Below are positions 1 through 64,000 of a DNA stretch of 64,000 bases, piece by piece. The notes under the pieces were generated by a model. That model saw only the letters and a program-made list of their open reading frames with translations. It did no database searches and was not told the DNA's origin. Within the stretch, counting starts at the first letter, position 1; the number at the start of each line of letters is the position of its first letter. Source of the stretch: Bradyrhizobium ottawaense (GTDB lineage Bacteria; Pseudomonadota; Alphaproteobacteria; Rhizobiales; Xanthobacteraceae); the NCBI RefSeq assembly GCF_002278135.3, contig NZ_CP029425.2, positions 1,960,001-2,024,000 of the forward strand, written 5' to 3'. The position numbers and the translations under genes are program-made.

Positions 1-104
1 AGGAACATGTGGTAGATCGGAATCATCGTCCAGAGGAAGACGGGAATGCCGATCAGCAGCAACCGCGCTTCGGTTGCGACTTCGCGCAGGGTGGGGAGCT
101 TCAT
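1..104 (-). CDS. carbohydrate ABC transporter permease, MalG type (N-terminal fragment)
   Basis: This is the first 34 residues of an inner-membrane permease that runs off the window. The reading begins MKLPTLREVATEARLLLIG and continues into a hydrophobic first membrane segment ending IPIYHMF, which is typical of the second (MalG/UgpE-like) permease of sugar importers. Its ATG overlaps the TGA of the upstream permease (ATGA at 101-104), so the two are translationally coupled. It should pair with the MalF-type permease at 101-973. The conserved EAA cytoplasmic loop lies outside the window, so the family call rests on the N-terminus and the operon position. Confidence 0.8.
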   Translation of the reverse strand, partial: MKLPTLREVATEARLLLIGIPVFLWTMIPIYHMF

Positions 105-973
105 CGCGACAACCGTTTCATCATGAAGTACACGAGCGGCAGGACGAACGGCATTGCGCAGACGATCGATGCCATGGCCAGGCTGAGCTGGTCGAGCCGG
201 AGATAGCGGATGCCGAGGGTCGACAGCACATGCGTGAGGTCGGCCGGGCCACCGCCGGTGAGCAGATAGACGCTGTTGAAGTCGCCGAGCGTCCAGATCA
301 TCGAGAGCAGCGTGCAGGTGACGTAGAGCGTCTGCATCGACGGCCAGGTGATGTAGCGGAATTTCTGCCACCAGCTCGCACCGTCGACCTCGGCGGCCTC
401 GAACAGATCGTGCGAGATCGCAAGGCGGCCGGTGATCAGGATCAGCGTCCAGAACGGCAGCGACTTCCAGATGTGCACCGCGATCGCCATGCTGAGCGCC
501 ACGGTGGGGTCGTTGAGCCAGTTCGGGCCGTCATCGCCGGTCAGGGAGAAGATGAGGTGATTGACCATGCCCCATTCGGGATTGAGCATGAACCGAACCG
601 ACAGGATGGTCGGGATCGACGGCACCGCCCAGGGCAGGATGAAGATCACCGAGAGCCATTTGATCCAGGGGCGCTGCACCGCGAAGAAGCCGGACAGGAA
701 CAGCGCGATCAGCATCTTGATGTTGATGCCGATGACCAGGAAGATCAGCGTGTTAACCGCGGCGCGCGCGAAGATCGGATCGTTGTAGAGCGCGACATAA
801 TTCGACGGGGCCCGCGCCAGCCACAGCCCGTAGCCGACGGGGTAGACCACGAAGGCAAGGAAAACGAGCAGATAGGGCGCAAGCAGCACGATGCCCCAGA
901 CCTGCGGCGGGGTCAGCCGCGACGACAGGGGCGGGCCGGGGAGTGCCTGATCGCCAGAGAGCGTGATCGCCAT
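101..973 (-). CDS. sugar ABC transporter permease, MalF/UgpA type
   Basis: Inner-membrane permease of a carbohydrate-type ABC importer, about 290 residues with six predicted membrane segments. The EAA-loop signature EAAEVDGASWWQKFRYITWP sits at about residues 194-213, where the ATPase docks. An upstream in-frame ATG at 1033 would lie inside the hairpins that follow the binding-protein gene, so the ATG at 973 (reading MAITLSGDQ) is the better start. It lies between the solute-binding protein (1067-2452) and the second permease, with a 4-bp overlap to the latter. The substrate cannot be told from the permease alone. Confidence 0.88.
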   Translation of the reverse strand: MAITLSGDQALPGPPLSSRLTPPQVWGIVLLAPYLLVFLAFVVYPVGYGLWLARAPSNYVALYNDPIFARAAVNTLIFLVIGINIKMLIALFLSGFFAVQRPWIKWLSVIFILPWAVPSIPTILSVRFMLNPEWGMVNHLIFSLTGDDGPNWLNDPTVALSMAIAVHIWKSLPFWTLILITGRLAISHDLFEAAEVDGASWWQKFRYITWPSMQTLYVTCTLLSMIWTLGDFNSVYLLTGGGPADLTHVLSTLGIRYLRLDQLSLAMASIVCAMPFVLPLVYFMMKRLSR

Positions 974-998
974 TCTTTTCGGACTCTTCAAAGAGATG

Positions 999-1019
999 CC
1001 GGCCGCGAAACGCGGCCGG
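999..1019 (-). other. intercistronic hairpin
   Basis: Perfect 9-bp inverted repeat CCGGCCGCG / CGCGGCCGG around an AAA loop. It sits just upstream of the permease start at 973 and next to a second hairpin at 1033-1057. In this position it could slow 3' exonuclease decay of the binding-protein message or attenuate read-through into the permeases. There is no T-tract that would make it a classical terminator. Confidence 0.6.
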
Positions 1020-1032
1020 TGTTGTTCTAGCA

Positions 1033-1057
1033 CCTCTCCCCGCGAGGCGGGGAGAGG
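1033..1057 (-). other. strong intercistronic hairpin downstream of the binding-protein gene
   Basis: Perfect 11-bp stem CCTCTCCCCGC / GCGGGGAGAGG with a GAG loop, starting 9 bp past the stop codon of the solute-binding protein gene. No U-run follows on the minus strand. It is best read as an mRNA-stabilising or partly terminating hairpin that lets the binding protein be made in excess over the permeases. Confidence 0.65.
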
Positions 1058-1066
1058 CAGGATGAT

Positions 1067-2452
1067 TTAACCCGCGACCTGCTTGATGCGGGCGATCAGT
1101 TCGTCGACGGCCTTGTCGACCGGAACCTTCTCGCTGACGACGCGGTTCATCGCCTTCGCCCACACGTTCTCGTTGTTGAGGATCGTGAACTTCCAGTTTT
1201 TGGTGAAGTCGAACGCCGCGGTGCCGCCCTTGAACTGCGTGTAGACGGCCTTGCGGTGCTTGTCAGCCTGCCAGAACGGGCTTTCCTGGCTTTCCTTCGT
1301 CACCGGGAACCAGCGGCCGAGCGCGCCCTCGATGTAGGGGCGGACGTTCTCTTCCTGGAGCAGGAAGCTGATGAACTGCTTGGCCTCTGCCTTGTTCTTG
1401 GCCGCGGTGAAGACCAGTCCGGTCTTGACGTCGGAGCGGTAGCGGATGGTCGAACCATCCGGCGCCTTCGGGAAGGACGCCGTCACGATGTCCTGCTCGT
1501 AGGCCTTCTTGCCGGCTTCGCGCTGTTCGGGCGTGAGCGCCTGGTTCTGGGAGTCCTCGAACCACTTCGCGGCGATCGAGATCGTGAAATTGTGGGTCAT
1601 CACAATGGTCTTGTTGTGGAACGCGACGTTGTTGTCGGGATCCTTCCAGGTCGTGGAGGATGGCGGCGTGCAACCCTTGATGTAGGTGTCGGTGTAATCC
1701 TTCATCGCCTTGATCAGGTTCTCGCGAACCGTGGGATCGTCGACCGTGAGCTTGCCGTCGTCGTCGACCAGCTTGACGTGGTAGGCGTCCATGAAGGTGT
1801 AGAACGACTGGAAGGCGTCGGTGGATTCCACGCCCATCGGCTGGCCGACGGCATAGATGCGCTGGCCGGTGGCCTTGCGGATCCCCGGCTGCACCTTGTC
1901 GCACCAGAACGTCCAGTAGCCCGTCCAGTCGTTCGGGATATCGGCGAGCTTGAAGCCGGACTTCTCCAGCATGTCGTTCCAGATCTGGACGTGCATGCTC
2001 TGCTGCTTCAGCGGGAAGCCGTAATAGGCCTTCTTCTTGGTGACGTCGTTATAGAGGATCGACGCATCCAGCGTGTTCTGCACGAACCGGCCCTTGATCG
2101 GCTCCATCACGTCGGAGAGATCCTCGAGCTTGCCTTCATAGGCCCACTTGCCCTGCGCCTGGACGTCATAAGAGTCGGAATAGGCGACATCGGGCACGGT
2201 GCCGGCATCGAGCGCGGCGACCGTCTTCGGAATCATGTCCTGGATCGCGTATTGCGACAATTCGACCTTGATGCCGGTCTTGGCTTCGAACTTCTTGATC
2301 GTCTCGATCAGTGCGTCGTCTTCGGAGCGATAGAAGCCCTTGCCCCACCAGACCGTGATCGTCTTCTGCTGCGCAAATGCGGGTGCAGCGGCTGCAAACA
2401 GCCCGGCCGCAGCGACCGCCAGTGATACTGCGCCAATAACCTTGGATTTCAC
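1067..2452 (-). CDS. extracellular solute-binding protein of a carbohydrate-type ABC importer
   Basis: Periplasmic substrate-binding protein (SBP family 1, MalE/UgpB-like) of 461 residues. It starts with a signal peptide (hydrophobic core then APAFAQQ) and a mature N-terminus TITVWWGKGFYRSEDD typical of the family. I chose the GTG at 2452 because AGGGAG lies 6 bp upstream; a longer TTG start at 2467 would place that Shine-Dalgarno inside the gene. It is the first gene of the operon with the two permeases, separated from them by two hairpins. No ATPase gene is seen before the window ends. The ligand is not identifiable from sequence alone. Confidence 0.88.
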   Translation of the reverse strand: MKSKVIGAVSLAVAAAGLFAAAAPAFAQQKTITVWWGKGFYRSEDDALIETIKKFEAKTGIKVELSQYAIQDMIPKTVAALDAGTVPDVAYSDSYDVQAQGKWAYEGKLEDLSDVMEPIKGRFVQNTLDASILYNDVTKKKAYYGFPLKQQSMHVQIWNDMLEKSGFKLADIPNDWTGYWTFWCDKVQPGIRKATGQRIYAVGQPMGVESTDAFQSFYTFMDAYHVKLVDDDGKLTVDDPTVRENLIKAMKDYTDTYIKGCTPPSSTTWKDPDNNVAFHNKTIVMTHNFTISIAAKWFEDSQNQALTPEQREAGKKAYEQDIVTASFPKAPDGSTIRYRSDVKTGLVFTAAKNKAEAKQFISFLLQEENVRPYIEGALGRWFPVTKESQESPFWQADKHRKAVYTQFKGGTAAFDFTKNWKFTILNNENVWAKAMNRVVSEKVPVDKAVDELIARIKQVAG

Positions 2453-2681
2453 GTTTTTCTCCCTCAAACGGCCGGTGTTTTTAACCGGTCGTATAAAACA
2501 CTAGCGCATGGCGTTAGCTCGATCTAGCGGCATGTTGTCAGACATAGGTCGCGGGGATGGGCCTTGCGGAGATGCTTAACGCGTGCATCGATCCAATCAC
2601 CGCATCAATTCGCCCTGATCAATTCGCGCCTTCCGAGGAACTCCAGTTTGGGGAACGGTCTCCTCCCGCTCGGGCGAGCCG

Positions 2682-3662
2682 TCAGCGTTTCCGCTTTAGA
2701 CCCGTCGATATCGTGTTCGAACTTGCCTCAGCGGATCGGGGCCGGGGCTTGCCATGCCCGCCGGCTCGAGAAGGAGAGCGCCATGCCTCGAGGAGCATCT
2801 TCAAAAACTGGCTGGCATGCGGCGATAGCGTCGCCCCGCGCCTGCGCACGATTCCGATCGTCCGCGACACTTCCGGCTCGATCAGCCGAACGGTGTGAAT
2901 GATCGGATGACCGGCGGCGGGCGTCGCGAGCCTCGGCAGCACAGCGATGCCCAATCCCTCTTCGACCAGGCCAAGCGAGCCGGAGAGGTGGGCGACTTCA
3001 TAAGACCAGTTCAGCTGCAGGCCCTGCCGCGCCAGCGCATTGTCGATCAACGCGCGATTGCCGCTGTTGCGACCGACGGTGATGACCCGGTGCGACACGA
3101 TCTCCGACCAGCTCACCTGCTTGCGCGATGCCAGCGGATGGTCATGACGGCAGGCCAGGACGAACGGGTCCTCAACCAATTTCTCGAATTCGATTTCGGC
3201 ATGCGAAGCGCCGATGAAATTGATGCCGAAGTCGGCTTCTCCGCGCGCGACCGCTTCCAACCCCTCATTGGCGCCGATATCCAGAATGCGGATGCGGATG
3301 CGCGGATACGCTTCGGCGAACCGGCCGATCGCTCGCGGAAGAAAATAGAACACCGCTGTCGGCACCGCAGCCACGGAGACCAAACCCGAACTTCGCGCGC
3401 CGATATCATGGATGGCGAGCACCGAGGTCTCGAACTCGTCGATGAGACGGCGGACCTTCGGCAGGAAGTCGCGGCCCGTCATGGTGAGATTGACGTGGCG
3501 CGTGGACCGTTCGAGCAGCGGCGCTCCGAGACTTTCCTCCAGCTTCTGAATGCGCCGGCTGAGCGCCGGCTGGGACAGATTGAGCGCCTTCGCGGTCCGG
3601 ACGAAGCTGCCCATCTCCGCGACGGTGATGAACGCCTTGAGGTCGAGCAGTTCTGCGTTCAT
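2682..3662 (-). CDS. LysR-family transcriptional regulator
   Basis: DNA-binding regulator of 326 residues. The N-terminal winged helix-turn-helix reads LKAFITVAEMGSFVRTAKAL then LSQPALSRRIQKLEESLG, a textbook LysR signature at residues 8-50. A periplasmic-binding-protein-like effector domain follows from about residue 90. It is divergent from the prpF-like gene at 3781, and a dyad with LysR-box geometry lies 12-34 bp upstream of its start. It therefore probably activates the prpF-dctA pair in response to a tricarboxylic or dicarboxylic effector and represses itself. The C-terminal 25 residues are arginine-rich and poorly conserved in appearance. Confidence 0.9.
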   Translation of the reverse strand: MNAELLDLKAFITVAEMGSFVRTAKALNLSQPALSRRIQKLEESLGAPLLERSTRHVNLTMTGRDFLPKVRRLIDEFETSVLAIHDIGARSSGLVSVAAVPTAVFYFLPRAIGRFAEAYPRIRIRILDIGANEGLEAVARGEADFGINFIGASHAEIEFEKLVEDPFVLACRHDHPLASRKQVSWSEIVSHRVITVGRNSGNRALIDNALARQGLQLNWSYEVAHLSGSLGLVEEGLGIAVLPRLATPAAGHPIIHTVRLIEPEVSRTIGIVRRRGATLSPHASQFLKMLLEAWRSPSRAGGHGKPRPRSAEASSNTISTGLKRKR

Positions 3663-3673
3663 GGCAGGGCTCC

Positions 3674-3696
3674 ATTATGTCGATTGACGAAATAAT
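3674..3696. promoter_or_regulatory. candidate LysR-type operator between the regulator and prpF
   Basis: Dyad with half sites ATTATGTCG (3674-3682) and CGAAATAAT (3688-3696) around ATTGA; 8 of 9 positions pair. It contains the T-N11-A geometry (T3678, A3690) of LysR boxes. It is 12 bp from the regulator start and 85 bp from the prpF start, a suitable place for auto-repression plus activation of the divergent gene. Not experimentally known. Confidence 0.55.
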
Positions 3697-3780
3697 ACCT
3701 CAGATATTTGCATTTCACAAAAGAGTTCGGAGGGAGGATGCTCTGGTTCAGGCGAGCATGTCGCCGAACGGAAGAACATC

Positions 3781-4854
3781 ATGAACGATCAGATTGCCAT
3801 TCCCTGTGTGGTCATGCGCGGTGGGACCTCGCGCGGACCGTTTTTCCTGGCTCGCGACCTTCCTGCCGATCCCAACGCGCGCGACGCGGTCCTGTTGTCG
3901 GTAATGGGAGGTGGGCACGATCTCGGAATCGATGGAATCGGCGGCGGCAATGCCGTGATCAACAAGGTCGCGATCATCGGACCGGCAACGGTGCCCGACG
4001 CCGATGTCGACTACCTGTTTGCCCAGGTGCGCGTTCGCGAAGGGATCGTCGATACCTCGCCGAACTGCGGAAACATGCTGGCGGCGGTCGGGCCGTTCGC
4101 AATCGAAGCTGGCCTGGTCGCCGCTACCGCAGATCGCACCCATGTGCGTATCCATAACGTCAACACCGGTAAGCTGGTCGATGCGACGGTCGCCACTCCC
4201 GGAGGACGGGTGACCTATGAGGGCGGGGCGCGGATCGACGGGGTACCGGGAACGGCCGCGCCCATCGAACTGTCGTTCCCCAACGCGGCCGGCGCACGCA
4301 CCGGTCGCCTGTTGCCGACAGGACGTCCGGTCGACCGTATCGGAGGGATCGACGTGACCTGCATCGACGCAGCCATGCCCGTCATGCTGGTCCGCGCGGC
4401 AGATCTCGGATGGACCGGCCGCGAGGCCCCTCCGGCCTTCGCCGACGGCGCCTTCCGCGGGCGGCTCGAACATTTGCGCATCGAGGCTGGACGCCGGATG
4501 GGTTTTCCGGATTCCGCGTCAATGGTGATTCCGAAGCCGGTTCTGATCGCACCTGCAAGCGGGGCGGCGTTGAACGTCAGGTACTTCATGCCGCACGACT
4601 GCCATAGCGCGCTGGCGGTGACCGGTGCCGTCGCGATCGCGACCGCCTGTGTGACGCCCGGGACGATCGCCGCAGAGATGGTTGGATTGCTTGCACCTCC
4701 GGTGCCGATCACGCTCGCCCATCCCTCCGGCCAGCTCGTGGTTCGGCTGGAGCCCGGCCCGGTTGCCCGGGTGCAGCGGACAGCCCGGCGAATTCTCGAG
4801 GGCCATGTCTTCGCCCGTCGATCGCACGTCCCTCATTCCGTCCTGGCAGCCTGA
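3781..4854 (+). CDS. PrpF-family isomerase (4-oxalomesaconate tautomerase / aconitate isomerase-like)
   Basis: Protein of 357 residues with the PrpF fold (diaminopimelate-epimerase-like). The N-terminus reads IPCVVMRGGTSRGPFF, and NCGNMLAAVGPFAIEAGL at about residues 97-114 carries the conserved Cys/Gly motif. Family members isomerise unsaturated tricarboxylic acids: GalD makes the keto form of 4-oxalomesaconate, and PrpF acts on methylaconitate. The neighbours are a LysR regulator and a dicarboxylate-type transporter, which supports use of an imported aromatic-derived or aconitate-like acid. Which isomer is handled cannot be decided here. Confidence 0.82.
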   Translation: MNDQIAIPCVVMRGGTSRGPFFLARDLPADPNARDAVLLSVMGGGHDLGIDGIGGGNAVINKVAIIGPATVPDADVDYLFAQVRVREGIVDTSPNCGNMLAAVGPFAIEAGLVAATADRTHVRIHNVNTGKLVDATVATPGGRVTYEGGARIDGVPGTAAPIELSFPNAAGARTGRLLPTGRPVDRIGGIDVTCIDAAMPVMLVRAADLGWTGREAPPAFADGAFRGRLEHLRIEAGRRMGFPDSASMVIPKPVLIAPASGAALNVRYFMPHDCHSALAVTGAVAIATACVTPGTIAAEMVGLLAPPVPITLAHPSGQLVVRLEPGPVARVQRTARRILEGHVFARRSHVPHSVLAA

Positions 4855-4878
4855 AGCCGGACCGCTTTCAAAGCCTTC

Positions 4879-4910
4879 AAAAATCAGAGCCATGAAAAAT
4901 CAGAGCCATG
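4879..4910 (+). repeat. 16-bp perfect tandem duplication upstream of dctA
   Basis: The unit AAAAATCAGAGCCATG occurs twice without spacer (4879-4894, 4895-4910), directly before the Shine-Dalgarno of the dctA-like gene. Each copy contains an ATG out of frame or without a good ribosome site. It looks like a recent slippage duplication and changes the leader length rather than the protein. Confidence 0.75.
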
Positions 4911-4922
4911 GGAGAAACGAGA

Positions 4923-6307
4923 ATGCAGAAGCAAGCGCTGGTCGGGCCCGTGAACAGTGAGACGCGAAAGCCCTTCTACCGGATCCTCTACGTCCAGGTG
5001 CTGATCGGTCTCATGTTGGGCGCCTCACCGGCCATCTCTGGCCTGAGTTCGGTGCCGCGCTGAAGCCCTTCGGCGACGGCTTCGTCAAGCTGGTCAAGAT
5101 GATGATCGCGCCGATCGTGTTCTGCACCATCGTCAGCGGCATCAACAGCATCAGCGATTCCCGCGAGGTCGGCCACACGCTGGTGAAATCCATGGCGCTG
5201 TTCTACCTGCTGACCGTGCTCGCACTGCTGGCCGGGCTGGTCGCCGTGTTGCTGATCCAGCCGGGCGTCGGCATGCATGTGTCCGTCAGCACGCTGGATC
5301 CGGCGGTGGCCGCGAAATTCACCAAGCAGGCGAGTGCGACCGGATTTGCGGACTTCATGCTGCACATCATCCCGCATTCCTTCTTTGGCGCGTTTGCCGA
5401 CGGCGAAGTGCTGCCGGTCCTGCTGGTCTCCATCCTGATCGCCTTTGGCCTGAGCCGTGCCGGCGATGGGGGCGCGGTGGTTACGAAGGCGGTCGATTCC
5501 TTCTCTCAGGTCCTGTTCGTGTCCTTTGGCTTCGTCATGAAGCTCGCTCCGCTCGGCGCCTTTGGCGCCATGGCGTTCACGGTGGGCCGCTACGGCATTC
5601 GATCGATTGGCTCGCTCGGACTGCTGATCCTGACATTCTATATCGCCTGCTCCGTCTTCGTGGTCGTCGTGCTCGGCACGCTGGCGCGGCTGAACGGCTT
5701 CAGCCTGTGGAAGACCATTCGCTACTTCAAGGAAGAGCTGCTGATCGTGCTCGGCACATCATCGTCGGAACCGGCGCTGCCGGGAGCGCTGCGCAAGCTG
5801 GAGCAGCTCGGATGCCGGAAAGGCGTGTCCGGCCTCGTGTTGCCGATGGGCTATTCCTTCAACCTGGACGGCAGTGCCATCTATCTCACCCTGGCCTCCA
5901 TCTTCATCGCGCAGGCCTGCGACATCCACCTGTCGTGGGGGCAGATTGCGGCGATGCTCGGACTGATGCTGCTGACGTCCAAAGGCGCGGCTGGCGTCAC
6001 CGGCAGCGGCTTCGTGGCGCTTGTCGCGACCCTCTCCGTCATGCCGGATCTGCCCGTGACCGGCGTGGCGCTGCTTGTCGGCATCGACCGTTTCATGTCG
6101 GAAGCGCGGGCGCTGACCAGCATGATCAGCAACTGCGTCGCAGCCATTACCGTTTCGCTGTGGGAGGACGCCTGTGACCGCGAGGTGTTGGCTCGCGAAC
6201 TGGGAGGAAGCGGCGCTCTCAAGGTCGCGGCCGGATCGAAGATCGGTGGAGGAGCAGTGCTGCAGGGGGACAAGGCCTGGATTTCGACGACGCAATCGGC
6301 CGCTTAA
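4923..6307 (+). pseudogene. dctA: C4-dicarboxylate (DctA-type) cation symporter with an apparent frameshift
   Basis: Dicarboxylate/amino acid:cation symporter of the DctA family, expected length about 461 residues. The ATG at 4923 has GGAG 8 bp upstream and reads through KPFYRILYVQVLIGLMLGA, then meets a stop near 5060. The remainder of the family N-terminus (TGHLWPEFGAALKPFGDGF) continues in another frame from about 5025 to 6307. One missing base near 5022-5026, in the GCGCCTC stretch, explains both halves. The C-terminal part holds the family motifs (the Pro-Met-Gly-Tyr-Ser-Phe-Asn-Leu-Asp-Gly region at 5841-5871 and the SKGAAGVTGSGF loop). It may be a real pseudogene or a sequencing error in a C-run. 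Confidence 0.8.
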
Positions 6308-6422
6308 CGCCGCCTCCGGGATGCAATCGGCCGCACTGCTCGATTTGGATTTGGCAAGTCGCTGGCATGTCGAGCTTGTTGAGCTCGGGCTACCGAAATC
6401 CGCGAAGGCTGCGTTGATCAGC

Positions 6423-8375
6423 CTAGTTGGATTTGGCGTTTTCCTTCGCGTTCTCTTTGGCGTTCTCCGCCGTCGGCGATTCCGCCGGTGGAGGACGCTT
6501 TCCGCTGCCGGTGATGCGCTCGATCGCGGAGCGCACGGCGTCGCCCCCCTTGCGATCCTTCAGCATGTCGAGCAGCGGCGCGGAGGCCGGCGAGCGGCGG
6601 ATCAGGCTTTCCGGATCGGGGAAGATCAGGGGATCGTCCCAGGGGCCCTGCACCACGAATGGCAATTCGAATCCCGACGTGCTGTTGAGGCTCGCCACGC
6701 CCTTCATGTCGTATTCGCGCGTCGGCACCGAGGCGGTGCCGGTGAGCGTGATCTTCGCCGCCGGCCCTTCGACACGGATGTCTTCGGCGGTCGCGACCCC
6801 ATCGGAGAATTTCACGGCGATGGTGAGATTGTTGTACGGCGTCGAACCGTTGCGGAAATTGCCGCCGCCGGACAGCGGCCTCCGCTCCAGGCGTTTCAGC
6901 AGCTGCTCGGCATTGAAGCCCGAGATCGCGCCGTCATGACCGGTGACGGTGGCGCTGCCGTCGAGCGACTGCACGAGGCCGAACGGGCTCGAGCCCGAGG
7001 CGAAGAGCGACACGTTGATGTTGCCGCGGCCGGATAGCTTGTTGAGGCCGAACAGTTCGGTGGCGCAGGCCTGGAGATCGACGTCGGTGAACTGGAATTG
7101 CGCCTTGATGTCGGCGACGGTGTCGGAACGCGCGATGCCGAACGAGCCCTTGGCGATGCCGCCATAGACCTGCGCCTCGCCGACCGAGAGCGCCAGCGTG
7201 CCGTTGCGCAAATTGGCGCCGATCGCGGTGCGGCCGAGCCTGGTCGGACCGACCGTGAGCTTTGCTGCCGACAGGCGCATGTCGAGGTCGGTCGTCGACA
7301 ATCCGTTGAGATCGAACAGCTGCCTGTTCCAGTCCCGCGCGCCGCTCGCGAGCAGGCGGAAGGTGGAGATATAAGGCGTGAAGTCGAGCGCGTCGGCGGC
7401 AAGCGTCGCCTGCAGCGTCTGCCGGCCGTTATTGGCGTAGGTCATGACGCCCTCGGCGGCATTGCCGTCGAGCTCGACATTGACGTTGGTGAGCGCGATC
7501 GAGGCGCCGACGACGTTGGCGCGCGCCTTCAGCACGAAGCGGCCGAAGCCGCCGCTGGCGGGCTGTGGCTGCCCGGTCCAGCGCAGCGCGTTGCGCAAGG
7601 AGGGGCTGTCGATCGTCAGCGTGCCCTCCATCATCGGGCTGGTGCGGTTGGCGACGCTGCCGTCGAAGGCGAGCTTGAGCGGCGCGCTGGCGATCCGCGC
7701 CTTCAACCCCGAGCGCTCGCCGGAGAGGGCGGCGACGAAATCGGAAAAGCTGATCGAGCCGTCGACACGCTCGCCGCGCCAGTCGAACTGTCCAGTCGCG
7801 GCGAAGGAGCGCGAGATCGAAGGCCAGGCCAGGGACAGGTCGATGTCCTCGAACTTCTCGGTGCCGTGCGTGGCGGCGTCCTCGTAGTCGAGCACGCCGT
7901 CCTGGATCCGGATTTCGGAGAACGAGACCTGGTTCTCGGCCCCGGGCTTCATGGTGCGCGCGATGGTCTGAATGAAGGGCGTCCAGTTGCTCTGGCCGTC
8001 CGGCTTCAGGCTGACATGGATGCGGGGCCGCAGCAGCGTCAGGTCGGAGATCTCGAACCGTTGCAGCAGCAACGGCAGCAGCCGCAGATTGGCGGTGAGC
8101 ACGTCGACCTGGAGCGCGGGATCGCTGGTGCCGCCGCCCTTGAGGCCGACGTCACGGAAGGAGATGTAGCTTGCCGGCAGCACCGAGATGTCGATTGCGC
8201 CTGCGACACTGAGCTCGAGCCCGGTGACGTCGCGGATCTGCGCTTCGACCGCCCTGCGCAGCGCGTCGCGGTTGATGAGCCATGAGGTCGCGATCAGGGC
8301 GATCAGCGCGACACCGAGCAGCGCCGCGATCGGCGTCCCGAGGCGCTTCATTCCTTGGGCCATGGTCAATGGCAT
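6423..8375 (-). CDS. AsmA-family protein
   Basis: Large envelope protein of about 650 residues. A single N-terminal membrane anchor (LGTPIAALLGVALIALIATSW) is followed by AsmA-type sequence (NRDALRRAVEAQIRDVTGLELSVAG) and a long beta-rich body; near the C-terminus lies the AsmA_2-like segment with FELPFVVQGPWDDP and PDPESLIRRSP. AsmA-like proteins are thought to move phospholipid between the membranes or affect outer-membrane assembly. The frame is open upstream to 8588, but the ATG at 8375 (MPLTMAQGMKRLG) fits the family start; 8363 is an alternative. The C-tail is lysine-, asparagine- and glutamate-rich. It is divergent from the CoA-transferase operon. Confidence 0.85.
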   Translation of the reverse strand: MPLTMAQGMKRLGTPIAALLGVALIALIATSWLINRDALRRAVEAQIRDVTGLELSVAGAIDISVLPASYISFRDVGLKGGGTSDPALQVDVLTANLRLLPLLLQRFEISDLTLLRPRIHVSLKPDGQSNWTPFIQTIARTMKPGAENQVSFSEIRIQDGVLDYEDAATHGTEKFEDIDLSLAWPSISRSFAATGQFDWRGERVDGSISFSDFVAALSGERSGLKARIASAPLKLAFDGSVANRTSPMMEGTLTIDSPSLRNALRWTGQPQPASGGFGRFVLKARANVVGASIALTNVNVELDGNAAEGVMTYANNGRQTLQATLAADALDFTPYISTFRLLASGARDWNRQLFDLNGLSTTDLDMRLSAAKLTVGPTRLGRTAIGANLRNGTLALSVGEAQVYGGIAKGSFGIARSDTVADIKAQFQFTDVDLQACATELFGLNKLSGRGNINVSLFASGSSPFGLVQSLDGSATVTGHDGAISGFNAEQLLKRLERRPLSGGGNFRNGSTPYNNLTIAVKFSDGVATAEDIRVEGPAAKITLTGTASVPTREYDMKGVASLNSTSGFELPFVVQGPWDDPLIFPDPESLIRRSPASAPLLDMLKDRKGGDAVRSAIERITGSGKRPPPAESPTAENAKENAKENAKSN

Positions 8376-8635
8376 GTCCTGATCGGGTTGGTCGTTGGAG
8401 CCAGAAGGGCGGGTCGGGAAACCTGCGTGCCCACGCCCAACCCCCGCAACTTGATGGTTTTTCTTGTCGCTTTCAAGGCCGCGGACGGTTCTGCCCACGG
8501 TGTGGGCAGCTTCTATCACCCGGGCGCGGTGCGGAGAACCCCGTATCATTGACGGCTTTGGAGGATTTCGCCTAATAATCGCCGCCAATAGGGCGCGACG
8601 CCTCCAAGCCGAAGGTTCAGTCGAAGGTTATTTGC

Positions 8636-9343
8636 ATGAACAAGGTCTATCCCGACGCCAAGTCGGCTCTCAACGGCATTTTGAAAGACAACATGATGAT
8701 CATGTCGGGAGGCTTCGGCCTCTGCGGCATCGCCGAGGAGCTCTCGGATGCGATCCGCGAGTCCGGCGTCAAGGGCCTGACGGTGGTCTCCAACAATGCC
8801 GGCGTCGACGGCATCGGGCTCAGCCGCCTTTTGGAAACCCGGCAGATCAAGAAGATGATCTCGTCCTATGTTGGCGAGAACAAGCTGTTCGCCCAGCAAT
8901 TCCTCGCCGGCGAGCTGGAACTCGAATTCAATCCACAGGGCACGCTCGCCGAGCGCATCCGCGCCGGCGGCGCCGGCATCCCGGCCTTCTACACCAAGAC
9001 CGGCGTCGGCACGCTGATCGCCGAAGGCAAGGAAGTGAAGGAGTTCGACGGCGAGAAGTATCTGATGGAGCGCGGCCTGTTCGCCGACCTCGCCATCGTG
9101 CATGCCTGGAAGGGCGACACCGCCGGCAACCTGATCTACCGCAAGACCGCGCGCAATTTTAACCCGATGATGGCGACCGCCGCCAAGATCACCGTCGCCG
9201 AGGTCGAGCATCTGGTTCCGGCGGGTGAACTCAATCCCGACCACATCCACACGCCCGGCATCTTCGTGAAGCGCATCGTCGAGGTCGGCACGGCCAAGAA
9301 GCGCATCGAATTCCGCAACACCCGCCCGCGTACCGCCGCTTAA
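8636..9343 (+). CDS. scoA: 3-oxoacid CoA-transferase subunit A
   Basis: Alpha subunit (235 residues) of the succinyl-CoA:3-ketoacid CoA-transferase, which moves CoA from succinyl-CoA to acetoacetate in ketone-body/PHB degradation. Family I signatures include MSGGFGLCGIAEELSDAI near the N-terminus and NNAGVDGIGLSRLLETRQIKK. The next gene, 18 bp downstream, encodes subunit B with the catalytic Glu, so the pair forms one heteromeric enzyme. It is divergent from the AsmA gene across about 260 bp. Confidence 0.93.
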   Translation: MNKVYPDAKSALNGILKDNMMIMSGGFGLCGIAEELSDAIRESGVKGLTVVSNNAGVDGIGLSRLLETRQIKKMISSYVGENKLFAQQFLAGELELEFNPQGTLAERIRAGGAGIPAFYTKTGVGTLIAEGKEVKEFDGEKYLMERGLFADLAIVHAWKGDTAGNLIYRKTARNFNPMMATAAKITVAEVEHLVPAGELNPDHIHTPGIFVKRIVEVGTAKKRIEFRNTRPRTAA

Positions 9344-9361
9344 GCGTATCAGGAGACACAC

Positions 9362-10012
9362 ATGGCCTGGACCCGTGAACAGATGGCCGCGCGCGCCGCA
9401 AAGGAATTGCGTGACGGCTACTACGTCAATCTCGGCATCGGCATCCCGACGCTGGTTTCGAACTTCATCCCCGATGGGGTCGATGTCAGCCTGCAGAGCG
9501 AGAACGGCATGCTCGGCATGGGCCCGTTCCCCTATGAAGACGAGGTGGACGCGGACCTGATCAACGCCGGCAAGCAGACGGTGAGCGAGCTGCCCTCGAC
9601 CTCGTATTTCTCGAGCGCGGATTCCTTCGGGATGATCCGCGGCGGCCACATGGACCTGTCGATCCTCGGCGCCATGCAGGTGGCCCAGAACGGCGATCTC
9701 GCCAACTGGATGATCCCCGGCAAGATGGTCAAGGGCATGGGCGGCGCGATGGACCTCGTCGCCGGCGTCAAGCGCGTCGTCGTGGTGATGGAGCATTCGG
9801 CCAAGGACGGCTCCAAGCTCCTAAAGAAGTGCAATCTGCCGCTGACCGGCGAGCGCGTGGTCGACATGGTCGTCACGGATCTGGCGGTCTTCACCATCGA
9901 CAAGCACGGCGACGGCGGCATGGCCCTGATCGAGCTCGCCGACGGCGTCTCGCTCGACGAGGTCAAGGCGAAGACCGAAGCCGAGTTTCGCGTGGCGCTG
10001 AAGAACAGCTGA
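9362..10012 (+). CDS. scoB: 3-oxoacid CoA-transferase subunit B
   Basis: Beta subunit (216 residues) of the succinyl-CoA:3-ketoacid CoA-transferase. It carries the SENG motif ([14 protein letters not shown], about residues 45-58) whose Glu forms the covalent CoA thioester, and the [14 protein letters not shown] segment. It begins 18 bp after subunit A with AGGAG in the spacer. A rho-independent terminator follows at 10037-10064, so the two genes appear to be a closed operon. Confidence 0.94.
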
Positions 10013-10036
10013 GTTGACGATCCGCGACCAATGGGA

Positions 10037-10064
10037 AAGGGCCGGGCTTTGTCCCGGCCATTTT
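10037..10064 (+). terminator. rho-independent terminator after the CoA-transferase operon
   Basis: Stem GGCCGGG (10040-10046) pairs with CCCGGCC (10053-10059) around CTTTGT, flanked by AAA on the left and ATTTT on the right. It lies 25 bp past the scoB stop codon. Confidence 0.8.
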
Positions 10065-10155
10065 CATTGAAGTACCGACGCGCACTGCTTCCACATCGCG
10101 ATGACGGAGTATGAGGCGCGGCCGAGACTCTGCTATTTCGCGAGTCAGGCCCGCC

Positions 10156-11040
10156 CTACGACCTCACCGCCCACACCTTGCTCCAGCGCGCCGACACGCT
10201 CGCGACCCAGGAGGTCTCCTCGCGCACCAGGCGAAAGCCGAGATTGGCGGGCGGCACGCCCTGGGCGCAGCCGCCGGCGCGGGCGTCGCGGATGAAATCG
10301 GTGACATAGGCGCGGTGGGCGCCCTCAGCGACACGGACGCCGCAGTTCACGGTGGGGCGGCCGGCATTGCCGGCGGCGTCGACGCGCGAGCGCACGAAGC
10401 AGGTCGAGGTCCATTCCCAGACATTGCCGGCGAGGTCTTCGACGCCGTGCTCGTTCGGGCCGAACTTGCCGAACGGATAGGCCGTGGTGTCGGAAAGGTC
10501 GCGTTCGGATTCGCGCTCATAGCGGCTGATCCAGCGCTTCGAAGGATCGTCGGCATCGACAGCGACGCCATCGTCCTTGAATCTGGAGCCTGCTGCAAAG
10601 GCCCATTCTGCATCGCTCGGCAGGCGGTAATGGTGGCCTGTCTTGCGCGACAGCCAGCCTGCATAAGCCTCGGCATCGTGCCAGCTCACCTGCACCGCGG
10701 GACGATCGGCGGCGACCGCGACGTCGCGATCGAGCGCGCGGCAGGCGCCATCCTGCACACAGAGCTGATAATCGGATGAGGAGACCTGATTTCGCATGAT
10801 GTGGAGCGGCCGGTCGACGCGCATCACGCGCAGCGGCGCTTCCGCCTGCTGTCCGCCGCGTGTGAAATCGCCGGCCTCGCGATAGGACAGGCTGCCCGCT
10901 GCGACCCTGACGATCGCAGGCTCCGACGCCGTGCCGTGGACGGTCATGTCCGAGACCAGCGGCGCCATCGCGATCGGCCCGGCGAGCCCGGCGGCGCAGG
11001 CGAGTGCCAGTTTGAGCTTGAATGCGATCAGCATGGTCAT
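10156..11040 (-). CDS. nirV: NirV-like protein with formylglycine-generating-enzyme (SUMF1/FGE) fold
   Basis: Protein of 294 residues with an N-terminal signal-like segment and an FGE-sulfatase domain from about residue 42 to 278. Visible family blocks are PAVQVSWHDAEAYAGWLS, YRLPSDAEWAFAAG, NEHGVEDLAGNVWEWT and LGFRLVRE. NirV is a standing partner of NirK in denitrifiers, and this gene lies directly downstream of nirK on the same strand. The canonical FGE copper-binding Cys pair in a GSW-C-x4-CR motif is not seen; the remaining Cys are placed differently, so it is probably not a sulfatase-activating oxidase. Its role in nitrite reduction is unproven. GAGGA precedes the ATG. Confidence 0.85.
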   Translation of the reverse strand: MTMLIAFKLKLALACAAGLAGPIAMAPLVSDMTVHGTASEPAIVRVAAGSLSYREAGDFTRGGQQAEAPLRVMRVDRPLHIMRNQVSSSDYQLCVQDGACRALDRDVAVAADRPAVQVSWHDAEAYAGWLSRKTGHHYRLPSDAEWAFAAGSRFKDDGVAVDADDPSKRWISRYERESERDLSDTTAYPFGKFGPNEHGVEDLAGNVWEWTSTCFVRSRVDAAGNAGRPTVNCGVRVAEGAHRAYVTDFIRDARAGGCAQGVPPANLGFRLVREETSWVASVSARWSKVWAVRS

Positions 11041-11055
11041 TCCTCGGAGAAAGAA

Positions 11056-11077
11056 GGGGCCGGTGATGACCGGCCCC
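11056..11077 (-). terminator. hairpin between nirK and nirV
   Basis: Perfect 9-bp stem GGGGCCGGT / ACCGGCCCC around a GATG loop, in the 46-bp gap between the nirK stop and the nirV start. On the minus strand it is followed by the pyrimidine-rich CTTCTTTCTCC. It may end most nirK transcripts and lower nirV expression, or protect the nirK mRNA 3' end. Confidence 0.65.
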
Positions 11078-11086
11078 TTGTCGCGT

Positions 11087-12190
11087 TTAGTTGGTGGCGG
11101 CCGGTATTTCGGCAGGGGCCTTCACCTGCATCATCAGATCGTCGTTCCACTTGCCTTCGACCTTGAAGTGCGCGGTGGCGCCAAGGTCGGCGGCCTCGAT
11201 CAGATTGTGCGTGACGTAGGCGTAGATGCCGGGCTGCTGGAACTTGTACAGTGCAGCTCCCGCCGAGCCGCCGCGGATGAACCAGGTCTCGAGCCCGACT
11301 TCGGGTGCATTACCGAACTTGCCGGTCTCCCAGACGTAGTCGCCATGGCCGCCGATCAGATGCGGGCGGCTGTCGCGGTTGGCCTGCGAATGCACCATCA
11401 GAACGTTCTCGCCGACCTTGGCAGTCAGTGCGTTCTTGCCGGTGAGCGCGCCGACCTTGCCGTTGAAAACGACGTGGGTGGGGGTCAGCTTTTTCATCAC
11501 CTCTTCGGTGTCGGTGAAGGCTTCACCCGGCGAGTCGTAGGACTTGAAGTTGCCCTTCTCGTCGCGCGGCACGTACATGTCCTGCTCGCCGATGTAGTAG
11601 ACCTTGTCGTACTTCAGAGCGTGGCCCTTGCCATCGTTCAGTCCGTCGCGCGGCAGCACCATCACGGCGCCGTTCATGCCGGAGACGACGTGCCAGGGGA
11701 TCATCGGGCCGCCCGGAGCGCAATGGTAGACGAACACGCCGGTCTTGGTTGCCTTCCAGCGCAGCACGACCTGCTCGCCGGGATTGACCAGAGTGAGCGC
11801 GCCGCCACCGAGCGCGCCGGTCGCGGAATGGAAGTCGATGTTGTGCGGCATGGTGTTGGTCGCGGGATTGACCAGCGTCGTTTCGACGTAGTCGCCCTCG
11901 TGCACGACCATCAGCGGGCCCGGCATCGAACCGTTGAAGGTCATCGCCTGGAAGGTGGTGCCCTTCTCGTCGATGACGACCTTCTTCTCCTCGATCGTGA
12001 GCCTGAACTCGATGATCTTGGGGCCTTGCTTGGTCGCCTGCTCGTGCGCGTGCACGAAGGGCGGAGCGACCAGCTCTACCTTTTGGCGCGGCAGCTTGAG
12101 ATCATCGGCCGCGAAGGCGGGGGTCGCCAGCATCAGCGCGGTCGCGGCGGCGCTGATCAATGCGGCTCTGCGGGTGAACATCGGAAGCAT
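11087..12190 (-). CDS. nirK: copper-containing nitrite reductase NirK
   Basis: Periplasmic enzyme reducing nitrite to NO in denitrification, 367 residues including a Tat-like signal ([17 protein letters not shown]). Two cupredoxin domains are present. Type 1 copper ligands are His116, Cys157, His167 and Met172; type 2 ligands include His121, His156 and the His of YVTHNLIEA near residue 331. Asp119 (in PHNIDFH) and the His in [17 protein letters not shown] are the catalytic pair, so this is a class I enzyme with all residues intact. A FixK/NnrR-type box lies 61 bp upstream. GAAGG immediately precedes the first ATG, so the second ATG (12181) is an alternative start. Confidence 0.97.
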
Positions 12191-12250
12191 CCTTCATCTG
12201 GAAAGGTTTTTGATGACGGATGCAGTGTGCGCCGATCGTGGCAAGAGTGT

Positions 12251-12264
12251 TTGCGCTGCGACAA
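12251..12264 (-). promoter_or_regulatory. FNR/FixK/NnrR-type box upstream of nirK
   Basis: TTGCGCTGCGACAA fits TTG-N8-CAA, the CRP/FNR-superfamily box used by FixK2 and NnrR in rhizobia. It is 61 bp upstream of the first nirK ATG, compatible with activation from near -40 of a transcript with a short leader. It lies in the 114-bp gap between nirK and the copper-chaperone gene. Confidence 0.75.
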
Positions 12265-12304
12265 GGTTTTGCCGGATTCGTCTCCGCAACAGTACTTAGG
12301 TGTC

Positions 12305-13180
12305 TCAACGGAGCAGGATCGGTGACACCACGTTAACCGCATCCGACGGATTGATGCGGATGTCGAGGCCGAGCGACCAGCGGCCGGACAGCGGTGCCGA
12401 CATTCTGACTCGCCACTGATCGTTGCCGACGCGTTCGGCGTTCGCGGTGATCGGCGCGACGCCGTGCTCGGCGTTGCCGAGCGTGACAGCAACCGCGTCG
12501 GCGCTCAGCGGCAACTCATTCGCATCTTCAAGCTGGATTGCGATTTCGACTGGACCGGCGCGCCCGGGCGAGACCGTGACGTTGGCCATGGCCTTTTCAG
12601 CATGGAGATGCGTGAAGAAGCTCTCGTCAGCTTCGGTCGTCGACGCGGGTGGGACCGCCGCAGCCTGCTCCACGCGATGTGCAGGCTCTGCGGCCGCCGT
12701 TGTCTTCGCGCTTTCGGGAGCCTGTGCGCCGATGGCCTGCACGTCCAGCGTCACTTTCACTGCGCCGGCGTGCTCGAACGACAGCGTCACGGGCATCTGG
12801 TCGCCGGCATGGAGCGGCACATCGAGACCGATGAACATCAGGTGTCCGCCGCCGGGTGCAAGCGTCACGATTTGTCCGGGTGCGATGACAAGCCCCTTGT
12901 CGAGCGGGCGCATGGTCATGACACCGTCGTTGACGGTCATTTCATGGATCTCGGTTCGAAGCGCATGGGCGGCCGATGCGGCCTGCAGCCGCTCCGGCGC
13001 GCGGCCCCTGTTCTCGATCGTCAGATAGCCGCCGGCGACCCTGGCTCCGCCGGGCGTCGCCCGGCTCCAGGCCCTGGTGATGACGAGATCGCCGCTGGTC
13101 GTGTCGGCCGCAAAGGCCGGCGCCCCGACAATGCATGCCAGCACGACCGCGCCGGCGAATGCGCGCTTGGATGAGATCAT
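12305..13180 (-). CDS. PCu(A)C copper chaperone fused to a YtkA/CopD-C-terminal-like domain
   Basis: Secreted protein of about 291 residues. After a signal peptide (AFAGAVVLACIVGAPAFAAD), residues about 26-145 form a PCu(A)C domain with the copper-site pattern HEM...MRPL...GGGHLMFIGL. An Ala/Pro-rich linker follows, then a second beta domain (from about residue 180) beginning THLHAEKAMANVTVSPGRAGP, as in the C-termini of CopD/YtkA-like proteins. PCu(A)C proteins load copper into cuproenzymes, so NirK next door is a likely client; this is inference. The ATG at 13180 has GAAGG 8 bp upstream. The preceding 66-aa membrane-protein gene ends 25 bp before it. Confidence 0.82.
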   Translation of the reverse strand: MISSKRAFAGAVVLACIVGAPAFAADTTSGDLVITRAWSRATPGGARVAGGYLTIENRGRAPERLQAASAAHALRTEIHEMTVNDGVMTMRPLDKGLVIAPGQIVTLAPGGGHLMFIGLDVPLHAGDQMPVTLSFEHAGAVKVTLDVQAIGAQAPESAKTTAAAEPAHRVEQAAAVPPASTTEADESFFTHLHAEKAMANVTVSPGRAGPVEIAIQLEDANELPLSADAVAVTLGNAEHGVAPITANAERVGNDQWRVRMSAPLSGRWSLGLDIRINPSDAVNVVSPILLR

Positions 13181-13205
13181 GGTCGAGGCCTTCGCGAAGA
13201 CGTGA

Positions 13206-13406
13206 CTAAAATAGATGTGTGGCAAGCCAGACCGTTGCCCAGATCGCCAGCGACAGCACGGCGAAGACGGCGATGGCCGCGGCCAGAGCGCGCACGGTGC
13301 CGGCCGGGGCCGGTGCGACCGGGGCCGGCCGAAAGTCGTCGAAACGCGGGATATGGCCGCGGACGTCGAGCAAGGAAAGAATCAGTTCGAGTGCGAGAAG
13401 CCTCAT
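13206..13406 (-). CDS. small single-pass membrane protein upstream of the copper chaperone
   Basis: A 66-residue protein I cannot assign to a named family. It begins MRLLALELILSLLDVRGHIPR, has a Pro/Ala hinge, and ends with one membrane helix (about residues 42-64). GGAG lies 9 bp upstream of the ATG at 13406. It is first in a two-gene unit with the PCu(A)C fusion and sits just downstream of FixK-type boxes, so it probably belongs to the same anaerobic copper-handling response. The function is unknown. Confidence 0.65.
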   Translation of the reverse strand: MRLLALELILSLLDVRGHIPRFDDFRPAPVAPAPAGTVRALAAAIAVFAVLSLAIWATVWLATHLF

Positions 13407-13469
13407 GGGCAAACGCTCCGGATGGCGTGCGAATTGCCATGATCATGGCCCCGAACCCGCCGCTGCGCT

Positions 13470-13483
13470 TTGCGCGAGCGCAA
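13470..13483. promoter_or_regulatory. FixK/FNR-type box, hemN-copper chaperone divergent region (proximal to the minus-strand genes)
   Basis: TTGCGCGAGCGCAA, a perfect palindrome fitting TTG-N8-CAA. It lies 63 bp upstream of the minus-strand membrane-protein start (13406) and 127 bp upstream of hemN. The same 14-mer is repeated 38 bp away, so this copy probably serves the minus-strand promoter. Confidence 0.78.
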
Positions 13484-13507
13484 TGTCTGCTGCACCCCCG
13501 GCCGACT

Positions 13508-13521
13508 TTGCGCGAGCGCAA
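13508..13521. promoter_or_regulatory. FixK/FNR-type box upstream of hemN
   Basis: A second identical TTGCGCGAGCGCAA, 38 bp centre-to-centre from the first and 89 bp upstream of the hemN ATG. Bradyrhizobium hemN genes are known FixK2 targets. The position fits class II activation with a leader of about 50 nt. Confidence 0.8.
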
Positions 13522-13610
13522 GGTCTCCTCCGCGGATCCGGGTTATTGGAGTGCATTCCGTGATTTGCCGTGATGTCTGCGCACGGCGGAAATTTACGAA
13601 TGGGTAAGAC

Positions 13611-14963
13611 ATGAGAGCTGATCTAGCGGCGAGCTACGGCGAAGAACGATTGCCACGCTACACGAGCTATCCGACCGCGCCGCATTTTTCGACGGCGGTC
13701 GGACCGGACGCCTACGCCAGTTGGCTGGCGGAGCTGCCGGCGGGCGCCAGCGCGTCACTCTATCTCCACGTGCCGTTCTGCCGCGAGATGTGCTGGTATT
13801 GCGGCTGCCATACCCAGATCGTCCGCCGCGACGAGCTCATCGCCGGCTACCAGCGGACGCTGCGCAACGAGATCGAGCAGGTCGCCGCAACCATTGGCCG
13901 CCGCATCAAGGTGGAGCACATCCATTTCGGCGGCGGCACGCCGACGATCATGCAGCCGGAAGCTTTCGCCGAGTTGATGGCGACGATGCGCCAGAAGTTC
14001 TTCGTGCTACCCTCGGCCGAGATCGCGGTCGAGATCGATCCCCGCACATTGACCGCCGACATGGTCGATGCCATGCGGCTCTCCGGCGTCAACCGTGCGA
14101 GCCTTGGCGTGCAGAGCTTCGATCCCGTGGTGCAGCGGGCGATCAACCGCGTGCAGAGCTTCGAGCAGACGGCTTCCGTGGTCGACATGCTCCGGCGCGC
14201 CGGCATCGAGGGACTCAATTTCGATTTGATCTACGGGCTGCCGCACCAGACCGTCGCGTCCTGTCTGGATACGGTCCGGCGCAGCCTCACGCTCGCGCCC
14301 GACCGCTTCTCCGTGTTCGGGTACGCTCACGTGCCCAGCTTCAAGAAGCACCAGCAGATGATCAACGAGGCCGTGTTGCCGGACGGACTCGCGCGCCACG
14401 ACCAGGCTTGCGCGATCGCGAATGCATTGAAGGAGGCCGGTTACGTGCAGATCGGGCTCGATCATTTCGCGCGACCCGACGATTCCATGGCAGTGGCCTT
14501 CGAGGAACGGACGCTGCGGCGCAATTTTCAGGGCTACACCACTGACAAGAGCGAAGTCCTGCTCGGTTTCGGCGCGAGCGCGATTGGGCATTTGCCGCAG
14601 GGTTACGTCCAGAACGAGGTGCAGATCGGCGCCTATGCGCAAAGCATCGCCGCCGGCCGTCTCGCCACCGCCAAGGGCTATGGGCTCACCGACGACGACC
14701 GGCTGCGCGCCGACATCATCGAACGCATCATGTGCGAGTTCAGCGCCGATCTCGGCGACATCTGCGCGCGCCATGGCGCGGAGGCGGGGGCGATGCTGAA
14801 TTCGGCGGCGCGTCTGAAGCCGCTGATCTCCGACGGCATCGTGAGGCTGGATGGCAACCGCCTCGCAGTCGCAAAGGATTCGCGCTTCCTGGTCCGCAGC
14901 GTCGCGGCCGCGTTCGACGCGCATCTCAATCCGGCGAAGCAGCTGCACAGCCGGGCTGTGTAA
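13611..14963 (+). CDS. hemN: oxygen-independent coproporphyrinogen III oxidase
   Basis: Radical-SAM enzyme of 450 residues converting coproporphyrinogen III to protoporphyrinogen IX without oxygen, cytoplasmic. The 4Fe-4S/SAM motif is C57-x3-C61-x2-C64, followed by the extra Cys66 that is typical of true HemN. GGGTPT at about residues 112-117 is the SAM-binding glycine motif, and VNRASLGVQSF and NFDLIYGLP are further family blocks. The C-terminal HemN domain runs from about residue 360. It is divergent from the copper-chaperone genes across a region with two FixK-type boxes, so it is probably induced by low oxygen. It provides heme for the nap and other anaerobic cytochromes. Confidence 0.96.
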   Translation: MRADLAASYGEERLPRYTSYPTAPHFSTAVGPDAYASWLAELPAGASASLYLHVPFCREMCWYCGCHTQIVRRDELIAGYQRTLRNEIEQVAATIGRRIKVEHIHFGGGTPTIMQPEAFAELMATMRQKFFVLPSAEIAVEIDPRTLTADMVDAMRLSGVNRASLGVQSFDPVVQRAINRVQSFEQTASVVDMLRRAGIEGLNFDLIYGLPHQTVASCLDTVRRSLTLAPDRFSVFGYAHVPSFKKHQQMINEAVLPDGLARHDQACAIANALKEAGYVQIGLDHFARPDDSMAVAFEERTLRRNFQGYTTDKSEVLLGFGASAIGHLPQGYVQNEVQIGAYAQSIAAGRLATAKGYGLTDDDRLRADIIERIMCEFSADLGDICARHGAEAGAMLNSAARLKPLISDGIVRLDGNRLAVAKDSRFLVRSVAAAFDAHLNPAKQLHSRAV

Positions 14964-14975
14964 GGTCTCTCCTCC

Positions 14976-15102
14976 TGTCATTCCGGGGCGCGCCCTTTGG
15001 CGCGAACCCGGAATCCATTTCTCCACGTCACCTGCTGCGCGATGGATTCTGAGATGCGCAATTGCGCATCATAGTTCGCGCTTCGCGCGCCCCGGAATGA
15101 CA
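14976..15102. repeat. palindromic repeat (TGTCATTCCGGGG family) downstream of hemN
   Basis: Outer arms of 18 bp are perfect inverted copies (14976-14993, 15085-15102). Nested inside are GAATCCAT/ATGGATTC and an 18-bp perfect palindrome at 15053-15070 built on GATGCGCA/TGCGCATC. The same outer arm recurs at 44963-45004. This is a rhizobial REP-like intergenic element and probably ends hemN transcription. Confidence 0.85.
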
Positions 15103-15171
15103 AGCCAGCTTGCGCTTCGACAAGGAGCCTTCGATCCATTCTGCTATCGTCGTTGCGGAACGGAGTTGTCC

Positions 15172-15369
15172 ATGTCTTTTGGATCCGACGATCTGGTCGA
15201 TGACATCATGCGTACCGCGCCGCACACGATCCGCGTGTTTCTGGCCTTCAGGATGGCTTGTGTCGGTTGCCCGATCGCAACCTTCCACACGGTGGATGAT
15301 GCCTGCCGCGAGCATGGCATCGACCGCGAGAAATTCCTCGCCGCGTTGTGCGATTGCGTGCCGGCGTGA
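15172..15369 (+). CDS. DUF1858 domain-containing small redox protein
   Basis: A 65-residue cytoplasmic protein made up of a DUF1858 domain (hybrid-cluster-protein-associated redox disulfide family). It has an N-terminal DDIMRTAPHTIRVFLAF and the Cys pair in MACVGCPIATFHTVDDAC; two further Cys sit near the end (LCDC). The C-x2-C suggests a redox disulfide or metal site. Family members accompany anaerobic and nitrosative-stress genes, which matches the neighbours hemN, nnrR and nnrS. GGAG precedes the ATG by 6 bp. The exact role is unknown. Confidence 0.8.
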   Translation: MSFGSDDLVDDIMRTAPHTIRVFLAFRMACVGCPIATFHTVDDACREHGIDREKFLAALCDCVPA

Positions 15370-15408
15370 AGCGGTCCGGAATTCACGCGGGCGCGCGCGG
15401 ATTCCCGG

Positions 15409-15447
15409 GTGAGGGACGCTTTCGCCGTAAGCGGAAGCGCCTCTCAC
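15409..15447. terminator. bidirectional hairpin between the DUF1858 gene and nnrR
   Basis: Imperfect 17-bp stem: GTGAGGGACGCTTTCGC pairs with GCGGAAGCGCCTCTCAC around a CGTAA loop, with three non-Watson-Crick positions. It lies 40 bp past one stop codon and 57 bp past the other of two convergent genes, so it can serve both. No long T-run is present. Confidence 0.55.
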
Positions 15448-15503
15448 CCCTATCTCGATCCCTGTCTTAATCCCTATCTTGGGCGGAGACGTCCCGGCGG
15501 CTG

Positions 15504-16214
15504 TCACGCCGCGCCGCTGTCGGCGCTCCGCTCCGCCAACACGACGATTCTGTGCGGATCGCGCAGGATGATGCGCTGACGGCCGCTCTCGACGAGGCCT
15601 TGGCTCTCCCAGCCGCTCAGGATGCGGCTGACGGTGTGCAGCGTGGTGCCGGTCATCTGGGCGATGTCCTGGCGGCTGATCGGGAAGTCGATCTCGATGC
15701 CGTGGTCGAGCTTCTTGCCGGACTGCTTGGCGAGGCGCAGCAGCGCATGGGCGACGCGCTGCTCGACCTGCTGGGTCGACATTTCCAGGATGCGGGTGTG
15801 GCTTTCCTGGAGGCGCTTGCCGACGGTCTGGAGCGTGTTGGCCGCCAGCGAGGGAAATCGCTCAACCAGCCGCGGCCAGGCCGAGGTTGGCCAGATCAGC
15901 ACCACGCTGTCATCGACCGCGATCGCGGTCGCCGGATACTGCACGGCTCCGATCGCCATGGCGAGCCCGAACGTTTCGCCGGGCGCGACGTAGCGTACCA
16001 CGATCTGCTCGCCGGTCGGCGTGGTCTTGGCCGCGCGGACATGGCCGTGCAGCAGCAGGAAGAAGGACTGCGCATCCGCCCCCTGCTCGAAAATGGCACT
16101 GTTCTTGGGATAGCGCGCCGAACGGGCCTCACGCAGGATCTCATCCAGAGCTTCCGGCGTGACCCCGGCAAACAGCGGCAAATGCGCAACCAGCGATGTG
16201 TCGACCTTGGCCAT
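15504..16214 (-). CDS. nnrR: CRP/FNR-family regulator NnrR
   Basis: Transcription factor of 236 residues. An N-terminal cyclic-nucleotide-binding-like beta roll (about 10-125) lacks any Cys, so it is not an Fe-S FNR. The C-terminal winged helix reads PISRQDIAQMTGTTLHTVSRILSGWESQGLV, with the recognition helix T-x-H-T-V-S-R. Position beside nnrS and the nir block makes it NnrR, the NO-responsive activator of denitrification genes. AAGGAGG sits 4 bp before the ATG. A TTG-N8-CAA box in the 130-bp divergent region to nnrS suggests that it controls nnrS and perhaps itself. Confidence 0.87.
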   Translation of the reverse strand: MAKVDTSLVAHLPLFAGVTPEALDEILREARSARYPKNSAIFEQGADAQSFFLLLHGHVRAAKTTPTGEQIVVRYVAPGETFGLAMAIGAVQYPATAIAVDDSVVLIWPTSAWPRLVERFPSLAANTLQTVGKRLQESHTRILEMSTQQVEQRVAHALLRLAKQSGKKLDHGIEIDFPISRQDIAQMTGTTLHTVSRILSGWESQGLVESGRQRIILRDPHRIVVLAERSADSGAA

Positions 16215-16266
16215 TCTGCCTCCTTGGCATCAGGGAGTGTGATGGCACCTGCAATCGTTCGATAGT

Positions 16267-16280
16267 TTGCGATAGCGCAA
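16267..16280. promoter_or_regulatory. NnrR/FixK-type box between nnrR and nnrS
   Basis: TTGCGATAGCGCAA matches TTG-N8-CAA. It is 64 bp upstream of the nnrS ATG and 52 bp upstream of the nnrR ATG, so either promoter could use it. Confidence 0.78.
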
Positions 16281-16344
16281 AACGGGACGGCTGAGTGGCA
16301 GTATTTTTCCAGATAACGGACTGAAATTTATTGGAGTTGACCCC

Positions 16345-17556
16345 ATGGCTGGCGCCCGATCCCGCAACTTTGAGGGCTGGCCGCTGTTTGCGAACAGTTT
16401 TCGGCCCTTCTTCCTGCTCGCCGCGATCCAGGCGGGGCTATCGATCCTGGCCTGGCTGCCGATGTTCTACGGCGAGTTGTCGGTGAGTTCCGCGTTCGCG
16501 CCGCGCGACTGGCACGTCCACGAGATGCTCTACGGCTTCCTGCCGGCGGTGATCACCGGGTTCCTGTTCACGGCCATCCCGAACTGGACCGGGCGGCTGC
16601 CGATCCAGGGCACCTCGCTGGGGGCGTTAGTGATGGTCTGGCTTGCCGGACGTATCGCGGTGACGTTGTCGGCCGATACCGGCTGGGCGTTTGCGCTTCT
16701 CGTCGATGCCGCCTTCCTGGCGCTGGTGGTCGCTGCCGCGGCGCGCGAGATCATCGCAGGCGGCAACTGGCGCAACCTGCCCGTGGTGGCGATGGTGTCC
16801 GTTCTGCTCGCCGGCAATGTCGCTTTTCATCTCGAGGCGCACTACCAGGGCGCGGCCGATGTCAGCATCCGCGTCGGCATCGGGGTGGTCATGCTGCTGA
16901 TCTCGCTGATCGGAGGCCGCATCATTCCGAGCTTCACCCGCAACTGGCTGGTCAAGTTCAATCCCGGCCGTCTGCCGGTGCCGTTCGGACGCTTCGACGG
17001 CGCAGTGATCGGATGCAGCGCGCTCGCGCTCATCTTCTGGATCGTGGCGCCGTTGAATGCCGTCACCGGTGTCCTGATGGCGCTGGTCGGCGGGCTGCAT
17101 CTGGTGCGGCTTGCGCGCTGGGCCGGCGATCGCACCTTTCGCGAGCGACTGCTGGTGATCCTGCATATTGGCTATGTCTTCGTGCCGCTCGGCTTCATCC
17201 TGCACGCCGTCGCGGTTTTCGGAGCGCTGCCGCCAAGCGCCGGCATCCACGCCTGGATGACGGGCGCGGCGGGAACCATGACGCTGGCGGTGATGACCCG
17301 CGCGAGCCTCGGCCACACCGGACAGGCGTTGACCGCTTCGCCGGCGACCCAGGGAATCTACGCTGCGATCATCATCGCGGCTCTGGCACGGGTCGCCGCC
17401 GTGGTGTTGCCCGCGCACAGCGATCTATTGTTGCACATCGCCGCTTGCGGCTGGCTGGTCGCGTTCCTCGGATTTGCCGTCGCGTTCGGCCCGCTGCTCG
17501 CCGGCAGCCGGCGGCGTGCCCTTGCCGTAATGGGCGTGCCTGCTCCGGCGCGCTGA
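16345..17556 (+). CDS. nnrS: NnrS family heme-copper membrane protein
   Basis: Integral membrane protein of 403 residues with about 12 predicted helices. NnrS proteins bind heme and copper and protect cells from nitrosative stress by preventing accumulation of NO-derived iron complexes. Characteristic blocks are FRPFFLLAAIQAGLSI, WHVHEMLYGF (His residues of the first helices), TGFLFTAIPNWTG, GGRIIPSFTRNWL and MTRASLGHTG. Divergent from nnrR with a shared NnrR-type box. The AraC gene on the opposite strand ends 3 bp away. Confidence 0.95.
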   Translation: MAGARSRNFEGWPLFANSFRPFFLLAAIQAGLSILAWLPMFYGELSVSSAFAPRDWHVHEMLYGFLPAVITGFLFTAIPNWTGRLPIQGTSLGALVMVWLAGRIAVTLSADTGWAFALLVDAAFLALVVAAAAREIIAGGNWRNLPVVAMVSVLLAGNVAFHLEAHYQGAADVSIRVGIGVVMLLISLIGGRIIPSFTRNWLVKFNPGRLPVPFGRFDGAVIGCSALALIFWIVAPLNAVTGVLMALVGGLHLVRLARWAGDRTFRERLLVILHIGYVFVPLGFILHAVAVFGALPPSAGIHAWMTGAAGTMTLAVMTRASLGHTGQALTASPATQGIYAAIIIAALARVAAVVLPAHSDLLLHIAACGWLVAFLGFAVAFGPLLAGSRRRALAVMGVPAPAR

Positions 17557-17559
17557 AAC

Positions 17560-18594
17560 TCAAGCTGCGGTCGCCGAAGGCGCATCGGACGGTGTCGGAG
17601 GCCGAATGCCCTTGCGCCAGTCGGTGACGGTGCAGCCGAACCGGCCGCGGAACCAGCGCGCCATGGCGCTCTGCGCGGAGAAGCCGAGCTGGGTCGCGAT
17701 GTCAGCCAGCGGCCGGTCAGGGTCCTCGGTCAGCTGGATCACGAGATCGGCGCGTTGCGCATCCAGGATGGCCGAGAAGCTGGTGCCTGATGCGGCCAGA
17801 TGCCGGTGGATGGTACGGCGGGTGCAGGCAAGATGCTCGGCGACCCGCTCGACGGTGCAGTTGCCGCCGGCGAGCAGGGTCCGCACGATCTCGTCGACCT
17901 TCCCTTCCCAACTTGCCGGCCGGGTCTCGATTGCCTCGATCCGCTTGCGCAGATAGCTCGCGATCAGGGGATGCGCGCTCGGGATCCGGCGCTCCATGTC
18001 GCGCGCCGAGAGCAGGATCGCATCGTGTTCGGCGTTGAAGGTCACGCGGCAGCCGTAGAACTCGCGATAGCGCTTGCGATCGCGCGGCGGCGGGTAATGC
18101 AGGTGGACCTCCTGCGGCCGCCAGTCATGGCCGTACAGCGACTGGATGATGCGGTGGATGCTGCCGAGCGCCATGTCGATCGCCTGGCGCGGCGCGCTCG
18201 GCCGCCGGCCGCGCAGGTGCAGCGTGACCGTCACGATCTGCCCGTCGCGCGCAACGTCCAGCCGCATGCCGTCATGATGGATGTGGATGAAGTGCGAAAA
18301 TGCGTCGATCGCTTCGCCCACGGTCGCCTGTTCGCGCACGATCAGGCCGACCGAACCGAAATTGGTCAGGCCGCCGCGCTCTGCGAGACGCAAGCCGAAA
18401 TCTTCGGCGCCGGAGGCCTCTGCCGACAATTCGAGCAGATGGCGCAGGCCGGAGACGGCGATGGGTGTGTCGGGCTTGTCGAGGCAGGCCAGCGGTAATC
18501 TGGCCTTGCGCATCATCTGTTTGGGATCGAGCCCGACTGACCGGGCGACCTCCGGGTAATAGCTCAAGCCTGCGCTGCGAACGAGGTCGGTCAT
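17560..18594 (-). CDS. AraC-family transcriptional regulator (arabinose-binding-domain-like N-terminus)
   Basis: Regulator of 344 residues. The N-terminal ligand domain (about 20-210) is of the OruR/ArgR-type AraC-binding family: PEVARSVGLDPKQMMRKARLPLACLD and GLRLAERGGLTNFGSVGLIV. The C-terminal double helix-turn-helix holds CTVERVAEHLACTRRTIHRHL and PLADIATQLGFSAQSAMARWF. The ATG at 18594 is preceded by AGGA at 9 bp; the frame is open further upstream but without family similarity. It is divergent from the response regulator at 18800. The target genes are unknown. Confidence 0.86.
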   Translation of the reverse strand: MTDLVRSAGLSYYPEVARSVGLDPKQMMRKARLPLACLDKPDTPIAVSGLRHLLELSAEASGAEDFGLRLAERGGLTNFGSVGLIVREQATVGEAIDAFSHFIHIHHDGMRLDVARDGQIVTVTLHLRGRRPSAPRQAIDMALGSIHRIIQSLYGHDWRPQEVHLHYPPPRDRKRYREFYGCRVTFNAEHDAILLSARDMERRIPSAHPLIASYLRKRIEAIETRPASWEGKVDEIVRTLLAGGNCTVERVAEHLACTRRTIHRHLAASGTSFSAILDAQRADLVIQLTEDPDRPLADIATQLGFSAQSAMARWFRGRFGCTVTDWRKGIRPPTPSDAPSATAA

Positions 18595-18799
18595 GCGAAC
18601 CGTTCCTGCCAGCCATTCCCGCAGATGTCCCGAAATGTAAAGTTTCTGTCTCGATCCGTCAAATCCAGGAACCGGCCGGAACATACATAGGGGAAACCGA
18701 AGCACTGGCGTGAATGCCGTGCTCACGACGGCGCGGCAGGGCGATGCGGCCCGCTTTCCGTCTCGGACCATTTGACCAAGACATTGCTGGATCGGGATT

Positions 18800-19420
18800 A
18801 TGCCGGGGAACATGCTTTCCAAGGGCGAGGTATTCGTCATCGACACCGACGCTGCCTCCCGCGAACAACTTTCGACCGCGCTCCAACAGAGCGCCTATGA
18901 CGTGATCTGCTTCGCTGACGGTGCCTCACTTCTGTCGGAAGCGAAGGCGCGGATGCCGGCCTGCGTGCTGATGGAGCTGCCGCCCGATCGCTCCGGCCTC
19001 GACATGCTCAGGCGGCTGCGCGAGGAAAACTGCATGGCACCGGTGCTGGTGACCTCGGCGAATGGCAGCATCGCCATGGCGGTCGACGCCATCAAGAGCG
19101 GCGCGGCCGACTTCATCGAAAAGCCGTTCCGCACCCACGACATCGTCGGCCGGATCGATGCCGCCATCGACGAATTTGCGCAGCCCGGCACGAGCCGGCA
19201 GCGCTGGTTGCCCGGCTGCGAGCCCTTGACCGAGCGTGAGGGCGACGTGCTCGAGCACCTCGCTGCCGGCCTGACCAACAAGGAGATCGCCCGGCGCATG
19301 CATCTGAGCGCACGGACCGTCGAGGGCTATCGCGCCGGCATCCTGAAGAAGGCCGGAGCCAGGAACGTGACCGATCTGCTCCGCCGCATCTTCGGCCAGG
19401 GGGCGTCGCCCCAGGTTTAG
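18800..19420 (+). CDS. FixJ/NarL-type response regulator with Glu at the phospho-acceptor position
   Basis: Protein of 206 residues: receiver domain (about 9-125) and a LuxR-type helix-turn-helix (LTEREGDVLEHLAAGLTNKE, about 143-162, then ARRMHLSARTVEGYRAGILKK). The acidic pocket (VFVIDTD, Asp15/Asp17), the Ser/Thr of VTSANGS and the Lys of FIEKPF are present. The normal phospho-acceptor Asp is replaced by Glu59 in CVLMELPPDRSG. No histidine kinase gene is adjacent. It may act constitutively as a phospho-mimic or respond without phosphorylation. It sits between an AraC gene and a MuiA-like gene. Confidence 0.85.
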   Translation: MPGNMLSKGEVFVIDTDAASREQLSTALQQSAYDVICFADGASLLSEAKARMPACVLMELPPDRSGLDMLRRLREENCMAPVLVTSANGSIAMAVDAIKSGAADFIEKPFRTHDIVGRIDAAIDEFAQPGTSRQRWLPGCEPLTEREGDVLEHLAAGLTNKEIARRMHLSARTVEGYRAGILKKAGARNVTDLLRRIFGQGASPQV

Positions 19421-19591
19421 CGGGCTCGCCACGGGACGACGTTCCGTTCCGCGGCCTTGGTGCCGCCGCCGCGGCGCCCCACGGAAACCCCAATCGAACC
19501 AGTTCCTTCCCTGCCGCGTCCAACCATGTTGGCGAGGCATTTGATCGCGCGCGTCCGGCTGGCGGCGCGGCGATACGGCAGGAGGGACTTC

Positions 19592-21268
19592 ATGCGCATC
19601 ACCGCAAGATATTTGGCAACGACGAGCCTGGTTCTGGTCACCATGGCGGCGTCGTCGCCATCATGGGCCGCCGATCTGGACGCCATTTCGGCGATCGATA
19701 CGGTCACGGTTTACCCCGATGGTGCCACCGTCACGCGCGTCATCACGGTCGATTTGCCGTCCGGGGATTCGACGCTTGTTGCCAAGGACTTCCCGCTTGG
19801 TCTCGATGCCTCCTCCATCCGGGTCGAGGGTGAGGGCGGCGCAAAGCTCACCATCGGCACGATCGATGCGCGGTCGCCTCGCGCCGCGCCCGTCAATCTG
19901 CCCGAGCTGGAAAAGCGCATCGAGGCCTTGAACGATCAGCGCGCCGATTTGCAAGGCGCGATCGACTCGGCGAATGCGCGGCGCAAGTTTGCGGAGCACT
20001 TTGCGGAAACCTCCCCGGCGGGGATCGGCGACAAGGGCGAGGCGCGGCCGATCGCCGAATGGCGCGCGGCTTTTGCTGCGGTCGGCGAGGAAATTGCGAG
20101 CGCCGACACCGCCGTCCGCGACGCCACGCGCAAGACGCGCGAGATCGACCGGCAGATCGCCCAACTCGAGGTCGAGCGCAAGGCCAAGCCGCCGAGCAAG
20201 CTCGAGGTTCGCATGGACGTTGCCGCGGCCGCTGCGATGAAGGCGACGCTGCGCGTGACGTATGCCGTGCGCAATGCGCGCTGGATGCCGCTCTATGACG
20301 CCCGGCTCGACACCGGTGCCAAGGATCGCAAGCCGCAGCTCGAACTCATTCGTCGCGCCGAGATCACGCAATCGACGGGCGAGGATTGGTCCAACGTGAC
20401 GCTCGGCGTCTCCACAACCCGCATCAGCCGCGGCGGCAGTGCGCCGGAACTGCATTCACTGGTCGCGCAATATCCCCAGGTGCCGAGGCCGCTGGCAGCA
20501 GGCTCGGTCTCCGATCTGGCGCGGCCCGCGCCGGTCCTGCGCCAGATGCAATCGCCAGCGATGGCCAAGATCGCGGAGGCGGCCGAGCCGCGCGAACGTG
20601 CCGACGAGCAGCAGGCAATTGCCGAGATCGGGGATTTCCAGGCGACGTTCAAAATTCCCGGCCGCGTCAGCCTCGGCGCCGCCGAGGGCGCCAAGAGCCT
20701 GCGGATTGCAGCGATGACCGTGCCCGCCGACCTCGCGGTCCGCGCCGCACCGGTGCTGGACCCGACCGCCTTCCTCGAGGCCAGCTTCAGGCAGACCGAC
20801 GACTCGGCTCTGCTGCCCGGCAAGGTCGCGATCTACCGCGACGGCGTCTTTGTCGGCCGCGGCAAGCTCTCCGCTTCCGCCAAGGACGACATCGTGCGGC
20901 TCGGCTTCGGCGCCGACGACAAGGTGAGAATCGAGCGCGCCGTGCTCAAGCGCAACGAGGGTTCGGCCGGCCTGCTTGTCACAACATCCAAGACCGACGA
21001 GCGTACGTTCAAGACCACCATCCGCAACGGTCATGATTTCCCGATCAAGGTCGCGATCGAGGATCAGTTGCCGGTCAGCGAGAGCGAGGACATCGTCGTC
21101 GAAATGCTGCCCGCGACCACGCCGCCGACCGCCAGCAACATCCGTGACCGCCGCGGCGTGCTGGAATGGTCGTTCGACGCCAAGCCGGGCGAAGTCAAGG
21201 ATATCAACTTCGCCTGGCGCATCCGCTGGCCGAAGGACAAGAGCATGGTGATCGTCCCGGCGGGGTAG
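19592..21268 (+). CDS. mucoidy inhibitor MuiA family protein (DUF4139)
   Basis: Exported protein of 558 residues with a signal peptide (TSLVLVTMAASSPSWAAD). An N-terminal DUF4140 beta domain (about 30-110) begins IDTVTVYPDGATVTRVI; a coiled-coil stretch (about 115-200) follows; the DUF4139 domain covers the rest, with LRVTYAVRNARWMPLYDARLD and the C-terminal GVLEWSFDAKPGEVKDINFAWRI split by family-typical loops. MuiA proteins are linked to exopolysaccharide control but their biochemistry is unknown. GGAGGG lies 5 bp before the chosen ATG; the open frame extends upstream to 19457 without a signal peptide at its start. Confidence 0.85.
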   Translation: MRITARYLATTSLVLVTMAASSPSWAADLDAISAIDTVTVYPDGATVTRVITVDLPSGDSTLVAKDFPLGLDASSIRVEGEGGAKLTIGTIDARSPRAAPVNLPELEKRIEALNDQRADLQGAIDSANARRKFAEHFAETSPAGIGDKGEARPIAEWRAAFAAVGEEIASADTAVRDATRKTREIDRQIAQLEVERKAKPPSKLEVRMDVAAAAAMKATLRVTYAVRNARWMPLYDARLDTGAKDRKPQLELIRRAEITQSTGEDWSNVTLGVSTTRISRGGSAPELHSLVAQYPQVPRPLAAGSVSDLARPAPVLRQMQSPAMAKIAEAAEPRERADEQQAIAEIGDFQATFKIPGRVSLGAAEGAKSLRIAAMTVPADLAVRAAPVLDPTAFLEASFRQTDDSALLPGKVAIYRDGVFVGRGKLSASAKDDIVRLGFGADDKVRIERAVLKRNEGSAGLLVTTSKTDERTFKTTIRNGHDFPIKVAIEDQLPVSESEDIVVEMLPATTPPTASNIRDRRGVLEWSFDAKPGEVKDINFAWRIRWPKDKSMVIVPAG

Positions 21269-21272
21269 GCGG

Positions 21273-22100
21273 CTAGGCCCTCACCTCTCCCCGCTGGGAA
21301 GAGGTGAGGAGCGCCGCCCGCATCGACTGCGGCAGCACGTAAGGCACGCCGTCGTCGCCTTGATGGACGACGGCATCGATCTCGAAGATCTCGCGGATGA
21401 TCTCGCGGGTGACGACATCCGCGCGCGGGCCATCTGCGGCGAGCTTGCCGCCAGCCAGCACGACCAGCCGGTCGGCGAAGCGGATCGCGAGATTGAGGTC
21501 GTGCAGGATCGCGATGACTGCGGTGCCGCCGGCCGCGCGGCGGCGCGCTGCTTCGACGAGGTCGATCTGGTGGCGCAGATCCAGGCTCGAGGTCGGCTCG
21601 TCCAGCAGCAGAAGTCCCGGGCCATGCTCGGCTTCGCCGCAGGCGAGCTGCACCAGCACGCGGGCGAAATGGGCACGCTGCTGTTCGCCGCCTGAGAGCG
21701 TTGGCAATTGCCGTTCGCGGAAATGGGCTAGCCCAACCTCATCGAGGGCCGCGTCGACGAGCGCGCCTGCTTCACGCGCGCTGCGCTCGCCCGCGCCCAT
21801 CAGCACGATCTCCTCGACGGTGAAGGGGAAGGTGACGTTGATGTGCTGGGACAGCATGGCGCGGTGCGCGGCAAGCTCGCGGGGCGCATAGCCGCTGATA
21901 TCCCGCTGCTTCAGGCGCACCTCGCCTGCGTTTGGGCGGAGATCGCCGGAGAGCAACCGCAGCAGCGTCGACTTGCCGGCGCCGTTCGGGCCGATGATCG
22001 CGACCATCTCGCCGGCCGCAACCGTCAGGCCGACGCCATCGAGCAGCGTCGCGCGGCCGGCGCGCTTGCTCAAGGCACGCGCCTCGATCACGGCGCTCAT
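21273..22100 (-). CDS. hmuV: hemin ABC transporter ATP-binding protein
   Basis: Cytoplasmic ATPase of 275 residues for heme import. Walker A is GPNGAGKST (about 37-45), the ABC signature LSGGEQQRAHFARVL (about 143-157), Walker B LLLLDEPTSSLD, and the switch His is in AILHDLNLAIRFADRL. The start overlaps the hmuU stop by 4 bp (ATGA), so the genes are coupled. It is last in the hemP-hmuT-hmuU-hmuV order on this strand. Its 3' end overlaps a terminator-like hairpin shared with the MuiA gene. Confidence 0.95.
   Translation of the reverse strand: MSAVIEARALSKRAGRATLLDGVGLTVAAGEMVAIIGPNGAGKSTLLRLLSGDLRPNAGEVRLKQRDISGYAPRELAAHRAMLSQHINVTFPFTVEEIVLMGAGERSAREAGALVDAALDEVGLAHFRERQLPTLSGGEQQRAHFARVLVQLACGEAEHGPGLLLLDEPTSSLDLRHQIDLVEAARRRAAGGTAVIAILHDLNLAIRFADRLVVLAGGKLAADGPRADVVTREIIREIFEIDAVVHQGDDGVPYVLPQSMRAALLTSSQRGEVRA
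21279..21309. terminator. bidirectional hairpin between the MuiA gene and hmuV
   Basis: Perfect 10-bp arms CCTCACCTCT (21279-21288) and AGAGGTGAGG (21300-21309). The two convergent genes end only 4 bp apart, and the hairpin lies within the last codons of hmuV. This motif is common at rhizobial gene ends. Confidence 0.65.
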
Positions 22101-23182
22101 AGCGAGGCCAGCCCGCGCTGCCGCAACAGGATGAAGAGGAAGACCGGCGCGCCGACCGCTGCGGTCAGAATGCCGATCGGCATCTCCGCCGGCGCCACGA
22201 TGGTGCGCGCCAGCGTGTCGGCGCCGACCATCAGGATCGCGCCTGATAGCACCGAGGCCGGCAACAACAGCCGATGCGCAGGTCCAATGACGAGACGGAG
22301 CAGATGCGGCACGACGATGCCGACGAAGCCGATGACACCGCTGATCGACACCGCGACGCCGGTCATGGCGGAGACCATGACGATCGAGATCCGCTTGAGA
22401 CGCTCGACGTCAACGCCGCCGTGAAAGGCGTCGGCCTCGCCGAGCACCAGGAGATCGAGGCCGCGCGCGATGAAGGCGCAGGCGCCAAGCCCGATGACGA
22501 GGATGGGCGCCAGCACGGCGGCCTTGGTCCAGGTCACCCCGCTCATCGAGCCCAGCAGCCAGAACGTGACGTCGCGGAGCTGGCGGTCGTCGGCGATGAA
22601 CACCAGAAGCCCGATGCCGGCATTGGCGATGGCGGTGATGGCGACGCCGGCGAGCAGGAAGACCGCGATCGAGGTGCGGCCCGAGCGGCTCGAGATGCCG
22701 TAGAGGATCGCGGTCGTGGCCAGCGATCCCGCGAATGCCGCGAGCGGCAGGAGCTCGGCCTGGAGGAAGCGCAGCGTCTCGCCGAAGCGCGAATCGGTGA
22801 ACACGATCGCGCTTGCGGCTGCGAGCGCGCCGCCGCTGGAGACGCCGACCAGCGCGGGATCGGCGAGCGGGTTACGAAACAGCCCTTGCATGATCGCGCC
22901 GGCCGCGGCGAGCAGGCCGCCGACCATCGCCGCCGCCGCGATCCGGGGGACGCGGATCGACCACAGCACGAGCTGGTCGCGGGCCGTCATGGCCGTGCTT
23001 TCGCCTGATAGGCCGAGTGCGGCAGGCAGACGGGAGAGGGGAATGCCGGCGGCGCCGAAGCTCAGCGCCACGATCGCAGCGACCGCGAGCACCGCGATCA
23101 GGAGAGGGATTGCGAACGATGCGGACCGCGAGCTGGGGCGTCGTTCCGTGCCGCGCGCTTCCGTGCCGATCGCCACCCTCAT
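22097..23182 (-). CDS. hmuU: hemin ABC transporter permease (FecCD family)
   Basis: Inner-membrane permease of 361 residues with about ten helices. FecCD-family landmarks include WSIRVPRIAAAAMVGGLLAAAG then IMQGLFRNPLADPALVGVSSG, the coupling region of type II importers, and GVIGFVGIVVPHLLRLVIGP. The ATG at 23182 overlaps the hmuT TGA (23179-23182), which fixes the start; a TTG at 23191 is a less likely alternative. It works with HmuT and HmuV to bring heme from the periplasm to the cytoplasm. Confidence 0.94.
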   Translation of the reverse strand: MRVAIGTEARGTERRPSSRSASFAIPLLIAVLAVAAIVALSFGAAGIPLSRLPAALGLSGESTAMTARDQLVLWSIRVPRIAAAAMVGGLLAAAGAIMQGLFRNPLADPALVGVSSGGALAAASAIVFTDSRFGETLRFLQAELLPLAAFAGSLATTAILYGISSRSGRTSIAVFLLAGVAITAIANAGIGLLVFIADDRQLRDVTFWLLGSMSGVTWTKAAVLAPILVIGLGACAFIARGLDLLVLGEADAFHGGVDVERLKRISIVMVSAMTGVAVSISGVIGFVGIVVPHLLRLVIGPAHRLLLPASVLSGAILMVGADTLARTIVAPAEMPIGILTAAVGAPVFLFILLRQRGLASL

Positions 23183-24132
23183 TGCCGGCAATTCGCCGCC
23201 GACAGCGCCGAGGTGAATGCATCGCCCGGTTCGGCCAATGCCGGATAGAGTTTTACCGAGAGATCTCGCGCCGCCGCCGCCGTCCGTGGCCCGAAGCCGA
23301 GCAGATAGAGCCCGTCCATTGTGATGAGGCTCTTGTTGGCCGCGACCGACGTCAGGGCGAAGCCGGGATGGGCGTAGATCGCGTCGGCAGGAAGCGAGTC
23401 CTTGCCGCGCTCGATCGACAACACCACGTCGGGTCTTGCCGCCGCGATGGCCTCGTCACCGATGATCTTGTAGCCGTCGAAATCGTCGACGGCGTTGGCT
23501 GCGCCGGCGAGTTGAATGATCTCGTCGGCCGCGGTCTTGTGGCCGGCGACCATGGCGCGCCCGTTCTGGAGCGACATCACGAACATCACGCGCACCGGCT
23601 TGGTCACCTTGGCGCGCAGGGCGCGCAGCTGCGCAAGATCGGCGCCGACCGCGGCGCTGAGGCAGGCGGCGCGCGCATCGACACCCATGGCGTGGCCGAC
23701 CAGTTTTATCTTCTCGATCAGGCCGTCCTCGGAGAAGGTGTCGGGCACCAGCACCAACGGCACCTTCGCCGTTTCCAGGATCTCCATGGTCGCGTGCGGG
23801 CCCGAGCCCTGGATCGCCAGGATCAGGGTGGGGTTGAGGCCCAACACGCCTTCGGCGGAGATCTGGCGCATGTAGCCGACATTGGGTTTGTCCTGCAGTG
23901 CCGCCGCTGGATAAAGGCTGGTGGTGTCGACGCCGACCAGCCGGCTCTCGAGCCCGAGCGCATAGATGATCTCGGTGATGGCGCCGCCGATCGAGACGGT
24001 GCGCGCGAAGTCGGTCACGGCGACGTCGCGATTGCGCGCGTCATGCACGGTGATGCCGGCGGCGTGCGCGGCAGAGGCGACCGCGATCGTGCTGGAGAGC
24101 AGGAGGCTTGCGAGGGTGCGACAAAATGTCAT
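23179..24132 (-). CDS. hmuT: periplasmic hemin-binding protein
   Basis: Substrate-binding protein of 317 residues with a signal peptide ending SAAHA. It is of the type III (FecB/BtuF) fold: VSIGGAITEIIYALG then LVGVDTTSLYPAAALQDKPNVGYMR, and a C-terminal domain with PDVVLSIERGKD. It collects heme delivered by the outer-membrane receptor HmuR and passes it to HmuUV. The stop of hemP is 6 bp upstream of its start, so hemP-hmuTUV forms one operon. Confidence 0.93.
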   Translation of the reverse strand: MTFCRTLASLLLSSTIAVASAAHAAGITVHDARNRDVAVTDFARTVSIGGAITEIIYALGLESRLVGVDTTSLYPAAALQDKPNVGYMRQISAEGVLGLNPTLILAIQGSGPHATMEILETAKVPLVLVPDTFSEDGLIEKIKLVGHAMGVDARAACLSAAVGADLAQLRALRAKVTKPVRVMFVMSLQNGRAMVAGHKTAADEIIQLAGAANAVDDFDGYKIIGDEAIAAARPDVVLSIERGKDSLPADAIYAHPGFALTSVAANKSLITMDGLYLLGFGPRTAAAARDLSVKLYPALAEPGDAFTSALSAANCRQ

Positions 24133-24138
24133 TACAGG

Positions 24139-24345
24139 TTACTTCGTCAGGATCAGCTTGTTCTGCGAGGTCAGGCGAAGCCGATAGCTGTCCTCGCCAT
24201 GCGCGATGATGATCTCGCGCTCGGCCGCAAACAGCTCGCGACTGTCGATCCGGCTCCCACGCATGGTGAGGGTTCTCGTTGTCGCAGCAGGGCTTCCTGC
24301 CGACCCCGCCGCGCCGCCGCTGCTGTCTCCTGATGTTGCTGACAT
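24139..24345 (-). CDS. hemP: hemin uptake protein HemP
   Basis: Small protein of about 68 residues. The C-terminal 45 residues are the HemP family domain: RTLTMRGSRIDSRELFAA then EIIIAHGEDSYRLRLTSQNK and LILTK. In some rhizobia and Burkholderia, HemP/HmuP is needed for expression of the heme receptor. The N-terminal Ser/Gly/Ala-rich part is variable; I start at the ATG at 24345, although no clear Shine-Dalgarno is seen and the frame is open to 24429. It leads the hmuTUV operon. Confidence 0.85.
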   Translation of the reverse strand: MSATSGDSSGGAAGSAGSPAATTRTLTMRGSRIDSRELFAAEREIIIAHGEDSYRLRLTSQNKLILTK

Positions 24346-24425
24346 GTAGGCTGTGATGCGCTTTCGAAACTCTGGAGTGCTGCTTGCTTGTTTGTATAAG
24401 CGGCACGAAGCGCATTCCAACGGCT

Positions 24426-24450
24426 GCAATTTACAATCGATATAAACTGC
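24426..24450. promoter_or_regulatory. imperfect palindrome in the hemP-hmuR divergent promoter
   Basis: Arms GCAATTTACA and TATAAACTGC pair at 8 of 10 positions around a short AT-rich centre with ATCGAT. It is 81 bp from the hemP start and 163 bp from the hmuR ATG in the most AT-rich stretch of the region. The position suits an operator for iron- or heme-dependent control (Irr/RirA/HmuP type), but it does not match a consensus I can cite with confidence. Confidence 0.4.
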
Positions 24451-24612
24451 AACCTGATGTCATTGACCGTCAGAGTGTTGCCACGTAACCAATTATGGCG
24501 GCGGGGTGACTTGCCCGCGTCTTGAGAAATCAGCCAGCCAGTCGTTCGCGTTGCGAACGCACGCCAGCCAAAAGACCTGAAATAATAGAGTGAAGTGCAG
24601 GCTGGGGCTGAT

Positions 24613-26961
24613 ATGGCTGACGGGGCTAGGTATTCGCGCGCCTTGATTTTGGGCGCGTCGGTGATTTCATTTGCGGCAATGACGACGGAGAGCGGTCTTG
24701 CACAGACCGCCGAGCCGCAGGCTGAACGCGCGTCGACGGAGCGGCCGAAGCAGGCCAAGCGCAAGCCGACCAAGCCGCTGGTCGCGCAGCAGGCAGCGCC
24801 GGTGGTCCTCAACGCCCGAGCCCAGGCCGGCGGCACCGCGCCGGTTCAGACGCTCGACACCATCACGGTCGCTGCAACGAAAACCAAGGAGCGCGCGATC
24901 GATGCGCTCGCGCCGGTCAGCTCCATTTCGCTCGACCAGATCCAGGGAATCCAGCCCAACCGGCTGTCGGGCATCTTCTATGCTGTCCCCGGCGTGTCGT
25001 TCCAGGAGCGCGGTGACGATCCCGCGACCGTCATCAACATCCGCGGCCTGCAGGAGTTCGGGCGCGTTGCGGTGGTCGTCGATGGTGCGCGGCAGAATTA
25101 CCAGCGCACCGGTCATAACGCCAGCGGCTCCTTCTTCCTCGATCCTGAATTGGTCGGCGGCGTCGACGTCGTGCGCGGCCCGACCGCCAACATCTACGGC
25201 TCCGGCGCGATCGGCGGCCTGGTCTCGTTCCGCACCAAGGACATCGACGATGTGCTGCGTCCCGGCGAGCGCTCGGGCGTCGATCTCTCGGGCTCCTACG
25301 GCTCCAACAACAATCGCGGCCTCGGCTCGGTCTTCGGCGGCGTGCGCGCCACACCGGACGTCGATATCTTCGGCGGCGCGGTCTATCGCACGCAAGGCAA
25401 TTACAAGGACGGCAACGGCACCGAGATCGGCAACACCGGCAACCAGGTCGAGAGTGGCCTGATGAAGCTCACGGTGCGTCCCGCCCTCGGCCACGAGGTC
25501 AAGTTCGGCGCCATCTTCCAGGACTATCAATACGATGTCGGCCAGTTCAACAGGGGCCCCGTCGCGACCGCCGCCCAGCGCGCGCTCTATCAGGGCTCGT
25601 CGGTCTACGCCTCCGATGCCAAGAACTACACCGGCACGATCACCTGGAATTACGCGCTGCCGAGCGACAATTTGTTCGACTGGCACATGTCAATCTATGG
25701 AAACCGCGTCGATAACGACCAGACCAAGACCTACCACTATTCGACCTCGGGTGCGGCTTTGTGCGGCACCGGCAATTTCGGCAACAACATCTCCGGCTGC
25801 GTCGGCGACAAGCGCGGCTATGTCCTCAATACCTACGGCATCGACGCCAACAACACCACGCGGTTCAACGTCGGTGACTGGCGCAACGCACTCACCGTGG
25901 GCTTCGATGCGTTTCAGGACGATGTGATCACGACCGACAGCCGCGGCAATTCCAACATCACCACGCCGAGCGGCATCCGCACCGTGTCGGGCGGTTTCCT
26001 GCAGTTGAAGCAGAACTACAGCACCTGGTTCGAGGCCGTGAGCGCGATCCGTTACGATCGCTACGATCTGGAGTCGGGCAAAACCAACGGCAGCGGCGAC
26101 CGCTTCTCGCCGAAGATCACGCTTGGCGTCACGCCCGTTCCCGGCTTCCAGCCATATGTCAGCTACGCCGAAGGCTATCGCGCTCCCTCGATCACCGAGA
26201 CCGTGATCTCAGGCGCGCATGCGACCGGTGGCGGGCCGGCCTTCTTCCCCTGTCCTGACGGGACCGTCGGCTTGTTCTGCTTCCTGCCCAATCCGAATCT
26301 TCGTCCCGAAGTCGGCAAGAACAAGGAAGTCGGCATCAACCTGAAGTACGACAACATCTTCAGCGCCAGTGACTCCTTCCGCGGCAAGATCAACCTGTTC
26401 CGCAACGACGTCAGCGATTACATCGACCTCGTCGCCTCGACGCCGGTCCCGACCGGGTTTGGCTCGTTCAGCCAGTTCTACCAGTACCAGAACATCGCGC
26501 AGGCCCGCATCCAGGGTTTCGAGGCGGAGACGATGTACGATGCCGGCAGCTGGTTCATCGGAGTCGCCGGTCACTACATCCAGGGCAAGAACGCCGTCAC
26601 CAATGTCGGGCTCGCGACCATCACCCCGCGCAAGGTCGTCACCACCGGCGGCGTCCGCCTGCTCGACCGCACGCTGATCCTGACGGCGCAATGGGCCTCG
26701 TTCGGTGCCAACAACGACGTACCCGCCGGCTATTTGCCCGCGACCGGGTACGAGCTGGTCAATCTGTACATGACCTACAACGCGACGAAGGACATCGTGT
26801 TCTCGGCGTCGATCGACAATCTCTTGAACCAGTACTACCGGCCTTACGCCATTCCCGGCACGTCGACCGACGGCACCACGCAGAACGACGTGCTGTGGTC
26901 GAGCCCCGGACCGGGCCGGGTCTACAAGGCCGGCATGAAGATCCATTTTGGAGGTGCGTAG
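24613..26961 (+). CDS. hmuR: TonB-dependent heme/hemoglobin receptor
   Basis: Outer-membrane receptor of 782 residues. A signal peptide (about 1-30) is followed by an unusually long Lys/Pro/Ala linker, a TonB box-like DTITVAATK (about 83-91), the plug domain with INIRGLQEFGRVAVVVDGARQ, and a 22-strand barrel ending in a C-terminal aromatic pattern. Heme-receptor landmarks are YAEGYRAPSITE (FRAP-like) and NPNLRPE, with a His in ISGAHATGG between them. The ATG at 24613 has GGGG upstream; a GTG at 24595 is an alternative. Divergent from hemP; followed by the heme-monooxygenase gene. Confidence 0.95.
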   Translation: MADGARYSRALILGASVISFAAMTTESGLAQTAEPQAERASTERPKQAKRKPTKPLVAQQAAPVVLNARAQAGGTAPVQTLDTITVAATKTKERAIDALAPVSSISLDQIQGIQPNRLSGIFYAVPGVSFQERGDDPATVINIRGLQEFGRVAVVVDGARQNYQRTGHNASGSFFLDPELVGGVDVVRGPTANIYGSGAIGGLVSFRTKDIDDVLRPGERSGVDLSGSYGSNNNRGLGSVFGGVRATPDVDIFGGAVYRTQGNYKDGNGTEIGNTGNQVESGLMKLTVRPALGHEVKFGAIFQDYQYDVGQFNRGPVATAAQRALYQGSSVYASDAKNYTGTITWNYALPSDNLFDWHMSIYGNRVDNDQTKTYHYSTSGAALCGTGNFGNNISGCVGDKRGYVLNTYGIDANNTTRFNVGDWRNALTVGFDAFQDDVITTDSRGNSNITTPSGIRTVSGGFLQLKQNYSTWFEAVSAIRYDRYDLESGKTNGSGDRFSPKITLGVTPVPGFQPYVSYAEGYRAPSITETVISGAHATGGGPAFFPCPDGTVGLFCFLPNPNLRPEVGKNKEVGINLKYDNIFSASDSFRGKINLFRNDVSDYIDLVASTPVPTGFGSFSQFYQYQNIAQARIQGFEAETMYDAGSWFIGVAGHYIQGKNAVTNVGLATITPRKVVTTGGVRLLDRTLILTAQWASFGANNDVPAGYLPATGYELVNLYMTYNATKDIVFSASIDNLLNQYYRPYAIPGTSTDGTTQNDVLWSSPGPGRVYKAGMKIHFGGA

Positions 26962-27053
26962 CGCCAGCTTCGCAGCACCACATCTCCGCCGGGCCGCGCT
27001 GATGCTCCAGCGCGGCTCCGCGCGTTTCGTTTTGATCAGAAGGAGAGACTTTG

Positions 27054-27386
27054 ATGTTCATCGCCATGAATCGTTTCCAGGTGAAGAAGGGCGCGGAGAC
27101 CGCGTTCGAAACCGTCTGGGCCACCCGTGAATCCTATCTCGGCAGCATGCCGGGCTTCGTCGAGTTTCACCTGCTGAAGGGCCCGGAGGCCGAGGACCAC
27201 ACGCTCTATTCGTCGCACACCACCTGGGTCGACAGGACGGCGTTCGAGGCCTGGACGCGCTCGGACCAGTTTCGTCGTGCCCATGCCCGCGCCGACAACT
27301 CGACCGGCGAGAGCCTGTATCTCGGCCATCCCAAGTTCGAGGGCTTTGAGGTGATCCAGAGCGAGCGCAAGGCCGCGGCCGCCTAG
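27054..27386 (+). CDS. IsdG-type heme-degrading monooxygenase (HmuD/HmuQ-like)
   Basis: Cytoplasmic dimeric alpha-beta barrel enzyme of 110 residues that opens heme to release iron. The catalytic triad of the IsdG/IsdI family is present: Asn6, Trp67 (FEAW) and His77 (RRAH). MPGFVEFHLLKGP is the family core. AGGAG lies 8 bp before the ATG. Bradyrhizobium has two such enzymes, HmuQ and HmuD; I cannot say which name applies. It follows the receptor gene and precedes hutX, so it processes heme imported by this locus. Confidence 0.9.
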   Translation: MFIAMNRFQVKKGAETAFETVWATRESYLGSMPGFVEFHLLKGPEAEDHTLYSSHTTWVDRTAFEAWTRSDQFRRAHARADNSTGESLYLGHPKFEGFEVIQSERKAAAA

Positions 27387-27410
27387 ATTGCAATGGCAGA
27401 GGAGCCGGAC

Positions 27411-27926
27411 ATGTTGAGCACCGATCTTGCCGATCTCAGGGCCCATATGGCCGACAATCCGGGCGAGGTGATCGAGGACGTTGCGCGCCAGCGCAAGGTC
27501 ACCCCGCGCAGCGTGATCGAGGCGCTGCCATCCTCCATGGTGCATATTGGCGGCGGCGAGCACTTTGCCGCCGCCATGCTGGACATCGCGGAGTGGGGCG
27601 AGGTCACGCTGATCGTGCACACCGATGACGCGATCTTCGAGTTCACGGGCGCTGTTCCTGCGGGCGAGATCGGCCGCGGCTACTTCAACCTGATGCAGCC
27701 GAAGGGTCTGCACGGCCATCTTCGCCACGAGCGCTGCGCTGGCGTCGCCTTCGTCGAGCGCCCGTTCATGGGCAAATCGTCGGCCTTCATCGCGTTCGTC
27801 AACGCCGACGGCGGCATCATGTTCAAAGTGTTCGTCGGCCGCGACGAGACAAGGGCGCTGCGGACGGATCAGCTGGCGCGGTTCCGGCAGCTCGCGGCCC
27901 GCATCACGGCGCAGCCGGCTGCGTAG
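27411..27926 (+). CDS. hutX: heme utilization cytosolic carrier HutX/HuvX
   Basis: Protein of 171 residues of the HutX/ChuX family, which binds heme in the cytoplasm and hands it to degrading enzymes. Landmarks are VARQRKVTPRSVIEALPSSM, EWGEVTLIVHTDDAIFEFTG and FNLMQPKGLHGHLRHERCAG. I start at the ATG at 27411 because AGAGGAG is 6 bp upstream; a start at 27393 would put that ribosome site inside the gene. It sits between the heme monooxygenase and exbB in the same operon. Confidence 0.9.
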   Translation: MLSTDLADLRAHMADNPGEVIEDVARQRKVTPRSVIEALPSSMVHIGGGEHFAAAMLDIAEWGEVTLIVHTDDAIFEFTGAVPAGEIGRGYFNLMQPKGLHGHLRHERCAGVAFVERPFMGKSSAFIAFVNADGGIMFKVFVGRDETRALRTDQLARFRQLAARITAQPAA

Positions 27927-27952
27927 CTTTCTTTTGTTGTCGGGAGATCAGG

Positions 27953-28723
27953 ATGCAAGGCAAGTCCAGGCTTCGGCAAATGGTCGTTGCAATCGCGCTG
28001 GCGCCGACACCGGCCTTCGCGATCGACGAAGCCCTGTTACCGCGCAATCTGTCGCCCTGGGGCATGTTCGTCAGCGCCGACATTATCGTGAAGACGGTGA
28101 TGATCGGGCTCGCTGTCGCCTCGCTGGTGACATGGACGGTGTGGCTCGCCAAGACCATCGAGCTGCGCCGCAAGGGCATGCTCGCCTTGCAGCGGACGCG
28201 CGGGCTCGAAGGCAACATGACGCTGGCTGAGGCATCGTCACGGGCCGGTGACGCGCACGATGCCGTTGCCCAGCTGATCCAGTCCTGCGCCAGGGAAGCC
28301 GAGCTCTCGGGCGGCATCCTCGACGACGGCCTTCAGGAGCGGGTGGCGCTGCGGCTCGAGCGGGTGGAGGCGGCGATGTCCAGGCAGATCGCGCGCGGCA
28401 CCGGCGTGCTCGCGACCATCGGCGCCACTGCGCCCTTCGTCGGCCTGTTCGGGACCGTCTGGGGCATCATGAACGCCTTCATCGGCATCTCCGAGAGCCA
28501 CACCACCAGCCTCGCGGTGGTCGCGCCGGGCATCGCGGAGGCGCTGCTCGCCACCGCGCTCGGCCTCGTCGCGGCGATCCCGGCGGTGGTGATCTACAAT
28601 CATCTGGTCCGCAGTATCGCCAATTACCGCGCGTTGCTCGGCGATGCCTCGGCGCAGCTGATGCTGCTGGTCAGCCGTCAGCGCGACCACAGGGAGTTCC
28701 GCCTGGCGCGGGCGGCGGAGTAG
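27953..28723 (+). CDS. exbB: ExbB proton-channel subunit
   Basis: Inner-membrane protein of 256 residues, MotA/TolQ/ExbB family, with three membrane helices. After a signal-like N-terminus (ALAPTPAFA), helix 1 starts near residue 45; the channel helices are in TGVLATIGATAPFVGLFGTV then WGIMNAFIGI, and in TSLAVVAPGIAEALLATALG then LVAAIPAVVIYN. With ExbD it uses the proton gradient to drive TonB and the HmuR receptor. ExbD starts 4 bp after its stop. Confidence 0.95.
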   Translation: MQGKSRLRQMVVAIALAPTPAFAIDEALLPRNLSPWGMFVSADIIVKTVMIGLAVASLVTWTVWLAKTIELRRKGMLALQRTRGLEGNMTLAEASSRAGDAHDAVAQLIQSCAREAELSGGILDDGLQERVALRLERVEAAMSRQIARGTGVLATIGATAPFVGLFGTVWGIMNAFIGISESHTTSLAVVAPGIAEALLATALGLVAAIPAVVIYNHLVRSIANYRALLGDASAQLMLLVSRQRDHREFRLARAAE

Positions 28724-28727
28724 GCCC

Positions 28728-29174
28728 ATGGGTGCGAAGCTCGGCGCGCGCGGGGGATCGCCGCTCAAGCGCGGTGACCCGGATGATCTCCACGTCGTCA
28801 ACGAGATTAACGTCACGCCGTTCATCGACGTGATGCTGGTGCTGCTGATCATTTTCATGGTGGCAGCCCCACTCGCCACCGTCGATATCGGTGTCGAGCT
28901 GCCCGCGACCGCAGCCGAGCCGGCGCCGCGGCCGGACAAGCCGACCTTCGTGACGGTGAAGCCGGATTCCACAATTGCCGTTGGCGAGGACACGATGGCC
29001 CGCGACGGTCTCGCCGCCGCCCTCGATGCCGTCATCAAAGGCCGTAAGGACGAGCGCATCTATCTGCGCGCCGACAAGGCCGTCTCCTACGGCGACCTGA
29101 TGGAGGTGATGAACACCCTGCGTAACGCCGGCTACCTCAAGGTTGCCCTCGTCGGCCTCGATGGACGCAACTGA
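28728..29174 (+). CDS. exbD: ExbD subunit
   Basis: Protein of 148 residues with one membrane helix (about 32-52) holding the conserved Asp in INVTPFIDVMLVLLIIFMV, and a periplasmic domain ending YGDLMEVMNTLRNAGYLKVA. It forms the proton-driven motor with ExbB. Its TGA overlaps the tonB ATG by one base, which couples translation. Confidence 0.95.
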   Translation: MGAKLGARGGSPLKRGDPDDLHVVNEINVTPFIDVMLVLLIIFMVAAPLATVDIGVELPATAAEPAPRPDKPTFVTVKPDSTIAVGEDTMARDGLAAALDAVIKGRKDERIYLRADKAVSYGDLMEVMNTLRNAGYLKVALVGLDGRN

Positions 29175-30004
29175 TGGCCGCGAACGCCTTTGCCCTGCAC
29201 GAGCCGCTTCGAGAGCGCGAGACCGCGCGCTGGGGCCTCTCGGCCGCGGTGATCGTGATGTTGCATGTGGCTGTCGCGCTGCTTGCGGTGAATTGGATCA
29301 GGTCGCAACCGGAACAGGGCGTCAGCCTCCCGGCGATCATGGTCGACATGGCACAGGTGACCTCGGCGCCGCAGTCGACGCAGGATGATGTTGCGCCGGG
29401 ACCGGTGATGCAGGAGGCCGACGCCTCGTCGCCGGAGCCCGTGCAGCAGCAAATGGCTGAGGAGACGATCGCGCCGACGCCGCCGCAGGAGAAGCCGGAT
29501 GTCGTGGCGCCGCCGGAGCAGAAGCCGGAGCCGACACCTGCCAGGCCGGAGCCCGCGAAGATCGTGCCGGTCGAAAAGCCGGCCCCGGTGAAGCCGAAGG
29601 TGGTTCGCCGCGAGGCCAAGAAGCCCTCGGAGGCGACCCCCGCGCCGCGCACCAGCGCAGCCCCGCGGGCCGAGCGCGAGGCGCCGATGGCATCGGCCCC
29701 GAGCGCCGGCGCGGCGGCCTCCGTGATTGCATCCTACAATCAGCGCGTCCGCGCGCATTTGATGCGCTTTCACCAATATCCCAGCGGTGGCGGCGGTCAG
29801 CGCGGCGTTGCCAGGCTGAGCTTCACCCTCAGCCGCAGCGGGCAGGTCACGTCCAGCCGTATCGGCGGCTCGTCCGGCGTTGCCGCTTTCGATGCCCAGG
29901 CCATGTCGATGATCCGCCAGGCCTCGCCGTTTCCGCCGGTGCCAGACGAGATCAAGAATGGGGCGATGAGCTTTTCGATCCCCGTGGAGTTTACGGTGAG
30001 GTAG
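29174..30004 (+). CDS. tonB: TonB energy transducer
   Basis: Protein of 276 residues. An N-terminal membrane helix (about 20-38) is followed by a long Pro/Glu/Lys-rich periplasmic spacer (about 55-160) and a C-terminal TonB domain (about 178-276) with YNQRVRAHLMRFHQYP, GVARLSFTLSRSGQV and FPPVPDEIKNGAMSFSIPVE. It spans the periplasm to the TonB box of HmuR. Last gene of the hmuR operon; a large palindromic repeat follows. Confidence 0.94.
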   Translation: MAANAFALHEPLRERETARWGLSAAVIVMLHVAVALLAVNWIRSQPEQGVSLPAIMVDMAQVTSAPQSTQDDVAPGPVMQEADASSPEPVQQQMAEETIAPTPPQEKPDVVAPPEQKPEPTPARPEPAKIVPVEKPAPVKPKVVRREAKKPSEATPAPRTSAAPRAEREAPMASAPSAGAAASVIASYNQRVRAHLMRFHQYPSGGGGQRGVARLSFTLSRSGQVTSSRIGGSSGVAAFDAQAMSMIRQASPFPPVPDEIKNGAMSFSIPVEFTVR

Positions 30005-30013
30005 TCGGCCGTC

Positions 30014-30195
30014 CCAACAAACTCAGCCGTCGTCCCGGACAAGCGCGCCCTAAGCGCGCGCAGATCCGGGACCCATAACCACAGGGGAGCGTTTGGCGAA
30101 GATTCGTCGCCACCATCTCGTGCCACAACCCCGCCTGGCGTTATGGGTCCCGGATCTGCGCTTGCGCTTGTCCGGGACGACGGCGGAGTTTGTGG
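30014..30195. repeat. large palindromic repeat (CGTCGTCCCGGAC family) between convergent genes
   Basis: The outer arms, about 30 bp, are near-perfect inverted copies; the core CCGTCGTCCCGGACAAGCGC at 30027-30046 matches 30164-30183. A second inner pair is formed by AGATCCGGGACCCATAAC and GTTATGGGTCCCGGATCT. It fills the gap between tonB and the phytase-like gene and probably terminates both. A related element is at 51321-51465. Confidence 0.85.
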
Positions 30196-30217
30196 CGGCT
30201 GAAGAGCGACCGTTGCC

Positions 30218-31573
30218 CTATTTCGCCTTCAGGAAATCCGCGACCTCGAGCAGCATGAACTCGTCGTCATCGGCCTTGTTGGGATCGCGGCTGGAGGAGA
30301 ACGGCAGATTGTTGTCGTTGCCGACGATGATGTGGGTGTCGTCGACGCGATCGACGTTCTCGATGGTGAAGAACGGGAAGGTGTAGACGCCGTCGTTGAG
30401 CGGCTTCCTCGCCTTCTTGTCGGGATCCTTGATCTTCAAGAGGTCGATATAGCCGATCTTGCGCACGGGCTTGCCGACATTGGCCTCCGTGAGCTCGATC
30501 TTGTAGATGCGCTTGAACTTGGCGAGATCCGGGAAGCAGTTCTCGCCGCGCTGGCCTTGCGGGCAGGCCTTGTCCGCCGTGCCTTCGCCGTTGTCGCGCT
30601 CGATGATGAGGCCGGAGGCCTGATCGATCATGTTGAAATCGCCGATGGCGTTGCCGTTTTGCTCGAACACATACTGCCAGTAACGGCCGGTGAACTTCTC
30701 CGCAGCGACGTCGAATTCGAGGATGCGGGAGGCTTCCTTGCCGTCGACCTTCTCCCAGTCCTTCTTCTCGGCGTCCCACAGCGGTCCCTCGAGCAGGCCG
30801 TAGAGGAACTTGCCGTCCTTGGAGGACGCAAAGCCCTCATAGCCCTTGGAGCGGCGGAGGTTGACGTTGGTGTAGGTCGCGCCCGGCGCGCCCGGCGTCG
30901 CCACGGCCCAACTGTCCGGCGACCGCACCGGCTTGCCGTCAGCAACCGTATCGAACACGGCCAGGATCTTGCCTGATTTGTCGGCCTTCAGGATGTAGGG
31001 ACCGAACTCGTCGCCGATCCAGAAGGTCTCGCCGATGATCTGGAAGCCTTCGGTGTCGAAGTCGGAGCCGGTGAGATTGCGCTTCTGCGTGTCCTCGTGC
31101 ACGATGCGGAACGGGACCTTTTTGTCGGGATCGTGCAGGAAGATCGTCTCCAGCCGCTCGATTTTGCCGCCGGCCCAGTCCATCTTGTAGCGGTTGAGGT
31201 ACAGCATCGAATCCGGCGAGTTGGCGCGCGCGCCCATGCCGTTGTCGGTGATGACCCAGAAGCTGCCGTCGGGCATGGTCTTGATGCCGGAATGGCCCTG
31301 GAGCGGCTGGCCCTTGAACGGCAGCGACACGCCGGTCGCGCGCTCATAGGACTTGCCCATCACGGTGCCGAGCGCGTCGACCCGCTTGCCGGTGGTGTAT
31401 TTCCCTGAAGTCTTGAGATCGGCGGGTGCGTCGGCGGGGGCGTCGATGAAGGTGGCGGCCGGCATCACCACGTGGCCGGCGAGCTTGGCGGGGAATTCAC
31501 CTTCGCTCTGCGCGAGCGCTGGGCTCACGGCGAGAATGATCGTTGCGACGGTGGCAAGAAAAGTCGCGCGCAT
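30218..31573 (-). CDS. exported esterase-like activity of phytase family protein
   Basis: Secreted protein of about 451 residues: signal peptide MRATFLATVATIILAVSPAL then a beta-propeller-like body of the esterase-like phytase family. Landmarks are GHSGIKTMPDGSFWVITDNG, SDFDTEGFQIIGETFWIGDE, GYEGFASSKDGKFLYGLLEG and VDRVDDTHIIVGNDNNLPFS. AGGAG sits 6 bp before the ATG at 31573. It lies 85 bp after the ABC permease genes on the same strand, so it may release phosphate or another moiety from a substrate taken up by that system; this is inference. Confidence 0.82.
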   Translation of the reverse strand: MRATFLATVATIILAVSPALAQSEGEFPAKLAGHVVMPAATFIDAPADAPADLKTSGKYTTGKRVDALGTVMGKSYERATGVSLPFKGQPLQGHSGIKTMPDGSFWVITDNGMGARANSPDSMLYLNRYKMDWAGGKIERLETIFLHDPDKKVPFRIVHEDTQKRNLTGSDFDTEGFQIIGETFWIGDEFGPYILKADKSGKILAVFDTVADGKPVRSPDSWAVATPGAPGATYTNVNLRRSKGYEGFASSKDGKFLYGLLEGPLWDAEKKDWEKVDGKEASRILEFDVAAEKFTGRYWQYVFEQNGNAIGDFNMIDQASGLIIERDNGEGTADKACPQGQRGENCFPDLAKFKRIYKIELTEANVGKPVRKIGYIDLLKIKDPDKKARKPLNDGVYTFPFFTIENVDRVDDTHIIVGNDNNLPFSSSRDPNKADDDEFMLLEVADFLKAK

Positions 31574-31658
31574 GTGCGTCTCCTGTTGGCGGACGCACGC
31601 GTTATGCGGATCGCGTGTTGCAGTTTTGTGAAACCGGGCCAAACGCCGCAGCCGCGAT

Positions 31659-32561
31659 CTACTCCTTTACCGCGCCGGTCAGCGAGGACACGTAGTAGTC
31701 CACGAACAGCGAGTAGAAGATCGCGACCGGCAGCGAGCCCAGCAGCGAGCCTGCCATCAGCGCCCCCCATTGGTAGACATCGCCGGTGACGAGCTCGGTC
31801 AGGATTGCGACCGGCACGGTCTTGTTGGCGCCGCTCTGGATGAAGGCGAGCGCGTAGATGAACTCGTTCCAGGACAGCGTGAAGGAGAAGATGCCGGCGG
31901 AGATCAGCCCGGGCACCGCGAGCGGCAGCGTGATCCGTCGCAGGATCTGGAGGCGTGTTGCGCCGTCCACCAGCGCGCATTCCTCGAGCTCATAGGGGAT
32001 CGACTTGAAGTAGCCGATCAGCAGCCAGGTGCAGAACGGCACCAGGAAGGTCGGATAGACCAGGATCAGCGCCAGCGGTGAGTCGAACAGGCCGAACTGC
32101 ACAACGACGGTGGCGAGGGGAATGAACAGGATCGACGGCGGCACGAGATAGGCCAGATAAATGCCGAGGCCCACATAAGGACTGCCGCGGAAGCGCAGGC
32201 GCTCGATCGCATAGGCAGCGAGCGTGCTCGCGATCAGGGACAGCGTGGTCGAGCCGATCGCCACCAGCATCGTCGTCTTGAGCCAGCGCGGATAGGCAGT
32301 GTCGAACAGCAGATGCTTGATGTGGGCAAGCGTCGGCGAGGAGATCCAGAACGGATTGTGGTCCTTGTAGTTCATCAGCTCCGCGTTCGGCTTGAACGAG
32401 GTGATCGCCATCCAGTAAAACGGGAACAGCAGGATCAGCACGAAGCAGCCGAGCGGCAGATAGATCATCATCAGCCGCCGCAGCCCGGAATCCCAGGCCA
32501 TGGTGTCAGGTGCCGCTTTCGCGTCGGCCACAGCGGCGGTTTGCGCGACGGTATCAGTCAT
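31659..32561 (-). CDS. carbohydrate ABC transporter permease, MalG type
   Basis: Inner-membrane permease of 300 residues with six helices. The EAA loop reads YELEECALVDGATRLQILRR (about 204-223), and YLAYLVPPSILFIPLATVVV is a membrane segment. The start overlaps the end of the upstream MalF-type permease by 8 bp. It is part of the second carbohydrate-type importer in this window. No ATPase gene is in the operon, so it must borrow one encoded elsewhere. Confidence 0.92.
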   Translation of the reverse strand: MTDTVAQTAAVADAKAAPDTMAWDSGLRRLMMIYLPLGCFVLILLFPFYWMAITSFKPNAELMNYKDHNPFWISSPTLAHIKHLLFDTAYPRWLKTTMLVAIGSTTLSLIASTLAAYAIERLRFRGSPYVGLGIYLAYLVPPSILFIPLATVVVQFGLFDSPLALILVYPTFLVPFCTWLLIGYFKSIPYELEECALVDGATRLQILRRITLPLAVPGLISAGIFSFTLSWNEFIYALAFIQSGANKTVPVAILTELVTGDVYQWGALMAGSLLGSLPVAIFYSLFVDYYVSSLTGAVKE

Positions 32562-33510
32562 TGGCCTCTCCCTGCTGCCATTTGCGGCGCGCCAGGCCGA
32601 AATAAGAGAACAGCGTCGCGAAGATCAGGAACGGGATCATCGATACCGCGATCGCCGCACCTTCGCCGAGTTCGCCGCCGGCGATGCCGCGCTGAAACGC
32701 CAGCGTCGCCAGCAGATGGGTCGAGTTGACGGGCCCGCCGCGGGTGATGGCGTAGACCAGCTGGAAGTCGGTGAAGGTGAAGATGATCGAGAAGGTCATG
32801 ACGATGGCGAGGATCGGCATCATCATCGGGAAGGTGATGTAGCGAAAGCGCTGCCAGGCGCTGGCGCCGTCGAGCATCGCGGCCTCGTAGAGCGAGGGCG
32901 AAATGGTCTGCAGGCCGGCGAGCAGCGAGATCGCGACGAAGGGAATGCCGCGCCAGATGTTGGCAGCGATCAGCGAGAAGCGCGCCGGCCAGGGCGAGCC
33001 GAGGAAGTCGACATTGCCCGACCGCCAGTGCAGCACGTCGACCAGCAAATAGGAGATGATCGAGAACTGCGGATCGTAGATCCACCAGAACGCCAGCGCC
33101 GAGAGCACGGTCGGCACGATCCAGGGCAGCAGGATGATCGCACGCAGGATGCTCTTGAACGGAAAATGGTTGTTGAGCAGCAGCGCGAGCCAGAAGCCGA
33201 GCGCGAACTTCCCGAAGGTCGCGATGCCGGTATAGACCACGCTGTAGAACACGGCGTTCCACCACAAGGGATCGGTGAGCAGATACTGGAAATTCTCCAG
33301 GCCCACGAAGACGCCGCGCCGGCCGATCGTGGTGTCGGTGAAGGCGAGCCAGATGCCGAGGCCGAGCGGATAGGTCAGGAACACCGAGAGCAGCCCGATC
33401 GCGGGCGCCAGGCACATCACGATCAGGAACGGCTTGTAGTCGAACAGCCGCACCAGCCAGTTCGGCTGCCGCTGGGCAAGTACGGGAGAGGAAAGTGTCG
33501 TCACGGACAT
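32554..33510 (-). CDS. sugar ABC transporter permease, MalF type
   Basis: Inner-membrane permease of 318 residues. The EAA loop is YEAAMLDGASAWQRFRYITF (about 206-225), and the start MSVTTLSSPVLAQRQPNWLV is followed by the first helix. It pairs with the MalG-type permease. A rhizobial palindromic repeat fills the gap between this gene and the binding-protein gene. Confidence 0.92.
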   Translation of the reverse strand: MSVTTLSSPVLAQRQPNWLVRLFDYKPFLIVMCLAPAIGLLSVFLTYPLGLGIWLAFTDTTIGRRGVFVGLENFQYLLTDPLWWNAVFYSVVYTGIATFGKFALGFWLALLLNNHFPFKSILRAIILLPWIVPTVLSALAFWWIYDPQFSIISYLLVDVLHWRSGNVDFLGSPWPARFSLIAANIWRGIPFVAISLLAGLQTISPSLYEAAMLDGASAWQRFRYITFPMMMPILAIVMTFSIIFTFTDFQLVYAITRGGPVNSTHLLATLAFQRGIAGGELGEGAAIAVSMIPFLIFATLFSYFGLARRKWQQGEAND

Positions 33511-33543
33511 CAGTGTGTTGTCCTATCGTTGAACGTCACCACA

Positions 33544-33635
33544 CCGTCATTGCGAGCGAAGCGAAGCAATCCAGTCTGTCGCCGCGGCTGCAGTCTGGAT
33601 TGCTTCGTCGCAAGTGCTCCTCGCAATGACGACGG
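33544..33635. repeat. palindromic repeat (CGTCATTGCGAG family) in the ABC operon
   Basis: Left arm CCGTCATTGCGAGCGAAGCG continues to GAAGCAATCCAG (to 33573); the right arm carries CTGGATTGCTTCG and CTCGCAATGACGACGG (33595-33635). This is a dispersed rhizobial intergenic element. Here it separates the binding-protein and permease genes and may tune their relative expression. Confidence 0.85.
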
Positions 33636-33650
33636 CTCTATCGTCGCGCG

Positions 33651-34997
33651 TTACCGCTGCCGCCGGAAGTACCGCTTGCAGCGCTGCTCGGCTTCCGCGG
33701 CGGCGGCCTCCGGCGTGGCCGCACCGGTCGCAACGGACGCGCACATCTGAATCAGCACGTAGTCGGCGCTGACGGCTCCGGTCGCCGTCGAGATCGGGCC
33801 CTTGTAGCCGTCATAGTAAGTGCTGTTCATCGTGTCCTTGAACAGCTTCACCTTGGGATCCTGCGACCACACCGCGGCCTCGGCATAGGCGGCCAGCGGC
33901 TGCGACCAGTAGCCGGAATTGGCATTGAGCCAGGGCTCGTACTGGTCCTTTTCCAGCATGTATTGCAGGAAGGCCTTTGCGGCGTTGGGGTACTGGCTGT
34001 GCTTGAACACCATCGCGTTGAGTGTCAGGCCCGCCATCGGAGAGACCTTGGCCAGGCCCTTGGGCAGCAGCTGATGCTCGCTGTCCTCGGCGATCGCCTT
34101 GGTCGCCGGGTCGTTCTTGAGCGAGAAGTACAGCGAGACGCCGTTGGCGGTCAGGGAGATCTCCTGCGAGGAATAGGCGCGGTTGTTGCTGACGTCGTTC
34201 CACGACGGCGTGCCGGCGATGAAGGTCGGGTAGATCTGCTTGACCCAGTTCAGCGCCGCGATGGTCTCCTTGCTGTTGATGACGACATTGCCTTCCTCGT
34301 CAAGCAGGGAAGCATTGTGCGACCACAGCGCCCAATTGGCGAAGCCGTTGCCGTCGCCCTTGGCGTTGCCGAGCGCGAAGCCGGCTGGTTTGCCGGCCTT
34401 GTGCAGCTTCTGGCACAGGTCGAGGATTCCGGCATGGTCTTCCGGCACCTTGTCGAAGCCGACCGATTGCAGGATCGACTTGCGGTAGATCAGGGGCCCC
34501 GCGGTTGCACCGAACGGCAGGCCGATCCAGGCGTCGCTCTTGTTCTTCTTGCCGTAGCGCTGCGCAAGCGGCAGCCAGCCGCCATAGCGCTTGCCGACAT
34601 AGTCGGCGACGTCGGTCAGCTCGATCAGCTTGTCGACGTAGATGTGGGGAGCGTCGGAGAAGCCGATGATGATGTCGGGGCCCGCGCCGGAGTTCGAGGT
34701 GACCGCGGTCTGCTGGTTGATGTCCTCCCAGCCGACGAAATCGACCTTGACCTCGACGCCGGTCTCCTTGGTGAACTTTGCTGCATTGGCGCGGAACACG
34801 TCCTCGTCGGCCTGGACGAAGCGCACCGGGCGCAGCATGCGCAAGGATGCGCCCTTCTCGATCGCAAGCTTGGGCGCCGCCACGTCGGCGGCCTTGATTG
34901 TCGATGATGTTGTTTGCGCTGCAGCACCGGTGGCCGCGAGCGTTGCAGCGGACAGGCCCAGCGCCAAGGCATCACGACGTGTGATGTCGTTCCTCAT
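33651..34997 (-). CDS. extracellular solute-binding protein of a carbohydrate-type ABC importer
   Basis: Periplasmic binding protein of 448 residues. It has a Tat-like signal (ITRRDALALGLSAATLAATG, cleavage near GAAAQ) and SBP family 1 features: ETGVEVKVDFVGWEDINQQT and GAGPDIIIGFSDAPHIYVD. The ATG at 34997 is preceded by AGGGAGG; a longer frame to 35174 has no signal peptide at its start. It follows the dehydrogenase gene by 83 bp and precedes the two permeases. The ligand is unknown. Confidence 0.88.
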   Translation of the reverse strand: MRNDITRRDALALGLSAATLAATGAAAQTTSSTIKAADVAAPKLAIEKGASLRMLRPVRFVQADEDVFRANAAKFTKETGVEVKVDFVGWEDINQQTAVTSNSGAGPDIIIGFSDAPHIYVDKLIELTDVADYVGKRYGGWLPLAQRYGKKNKSDAWIGLPFGATAGPLIYRKSILQSVGFDKVPEDHAGILDLCQKLHKAGKPAGFALGNAKGDGNGFANWALWSHNASLLDEEGNVVINSKETIAALNWVKQIYPTFIAGTPSWNDVSNNRAYSSQEISLTANGVSLYFSLKNDPATKAIAEDSEHQLLPKGLAKVSPMAGLTLNAMVFKHSQYPNAAKAFLQYMLEKDQYEPWLNANSGYWSQPLAAYAEAAVWSQDPKVKLFKDTMNSTYYDGYKGPISTATGAVSADYVLIQMCASVATGAATPEAAAAEAEQRCKRYFRRQR

Positions 34998-35080
34998 CAG
35001 TTCCTCCCTATGATGTCCCCTTCCCGGCGTTGATCGCCGGTGAAGGGCCGTTTCGCCTCTGGCGCCTTGGCGCCGGCCGC

Positions 35081-36124
35081 CTAGCTGTTCGGCCCGCGAT
35101 CCATGCTGACGGGTTGCCAGCGGCGGAGCGTGGTGTCTTGCAGCACCGACGGATTGACGCAGCTTACCGGCCACATGCCCTGAAGCACCAGTGACAATTC
35201 GTAGCCCACGCGGCGCTTGCGCGCTTCGTCAAACCGTGCCGAGGCCGAAGCGACGTGGGCGGTCAGGGTCACGTTCTCCATGCCAAGCAGGGGATTGTTG
35301 TGCGAGGGCGGCTCCTTCTCCAGCACGTCGAGCGCGGCGTGCGCGATCCAGCCTTCCTGCAGCGCCTTGATCAGGCTCTCCTCGTCCACGGTTGCGCCGC
35401 GCCCGGTGTTGATGAAGATCGAGCCCTTCTTCATCTGCCGAAAGTGCTTCTCGGTCAGCATGTGATGCACCTCAGGCCTTGCCGGGGCATGCATCGAGAC
35501 GAAGTCGGATTGCGACAGCACCTCGTTCAGCGTCGCCGGGATCACGCCGTGATCGTACATCAGCGTTTCCTGGATGAAGGGATCGTAGGCCATCATGCGC
35601 AGGCCGAACGGCGCCGCGCGTTTCGCAACCGCACGCGCCACGCGGCCGAACGAGACGAAGCCGAGCGTCTGGCCCATCAGCCTCGGGACCTTGAGCAGCG
35701 CTGGCCGGCCCTCGGCCCAGCGGCCGCTGCGTACCATGCGGTCCTGCTCGACCAGGCGGCGGAAGCCGGCGAGCAGCAGCATCATGGCGTGGTCGGCGAC
35801 CTCTTCGATGAAGGTGTCCGGAATGTTGGTGACGGGAATGCCGCGCGCGGTGGCGGCCTTGACGTCGACGCTGTCGACGCCGACCGAGCCAAGCGTGATG
35901 ACCTTGCAGGTCTGCAAGCTGTCGATGATGGTCTTGGTGATCGGGATGCCCTTGGCATAGATGGCGTCCGCGGTCTTTGCGGCGGCGATGAACCCGGCCT
36001 CGTCGGCGGGAGCCTCGATGATCTCGGCGTCGATCGGATCGAGCGCCTCGCGCTCAAAGGAATAGTCGCTGCCCGCGACCGTGAAGCTCGCGCCCTTCGG
36101 CGTCACCACCCTGTATTTCGGCAT
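35081..36124 (-). CDS. D-isomer-specific 2-hydroxyacid dehydrogenase (NAD-dependent)
   Basis: Protein of 347 residues with catalytic and Rossmann domains. Catalytic Arg, Glu and His are in INTGRGATVDEESL, EKEPPSHNNP and VTLTAHVAS. The substrate-loop motif GSVGVDSVDV and the nucleotide-binding GFVSFGRVARAVAKRA are present; the usual first Gly of GxGxxG is replaced by Val-Ser, a known variation. It may oxidise or reduce a sugar acid related to the adjoining importer. It is the first gene of that minus-strand operon. Confidence 0.87.
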   Translation of the reverse strand: MPKYRVVTPKGASFTVAGSDYSFEREALDPIDAEIIEAPADEAGFIAAAKTADAIYAKGIPITKTIIDSLQTCKVITLGSVGVDSVDVKAATARGIPVTNIPDTFIEEVADHAMMLLLAGFRRLVEQDRMVRSGRWAEGRPALLKVPRLMGQTLGFVSFGRVARAVAKRAAPFGLRMMAYDPFIQETLMYDHGVIPATLNEVLSQSDFVSMHAPARPEVHHMLTEKHFRQMKKGSIFINTGRGATVDEESLIKALQEGWIAHAALDVLEKEPPSHNNPLLGMENVTLTAHVASASARFDEARKRRVGYELSLVLQGMWPVSCVNPSVLQDTTLRRWQPVSMDRGPNS

Positions 36125-36382
36125 TTTCTCGCTCCCGATTTGGTTTGTCGGTTCTTGTTGTGACCCGTCTCCGCGGGCGGGCCTTTGCGTCTTTTACGCG
36201 AAATCGGAGCGGTCGCGTACAATCGTTGGTTGCCGGTGCGGAGATAAATTGCCGTTTATTGCGGCTGCGTCCGGGCTTCTACGGAGGCACGTAAGTAACT
36301 TGCTAAGGCTCTCTCCCTAAAAGCTATTTCGATTTCGATCGATCTGTCGCGCGCCCGTATCCCATTATTGCCGGAGCTAATC

Positions 36383-38068
36383 GTGAAATTGAGCAATCTG
36401 AAGATCGCCCCGAAGCTCGGCATCCTTGTCGGCGTCACCTTGTTCGGCCTGTGCATCTCCGGTGTCCTCGCCGGCTATCTGATGAAGCGCGAGATGGTGA
36501 ATGCGCGCATCGATCAGGCCAAGGCGATCGTCGAGCTGGCACGCAACTATGCGGGCGCTCTGAAGAAGCGCGTCGACGCCGGCGAGCTGACGAAGGACGC
36601 GGCCATGGCCGAGCTTCGCCGCTACGGCAATTCGATGACCTACGACAACGGCGCGGGCTATCTGTTCGGTACGTCGTATGAAGGCATCACGCAGCTCGCG
36701 CCGGATCCCAAGCAGATCGGCACCAACCGCATGGATGTCGTGACCAACGGCCGCAAGCTGTCGGTCGAGCTGATGGACGGCGTCAAGGCCAACGGTTCGA
36801 TCCTGCTGCATTATGAATACATGAAGCCCGGTCAGCCGACGCCGATCCGCAAGATCGGCTACGCGGTGGCGGTGCCCGGCTTCGACATGTATCTCGGCAC
36901 CGGCGCTTATCTCGACGACATCGACGCCAAGATGGGTCCGGTCTATTGGCTGCTCGGCTTTGCCATGCTCGGCATATTCATTGTCGCCGGCAGCGTCGCC
37001 TGGCTGATCGGCCGCGGCATCAGCCGCCCGCTGGCGCTGCTTGGCGCCCGCATGAAGGATCTCGCCGACGGCAAGCTCGAGGGCGACATTCCCGGCGTCG
37101 GCCGCGGCGACGAGGTCGGCGCGATGGCCTCCACCGTCCAGATCTTCAAGGACAACGCGGTCCGCATCCGCGACCTCGAAAGGACCGAAGCCGATGCCAA
37201 GGAACGCGTCGCGGCGGAACGTCGCAGCGCGATGGAAGGCATCGCCAACGACTTCGAACGCAGCGTCAACGGCATCGTCCGCTCGGTCTCCTCGGCCGCG
37301 GCCGGCATGCAGACGACGGCGCAGTCGATGACCGCGACCGCCAGCGACGCCTCCTCGCGCGCGGCGACGGTCGGCGCTGCCTCGCAAAAAGCCTCCGGCA
37401 ATGTCGGCACGGTTGCGGCGGCCGCCGAAGAGCTGTCGAGCTCGGTTGCGGAAATCTCCCGCCAGGTCACGCGCTCGACCGAAGTCGCCAGCCGCGCCGT
37501 CAGCGACGCCGAGCGTACCAATGCCACCGTGCAGGTGCTCTCGACCGGCGCCGAGAAGATCGGCGAAGTCGTCAAGCTGATCCATTCGATCGCAGCGCAG
37601 ACCAATCTGCTCGCGCTCAACGCCACCATCGAGGCGGCACGCGCCGGTGAATCCGGCCGCGGATTCGCGGTCGTCGCCTCCGAGGTCAAGGCGCTGGCCA
37701 ACCAGACCGCCAAGGCGACCGAGGAGATCTCCGCGCAGGTCGCGGCGATGCAGACCTCGACCAGCGACGCGGTCACGGCCATCTCCGGCATCACCCAGAC
37801 CATCGCCGAGATGAGCGAGATCACCGCCGGCATTTCCGCATCGATCGAGCAGCAGGGCGAAGCGACCCGCGAGATCGCCCGCAACATCCAGTCGGTCGCG
37901 GCCGGTTCGAACGAGATCAACGCCAATATCGGCAGTGTCACCTCGGCCGCGGAAGCGACCGGCACCGCGGCAACCGACGTGCTCACCAACGCCCGCGAAC
38001 TGGACAGCCAGTCCGGCGCGCTGCGCAGCGCCGTCGACGGCTTCCTCGCCAAGGTGCGCGCGGCGTAA
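36383..38068 (+). CDS. methyl-accepting chemotaxis protein with a single-Cache sensor
   Basis: Membrane chemoreceptor of 561 residues. TM1 is at about 10-32. The periplasmic sCache domain (about 35-180) holds [20 protein letters not shown] and [22 protein letters not shown]2 (about 188-208) precedes HAMP (to about 262) and a cytoplasmic signalling hairpin with the tip [20 protein letters not shown] and [21 protein letters not shown] start at the GTG (36383) because GGAG is 6 bp upstream. Divergent from the dehydrogenase gene across 258 bp with no strong motif. The ligand is probably a small carboxylate or amino acid, not determined. Confidence 0.93.
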
Positions 38069-38086
38069 GGCCAAACGCTCGAAATT

Positions 38087-38179
38087 CGTAGGGTGGGCAA
38101 AGGCGCCGAAGCGCCGTGCCCACCTTTTCTTTTTGCGACGACCTGACGGTGGGCACGCTTCGCTTTGCCCACCCTACGA
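38087..38179. repeat. palindromic repeat (CGTAGGGTGGGCAAAG family), copy 1
   Basis: Arms CGTAGGGTGGGCAAAG (38087-38102) and CTTTGCCCACCCTACG (38164-38179) are perfect 16-bp inverted copies with inner GTGCCCACC/GGTGGGCAC pairing. Located between the convergent chemoreceptor and Bug-type genes. A second copy with identical arms is at 40559-40649. Confidence 0.88.
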
Positions 38180-38226
38180 GAGCGGTGCCCCGGGCTCAGC
38201 GCCGCGTCCGCGACACGAGACCGTCC

Positions 38227-39204
38227 TTACTGCTTCTCGATCTTCGCGTTGGTGATCAGCTTCTCCCACAGCACGAGCTGTTCGTTCACGAACGTGCCGA
38301 GCTGCTCCGGCGTGCCCGAGAACGCGTCCATGCCGAGGGTGGCGAGCTGTGCCTTGATCTCCGGCTTCTCGACGATCTTCCGGATCTCGGCGTTGAGCCG
38401 GGTCACGATCTCCTTCGGCATGCCGGCGGGGCCGAAATAGCCCTGCCAGGACGAGATGTCGAAATCAGGCACGCCGGCCTCCTGCATCGACGGCAGGTTC
38501 GGCACCAGCGGCGAGCGGTCCTTGGTGGTGACGGCGAGCGCGCGCAGCGCGTTGCCGTTGACGTGGGGCAGGCCGGTCAGGATGTCGACGAACATCATCG
38601 AGACGCGGCCGCCCATGACGTCGTTGAGCGCCGGCGGCGAGCTCTTGTAGGGCACGTGCAGCAGGTCGAGCCCGGCATTGTGCGCAAAGGTCGCACCCGA
38701 CACGATCGCGGAGGACGATCCCGAGGCGTAGCTCAGCTTGCCCGGATTGGCCTTGCCGTAGGCGACGAGCTCGCCAACGGTCTTGGCCGGCACTTCCGGA
38801 TTGACGACCAGCATGAAAGGCAGGTCGCCGGTGCGCGCGATCGGCGTGAAATCCTTGACCGGATCGTAAGTGAGGCTCTTGAGCAGATAGGGATTGGCCG
38901 AATGCGTGGTGTTGGTCGTCACCAGCAGCGTGTAGCCGTCGGGGGCGGCCTTCGCGACATAGCTTGCGGCGAGCATGCCGTTGGCGCCCGCCTTGTTCTC
39001 GATCACGATGCCGACGCCGAGCGCCTGCGACAGATGCTGCGAGATCAGCCGTGTCGTCGTGTCGGTGCCGCTGCCGGCCGCGAACGGCAAAACAAGCGTG
39101 ATGTTGCGGCTCGGCCAGGTATCGGCCTGTGCAGTGGATGCGGCGACGAGGCACAATGCAGCCGCGCCGACGGCACGCAGGTTTCGAATCAGCCCTGAAA
39201 TCAT
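38227..39204 (-). CDS. tripartite tricarboxylate transporter substrate-binding protein (Bug family)
   Basis: Periplasmic binding protein of 325 residues: signal peptide ending STAQA, then WPSRNITLVLPFAAGSGTDT, VIENKAGANGMLAASYVAKA, PAKTVGELVAYGKANPGKLS and IVSGATFAHNAGLDLLHVPY, all Bug/TctC landmarks. Bug proteins bind carboxylates; no TctAB membrane genes are adjacent, so it is an orphan, as is usual for this family. The ATG at 39204 follows GAGGG by about 10 bp. Confidence 0.92.
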   Translation of the reverse strand: MISGLIRNLRAVGAAALCLVAASTAQADTWPSRNITLVLPFAAGSGTDTTTRLISQHLSQALGVGIVIENKAGANGMLAASYVAKAAPDGYTLLVTTNTTHSANPYLLKSLTYDPVKDFTPIARTGDLPFMLVVNPEVPAKTVGELVAYGKANPGKLSYASGSSSAIVSGATFAHNAGLDLLHVPYKSSPPALNDVMGGRVSMMFVDILTGLPHVNGNALRALAVTTKDRSPLVPNLPSMQEAGVPDFDISSWQGYFGPAGMPKEIVTRLNAEIRKIVEKPEIKAQLATLGMDAFSGTPEQLGTFVNEQLVLWEKLITNAKIEKQ

Positions 39205-39438
39205 ATCGAGACGTTCCCTCTTTTTCGTTGGCGGGGAACCTAGCGTCTCTTCGCCAAAATCGGAAGACGCGAGTTGTCTCGTGTGCCCCGGGCGCAGTGC
39301 AGCGCGCCGCCGTTCGCGGCGTGATGCGCTGCCGAACGGGGGCCCATGCTGCCACAAACTGGATCTCGGCTCTGCGACGCACCGCTTGCGCGCTGCGTCT
39401 TGTCCGGGACACGAGCACGCATCGTCCGCCGCGCGGAA

Positions 39439-40374
39439 TTACTTCACCGCCGAGCCCTGGCGTGAGGCGATCACGACGCCGGCGAGCACCAGCGCGTAGC
39501 CGATCAGGTGAAACGGCTGCAGCTTTTCGCCGAGCAGCACGATCGCCATCGCCGAGCCGAACACCGGCACCAGATGGAAGAACGGCGCGGCGCGGTTCGG
39601 GCCGATCAGCGCGACGCCGCGGTTGAAGAACAGATAGGCCAGCGTCGAGGGAAAGATCAGGATGTAGCCCAGCGTCGCCAGCGTCGTCCCGTCGAATTGC
39701 AGCACGCGGCCGCTTGCCGCCTCCCAGATCGCGGTCGGCAGCAGCATCGTCGCGCCGCAGCAGGTGGTGAAGGACAGGAAGGAGAGCTGGTGGATCTTGG
39801 GCCGACGCGGGATGAAGGCCGAGTAGATCCCAAACGCCACCAGCGAGGAGGCGAACATGATGTCGCCCCTGTTGAAGCTGATGCTCGCGAGCGCGGCGAG
39901 ATCGCCGCGCAAAATGATGATCAACACGCCGAGAAGCGAGATCGCGATGCCGGCGAACTGGGCACCCGTCAGCCGCACGCCGAACAGCACCAGCGACCAC
40001 AGCGCCACGAACAGCGGTCCGGCCGACTGGATCAGCAGCGCGTTCAGCGCCTCCGTGTACTGCATCGCCCAGTACGAGATCGCGTTGTTGAAGGCGAAGC
40101 CCACCAGCGACAGGAACAGCATCAGCGGCAGGCTGTTGCGCAAGGCGGGCCAGTCGCGCTTCAGATGCGGCCAGGCGAACGGCAACAGGATCAGGAAAAC
40201 GCCGAACCAGCGGATCGTGGTCACCGTCAGCGGCGGCACATGCGCGCCGACATGGCGCGCGAGCACGATGTTGCCGGCCCAGAACAGCGAGCTCAGGCTG
40301 AGCAGCAGATAAGGCTGGTTGTTGAGCCAGCTGGCCGGACTGGAGGCAGGTGGCGCGGGCGAGGCAATCGTCAT
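39439..40374 (-). CDS. DMT-superfamily (EamA) transporter
   Basis: Inner-membrane protein of 311 residues with ten helices and two EamA repeats. Motifs are SLSSLFWAGNIVLARHVGAH, ALNALLIQSAGPLFVALWSL and RGVALIGPNRAAPFFHLVPV near the end. EamA proteins export amino acids or metabolites. A close paralogue is the next gene upstream on the same strand (40664-41596), so the pair arose by tandem duplication. The substrate is unknown. Confidence 0.9.
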   Translation of the reverse strand: MTIASPAPPASSPASWLNNQPYLLLSLSSLFWAGNIVLARHVGAHVPPLTVTTIRWFGVFLILLPFAWPHLKRDWPALRNSLPLMLFLSLVGFAFNNAISYWAMQYTEALNALLIQSAGPLFVALWSLVLFGVRLTGAQFAGIAISLLGVLIIILRGDLAALASISFNRGDIMFASSLVAFGIYSAFIPRRPKIHQLSFLSFTTCCGATMLLPTAIWEAASGRVLQFDGTTLATLGYILIFPSTLAYLFFNRGVALIGPNRAAPFFHLVPVFGSAMAIVLLGEKLQPFHLIGYALVLAGVVIASRQGSAVK

Positions 40375-40558
40375 TGGCGTTGGATACGAGCTTGTGCCGG
40401 ATTGCCGTCGCGGCACAAGTCACGCGGCCGCAATGCTACAATGCAGGCAAACCCTGAGGAGGCGCCTTTGGCGGCTAATATGTTGAACAAGGTGACGCGG
40501 CGTTGGCTTTGCCCCTCTCCCCTTGCGGATGAGGGGTATCTCTCCGCTCGCTTGGACT

Positions 40559-40649
40559 CGTAGGGTGGGCAAAGGCGCACTTGCGCCGTGCCCCCCGTCT
40601 CTCTCGATCGCAAAAATGCGTGGGCACGCTTCGCTTTGCCCACCCTACG
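40559..40649. repeat. palindromic repeat (CGTAGGGTGGGCAAAG family), copy 2
   Basis: Arms CGTAGGGTGGGCAAAG (40559-40574) and CTTTGCCCACCCTACG (40634-40649) are identical to those at 38087-38179. It lies between the two paralogous EamA genes, 15 bp after the stop codon of the upstream one. Confidence 0.88.
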
Positions 40650-40663
40650 AGAGTTCGAATAAA

Positions 40664-41596
40664 TTACGTCGCCTGCTTTCGTGACGCCACGAACACGCCC
40701 GACAGCACCAGCGCAAAACCGATGAAGTGGAATGCCTGCGGGTGTTCGCCCAGGAACGCCATCGCCATGATCGAGCCGAACACCGGCACGACGTGGAAGA
40801 ACGGCGCGGCGCGGTTGGCGCCGATCAGGCGCACGCCGCGATTGAAGCAGAGATAGGCCAGCGTCGAGGGAAACACCGCGACGTAGAACAGCGTCAAGAG
40901 GTTCGGCCCGTCGAGCTTCATGACCGGGCGCGCGGACAATTCCCAGATCTCTAGCGGAATGAGGCAGGCCGCGCCGGCCCCGAAGGTGAAGGCGAGGAAC
41001 GACAGGCCGTGCATCGGCGGCCGTTTCAGCGTCAGCACCGAATACAGCGCGAAGATGACGAGTGCGACGATGAAGATGAGGTCGCCCTTGTTGAACTCGA
41101 TGTTCGACAGCGTGGTGAAATCGCCGTGCAGCAGAATGGTCAGCACGCCGCACATCGACAGCAGCACGCCGAACGCCTGCGCCACGGTGAGGCGGATGCC
41201 GAGGATGGCCAGCGACCACAGCGCCACGACCAGGGGCGCGGCCGACTGCAGCAGCAGCGTATTGAGTGCCTGGGTATGCTCCAACGCCCAATATTGCAGC
41301 GTGTTGAAGGCGCCGATGCCGGTGACCGAGAGCGTGATCATCAGGCCGAGCCTGCCGCGGATCGCGGGCCAGTCCTGGGCAAGATGTTTCCAGGCGAACG
41401 GCAGCACCAGCAGGAAGGCAAAGAACCAGCGCAGGAACGACAGCGTGACCGGCGGGATGTGGCCGGCGGCGAGCCGGCCGACGATGGCGTTGCCGGCCCA
41501 GCACAGCGCGGTGATGCTGAGCAGCAGATAAGGCTGGTTGGCGATCCAGCTGTGGCCGGATGTCTCCGCGCTCGTGGTCTGGCCGGTGGCGGACAT
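40664..41596 (-). CDS. DMT-superfamily (EamA) transporter, paralogue
   Basis: Inner-membrane protein of 310 residues with ten helices. It shares the block structure of the neighbouring exporter: SITALCWAGNAIVGRLAAGH, ALNTLLLQSAAPLVVALWSL and RGVRLIGANRAAPFFHVVPV. The start is set at the ATG at 41596 (MSATGQTTSAET), aligned with the paralogue. A repeat element separates the two copies. The substrate is unknown. Confidence 0.9.
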   Translation of the reverse strand: MSATGQTTSAETSGHSWIANQPYLLLSITALCWAGNAIVGRLAAGHIPPVTLSFLRWFFAFLLVLPFAWKHLAQDWPAIRGRLGLMITLSVTGIGAFNTLQYWALEHTQALNTLLLQSAAPLVVALWSLAILGIRLTVAQAFGVLLSMCGVLTILLHGDFTTLSNIEFNKGDLIFIVALVIFALYSVLTLKRPPMHGLSFLAFTFGAGAACLIPLEIWELSARPVMKLDGPNLLTLFYVAVFPSTLAYLCFNRGVRLIGANRAAPFFHVVPVFGSIMAMAFLGEHPQAFHFIGFALVLSGVFVASRKQAT

Positions 41597-43309
<1,713 letters not shown>

Positions 43310-43346
43310 CGATATCTTACCGGGACGCGCGTATAGTTGAGTTGAA

Positions 43347-44954
43347 ATGGCTGATTACTATCCGCTGATCGCCCGCGCTATTGCCGCCCTGGACCCGAAC
43401 GCTCCCGGCGAAAGCCGTCGCGCGCTCTATGAGCGGGCGCGCACGGCGTTGATCGCGCAGTTGCGCAGCGTGCAGCCGCCGCTCTCCGAATCCGAGATCA
43501 CCCGCGAAAGGTTGTCGCTGGAGGAGGCCGTCCGCAAGGTCGAATCGGAGGCTGCCCAGCGCGCCCGCGAGGCCTCGCGCCCCGGTGGCGGCGCCCGCGG
43601 CGGCAGCAGCGGAGATGCCTTCCGCCGCGCCAGCACCCGAGCCGCCGAAGGCAGCCCCGCCGCGGCCGCGCCGGCCCCGCCGCGGACGCGTCCGGCTCCG
43701 CCGCCGCCGCGCGCCGACCGTCCCTCCTTCAACGTCGATGACCAGAGCGAGGCCCCGCGTCCGCCGCGTGCGCCCCGTTTCGACGCCCCGCGCCAACCGG
43801 GACCGTCCGCCCCGCCACCGATGCCGGAGCCGGCGGCCGGGCGCGATCGCGCCGGTGCGCGCCGTCCGCCCGATGTCGGACCTCCGCCGCCGCTGCCGCC
43901 GGCACCGGGCGTGCGCGGCTTCCGCGACATCACGGCGGACGCCAACGATCTCGGCGGCGCTGCCGCCCAGGCCAGCCGCGCCGCGCGCCGCACCTACGCC
44001 AACGTGCCCTCGCCCTCGCCGGAATTCGACCGGCTCGAGCCGAGCCTGGAAAACCGCGCCGGCGAGCAGGACGCGCCCTATTCCTACGACGAGTCGGTCG
44101 AGGAGGCCGAGCGCTACGCGCCGCAGCCGCCGTCGCCGCGTCCGCGCATCGCGCCCGAGCGCGACGCCAAGAAGCGCGCCCGCACGCGCTCCGCCTTCCC
44201 GTTCAAGAGTGCGATCGCCGTCGGCATCGTGCTGATCCTGGTCGGCGCCGGCATCCTCTGGGGCAAGCAGCTGGTCCAGATCGCGACCAACCTGCTCAAG
44301 TCCTCGCCGACCCAGGTGGTGGAGGCGCCGAAGGATCCGTCCCAGCCGCAGAGCAAGCCCAAGATTCCGGATCGCGTCGGCCAGCCCTCGGCCAGCGACC
44401 AGCCGGTCGCGCCGGTGGCGCAGAAGGTCGTGCTCTATGACGAGGATCCGTCCGATCCGAAGGGCAAGCAATATGTCGGCTCGGTGGTGTGGCGGCTCGA
44501 GCCGATCAAGGCGTCGGGCAACCAGAAGGCCGACGTCGCCGTGCGTGCCGACATCGAGATCCCCGACCGCAAGTTCAAGATGACGATGTCGTTCCGCCGC
44601 AACACCGATTCCTCGCTGCCGGCGAGCCACACGGCGGAGCTGACCTTCATCCTGCCGCCGGATTTTCCCGGCGGCAGCGTCTCCAACGTGCCGGGCATTC
44701 TGATGAAGTCGAACGAGCAGGCGCGCGGCACGCCGCTCGCCGGCCTCGCGGTCAAGGTCACCGACGGCTTCTTCCTGGTCGGCCTGTCCAATGTCGACGC
44801 CGACCGCTCCCGCAACGTTCAGCTCCTGAAGGAGCGCTCGTGGTTCGACGTGCCGCTGGTCTATGCCAATCAGCGCCGCGCCATCATCGCCATCGAGAAG
44901 GGCGCCCCCGGCGAACGCGCCTTCAACGACGCCTTCGCACAGTGGGGCGACTGA
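43347..44954 (+). CDS. proline-rich membrane protein of unknown function
   Basis: Protein of 535 residues I cannot name. The N-terminus (MADYYPLIARAIAALDPNAP, to about residue 75) is helical and charged. About 80-280 is a low-complexity Pro/Ala/Arg-rich region. A single membrane helix follows at about 288-308 (SAIAVGIVLILVGAGILW), then a globular C-terminal domain with VLYDEDPSDPKGKQYVGSVV, EIPDRKFKMTMSFRRNTDSS and FPGGSVSNVPGILMKSNEQA. The topology suggests a cytoplasmic N-terminus and a periplasmic C-terminal domain. It lies 37 bp after purA and is likely a lineage-specific conserved protein. Confidence 0.75.
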   Translation: MADYYPLIARAIAALDPNAPGESRRALYERARTALIAQLRSVQPPLSESEITRERLSLEEAVRKVESEAAQRAREASRPGGGARGGSSGDAFRRASTRAAEGSPAAAAPAPPRTRPAPPPPRADRPSFNVDDQSEAPRPPRAPRFDAPRQPGPSAPPPMPEPAAGRDRAGARRPPDVGPPPPLPPAPGVRGFRDITADANDLGGAAAQASRAARRTYANVPSPSPEFDRLEPSLENRAGEQDAPYSYDESVEEAERYAPQPPSPRPRIAPERDAKKRARTRSAFPFKSAIAVGIVLILVGAGILWGKQLVQIATNLLKSSPTQVVEAPKDPSQPQSKPKIPDRVGQPSASDQPVAPVAQKVVLYDEDPSDPKGKQYVGSVVWRLEPIKASGNQKADVAVRADIEIPDRKFKMTMSFRRNTDSSLPASHTAELTFILPPDFPGGSVSNVPGILMKSNEQARGTPLAGLAVKVTDGFFLVGLSNVDADRSRNVQLLKERSWFDVPLVYANQRRAIIAIEKGAPGERAFNDAFAQWGD

Positions 44955-44962
44955 GGCACTGC

Positions 44963-45004
44963 TGTCATTCCGGGCTCGGTGCTGCGCACCGCCCCGGAAT
45001 GACA
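44963..45004. repeat. short palindromic repeat (TGTCATTCCGGG family)
   Basis: Arms TGTCATTCCGGG (44963-44974) and CCCGGAATGACA (44993-45004) flank an inner GGTGC/GCACC stem. The arms equal those of the longer element at 14976-15102. It sits between two convergent genes and probably acts as a terminator. Confidence 0.82.
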
Positions 45005-45018
45005 TTCTTCATGGATTA

Positions 45019-45312
45019 CTATTGCGCCGCCGCTTCCCGCTTGCGCGATGCTGATGCCGCGGCTTCGCGGTCCATCACCGCGCGGCAGCCGGGGCTGACC
45101 TGGGCCTTGTTCCGCACCATGCAGGCCCTGACCCTGGGAATGTCGGGGATCTCACTTGAGCACAGCCGCATCGCATCGCCCGTGCACATCTGCTGCGCTT
45201 CGGACGAGAAGGCGAGGCCGGGTGAGGTCTGGAGTGCGATGGCGGTGGTTGCTACGGCCAACAGCGAAGCGGTGGTCTTAAGCAGCGAAGCGATCGTCTG
45301 ATAGCGTGTCAT
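45019..45312 (-). CDS. small secreted cysteine-rich-repeat protein (copy A)
   Basis: Protein of 97 residues. A signal peptide ends near SPGLAF. One Cys-rich repeat of the GLG1/FGFR-type follows: C-x7-C-x13-C-x11-C, reading QQMCTGDAMRLCSSEI then RACMVRNKAQVSPGCRAVM. A charged, Ala-rich tail closes it. It shares the repeat with the gene at 45836-46078. Four Cys suggest two disulfides in the periplasm. The function is unknown. Confidence 0.72.
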   Translation of the reverse strand: MTRYQTIASLLKTTASLLAVATTAIALQTSPGLAFSSEAQQMCTGDAMRLCSSEIPDIPRVRACMVRNKAQVSPGCRAVMDREAAASASRKREAAAQ

Positions 45313-45567
45313 GCAGAATGCGTCCCCGAGTTCCGTGAGCTTGAGCCACTTGGTTTTTGGGGCGCCGCACACGGCTTGATCTGCCGCATGTCACAGCCTT
45401 CACGTCGGGAACTTTGGTCCCGCATGTGGTCGCTCGATTTCTTGATGTTCGAATCGAAAAGTGCTGCGCCGCCCGAGCGAAGTATGCGCCATTGTCACGC
45501 GGCTGCAATGGCAGGCGCAAAGGAATTTACAATTGTTGCGGGGACGTCACGCACAAAGCGTGCGCGA

Positions 45568-45798
45568 TCAGATCATCCGATCGAAGGAGGCGCTCGCTTG
45601 TTCCACATCGCTCGCGCCGAGCGCGGCGGCGTGTTCCTCGACGGCGGTGACGCCTTTGGCAGTCAGCTCGAACAAATCGCCGTCCTTCATCACGTAGCCG
45701 TCGGCGATGAGCTCGCCGATCTTGCCGTGGCGGTCGTCGGCGAAGGCAACGGACTGGCTGATGTCCCGCAGGATCGAGAGCTGTTCGTCGCGCAACAT
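45568..45798 (-). CDS. small conserved protein, possible winged-helix
   Basis: A 76-residue protein not assigned to a named family. It starts MLRDEQLSILRDISQSVAFA, with GKIGELIADGYVMKDGDLFE and LTAKGVTAVEEHAA following, a pattern like the final helix and wing of a winged-helix domain. GGAG lies about 9 bp upstream of the ATG. It is flanked by the two Cys-rich secreted protein genes and may be cotranscribed with copy B, which is 37 bp upstream. Confidence 0.65.
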   Translation of the reverse strand: MLRDEQLSILRDISQSVAFADDRHGKIGELIADGYVMKDGDLFELTAKGVTAVEEHAAALGASDVEQASASFDRMI

Positions 45799-45835
45799 GG
45801 CTTCACTCTCCGTTCGCTGGGGATGGTCGCGGTCC

Positions 45836-46078
45836 TCACATGCCGTGGCTCTGAAACACCTTGCTGCAAGAGCGCGACAGCTTGGCCCGGTTGGCTTGCA
45901 GGCAGCCCTGCACGGCGCCGTCATTGCCGAGGTCCTTGCGGCAGAAGCGCGAGGCGTCGCGCGAGCAGGCCTGCTGTTCCTGGGGCGAGCCCATGTGGCC
46001 TTGCGCAAGAGCGGGTGCGTTCGACAGGCCACTCAGGGCTGCCAGCGTGATCGTCGCCAGGAGAAATCTGCGGGCCAT
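45836..46078 (-). CDS. small secreted cysteine-rich-repeat protein (copy B)
   Basis: Protein of 80 residues with a signal peptide ending near NAPALAQ and one Cys-rich repeat: C-x7-C-x12-C-x11-C, reading QQACSRDASRFCRKDL then QGCLQANRAKLSRSCSKVF. The pattern equals that of the protein at 45019-45312, so they are paralogues. Cys-rich GLG1-type repeats in bacteria are of unknown role. The upstream gap faces a plus-strand membrane protein gene. Confidence 0.72.
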   Translation of the reverse strand: MARRFLLATITLAALSGLSNAPALAQGHMGSPQEQQACSRDASRFCRKDLGNDGAVQGCLQANRAKLSRSCSKVFQSHGM

Positions 46079-46220
46079 CGGCGGCTCCAATCTGACAGGG
46101 ATAATTCAGGTCCTGTCTGAACTCGTCGCCTTGCCACTTGTTCCTCCAAAGGCAGAGCTCGCCCCGCTATTCAAGGTTCCCGGGGCGCTGCTATAACACC
46201 GGCGAAACGTGAGGTGTTTG

Positions 46221-46646
46221 ATGAAACGCTATCTGGTGTTTGCGCTGGTGGGCCCGTTCGTCGGCGGGTTCCTCCTGCTGCTGACGACGACCTATCAGTC
46301 CGGCTATTGGGCCCAGACCAGTCTCGGCGAGGTCGGCAAGCTGTTCGCGGTGTTCTTCAAGACCCTGCAGTACAGCTATCTGTTCGGCTTCCTGCCTTCG
46401 CTGATGATCGGCGCAGTCGATGACATCCTGACCCATGTCAGGCGGATCGGCCCGGGCTTGCGGATGCTCCTGGTCGGCCTGTTCGCCTTCGTGCTGGCCT
46501 CGCTCACCTACAGCTCGCGCGGGCCGGATTCGGGCGCGGTGCAGTTCATCCTGTATGGCCTCGTCGGGTTCGTGCCGGCGGTGATTTCGTCCTGGCTCGT
46601 GCATAAATACATCAAGGAGCCGCATCCGGTGGCGGCGCCGACGTGA
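46221..46646 (+). CDS. small polytopic membrane protein, unknown function
   Basis: A 141-residue protein with four predicted membrane helices: FALVGPFVGGFLLLL, SYLFGFLPSLMIGAV, MLLVGLFAFVLASLTY and FILYGLVGFVPAVISSWLVH. I do not recognise a characterised family. It begins MKRYLVFALV at 46221; the frame opens slightly earlier but without a better ribosome site. The DUF4112 gene follows 61 bp downstream on the same strand. Confidence 0.7.
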   Translation: MKRYLVFALVGPFVGGFLLLLTTTYQSGYWAQTSLGEVGKLFAVFFKTLQYSYLFGFLPSLMIGAVDDILTHVRRIGPGLRMLLVGLFAFVLASLTYSSRGPDSGAVQFILYGLVGFVPAVISSWLVHKYIKEPHPVAAPT

Positions 46647-46707
46647 GCGCGCGACGTTCGGACGCGGCGCAGCAACCTCAGCCGCGTCCGCGCGTTCCCT
46701 GAAGGCC

Positions 46708-47262
46708 ATGACCATGTCCGACGACGACATCCTAGCTCCACGCAGATCCCGTCCGGGGAGCTCGCGCGCGACCTCTTTCGGCACCGAGGCACGCGGGCCG
46801 ATCATCGACCAGGACGGCCGGGAAATCCGCCCCGAGACGCTGCAGCAGGGGTTTCGCGAATTCGGTTTCGAGCTTGGCAAGGACAATCCATTCGCCGGGA
46901 GTCCGTTCGGCAATCTGACGCGCGAGCAGCGGATCGCGCGGATCGAGGCGATCGCAAAGCTGCTCGACGTCGCCTTCATCCTGCCCGGCACCAACATCCG
47001 CTACGGCATCGACGGGCTGATAGGCCTGATCCCCGTCGTCGGCGACATCATCACCACGGCGATCTCGCTGTGGCTGGTGCGGGAGGCCCGCGCGTTGGGC
47101 GCGCCCTGGTACATCACCACCCGCATGCTCGGCAATGTCGCGCTCGACGGCGTGGTCGGCATGGTCCCGTTCGCGGGCGACGCTTTCGACGTGATGTTCC
47201 GCGCCAACATGCGCAACGTGCGTCTGCTCCGCCGCTGGCTCGACAAGCAGCCGCGGATTTAG
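46708..47262 (+). CDS. DUF4112 domain-containing membrane protein
   Basis: Protein of 184 residues. A polar N-terminus (about 1-75) precedes a DUF4112 domain with two membrane segments: NIRYGIDGLIGLIPVVGDII then TTAISLWLV, and NVALDGVVGMVPFAGDAFDV. The paired Gly-x-Pro-x-x-Gly-Asp motifs (LIPVVGD, MVPFAGD) mark the family. The function is unknown. Starts at ATG 46708 or 46714. Confidence 0.85.
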   Translation: MTMSDDDILAPRRSRPGSSRATSFGTEARGPIIDQDGREIRPETLQQGFREFGFELGKDNPFAGSPFGNLTREQRIARIEAIAKLLDVAFILPGTNIRYGIDGLIGLIPVVGDIITTAISLWLVREARALGAPWYITTRMLGNVALDGVVGMVPFAGDAFDVMFRANMRNVRLLRRWLDKQPRI

Positions 47263-47397
47263 CGCGGCGGCCGGGAGCGCTTGCCGCGAGGCCATCTGGT
47301 CGATGATGCGCCGCTGCGGGGAGAACCCCCAAACGCAAAAAACGCGACAGCCTTTCGGCCATCGCGCTTTCTGCGCACATCGGAGGCTTGCGAAAAC

Positions 47398-47691
47398 TTA
47401 GGCCGCGTCGGCGGCGTCGGTCTCGGCCGGCGCCGGCTTGGGACGGCGGGGCAACGGGAAGGCTTCGCTCTCATAGAGCGAGCGGATGCCGTTCTGGTCG
47501 AAACGCGCTTCCTCGACCTGGAGATAGGCGCCGTTCAGTGAATCCGTCGGCAATTGCTCCATCGCGAACTGCACGGCTTCGGCCGCGGTGCCGAACCGGC
47601 GATAGGTGAAGCCTGCGCGCTTCTTCTTGCGGATCGCGGCGGGGAAGAGTTCGGCGGAGGTGTTGAAGTTGAACGGACGCAGTGGACGCAT
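47398..47691 (-). CDS. small conserved hypothetical protein
   Basis: A 97-residue basic protein I cannot name. It reads [20 protein letters not shown] from 47691, then [20 protein letters not shown] and [19 protein letters not shown], and ends in a Pro/Ala/Asp tail. It resembles small rhizobial cytoplasmic proteins of unknown role. The upstream 212 bp are comparatively AT-rich and probably hold its promoter. Confidence 0.65.
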
Positions 47692-47904
47692 GGTCAAAGA
47701 CCTCGTGATCTTCTCTGGGGCTTTAAGCGCGTGGGGTTTGGGAGGGCAGGGGCCGCCATCGAGCGAGCCCGCCGCACATGCCATTTCGCCCTCTAATATA
47801 GGCCGATTTGACAAAAATGCGACCCCCGCGATGGGAGATGATGAATCCGCGCATGGCAGCTCCGCGGATGAAATTAATCAAACTATTTCAATGGTTTATA
47901 TGGA

Positions 47905-48069
47905 TTACAATTTGCCAAGAAGCAGCAGGACGACCAGCACCGCCAGCACGACGCCGCCGATGCCCATGCCGGAATGGCCCATCCCATAGCCGTAACCGCC
48001 GATGCGGCCGGACAGGCCGCCGAGCAGATAGATGATCACCAGGATGATCAGGACGGTCCCGAGTGACAT
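47905..48069 (-). CDS. DUF3309 family small membrane peptide
   Basis: A 54-residue hydrophobic protein: MSLGTVLIILVIIYLLGGLS, a Gly-rich turn (GRIGGYGYGMGHSGMGIGG), then VVLAVLVVLLLLGKL. Two short membrane segments and the Gly-rich loop fit the DUF3309 family. GGGGAGG lies about 7 bp upstream of the ATG. The function is unknown. Confidence 0.78.
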   Translation of the reverse strand: MSLGTVLIILVIIYLLGGLSGRIGGYGYGMGHSGMGIGGVVLAVLVVLLLLGKL

Positions 48070-48176
48070 GGCATCCTCCCCTGGCGGCCGCCAAATGCGA
48101 TGATCGGCCGCACCGCCAGACGAGAAAAGCACATCGCGCGGCCGGGTTCCACGAAGGAACCAGGCCGCGCGCAACC

Positions 48177-48596
48177 TTATTTCGGCTGCAGCTTCAGCGC
48201 GGCCGAGTTGATGCAGTAGCGCAGGCCGGTCGGCCCGGGGCCGTCGGGGAAGACGTGGCCGAGATGGCCGCTGCATTTGGAGCAGAGCACTTCGGTGCGG
48301 ATCATGCCGTGGCTGACGTCCCGCTCCTCGTCGATATGGCTCTCCACGGCGGGCTGGGTGAAGCTCGGCCAGCCGCAGCCGGAATCGAACTTGGCGTCGG
48401 ACTCGAACAGCACATTGCCGCAGCCGGCGCACGTGTAGGTGCCGGCGCGGTGGTCGTGCTCATACTCGCCGGAGAAGGGACGCTCGGTCGCCTTCTCGCG
48501 CAGCACCGCGTACTGCATCGGCGACAATTCGCGCCGCCACTGCTCTTCGCTCTTGATGACCTTGTTATCGGTGGTTTTCATTTTGGTGTCGGGCAT
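48177..48596 (-). CDS. msrB: peptide-methionine (R)-S-oxide reductase
   Basis: Protein of 139 residues that repairs the R form of methionine sulfoxide. Zinc-binding CxxC pairs are in TCAGCGN and [13 protein letters not shown]; the catalytic Cys is in [11 protein letters not shown]. No signal peptide is seen, so it is cytoplasmic. The start at 48596 ([10 protein letters not shown]) is the first in frame after the msrA stop region. It follows msrA by 31 bp on the same strand. Confidence 0.95.
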
Positions 48597-48627
48597 GGGT
48601 CTCCCGTTTGTTTCGGTGATCTCGCGA

Positions 48628-49344
48628 TCAGTTGGTGGCCTTGCTGGCACTCACCAGCGTCGGCTTTTCAATGTAGTTATCCGCGAACAGCTTTTTCAGG
48701 TTCTCGAGCTTGGGCAGGTCGTTATAGGCGATGTAAGGCTGGTTCGGGTGCAGCGTCAGATAGTCCTGGTGGTAGGCCTCCGCCGGGTAGAACGCCTCCA
48801 GCGCGCCGACCTTGGTCACGATCGGCTTGCTGAAGACCTTGGCGCCGTTGAGCTGGGCGATATAGGCCTCCGCCACCTTCTTCTGCTCGTCGGAGGTGGT
48901 GAAGACGGCCGAGCGATATTGCGTGCCGACGTCGGGGCCCTGGCGGTTGAGCTGGGTCGGGTCGTGCGCCACCGAGAAGTAGATCTGGAGGATCTTGCCG
49001 TAGGAGATCTTCTTCGGGTCGTACTTGATCTCGACCGCCTCGGCATGGCCGGTCCGGCCGCTCGAGACCGTCTGGTAGTCGGCGGTCGCCTTGGTGCCGC
49101 CGGCATAGCCGGAGACCGCGTTGACGACGCCCGCGGTGTGCTGGAAGACGCCCTGCACGCCCCAGAAGCAGCCGCCGGCGATCACGGCGGTCTGGATCCC
49201 GCTCGCGGGTGCCGCATCCATGGCTGGGGCGGGGATCACGACCGCATCCTCCGCAGCCCGGGACGGCGCGGTAAAGGCCAGCGCAAAGGTTAGCGAAAGG
49301 GCGGTGGTTGCGGCGAGCAGGGAGGCGAGGGCAGGTCGGCGCAT
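48628..49344 (-). CDS. msrA: peptide-methionine (S)-S-oxide reductase, exported form
   Basis: Protein of 238 residues with a signal peptide ending near PSRAAED, so it should act in the periplasm. The catalytic motif is [11 protein letters not shown] (Cys at about residue 59); [40 protein letters not shown] and YHQDYL complete the family. It is first in the msrA-msrB pair; the partner MsrB lacks an export signal, which is unusual for a pair. Confidence 0.95.
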
Positions 49345-49601
49345 GGCGGATCCTCTTTCGGAAGGTCTGACAGTCTAGGGCGGTCGGGGCCGGACGAACA
49401 GTTGCCCGGCTGCGTTTTCGCACCATCCGAGGTACGGACGCGGCCGCCGATTGTTACGACGGGACGGACACGAGTCTGTGAAATGAGCCGCGCGGGATAG
49501 CCGGGCGCCGGCGGCTTGGCGAGACCGGGAACTCCGCGCTAGATGAACCGGTGCGATCGATGATCGACTTAAGAAGAATCTGGCTGGAGCAGGCCTGACC
49601 C

Positions 49602-51284
49602 ATGCTGCGCGTCGTTTCCCTGACCCTCGTCATCCTGACGGCCGGCCTGTTCAGCGCGGCGGCCGACCCGCAGGCCGACGATCTCACCCTCTGCCGTGAC
49701 CGCCAGGCGGAGGCCCAGGCCCGCGCGAGCGCCTGCGACAATCTGCTGAAGGCCGACAAGCTCAGCGGCAAGGACAAGGCCATCGCGCTCTCGGTGCGCG
49801 GCAATACGCTGATCAGCAAGCGCGATTACGACCACGCGATCGAGACCCTGTCCATCGCGGTCGATCTCGATCCGGACTACGTGATTGCTCTCAACCTGCG
49901 CGGCCTCGCCTATGAGCGCAAGGGCCAGGACGACCTCGCCATGGCGGACTACAACCTCGCCCTCCAGAAGCGCCCCACCTATGGTGTGCCCTACAACAAT
50001 CGGGGCGTCATCTACGCGCGCCGCGGCGCGTTGCAAAGCGCGATCGACGATTTCAGCCTGTCGATCAAATACACGCCCAAATTCCTGCTCGGCTGGACCA
50101 ATCGCGCCCGCGCGCGGACGCTGATGAAGGATTTCGACGGCGCGATCGCGGATTTCGCGGAGGCCGAGAAGATCGACCCGGCCGCGCCGCAGATCGCCAG
50201 CAACCGCTGCATCACGTACGGCATGATGGGCAAGTACGCGCAGGCGCTTGCCGACTGCAACGGCCTGATCGAGCGGCAGCCGAAAAACGTGTTCGCGATC
50301 AACAACCGCGCCGACGTCAGCATGATGAAGGGCGACCTCGACGCCGCGCTGAAGGATTACAACACGGCCATCCAGATCAATCCGAACAACATCCGCGCGC
50401 ATTCCGGTCGCGGCCAGATCTACGAGCGGAAGAAGGATCTCGCGCAAGCGCGCGCCGATTTCCGCGCGGCCGCCTATTCGTTGACGAAGTTCGACGAGCC
50501 CGACGTCGCCCGCGCCCGTGCCGTCGCGCAGGAGCGGCTCGCCGCGCTGACGCTGCAGGCGCCGGCCGGGGCAACCGGGCGCCGCGTGGCGCTGGTGATC
50601 GGCAACGGCGCCTACAAGAACGTCCACGCCTTGCCCAATCCGCCGCGCGATTCCAAACTGATCGCGAGCGTGCTGCGCGACGTCGGCTTCCAGAGCGTGA
50701 TTTCCGTCAATGACCTCACCCGCGACAAGTTCTTTGACGCGTTGAAGGCCTTCGCGGAGGAAGCGGAGAAGGCCGACTGGGCCGTGGTCTATTACGCCGG
50801 CCACGGCTTCGAGATCGGCGGGGTGAACTATCTCGTTCCCGTCGACGCCAAGCTCGCCGCCGACAAGGACGCCGAGACCCAGGCGGTCGCCCTCGAACAG
50901 GTGATCGCCGCGGTCGGTGCCGCGCGAAAGATGCGTCTCGTGGTCCTGGATGCCTGCCGCGACAATCCGTTCGCGCCAAGCATGCAGCGCACGCTGTCGC
51001 TGAAGCTGGTCGACAAGGGCTTTTCCAACATCGAGCCCGGCGCCGGCTTCATGGTGGTCTACGCCGCCAAGCACGGCGAGACCGCGATGGACGGCGACGG
51101 CAGCGCCAACAGCCCGTTCGCCACCGCGCTGGCCCGCGAGATCAAGCAGCCCCGCATCGAGATCCGAAAACTGTTCGACATCATCCGCGACGACGTCTGG
51201 GCCGCCACCAGGCACGAGCAGCAGCCGTTCACCTACGGCTCGCCGCCGGGACGGGAAGATTTTTATTTTGTCGCGGGGAAATAA
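49602..51284 (+). CDS. caspase-like (peptidase C14) protein with TPR repeats
   Basis: Exported or envelope protein of 560 residues with an N-terminal signal peptide (LTLVILTAGLFSAAAD). Residues about 60-315 hold seven or so TPR units (for example AIALSVRGNTLISKRDYDHA and YVIALNLRGLAYERKGQDDL). A p20-like caspase domain (about 328-560) follows, with RRVALVIGNGAYKNVHALPN, the catalytic His in WAVVYYAGHGFEIGG and the catalytic Cys in LVVLDACRDNPF, so the dyad is intact. Such proteins are frequent in Bradyrhizobium; substrates are unknown. It lies alone between msrA and a repeat element. Confidence 0.9.
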   Translation: MLRVVSLTLVILTAGLFSAAADPQADDLTLCRDRQAEAQARASACDNLLKADKLSGKDKAIALSVRGNTLISKRDYDHAIETLSIAVDLDPDYVIALNLRGLAYERKGQDDLAMADYNLALQKRPTYGVPYNNRGVIYARRGALQSAIDDFSLSIKYTPKFLLGWTNRARARTLMKDFDGAIADFAEAEKIDPAAPQIASNRCITYGMMGKYAQALADCNGLIERQPKNVFAINNRADVSMMKGDLDAALKDYNTAIQINPNNIRAHSGRGQIYERKKDLAQARADFRAAAYSLTKFDEPDVARARAVAQERLAALTLQAPAGATGRRVALVIGNGAYKNVHALPNPPRDSKLIASVLRDVGFQSVISVNDLTRDKFFDALKAFAEEAEKADWAVVYYAGHGFEIGGVNYLVPVDAKLAADKDAETQAVALEQVIAAVGAARKMRLVVLDACRDNPFAPSMQRTLSLKLVDKGFSNIEPGAGFMVVYAAKHGETAMDGDGSANSPFATALAREIKQPRIEIRKLFDIIRDDVWAATRHEQQPFTYGSPPGREDFYFVAGK

Positions 51285-51320
51285 CTGAGCGTGAGGCGCG
51301 GCAACGCCACCTCATAACCG

Positions 51321-51465
51321 CTGTCGTCCCCGCGAACGCGGGGACCCATAACCCCAGGCAGGAGCGTGAGGCAAAACTCCCACTCCGAGTCTTCGTCAAT
51401 CATCTTCCTGTGGGTATGGGTCCCGGATCGGCGCTCCGCTTCGCTACGCTTGTCCGGGACGACAG
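51321..51465. repeat. palindromic repeat (CTGTCGTCCC family) downstream of the caspase-like gene
   Basis: Outer arms CTGTCGTCCC (51321-51330) and GGGACGACAG (51456-51465) are inverted copies; inner GGGACCCATAACC and GTATGGGTCCCGG form a second pair. It is related to the element at 30014-30195. Located between two convergent genes. Confidence 0.82.
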
Positions 51466-51492
51466 CGGAGGTCGAGGCTCGGGCCTCGGCAC

Positions 51493-52608
51493 CTAAACCA
51501 CGATACTCAACCTTTTCGCCGCCCGCGTGATGCCTGTGTACAGCCACCGCGCCCTTGAGTCCTGGAACGCAAAGCTCTCGTCGAACAGCACGACGTCGTC
51601 CCATTGCGAGCCCTGCGACTTGTGCACGGTCAGCACGTAGCCGTAGTCGAACTCGTCATAGGGCTTGCGCTGCTCCCAGGCGATCTGCTCGACGCCGCCC
51701 TCGAAGCAATCGGCGCGCACCGAGACCTTGGTCACCTTGTGGCCGAAATCCTCGTCCGGCGACAGCCGCATGCTGAGGATGCGCGATTTCGCGCGCGAGG
51801 TGTTGCGCGACTTCACGCGCCATAGCCCGCCGTTGAACAGGCCCTTCTTGCGGTTGTTGCGCAGGCATACCAGCTTGTCGCCGGCGACCGGGAAGACGTC
51901 CTCGATGTTCTGGCGCTGGCGCACCCGCATGTTGTAGGCGCGCCTGGTGTTGTTGCGGCCGACCAGCACCTGGTCGGCGCCCATGACCCTGTCAGGATCG
52001 AGCTCCTTGCGCGACACCACCTCGCTCTCGCCGTAGCGGCCGATGTCGAGCTCGCGTCCCTCGCGCACGTCCATCGACATCCGCACGATCGGATCGTCCT
52101 GCGCCTGGCGGTGCACCTCGGTCAGCATCGCGTCCGGTTCGGTGTTGGTGAAGAAGCCGCCGCCCTGGATCGGCGGCAGCTGCGCGGGATCACCCAGCAC
52201 CAGCAGCGGGCAGTCGAACGACATCAGGTCGCGGCCCAATTCGGCGTCGACCATCGAGCATTCGTCGATCACGATCAGCTTCGCCTTCGAGGCCGGCGCG
52301 TCGTCCCACAATTCGAAGCTCGGCTGCTCCTCGCCGGATTCGCGGGCGCGGTAGATCAGGGAGTGGATGGTGGAGGCATCGTCGCACCCCTTGTTGCGCA
52401 TGACGAGGGCGGCCTTGCCGGTGAAGGCGGCGAACTTCACCTCGCCGTCGACGCCGTCGGCGATGTGCCGCGCCAGCGTGGTCTTGCCGGTGCCGGCAAA
52501 GCCGAACAGACGGAAGATCGGCGGCGTGCCATTGCGGCCCGGCTTGGCCTTCAGCCAGTCGCCGACGGCCTTGAGAGCGGCATCCTGATGCGGTGTGAAA
52601 CTGGCCAT
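51493..52608 (-). CDS. RecD-like ATP-dependent DNA helicase
   Basis: Stand-alone superfamily 1 helicase of 371 residues. Motif I is GFAGTGKTTLARHIA (about 35-49), motif II VIDECSMVD, motif III LLVLGDPAQLPPIQGGGFF, and a UvrD_C_2-type C-terminus with DYGYVLTVHKSQGSQWDDVV and the final Arg of YTGITRAAKRLSIVV. It is shorter than RecD2 and lacks its N-terminal domains. It is divergent from the nap operon. A role in repair or recombination is likely but not specific. Confidence 0.88.
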   Translation of the reverse strand: MASFTPHQDAALKAVGDWLKAKPGRNGTPPIFRLFGFAGTGKTTLARHIADGVDGEVKFAAFTGKAALVMRNKGCDDASTIHSLIYRARESGEEQPSFELWDDAPASKAKLIVIDECSMVDAELGRDLMSFDCPLLVLGDPAQLPPIQGGGFFTNTEPDAMLTEVHRQAQDDPIVRMSMDVREGRELDIGRYGESEVVSRKELDPDRVMGADQVLVGRNNTRRAYNMRVRQRQNIEDVFPVAGDKLVCLRNNRKKGLFNGGLWRVKSRNTSRAKSRILSMRLSPDEDFGHKVTKVSVRADCFEGGVEQIAWEQRKPYDEFDYGYVLTVHKSQGSQWDDVVLFDESFAFQDSRARWLYTGITRAAKRLSIVV

Positions 52609-52871
52609 ATCTGTCTTGAGGAAGGGCGAAAAGGCGGCGATTCGCTACGCCCCAAGTTAATCATTCGACCCCCGCTTTCAAGCCGGATGCAGCAGCGAAG
52701 ATCGAGGCGTCAGCGGGCGGTCGTCAGCTTCCGCTGGCCCGCCTCGCGGCCGTAAATCCGCCTCGTCACGTCGCAGGTGAAGGCGAAGTAAACGCCTTGC
52801 CCGGTTTGCGCAATTTCGTGCGGCAAACGACCCGCAGGTTAATCGTTGCTTGCGCGCGTTCGCGACGCCGG

Positions 52872-52885
52872 TTGATCTAGCGCAA
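52872..52885 (+). promoter_or_regulatory. FixK2/FNR-type box upstream of the napFDAGHBC operon
   Basis: TTGATCTAGCGCAA fits the FixK2 form TTG(A/C)-N6-(T/G)CAA. It is 124 bp upstream of the napF ATG. The distance suggests either a leader of about 80 nt with a class II site or a site further upstream. It would link the operon to low-oxygen control. Confidence 0.75.
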
Positions 52886-52982
52886 TGCAACATGGACAGC
52901 GCGAACCTATGGTCCGCAGCGGTGACAACGGCGTCGACCGAGATGTGCCCGATGGGGCGCATTCTCCTGGAAAATTCCTCAA

Positions 52983-52998
52983 CACGGGTCTGCCCGTG
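52983..52998 (+). promoter_or_regulatory. hairpin in the napF leader
   Basis: Stem CACGGG / CCCGTG around TCTG, directly before the Shine-Dalgarno GAGG (52997-53000) and overlapping its first bases. It could partly sequester ribosome binding. Short and unproven. Confidence 0.4.
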
Positions 52999-53009
52999 AG
53001 GATTCGGAT

Positions 53010-53369
53010 ATGCCGAGACCAATGTCGCGACGCTCACTATTCTCTGCCGTTCTGCCTTTCGCATCCGGCCGCGACGCGCTTGCGCCGCGCGTGAACGAGT
53101 CGTGCCCCGAACAGGTGGCGACCGTCTCCAGCGCGAGCGCCTGCGTCGAAAGACACGGCGTGGTCTGCCGTCGCTGCGTCGAAGCCTGTGAGCATTCCGC
53201 CATCCGCATTCTCGCGCGCGAGAAGCTCGGCGCCGTCATCGATGCCGCGGCCTGCACCGGCTGCGGCGACTGCATCCCGGTCTGCCCGGTCGAAGCCATC
53301 GCGCTCGCGCCGCGGGACCGGATCGCGCTGGTATCCGAACTTGCAAACCTGGTCGTGCACAATGGCTGA
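53010..53369 (+). CDS. napF: NapF-like ferredoxin protein (short form)
   Basis: Cytoplasmic-type iron-sulfur protein of 119 residues. It begins MSRRSLF after a few residues, typical of NapF. The sequence holds two 4Fe-4S cysteine clusters: CVERHGVVCRRCVEAC (about 45-60) and CTGCGDCIPVCP (about 83-94). Classical NapF is about 160-170 residues with more clusters, so this one is reduced. It is first in the operon; napD overlaps its end by 8 bp. NapF is thought to help NapA cofactor maturation. Confidence 0.82.
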   Translation: MPRPMSRRSLFSAVLPFASGRDALAPRVNESCPEQVATVSSASACVERHGVVCRRCVEACEHSAIRILAREKLGAVIDAAACTGCGDCIPVCPVEAIALAPRDRIALVSELANLVVHNG

Positions 53370-53697
53370 GGCCACCAACATCTGCGGCGTTGCCGTCTAT
53401 CTCGCACCGGATGCCGCGGACGGTCTGACGGACCGGATCCTGGCGTTGCCCGGCGTCGAGCTCGAGGCCGCATCCGGCGAGAACCGGCTTGCGCTGACCG
53501 TCGTCGATACGCCGGCCTCGCTGGCGATCGACCAGATCGCCGCGATGCATCGCCTGCCCGGCGTCGTCAGTGCCTCGCTGATCTTTCACGCCTTCGATGC
53601 GCCCGACGACGAGAGCGCGATCGAGACCGAGCCGGCCGCCTGCTGCGGCGGCCTCTGCCAGAATTCCGGCGCGCACGCGCGCCCTTCCGCAATTTGA
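53362..53697 (+). CDS. napD: NapD, NapA maturation chaperone
   Basis: Protein of 111 residues that binds the NapA twin-arginine signal peptide in the cytoplasm. The NapD fold is seen in [40 protein letters not shown] and [13 protein letters not shown]. The C-terminus is longer than usual and has a Cys cluster ([12 protein letters not shown]). Its start overlaps napF, and napA follows after 26 bp. Confidence 0.9.
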
Positions 53698-53723
53698 GAT
53701 TCGTTGAGCCGGAGAGACCGACG

Positions 53724-56273
53724 ATGGTTACGAAGTTGACGAACGGAAATGAAGCCACGGCGACCCGCCGCGATGCGTTGAAGGCAGCCGCAGCGGTTGC
53801 TGCCGCCTCGACCATCGGTGTGACGCTGCCGGATGCGGCGATCGCGCAGCCGGGGAAGACCGACGGCATCCGCTGGGACAAGGGCGTATGCCGCTTCTGC
53901 GGCACCGGCTGCGGCGTGATCGTCGGCACCAAGAACGGCAAGGTCGTGGCGACGCAAGGAGATCCCGATGCGCCGGTCAATCGCGGCCTCAACTGCATCA
54001 AGGGCTACTTCCTGTCCAAGATCATGTACGGCGAGGACCGGCTGACCCAGCCGATGCTGCGCATGAAGAACGGCAAGTTCGACAAGAACGGCGAGTTCGC
54101 GCCGATCTCGTGGGACGACGCCTTCAAGCTCATGGCCGAGAAATGGAAGACCGCGTTGAAGGCCGGTGGTCCCTCGACCGTCGGCATGTTCGGCTCGGGC
54201 CAGTGGACCATCTGGGAAGGCTACGCCGCCGCCAAGCTCTACAAGGCCGGCTTCCGCTCCAACAACCTCGATCCGAATGCGCGCCACTGCATGGCCTCGG
54301 CCGTCACCGGCTTCATGCGCACCTTCGGCATCGACGAGCCGATGGGCTGTTACGACGACATCGAGCATGCCGATGCGTTCGTGCTGTGGGGCTCGAACAT
54401 GGCGGAGATGCATCCGATCCTGTGGTCGCGCCTGACCGACCGCCGTCTGACCCATGAGGGCTGCGAAGTCCACGTGCTCTCCACCTTCGAGCACCGCTCG
54501 TTCGAGCTCGCCGACAATCCGCTGGTGTTCACCCCGCAGAGCGACATGGCGATCCTCAACTACATCCAGAACTACATCGTCAACTCCGGTGCGACGAACA
54601 AGGACTTCGTCGAGAAGCACGTCGAGTTCGCATCGACCGTGACCGACATCGGCTACGGATTGCGGCCGACGCACGCCCTCGAGATCAAGGCGCTCAACGC
54701 CTCGCACAAGGCCGGCAAGGACGGCGCGCTCGATCCGGCCGGGTTCAAGGACAAGATCGGATTCGACGAGTACAAGAGGCTGCTCGAGCCCTATACGCTC
54801 GACTATGCTCACAAGATGTCGGGCGTGCCGAAGGAGAATCTCGAGCGGCTCGCAAAGCTCTATGCCGATCCCAAGAAGAAGGTCGTCTCCTACTGGACGA
54901 TGGGCTTCAACCAGCATGCACGCGGCACGTGGGTCAACAACATGATCTACAACGTGCACCTCTTGATGGGTAAGATCTCGGAGCCCGGCAACGGCCCGTT
55001 CTCGCTGACCGGCCAGCCCTCGGCCTGCGGCACCGCGCGCGAGGTCGGCACCTTTGCCCATCGCCTGCCGGCCGATCTGGTCGTCACCAACCCGAAGCAC
55101 CGCGAGACGGCCGAGAAGGTGTGGCAGCTGCCCGAGGGCACCATCCCGGGCAACATCGGCTACCATGCCGTGCTGCAGAACCGGATGCTGAAGGACGGCA
55201 AGCTCAACGCCTATTGGGTCCAGTGCAACAACAACATGCAGACGGCCCCGAACATGAATGAGGAGGGCTATCCCGGTTATCGCAATCCGGCTGCCTTCGT
55301 CGTCGTCTCCGATCCCTATCCGACCGTGACCACGCTGGCTGCGGACCTCATCCTGCCGACGGCGATGTGGATGGAGAAGGAGGGCGCCTATGGCAATGCC
55401 GAGCGGCGCACCCAGTTCTGGCGCCAGCAGGTGAAGGCGCCGGGCGAGGCGCGCTCCGATCTCTGGCAGGTGATGGAGTTCTCCAAGTACTTCAAGATCG
55501 AGGACGTGTGGCCGGAGGAGCTGATCGCCAAGAAGCCGGAGGTGCGCGGCAAGACGCTGTTCGACGTGCTCTACGCCAACAGCGAGGTGAACAAGTTCCC
55601 GATCACCGAGTGCCAGAAGGGTTTTGACAATTCGGAGAGTGCCGCATTCGGCTTCTACGTGCAGAAGGGCCTGTTCGAGGAATACGCCAAGTTCGGCCGC
55701 GGTCACGGCCACGATCTGGCGGATTTCGAGCAGTATCACCAGGCGCGCGGCCTGCGCTGGCCGGTCGTCAGCAACAAGGAGACGCTCTGGCGCTTCCGCG
55801 AGGGCTACGATCCCTACGTCAAGCCGGGCGAGGGCGTGTCGTTCTACGGCAAGCCGGACAAGAAGGCGCGCATCATCTTCTGTCCGTTCGAGCCGGCGGC
55901 CGAAACGCCCGACAAGGAGTTCGATCTGTGGCTGTGCACCGGCCGCGTGCTGGAGCACTGGCATTCCGGCTCGATGACGCGCCGCGTCCCCGAGCTGCAC
56001 CGTGCCGTGCCGGCCGCGACGCTGTTCATGCATCCGGACGACGCGGCCGAGCGCAAGCTGTTGCGCGGACAGCCGGTGAAGATCCAGACGCGGCGCGGCG
56101 AGGTGGTCACGCGGGTCGAGACCAAGGGCCGCAACAAGCCGCCGCGGGGCCTCGTCTACTTCCCGTTCTTCGACGAAAGCCAGCTCGCCAACCAGCTCAC
56201 GCTCGATGCGACCTGTCCGATCTCGAAGGAGACCGACTTCAAGAAGTGCGCCTGCCGCGTGACGTCGGCCTAA
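53724..56273 (+). CDS. napA: periplasmic nitrate reductase catalytic subunit NapA (copy 1)
   Basis: Molybdoenzyme of 849 residues reducing nitrate to nitrite in the periplasm. A Tat signal ([20 protein letters not shown]) precedes the 4Fe-4S cysteines C56, C59, C63 and C91 and the invariant Lys93. The molybdenum ligand is Cys189 in [29 protein letters not shown] and [20 protein letters not shown] are molybdopterin-site blocks. The ATG at 53724 is preferred over an open frame to 53694. Partners are NapGH and NapBC downstream. It differs from the NapA encoded at 60988-63492. Confidence 0.97.
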
Positions 56274-56291
56274 ACCCTCGATGGACGAGCC

Positions 56292-57056
56292 ATGTCGGAT
56301 TCCAGCTCAGGCATCCCGCGCGATCCGCGCCGCCGCAAGGCGCTGCAGGATATGACGCGTTTCGGCGGCGGCGCAGCCGTCGCCGCAACGATGCTGACGG
56401 CATTCGGCGTGTCCTCGCGGGCCAAGCCAGCGCAGACGCTGCGGCCGCCGGGTGCGCTGCCCGAGAAGGATTTTCTGGCGGCCTGCGTCCGTTGCGGCCT
56501 GTGCGTTCGCGACTGTCCTTACGACACCCTGAAGCTGGCGGACTGGGCCGACGGGCCCGCGATGGGAACGCCGTTCTACGTCGCCCGCAACGTGCCTTGC
56601 GAGATGTGCGACACCATTCCCTGCGTCAAGGCCTGCCCGACCGGCGCGCTCGAGCATGCGCTGACCGACATCGCGAAGGCCAAGATGGGCGTCGCGGTGA
56701 TCACCAGCCGCGAGACCTGCCTCAATCTGCAGGGCTTGCGCTGCGACGTCTGCTATCGGGTCTGTCCGGCCATCGACAAGGCGATCACGCTCGAGGTCTC
56801 GCACAATGCGCGCACGACCAAGCACGCGATCTTCGAGCCGGTCGTTCACGCCGAGTCCTGCACCGGCTGCGGCAAGTGCGAGAAGTCCTGCGTGCTGACC
56901 GATGCCGCGATCAAGGTGCTGCCGATCGAGGTGGCCGCGCTGAAGCAGGATGCGCACTACAAGCGCGGCTGGGAAGAGAAGTCCAGGGCCGGCGGAGCCC
57001 TGGTCGACGCGCCGCTCAAGCTGCCGGTGCGCAGACCCGAGGGAGGCACGCCATGA
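56292..57056 (+). CDS. napG: NapG, periplasmic iron-sulfur protein
   Basis: Ferredoxin-type protein of 254 residues (MauM/NapG family). The N-terminal RRKALQDMTRFGGGAAVAAT is Tat-like. Four 4Fe-4S motifs follow: CVRCGLCVRDCP (about 58-69), CEMCDTIPCVKACP, CDVCYRVCP and CTGCGKCEKSC. It passes electrons from NapH toward NapC or NapA. Its stop overlaps the napH ATG. It is absent from the second nap cluster. Confidence 0.94.
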   Translation: MSDSSSGIPRDPRRRKALQDMTRFGGGAAVAATMLTAFGVSSRAKPAQTLRPPGALPEKDFLAACVRCGLCVRDCPYDTLKLADWADGPAMGTPFYVARNVPCEMCDTIPCVKACPTGALEHALTDIAKAKMGVAVITSRETCLNLQGLRCDVCYRVCPAIDKAITLEVSHNARTTKHAIFEPVVHAESCTGCGKCEKSCVLTDAAIKVLPIEVAALKQDAHYKRGWEEKSRAGGALVDAPLKLPVRRPEGGTP

Positions 57057-57997
57057 CGGCGAATGCCAGGCCTTATGTCGAAGCGCGCGCGGTCAAGGGA
57101 CTTTGGGCCGCCTCGCGGTTTCTGGTGCTGCGGCGGGCGAGCCAGCTGTTCTTCCTCGCGCTGTTCCTGTCGGGACCGCTTCTGGGCGTCTGGATCGCCA
57201 AGGGCACGCTGGCCTCGTCGATGACGCTCGGCACGCTGCCCCTGACCGATCCCTTCGTCTTGCTGCAATCGCTCGCGGCGCGCCATTGGCCCGAGGGCCT
57301 CTCGGTGATCGGCGCCGCGATCGTGCTCGCCGCCTATCTGCTGTTCGGCGGCCGGACCTATTGCTCCTGGGTCTGCCCGGTCAATCCGGCGACCGATCTT
57401 GCTGCCTGGCTGCGGCGGCGGCTGGGCATCACCTTCACGGCCAAGATCCGCCCGGAGCTCAGGCTCTATTTCGTCGGCGCGGTGCTCGCGGCCTCCGCAC
57501 TATCAGGGTCGATCGCCTGGGAGCTGATCAACCCGGTGACGGCGCTGCATCGCGCGCTGGTGTTCGGTCTCTGGTTCGGCGCCGGCGGCACCGCGGCGAT
57601 CTTCGTGTTCGATCTCCTCGTCGCCAGGCACGGCTGGTGCGGTCATCTCTGTCCCGTCGGCGCGTTCTACGGCCAAATCGGCAAGGTCGCGCTGCTGCGC
57701 GTCACCGCCGACAACCGTGCCGCCTGCAACGACTGCATGGATTGCTTCGCCGTCTGTCCGGAGCCGCATGTCATCGGCCCCGCGCTCAGGGGCGAGCGCA
57801 GCGGCGCCACGCCGGTCATCATTGCGGGCGATTGCACGCTCTGCGGAGCCTGCATCGACGTCTGCTCCAAGCAGGTCTTTCATCTCGGTCTGCGCGGCCG
57901 CAATGCGGCGCGTCCGGACCCCTCCATGACCGCGCCATCGCCAGCGGCGCGCGTCGTCTCTTCCCAGCCGGCCGTCCTTGAAAGGGACCTCCCATGA
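57053..57997 (+). CDS. napH: NapH, quinol dehydrogenase membrane component
   Basis: Inner-membrane protein of 314 residues with four helices, oxidising quinol for the nitrate reductase. The conserved cysteine motifs TYCSWVCPVNP and GWCGHLCPVGA occur in the cytoplasmic loops; two 4Fe-4S motifs, CNDCMDCFAVCPEP and CTLCGACIDVCSKQ, are near the C-terminus. It overlaps both neighbours by 4 bp (napG TGA, napB ATG). Length matches the family. Confidence 0.94.
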   Translation: MTANARPYVEARAVKGLWAASRFLVLRRASQLFFLALFLSGPLLGVWIAKGTLASSMTLGTLPLTDPFVLLQSLAARHWPEGLSVIGAAIVLAAYLLFGGRTYCSWVCPVNPATDLAAWLRRRLGITFTAKIRPELRLYFVGAVLAASALSGSIAWELINPVTALHRALVFGLWFGAGGTAAIFVFDLLVARHGWCGHLCPVGAFYGQIGKVALLRVTADNRAACNDCMDCFAVCPEPHVIGPALRGERSGATPVIIAGDCTLCGACIDVCSKQVFHLGLRGRNAARPDPSMTAPSPAARVVSSQPAVLERDLP

Positions 57998-58461
57998 CGT
58001 TTGTTCGACTGATTCCGTTGATCGCGGCGGCGGCCGTCGCCGTCGCAGTTGCAATTCCGTTCGCGGTGTCGGGCCCGCTTGCGCAGGAGGCCAAGCAGCC
58101 CAAGGCGCTGCGCGAGGCCCCGCTGACCGAGATGTCGGCGCCGCCCGACGTGACCAAGCAGTCGGTGCCGGCGAGCGGCTTCGAGCGCGCCTATCGCCAG
58201 CAGCCGCCGCTGATCCCCCACAAGATCGACGGCTACCAGATCACGACGGAGAACAACGCGTGCATGGGCTGCCACGACTGGCCCGGCAATACGCGCGTCA
58301 ACGCGCCGAAGATCTCGGAGACGCATTACGTCGACCGCCAGGGCGTGCGGCTCGATAAGGTCGCCGGCACGCGTTACTTCTGCCAGCAATGCCACGTGCC
58401 GCAGGCCGACGCGAAGCCGCTGGTCGGCAACATCTTCCAGAACGCGACGCAGGCGAAGTGA
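57994..58461 (+). CDS. napB: NapB, diheme cytochrome c subunit (copy 1)
   Basis: Electron-transfer subunit of NapA, 155 residues, with a signal peptide (LIPLIAAAAVAVAVAIPF). Two c-type heme motifs are CMGCH and CQQCH, in the contexts ENNACMGCHDWPGN and YFCQQCHVPQADAK. The segment QQPPLIPHKIDGYQI is a family marker. Follows napH and precedes napC. Confidence 0.95.
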   Translation: MTFVRLIPLIAAAAVAVAVAIPFAVSGPLAQEAKQPKALREAPLTEMSAPPDVTKQSVPASGFERAYRQQPPLIPHKIDGYQITTENNACMGCHDWPGNTRVNAPKISETHYVDRQGVRLDKVAGTRYFCQQCHVPQADAKPLVGNIFQNATQAK

Positions 58462-58468
58462 GGCTGAC

Positions 58469-59185
58469 ATGCAGGACACCAGCACTTCTGCCGCCGTCGC
58501 AGCAGCGCAGCCGGGTCGCCTGAAACGGCTGTGGCGATGGTTCTTCTCGCCGACCGCGCGCTACGCCTGGGGACTGATCGCCATCGTCGCATTCGCCGGC
58601 GGCGTCCTGTTCTGGGGCGGCTTCAACTGGGCGATGGAGCTGACGAACAACGAGCAGTTCTGCATCTCCTGTCACGAGATGAAGGAAAACGTCTATCTCG
58701 AATACCGCAACACGGTTCACTATTCGAACCGCACCGGCGTGCGCGCCAGCTGTCCGGATTGCCACGTGCCGAAGGAATGGAGCCACAAGGTCGTCCGCAA
58801 GATCCAGGCCTCGAACGAGGTGCTGCACAAGATCCTCGGCACCATCGGCACGCCCGAGAAGTTCAACGCCCACCGCATCGACCTTGCCAAGAGCGTGTGG
58901 CGCGGCATGAAGACGACGGATTCGCGTGAGTGCCGCAACTGCCACAAGTTCGACCACATGGAGTATGCGGTGCAGGAGCCGCGCGCCTCCAAGCTGCACC
59001 AGACCGCGTTCGCGCAGGGGAAGACCTGCATCGATTGCCACCAGGGCATCGCGCACAAGCTGCCGCCCAAGGCGCAGGAGGGATATCGCGATATGCTCGA
59101 GCATATCGACGAGGTCGGCCCCGTGCAGCGCATGATCGACTTCCTGCAGGATGCCGACGTCGCCAAGGCGAAGGCGGCGAGGTGA
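58469..59185 (+). CDS. napC: NapC/NirT tetraheme cytochrome c (copy 1)
   Basis: Membrane-anchored tetraheme protein of 238 residues that moves electrons from quinol to NapB. One N-terminal helix (about 32-54) precedes heme motifs CISCH, CPDCH, CRNCH and CIDCH. Landmarks are EQFCISCHEMKENVYLEY, VRASCPDCHVPKEWSHKV and HKLPPKAQEG. Its stop shares one base with the next ATG (TGATG), coupling it to the DUF2478 gene. Confidence 0.95.
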   Translation: MQDTSTSAAVAAAQPGRLKRLWRWFFSPTARYAWGLIAIVAFAGGVLFWGGFNWAMELTNNEQFCISCHEMKENVYLEYRNTVHYSNRTGVRASCPDCHVPKEWSHKVVRKIQASNEVLHKILGTIGTPEKFNAHRIDLAKSVWRGMKTTDSRECRNCHKFDHMEYAVQEPRASKLHQTAFAQGKTCIDCHQGIAHKLPPKAQEGYRDMLEHIDEVGPVQRMIDFLQDADVAKAKAAR

Positions 59186-59802
59186 TGGACATGCTTCAGC
59201 AATCCCGCGATACGGCGGATAGCGCGCCCCGGCCTTCCGCCGCCGTCAGCGTTGCCCTGGTCTATGATTCGGGCCCGGCCGTGAACCGGTGGTTCGCCGG
59301 TCTCGTCACCGAGCTTCGCGGCTCGGGCAAGAGCCTGGCCGGCCTGATCCAGGAGGACGTGCCGCAGCCGGGTCGCACACGCTGCGACATGGTTCTGCAC
59401 GAGCTCGCCACCGGCCGGTCGATGTCGATCTCCGAGGATCTCGGCGCAGGTGCGACCTCCTGCCGTCTGTCCACGCCGCGCCTGCTCGAAGCGGCGCAAC
59501 TGGTCGAAGCCCAGCTCGCCGACGCCGAGATCGTGTTTCTCAACAAGTTCGGCAAGGCCGAGGCGGAAGGCGGAGGGCTGCGCGACCTGATTGCCCATTG
59601 CATCGAGTCCGGCAAGAGCCTCGTGATCGGCGTTCCCAGCGGCAATCAGCAAGCCTGGACCGATTTCTGCGGCGAGTATTTCAGGACGGTCGCGGCAACG
59701 CCGGAGCCGAGCCAGGAGGCGATCGCGGCTCTTGCAGCTCTGCTCGGTCAGCCCAAGACTGGTAGCGCGAAGGCCGGCAGCGAGCAGCTACACGTGGCCT
59801 GA
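59185..59802 (+). CDS. DUF2478 protein in the nap operon
   Basis: Cytoplasmic protein of 205 residues. The DUF2478 signature is visible: VALVYDSGPAVNRWFAGLVT, VAGLIQEDVP-like SLAGLIQEDVPQ, CDMVLHELATGRSMSISEDL, GAGATSCRL and FLNKFGKAEAEGGGLRDLI. The order matches the THEP1-type NTPase layout, but the N-terminal loop lacks a Walker A lysine. Family members often lie near molybdenum genes, from memory. Its ATG overlaps the napC TGA, so it is translated with the reductase genes; a role in molybdenum cofactor supply is plausible. The function is unknown. Confidence 0.82.
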   Translation: MDMLQQSRDTADSAPRPSAAVSVALVYDSGPAVNRWFAGLVTELRGSGKSLAGLIQEDVPQPGRTRCDMVLHELATGRSMSISEDLGAGATSCRLSTPRLLEAAQLVEAQLADAEIVFLNKFGKAEAEGGGLRDLIAHCIESGKSLVIGVPSGNQQAWTDFCGEYFRTVAATPEPSQEAIAALAALLGQPKTGSAKAGSEQLHVA

Positions 59803-59844
59803 GGCCGCCTCCCGGCTCGTCCCACCGGACCGGCGGGCGCCATT

Positions 59845-59868
59845 GCTCCCGCTGGTTCAAGCGGGGGC
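59845..59868. terminator. hairpin between the two convergent nap operons
   Basis: Stem GCTCCCGCT pairs with AGCGGGGGC around GGTTCA (one mismatched pair). It lies in the 73-bp gap where the plus-strand and minus-strand nap operons meet. No T-tract follows, so termination efficiency is uncertain. Confidence 0.5.
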
Positions 59869-59875
59869 GGAAGCG

Positions 59876-60517
59876 CTATTGCCAGCCGGGAACGCCGCGC
59901 ATGTCGGGCAGCTTGTGGGCAATGCCCTTGTGGCAATCGATGCAGGTCTTCTCGCCGCTGAACAGGTAGCGCTGATGCGCAACCGAGGCCCGCGGCGACT
60001 GCTTCGTGATGTCCATGGAATCCGCGCTGTGGCAGTTGCGGCATTCCAGTGAATCGTTGGCCTTGAAGCGCGCCCATTCATGCGCGGCCAGCTCGAGCCG
60101 GTGATCCATGAATTTCTCGCGGGTGTCGATCGTGCCGAAGATCTTGCCCCAGACTTCCTTGGACGCCTGCATCTTGCGCGCGATCTTGTCGGTCCAGTTG
60201 TGCGGCACGTGGCAGTCCGGACAGGTGGCGCGGACACCGGAGCGGTTGGAGAAGTGGATGGTGGACTTCAGCTCCGCATAGACGTTGTCCTTCATTTCGT
60301 GACAGCCGGTGCAGAACTTTTCGGTGTTGGTCAGTTCCAGCGCGGTGTTGAAGCCGCCCCAGAAGATGACGCCCGCCACGAAGCCCGCGAGCACGAGCGT
60401 GCCGAGCGCGAACACAGAGCTCGGGCGCCTCAGCACGCCCCAGAGCTCGAGCACAAAGCTCCAGGTTCGCGCGATGAAGCCGCGCCTGGGCTTGGACTCC
60501 TCCGTGGTCGCGCTCAT
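59876..60517 (-). CDS. napC: NapC/NirT tetraheme cytochrome c (copy 2)
   Basis: Membrane-anchored tetraheme cytochrome of 213 residues, last gene of the napEDABC operon. The N-terminal helix is at about 37-58. Heme motifs are CTGCH ([18 protein letters not shown]), CPDCH, CRNCH and CIDCH. It is shorter than copy 1, mainly at the C-terminus, which ends MRGVPGWQ. The start overlaps the napB stop by 4 bp. Confidence 0.95.
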
Positions 60518-60984
60518 CGGCGGCCACCGGGGCTTGCGCGCGAGAGCAGCGTGTCGATGTCGACGAAGTCGTTGCTCACGGGCGGATTGGCGGTGTTCTG
60601 CGGCACGTGACACTCCGTGCAGAAGAAGCGACGCGGCGAGATCGAGGCCAGGAACTGGCCGTCGCGGTCCATGAAGTGGGTGATCGAGACCATCGGCGCC
60701 TGCGACTCCGCCGTGCGCGCGCGGGCATGGCAGGACAGGCACTTGTTGCCGTTGAGGTCGATCTGGTAGCCGTCGATCGTATGCGGGATCACCGGCGGCT
60801 GCTCCGGGTAGTTGCGCGTCTCCTTCTCGGAGGTGTTGCGGTTCGGCAGCATCGTCGGCGCCGGCCCTTCGTCGTTAAGCGGGGTCGGGCCGCGCAGGCC
60901 TGAATTGAGCGTCTGCGCGGTCAGCGCGCTCGCCCCCGCGGCAATCGCGAGCGCCAGCACGGCAATGCCAAGTCGCTTCATCAT
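60514..60984 (-). CDS. napB: NapB, diheme cytochrome c subunit (copy 2)
   Basis: Protein of 156 residues with a signal peptide ([20 protein letters not shown]). Heme motifs are CLSCH and CTECH, and [17 protein letters not shown] is the family marker. It starts 3 bp after the napA stop codon and overlaps napC. It transfers electrons from NapC to the NapA encoded upstream. Confidence 0.95.
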
Positions 60985-60987
60985 GGC

Positions 60988-63492
60988 TCACACCCGCTCG
61001 ATGCGCACGGCGCATTTCTTGTAGTCGGTTTGCAGCGAGATCGGATCGGTGGCGTCCAGCGTCACCTTGTTGATCAGCTTGGATTCGTCGAACCACGGCA
61101 CGAAGACCAGCCCACGCGGCGGCCGGTCGCGGCCGCGTGTCTCGACACGGGCGCGGATGAAGCCGCGCCGCGAGACCACCTTCACTTCGTCGCCGCGACG
61201 GAACTTGGCCTCCTGCGCATCGTCCGGGTGCATGAAGCACACGGCCTCGGGGAAGGCCTTGTAGAGCTCGGGCACGCGGCGCGTCATGGTGCCGGAATGC
61301 CAGTGCTCCAGCACGCGGCCGGTCGAGAGCCAGAACGGATATTCGCCGTCGGGCGATTCCGCCGGCGGCTCGTAGGGCAGGGCGAAGATGCGCGCCTTGC
61401 CGTCCGGATAGCCGTAGAACTGCACGTCGGTGCCCTGCTTGACGTAGGGGTCGCTGCCCTCGCGGAAACGCCATTTGGTTTCCTGGCCGTTGACGACAGG
61501 CCAGCGCAGGCCGCGCTCGCGGTGATAGGTCTCGAACGGCGCGAGGTCGTGGCCGTGGCCGCGGCCGAACGAGGCGTATTCTTCGAAGAGTCCCTTCTGC
61601 ACGTAGAAGCCGAATGCTTTGGATTCCTCGTTGGCGTAGCCCTCCTCGATCTCGGAGGTCGGGAATTTGTCGACCTGGCCGTTCTTGTAGAGCACGTCGA
61701 ACAGGGTCTTGCCGCGAACCTCGGGTTTCTTGGCGATCAGCTCCTCGGGCCAGACCTCCTCGATCTTGAAGCGCTTGGAAAACTCCATGAGCTGCCAGAG
61801 ATCGGACTTCGCCTCGCCGGGCGCGTTGACGAGCTGGTGCCAGAACTGCGTGCGCCGCTCGGCGTTGCCGTAAGCGCCCTCCTTCTCCACCCACATCGCG
61901 GTCGGCAGGATCAGGTCGGCGGCCAGGGCCGTCACCGACGGATAGGCGTCCGAGACCACGATGAAATTGTCGGGATTACGGAAGCCCGGATAGGTCTCCT
62001 CGTTGGTGTTGGGGCCGGCCTGGAGATTGTTGTTGACCTGCACCCAATAGGCGTTGATGAGGCCGTCCTTCAGCATCCGGCTCTGCAACACGGCATGTGC
62101 GCCGGGCTTGTCGGGAATGGTGCCCTCGGGCAGCAGCCAGAGATGCTCGGCGTGGTCGCGGTGCTGCTTGTTGGTCACCACCATGTCGGCGGGGAGGCGG
62201 TGCGAGAAGGTGCCGACCTCGCGCGCGGTGCCGCAGGCGGAGGGCTGCCCGGTCAGCGAGAACGGGCTGTTGCCGGGCGAGGAGATCTTTCCGGTCAACA
62301 GATGGATGTTGTAGACGAGGTTGTTGCACCAGACGCCGCGGGTGTGCTGGTTGAAGCCCATGGTCCAGAACGAGACCACCTTGGTCTTCGGGTCGGCATA
62401 GAGCTCGGCCAGCGCCTCGAGGCGGTTCAGCGGCACGCCGGACATCTCCGCCGCTTTCTCCAGCGTGTAGTCCGAGACGAACTTGACGAATTCGTCGTAG
62501 CTCATGTCGGTGGAGTCATTGGCCTTCGCCGCACCCGTCGCCTTCTTCTGCAGCGGATGCTCGGGCCGCAGGCCGTAGCCGATGTCGGTCTGGCCGCGCC
62601 TGAAGATGGTGTGTGCGGCGACGAAGTCCTTGTGGACCCGGCCGGTCTTGATGATGTGATGGGCGATGGCGTTGAGAATGTAGAGGTCGGTTTGCGGCTT
62701 GAACACCATGCCGATGTCGGCGAGGTCGAACGAGCGGTGCTCGAAGGTCGAGAGCACGGCGACGCGGACATGCGGCGCCGAGAGCCGGCGGTCGGCGAGG
62801 CGCGTCCACAGGATGGGGTGCATCTCCGCCATGTTGGAGCCCCACAGCACGAAGGCGTCGGTCGCCTCGATGTCGTCGTAGCAGCCGGCCGGCTCGTCGA
62901 TGCCGAAGGTGCGCATCATGCCGGCGACGGCCGAAGCCATGCAGTGCCGCGCGTTGGGATCGATGTTGTTGGTGCGGAAGCCGGCCTTGAACAGTTTCGA
63001 GGCGGCATAGCCTTCCCAGATCGTCCACTGGCCCGAGCCGAACATGGCGACGCCGTTCGGTCCGCGCTTCTTCATCGCCTCCTTCCACTTCACCTCCATG
63101 ATGTCGAAGGCTTCGGTCCAGGACACGGGCGTGAACTCGCCGTTCTTGTCGTATTTGCCGTTCGCCTTGCGCAGCATCGGCTGCGTCAGGCGGTCGTGGC
63201 CGTACATGATCTTGGAGAGGAAATAGCCTTTGACGCAGTTGAGGCCGCGATTGACCTCGGCCTTGATGTCGCCGTGGGTCGCGACCACGCGGTTGTCCTT
63301 GGTGGCGACCATCACGGAGCAGCCGGTGCCGCAGAAGCGGCAGGCGGCCTTGTCCCATTTCAATTCGCTCGCCTCCCGCTCGGCGGCGAGATTGGCGGCG
63401 AGCGCCGGGACCGGCATGCCGGCAGCGGCGGCCGCGATCGCGGCAGCCTCCAGCTTCAGCATCTGGCGGCGGTCGAGCTTTGGCGATGTCAT
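60988..63492 (-). CDS. napA: periplasmic nitrate reductase catalytic subunit NapA (copy 2)
   Basis: Molybdoenzyme of 834 residues, second nitrate reductase of the window. The Tat signal reads [20 protein letters not shown]. The 4Fe-4S cysteines are C51, C54, C58 and C86, with Lys88, and the molybdenum ligand is Cys184 in NARHCMASA. Further blocks are [20 protein letters not shown] and [20 protein letters not shown]. It belongs to a napEDABC operon, the layout known from B. japonicum, where electrons come through NapC only. Confidence 0.97.
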
Positions 63493-63509
63493 GATGGCTC
63501 TCCCGGTCT

Positions 63510-63824
63510 TTAGGCGGTTTCGATGGCGTGGAAGACGAGCGCCGCGGAATAAACGTGTCGCAGGGATTGGATGGTGTTGAGCATGGTGCCGAGGCTGCCG
63601 GCGTCCAGCGCCTCGGCCACGACCACGAGCTTGCCACGCACGTCGCGGCCGTAAATCTCGCAGCCCGCGAGGGCGGTGATGTCGGCTTCGACGTCGGCGA
63701 GATGCTCGGGGCGCGCCTGCACCACGATACTGGCAATCTCGCCCCCGGGCGGGGGCACGATGCGGTCGGCGCCGAGCACCTGTCCCGTGATCAGCGCGCG
63801 ACGGTTGAGTTTGGCTTGGGCCAT
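63510..63824 (-). CDS. napD: NapD, NapA maturation chaperone (copy 2)
   Basis: Cytoplasmic protein of 104 residues that binds the NapA signal peptide. It holds the NapD core [40 protein letters not shown] and [12 protein letters not shown]. An unusual N-terminal extension ([20 protein letters not shown]) resembles the start of NapF. It lies between napE and napA. Confidence 0.92.
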
Positions 63825-63843
63825 ATGCCTGCCTTTCTGGATA

Positions 63844-64000
63844 TCAATGCGGGGTCGGAGGCGGGCCGGGCGGGCCCGCGAACATCTGGTAGATCCACAC
63901 GGCCAGCCCGTAGCTGCCGACGGTCCCGACCGCGAGGACGGGCATCACGACCGCCGTCAGGAACAGGAACGCGAAGATCTCCATGCGCCGTTGGCGCAAA
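63844..64000 (-). CDS. napE: NapE small membrane protein (N-terminus outside the window)
   Basis: The visible 51 residues read RQRRMEIFAFLFLTAVVMPV and continue LAVGTVGSYGLAVWIYQMFA to a Pro-rich tail GPPGPPPTPH. One membrane helix and the GxxGPPG-like ending are typical of NapE. The gene begins beyond position 64000; an internal ATG is at 63984. It is first in the napEDABC order. The function of NapE is unknown. Confidence 0.85.
   Translation of the reverse strand, partial: LRQRRMEIFAFLFLTAVVMPVLAVGTVGSYGLAVWIYQMFAGPPGPPPTPH

Follow-up and report, generated by a model that had tools for sequence, protein, structure and literature searches.

Two types of periplasmic nitrate reductase operon meeting tail to tail in Bradyrhizobium ottawaense: probable alternative states of one chromosomal slot

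How one chromosome came to carry two different periplasmic nitrate reductase (nap) operons that meet tail to tail is the question raised by the end of a 64,000-nucleotide stretch of the Bradyrhizobium ottawaense genome (contig NZ_CP029425.2, positions 1,960,001 to 2,024,000; hereafter the window). A preliminary description had read the locus as napF-D-A-G-H-B-C plus a DUF2478 gene on the plus strand (cluster 1) converging with napE-D-A-B-C on the minus strand (cluster 2), with 73 bp between the stops, and the open reading frames and their translations confirmed order, strands and spacing. The starts of napD1 (ATG 53362, overlapping napF), napA1 (ATG 53724) and the DUF2478 gene (ATG 59185) were corrected, and the 5'-most 32 bases of napE lie beyond the window end. 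An assembly accident was rejected, as the genome is a single contig of 8,589,152 bases and a second genome of the genus, G123, has the same tail-to-tail order.

The two operons and their products

The features of the locus, in window positions, are as follows.

51493..52608, minus strand: RecD-like AAA/UvrD_C_2 gene (PF13604, PF13538), left border of the putative slot
52872..52885, plus strand: FixK2-type box TTGATCTAGCGCAA, 138 bp 5' of napF, matching the consensus TTGA/C-N6-T/GCAA
53010..53369, plus strand: short napF-like ferredoxin of 119 aa with two sets of 4Fe-4S motifs
53362..53697, plus strand: napD1, NapA1 chaperone (PF03927, 53.8 bits)
53724..56273, plus strand: napA1, catalytic subunit of the napGH-type cluster (TIGR01706, 1493.3 bits)
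56292..57056, plus strand: napG1 (PRK09476, 341.7 against a cut-off of 269)
57053..57997, plus strand: napH1 (PRK09477, 379 against a cut-off of 234)
57994..58461, plus strand: napB1, dihaem cytochrome c (PF03892, 149.4 bits; two CxxCH)
58469..59185, plus strand: napC1, tetrahaem quinol dehydrogenase (PF03264, 249.9 bits; four CxxCH)
59185..59802, plus strand: DUF2478 gene, end of cluster 1 (PF10649, 130.1 bits)
59803..59875, no strand: 73-bp gap between the stops, holding a G+C-rich hairpin
59876..60517, minus strand: napC2 (TIGR02161, 325.1 against a cut-off of 310.6)
60514..60984, minus strand: napB2 (PF03892, 165.7 bits)
60988..63492, minus strand: napA2, napEDABC catalytic subunit (TIGR01706, 1560.8 bits)
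63510..63824, minus strand: napD2 (PF03927, 83.9 bits)
63844..64032 (in-window part 63844..64000), minus strand: napE (TIGR02973, 81.6 against a cut-off of 68.8)

Both NapA copies scored above the TIGR01706 cut-off of 930.55 bits and carry the 4Fe-4S and Mo-Cys ligands; the preliminary description had noted these cofactor ligands in both proteins, and CxxCx3Cx27C and NARHCM are indeed intact in each. Two CxxCH are likewise present in each NapB and four in each NapC, motifs that, with those of NapA, we take to be the cofactor-ligand signatures. NapG, NapH, NapE and NapC2 (TIGR02161) also exceeded curated cut-offs, and NapB1, NapB2, NapC1, NapC2, NapD1, NapD2 and the DUF2478 protein passed those of Pfam. 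NapC1 (288.6 vs 310.6 for TIGR02161), both NapB (107.3 and 111.7 vs 230) and both NapD (26.5 and 46.7 vs 113) fell under the NCBIfam cut-offs. The “napF” product did not reach the NapF model TIGR00402 (30.7 vs 102.2 bits) and is therefore named napF-like, for its position and partial similarity. The DUF2478 protein gave a weak NTPase_1 match (E 0.041) and no match among solved structures; among the literature matches listed, the word DUF2478 occurs in one paper, on Methanoperedens plasmids.

Cluster 1 is of the napFDAGHBC type, its napG and napH forming an uninterrupted series on one strand with napA, napB and napC (NapC1 assigned by Pfam), and cluster 2 of the napEDABC type, with napE-D-A-B-C in order and NapC without NapGH. 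NapGH is confined to the first cluster, as had been proposed, and napC is present in both. The gene order of cluster 1 is that of the Escherichia coli napFDAGHBC operon and, going by its name, of the Magnetospirillum one; it differs from napFDAGHBC operons in the terminal DUF2478 gene, the short napF-like gene and its place in the Bradyrhizobium napEDABC slot. Outside the genus, napG and napH lie behind napA in 68 of the 76 best NapA1-match loci, and many betaproteobacterial loci show no napC.

Recent tandem duplication was rejected as the source of the pair. Identity between the copies is 68% for NapA (834 columns), 40% for NapB (107 columns), 57% for NapC (180 columns) and 24% for NapD (74 columns). 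In a tree of 85 proteins the NapA copies are not sisters: NapA1 falls among the napGH-type proteins of Beijerinckiaceae/Alsobacter MAGs and Rhodoplanes, and NapA2 among the napEDABC-type ones from Bradyrhizobium and further genera of its family. Because of this 68% identity and these separate supported clades, the initial view of two electron-entry designs side by side, with no recent duplication, is upheld. No match to Rfam was obtained in the 20-kb region. The hairpin in the gap resembles, by eye, the hairpin site that follows napC in genomes with napEDABC alone.

Distribution in Bradyrhizobium and the shared location

NapA was found in 177 of 265 Bradyrhizobium genomes, napGH-type NapA1 in 15 and both types together in two, the present genome (G000) and G123. 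The locus was typed in 60 of the 177 NapA-bearing genomes as state A (napEDABC; 45 genomes), state B (napFDAGHBC, usually with the DUF2478 gene; 13 genomes) or state AB (both; 2 genomes). The RecD-like gene adjoins the nap operon in 43/45 A genomes and 14/15 B or AB genomes, and the flanks are conserved on both sides, with the RecD-like gene on one and a luciferase-like monooxygenase (LLM) gene on the other. Synteny across the typed genomes, a check that the preliminary description had proposed, places napGH-type and napEDABC operons in the same slot; state A next to a RecD-like gene also occurs in G309, from another genus. Judging from gene order, A, B and AB are quite probably three states of one chromosomal slot between the RecD-like and LLM genes.

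In gene content, order and slot, cluster 2 matches the napEDABC operon of Bradyrhizobium diazoefficiens/japonicum, and in relatives it shares the FixK2 box as well; the napE box here differs at one conserved base. The genomes representing these species (G027 and G057) are in state A and gave no napGH-type NapA, in agreement with the published reports, as far as their accessible text goes, and with the earlier statement that B. japonicum has napEDABC alone. None of the matches listed from the open-licence literature describes a double locus or a napGH-type nap operon in Bradyrhizobium, which does not prove that such a report is absent.

The co-occurrence of two Nap types is itself already known, as are widespread napGH-bearing nap clusters. 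Shewanella strains have NAP-alpha (napEDABC), NAP-beta (napDAGHB) or both, with NapA proteins 71% identical (PMC6308320, accessible part), and so resemble the present genome in uniting both operon types. According to the same partial text, NAP-beta uses CymA instead of NapC, whereas cluster 1 has its own napC, and the text mentions neither a common chromosomal slot nor a tail-to-tail join. In Rhodoplanes elegans (G392) and in G341 of the same genus, a napGH-type cluster likewise coexists with one of the napEDABC type, but on separate contigs with no adjacency seen, whereas here the two adjoin.

Regulation and electron supply

FixK2 boxes follow the consensus TTGA/C-N6-T/GCAA, and boxes ending CAG are also given as putative ones (PMC6710368, accessible part). 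A FixK2-type box lies 5' of napF in 14/14 genomes read and 5' of napE in 45/46, the sole exception being the present genome, in which most positions are kept and one conserved base is off consensus. The loose consensus had 7 matches in the window vs 3.07 expected, so it is conservation rather than the match that constitutes evidence for the napF box. By this marker, cluster 1 is a predicted FixK2 target, and cluster 2 in this genome misses the consensus by one base. The boxes would place cluster 1, and cluster 2 in nearly all relatives read, under low-oxygen control. Given the altered base in the napE box, cluster 1 is predicted to be dominant here, with cluster 2 expressed less or under other conditions; the many positions that this box retains, and the putative boxes ending CAG, weigh against this prediction.

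By homology, both enzymes would reduce nitrate in the periplasm with electrons passing from ubiquinol to NapC, NapB and NapA, and NapH with NapG in cluster 1 would form a second quinol-oxidizing branch, most likely feeding NapC1/NapB1. A search for NarI in the genome gave none. Why some nitrate reducers retain the NapGH quinol branch besides NapC has no settled answer: the exact function of NapGH in E. coli is described as still unclear in the accessible part of a review (PMC8139620), and deletion of napGH in Azospira PS had no significant effect on growth (PMC5845722, accessible part), which counts against a strong NapGH role. Here close relatives differ in just the nap cassette, in the same place and with the same box type, and one strain has both, a natural comparison. 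The A, B and AB genomes make the NapGH question directly testable in a genus relevant to soil N2O.

Age of the operons, changes of state and the double locus

States A, B and AB are scattered over the species tree. Label B needs six changes in the rpoBC tree (40 genomes), six forced by starred branches, and six in the rpoBC+gyrB tree (30 genomes), three forced; gyrB alone forces only three, all these counts resting on the small base of 15 NapA1 genomes in 265. The sister of G000 varies with the tree, being G118 (91/96) with rpoBC and G192 with G185 (97/99) with rpoBC+gyrB, all in state A; G123 groups in the latter with state-B G249 and G084 (100/100). The RecD tree needs six changes of B (three forced) and the LLM tree seven (five forced), that is, as many as the species trees, so that hitch-hiking of the flanks is unsupported.

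Across the deepest split compared (deep clade vs core group), median dS was 0.47–0.68 for B genes and 0.47–0.70 for A genes. Neither operon is a newcomer, since these values are close to those of the flanking RecD, LLM and MsrA genes (0.48–0.57); rpoB and rpoC were lower (0.30–0.35), perhaps due to codon bias. Of the acquisition history suggested by the preliminary description, the separate NapA clades stand, whereas a late import of cluster 1 into this strain alone does not, the cluster occurring in 15/265 genomes, in the same slot and with flank-like dS.

The double genomes further inform on the join. G000 and G123 are sisters in the napDABC tree of 37 genomes (100/100), and in part-wise trees they stay together for napB2-C2 (100) and for napD with the 5' part of napA2 (98). 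The C-terminal part of napA2 separates them, napA2 of the double genomes being a mosaic with A-only genomes, and the gap between the stops differs between the two in length and sequence. A single origin of the tail-to-tail join is probable, since G000 and G123 have a distinct napB2-napC2 segment in common; given the split in napA2, this reading relies on that segment together with the napD end and a short match in the intergenic sequence. In 8/13 B-only genomes no napEDABC remnant was seen by eye between the DUF2478 and LLM genes, a stretch that looks alike among them. AB is therefore preferred as the derived state, and B-only as AB after loss of A is disfavored.

In G000 and G123 purifying selection acts on both operons, and neither catalytic gene looks degraded: omega between the two was 0.089 for napA1, 0.085 for napA2 and 0.034 for napC2, values that lend no support to the relaxed selection on cluster 2 hinted at by long napA2 end branches. 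For napB2 it was 0.238, on few changes, against a median of 0.113 in other pairs. Between the same genomes dS was 0.16–0.31 for napA2, napB2 and napC2, similar to cluster 1 (0.18–0.25), RecD (0.26) and LLM (0.35). The time for which both copies have persisted is thus roughly that since the cluster-1 copies separated.

The explanation that we consider fairly likely is a slot holding A or B, and both in two strains, with states switched by recombination, presumably across the conserved flanks, and with the double arising when a B cassette came to lie next to an A operon that stayed in place. Compatible with this slot model, although rather doubtful, is fluid exchange at a recombination-prone place, the operons being interchangeable and without a function of their own. 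The scattered states, mosaic napA2 and conserved flanks would fit such exchange, but both types have survived long (dS) and nosZ is more frequent in genomes with NapA1 (13/15 vs 54/162 genomes, raw counts that kinship may explain); over five phylogenetically independent pairs the nosZ association was not significant. We advance only tentatively a further view, that the two operons are alternative alleles of long standing at one respiratory locus, maintained by selection, with the double a stable heterozygote-like state and promoters starting to diverge. If true, the slot would have been shared since before the deepest split compared, with repeated exchange between species; selection would keep both because electrons reach nitrate differently, and the NapGH-bearing allele would be favored in complete denitrifiers (nosZ present).

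It is unlikely that the double is a frozen or ongoing replacement of A by B, a passing step with cluster 2 on the way to being lost from this strain. The rarity of doubles (2/177 NapA-bearing genomes), the napE box altered here alone and the omega of napB2 point that way, but napA2 and napC2 are conserved, the reading frames are open and cluster-2 dS matches that of cluster 1 and the flanks. Recent horizontal gain, with a napFDAGHBC operon from another alphaproteobacterium inserted beside a native napEDABC, is very improbable, for although NapA1 clusters with non-Bradyrhizobium napGH-type proteins and the species neighbors of G000 are in state A, the closest NapA1 proteins are in other Bradyrhizobium (96–98% in the core group and 91–92% in the deep clade, vs 89, 88 and 86% for the next-best matches outside the genus), B adjoins the RecD-like gene in nearly all its genomes, genus-wide dS is flank-like and GC of the region is inside the window's range. 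The best plasmid NapA matches reached only 78.5% (NapA2) and 75.8% (NapA1), so that no plasmid vehicle was found. Import from outside the genus is thus largely refuted, and exchange between Bradyrhizobium species is possible.

Two nap operons at one junction

The preliminary description placed two nap operons tail to tail with 73 bp between them, and the gene coordinates and strands bear this out. Cluster 1 (napFDAGHBC with a DUF2478 gene, encoding NapA1) runs on the plus strand and cluster 2 (napEDABC, encoding NapA2) on the minus strand, with a spacer of 73 bp between the two runs.

Genes at the junction (window coordinates, strand, gene)
53010-53369, +, napF-like
53362-53697, +, napD (cluster 1)
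53724-56273, +, napA (cluster 1)
56292-57056, +, napG
57053-57997, +, napH
57994-58461, +, napB (cluster 1)
58469-59185, +, napC (cluster 1)
59185-59802, +, DUF2478
59876-60517, -, napC (cluster 2)
60514-60984, -, napB (cluster 2)
60988-63492, -, napA (cluster 2)
63510-63824, -, napD (cluster 2)
63844-64032, -, napE

The clusters shared 68% (NapA), 57% (NapC), 40% (NapB) and 24% (NapD) aa identity. A tree built from 85 NapA proteins (rows hand-picked from 160 extracted) did not make the two copies sisters. NapA1 fell in a clade of 12 rows (support 100) that joined Bradyrhizobium B-type proteins with those of Beijerinckiaceae, Alsobacter and one alphaproteobacterial MAG of unplaced position; the sister of this clade (88) had seven rows and included Rhodoplanes and a MAG of Xanthobacteraceae. 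NapA2 fell in a clade of 16 rows (99) made up of napEDABC-type proteins of Bradyrhizobium and further genera in its family. The 68% NapA identity and the separate clades rule out a recent duplication as the source of the two clusters, as the earlier claim of no recent duplication had it.

A search of 265 genomes of the genus using NapA1 (NapA called at E ≤ 1e-100) found NapA in 177 and a NapA1-type protein in 15 (identity 91–100%, the G206 protein being partial). Both types occurred together in two genomes, the present one (G000) and G123. The two NapA matches of G106 are fragments of a single broken napA2, and G143, also with two, is a fragmented, 87%-complete genome. A sample of 391 genomes from the family yielded two Rhodoplanes genomes with both kinds, which lay on different contigs; G538 also gave two matches but seems to have a single napA split in two.

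One chromosomal slot with three states

The slot between a RecD-like gene and a luciferase-like monooxygenase gene (LLM) was typed in 60 of the 177 NapA-bearing genomes, giving 45 in state A (napEDABC-type), 13 in state B (napFDAGHBC-type) and two in state AB (both, tail to tail). The RecD-like gene adjoined the nap operon in 43/45 A and 14/15 B or AB genomes, the exceptions being contig ends (G083, G206) and a different neighbour (G034), and LLM lay at the opposite side, adjacent or a few kb away, in 38/45 and 12/15, respectively. State A likewise adjoins the RecD-like gene in G309, from another genus of the family, so that A is probably the older occupant. NapA1 was accompanied by napG and napH in 15/15 genomes and by DUF2478 in 12/15, with no DUF2478 found at the loci of the deep-clade genomes G152, G202 and G094.

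Seven further loci were read. Six Bradyrhizobium genomes (L259–L264) had a third nap kind, napF followed by a napA 71–72% like NapA2, with neither slot flanking gene within the fetched stretch; one of them, G232, has a TAG within the napA match. The seventh was G106 (state A, broken napA; L265, from about 8318), where napA2 lies in two overlapping pieces with a TGA inside one.

In an rpoBC species tree of 40 genomes the B label required six changes, all six forced by starred branches; adding gyrB (30 genomes) gave six changes, three forced, and gyrB by itself eight, three forced. The neighbours of G000 were state A in both species trees (G118, 91/96, with rpoBC; G192 and G185, 97/99, with rpoBC and gyrB), and those of G123, again in both, were the state-B genomes G084 and G249. 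State B thus occurs here and there among close relatives, and neither double genome is the sister of the other. The flanking-gene trees required similar numbers of changes (RecD 6, LLM 7), thus giving no sign that the flanks moved along with the cassette.

Passages of a Shewanella study describe strains with NAP-alpha alone, NAP-beta alone or both (PMC6308320). Among the matches listed from open-licence PMC papers, no description was found of napEDABC/napGH-type alternation in a single Bradyrhizobium slot, its age or the tail-to-tail double. Outside the genus, 76 loci were kept as best NapA1 matches; in 68 of them napA is followed by napG and napH, and in nine of the 76 DUF2478 lies behind or near the napGH-type operon (L008, L013, L014, L022, L024, L033, L047, L050 and L061). 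An alignment of 16 DUF2478 proteins showed two invariant cysteines and invariant N and G in an NK-F/Y-G motif. The family weakly resembles NTPase_1 and, as a guess, might serve Mo or Fe-S maturation.

History and age of the double arrangement

The B-cluster tree (14 genomes) grouped G123 with G084 and G249 (100/100) and placed G000 basally in a clade of eight. The A-cluster tree made G000 and G123 sisters (100/100), set off from 35 A-only genomes. The napB2-napC2 part adjoining cluster 1 shared 92.5–95.3% identity between G000 and G123, versus 88–93% with the best A-only genome. Partial trees made the two sisters for napB2-napC2 (100) and for napD plus the 5' portion of napA2 (98), and not sisters for the C-terminal part of napA2. 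From these trees and identities, we read the tail-to-tail join as having probably arisen once, with napA2 recombining later.

The G000 gap holds a hairpin (loop TGGTTCAA) that by eye resembles the hairpin which A-only genomes have 3' of napC; the shorter G123 gap has the TGCTCCCGC stem in common with it. By eye, an altered copy of this napC-3' element adjoins the RecD-like gene in 11 printed core B/AB genomes.

Median dS between deep and core genomes (Nei-Gojobori counts, custom script) was 0.47 (napA1), 0.52 (napG), 0.57 (napB1), 0.68 (napC1) and 0.68 (napH) for cluster 1, with G152 and G094 as the deep clade, and 0.47 (napA2), 0.60 (napC2) and 0.70 (napB2) for state A (G096, G166 and G138). 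Flanking genes gave 0.48–0.57, and rpoB and rpoC lower values of 0.30–0.35. Between G000 and G123, dS was 0.18–0.25 for cluster 1 napA, B, C, G and H, 0.16–0.31 for cluster 2 napA, B and C, 0.26 for RecD, 0.35 for LLM, 0.11 for rpoB and 0.12 for rpoC, with omega of 0.053–0.100 for cluster 1, 0.085 for napA2, 0.034 for napC2 and 0.238 for napB2. On these dS and omega values we conclude that both operons are old in the genus and have both been kept.

Electron routes, predicted control and denitrification context

Passages of PMC5845722 and PMC8139620 describe NapC as passing quinol electrons to NapB and on to NapA, and NapGH as an extra quinol dehydrogenase that in E. coli works via NapC and is dispensable; napGH deletion in Azospira PS had no significant growth effect. 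By gene content, cluster 1 has NapC and NapGH and cluster 2 NapC only, consistent with the earlier proposal of a NapGH quinol route in the first cluster only. With NapGH, a larger part of the quinol pool would presumably go to nitrate.

The FixK2 binding site of B. diazoefficiens is given in part of PMC6710368 as TTGA/C-N6-T/GCAA. A consensus box lay upstream of napE in 45 of 46 readable genomes and of napF in 14/14, against a background of 3% of random 300-bp window pieces. The sole napE box off consensus was that of G000, TTGATCCATGTCAG (13127-13140 of its fetched locus L003; window 64126-64139, beyond the window end).

The G000 assembly is one contig of 8.59 Mb, of which the window is 1960001-2024000. 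Since NarI is absent from the searched genome, nirK is present (window 11087-12190, minus strand) and nosZ occurs in one copy, Nap is likely the entry enzyme of its denitrification chain. nosZ was found in 13/15 NapA1-bearing versus 54/162 other NapA-bearing genomes (Fisher p 7.5e-5), an association that may reflect shared ancestry alone, with five independent pairs on the tree giving no significant result. nosZ was also present in state-A genomes near B lineages (G118, G048, G148).

The denitrification neighbourhood (window 11087-17556) comprises nirK (-) and, by eye, a hemN-like gene, preceded by two FixK2-type boxes (13470 and 13508), and an NnrS-like membrane protein gene. The distance between nirK and nap is about 41 kb in G000 and about 50 kb in G027. 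A haem-uptake locus recognized by eye (window 21273-30004) holds ABC transporter genes, a TonB-dependent receptor and ExbB/TonB-like genes. In locus L116 (G081), a Sec-dependent (clade II) nosZ (about 4486-6957, minus strand; NosZ matching TIGR04246 at 866 bits) lies just past LLM by the B-type nap operon, next to genes named by eye as two c-type cytochromes, a membrane gene and a nosD-like gene; G123 and G206 have a second nos_propeller gene with a similarly lower score.
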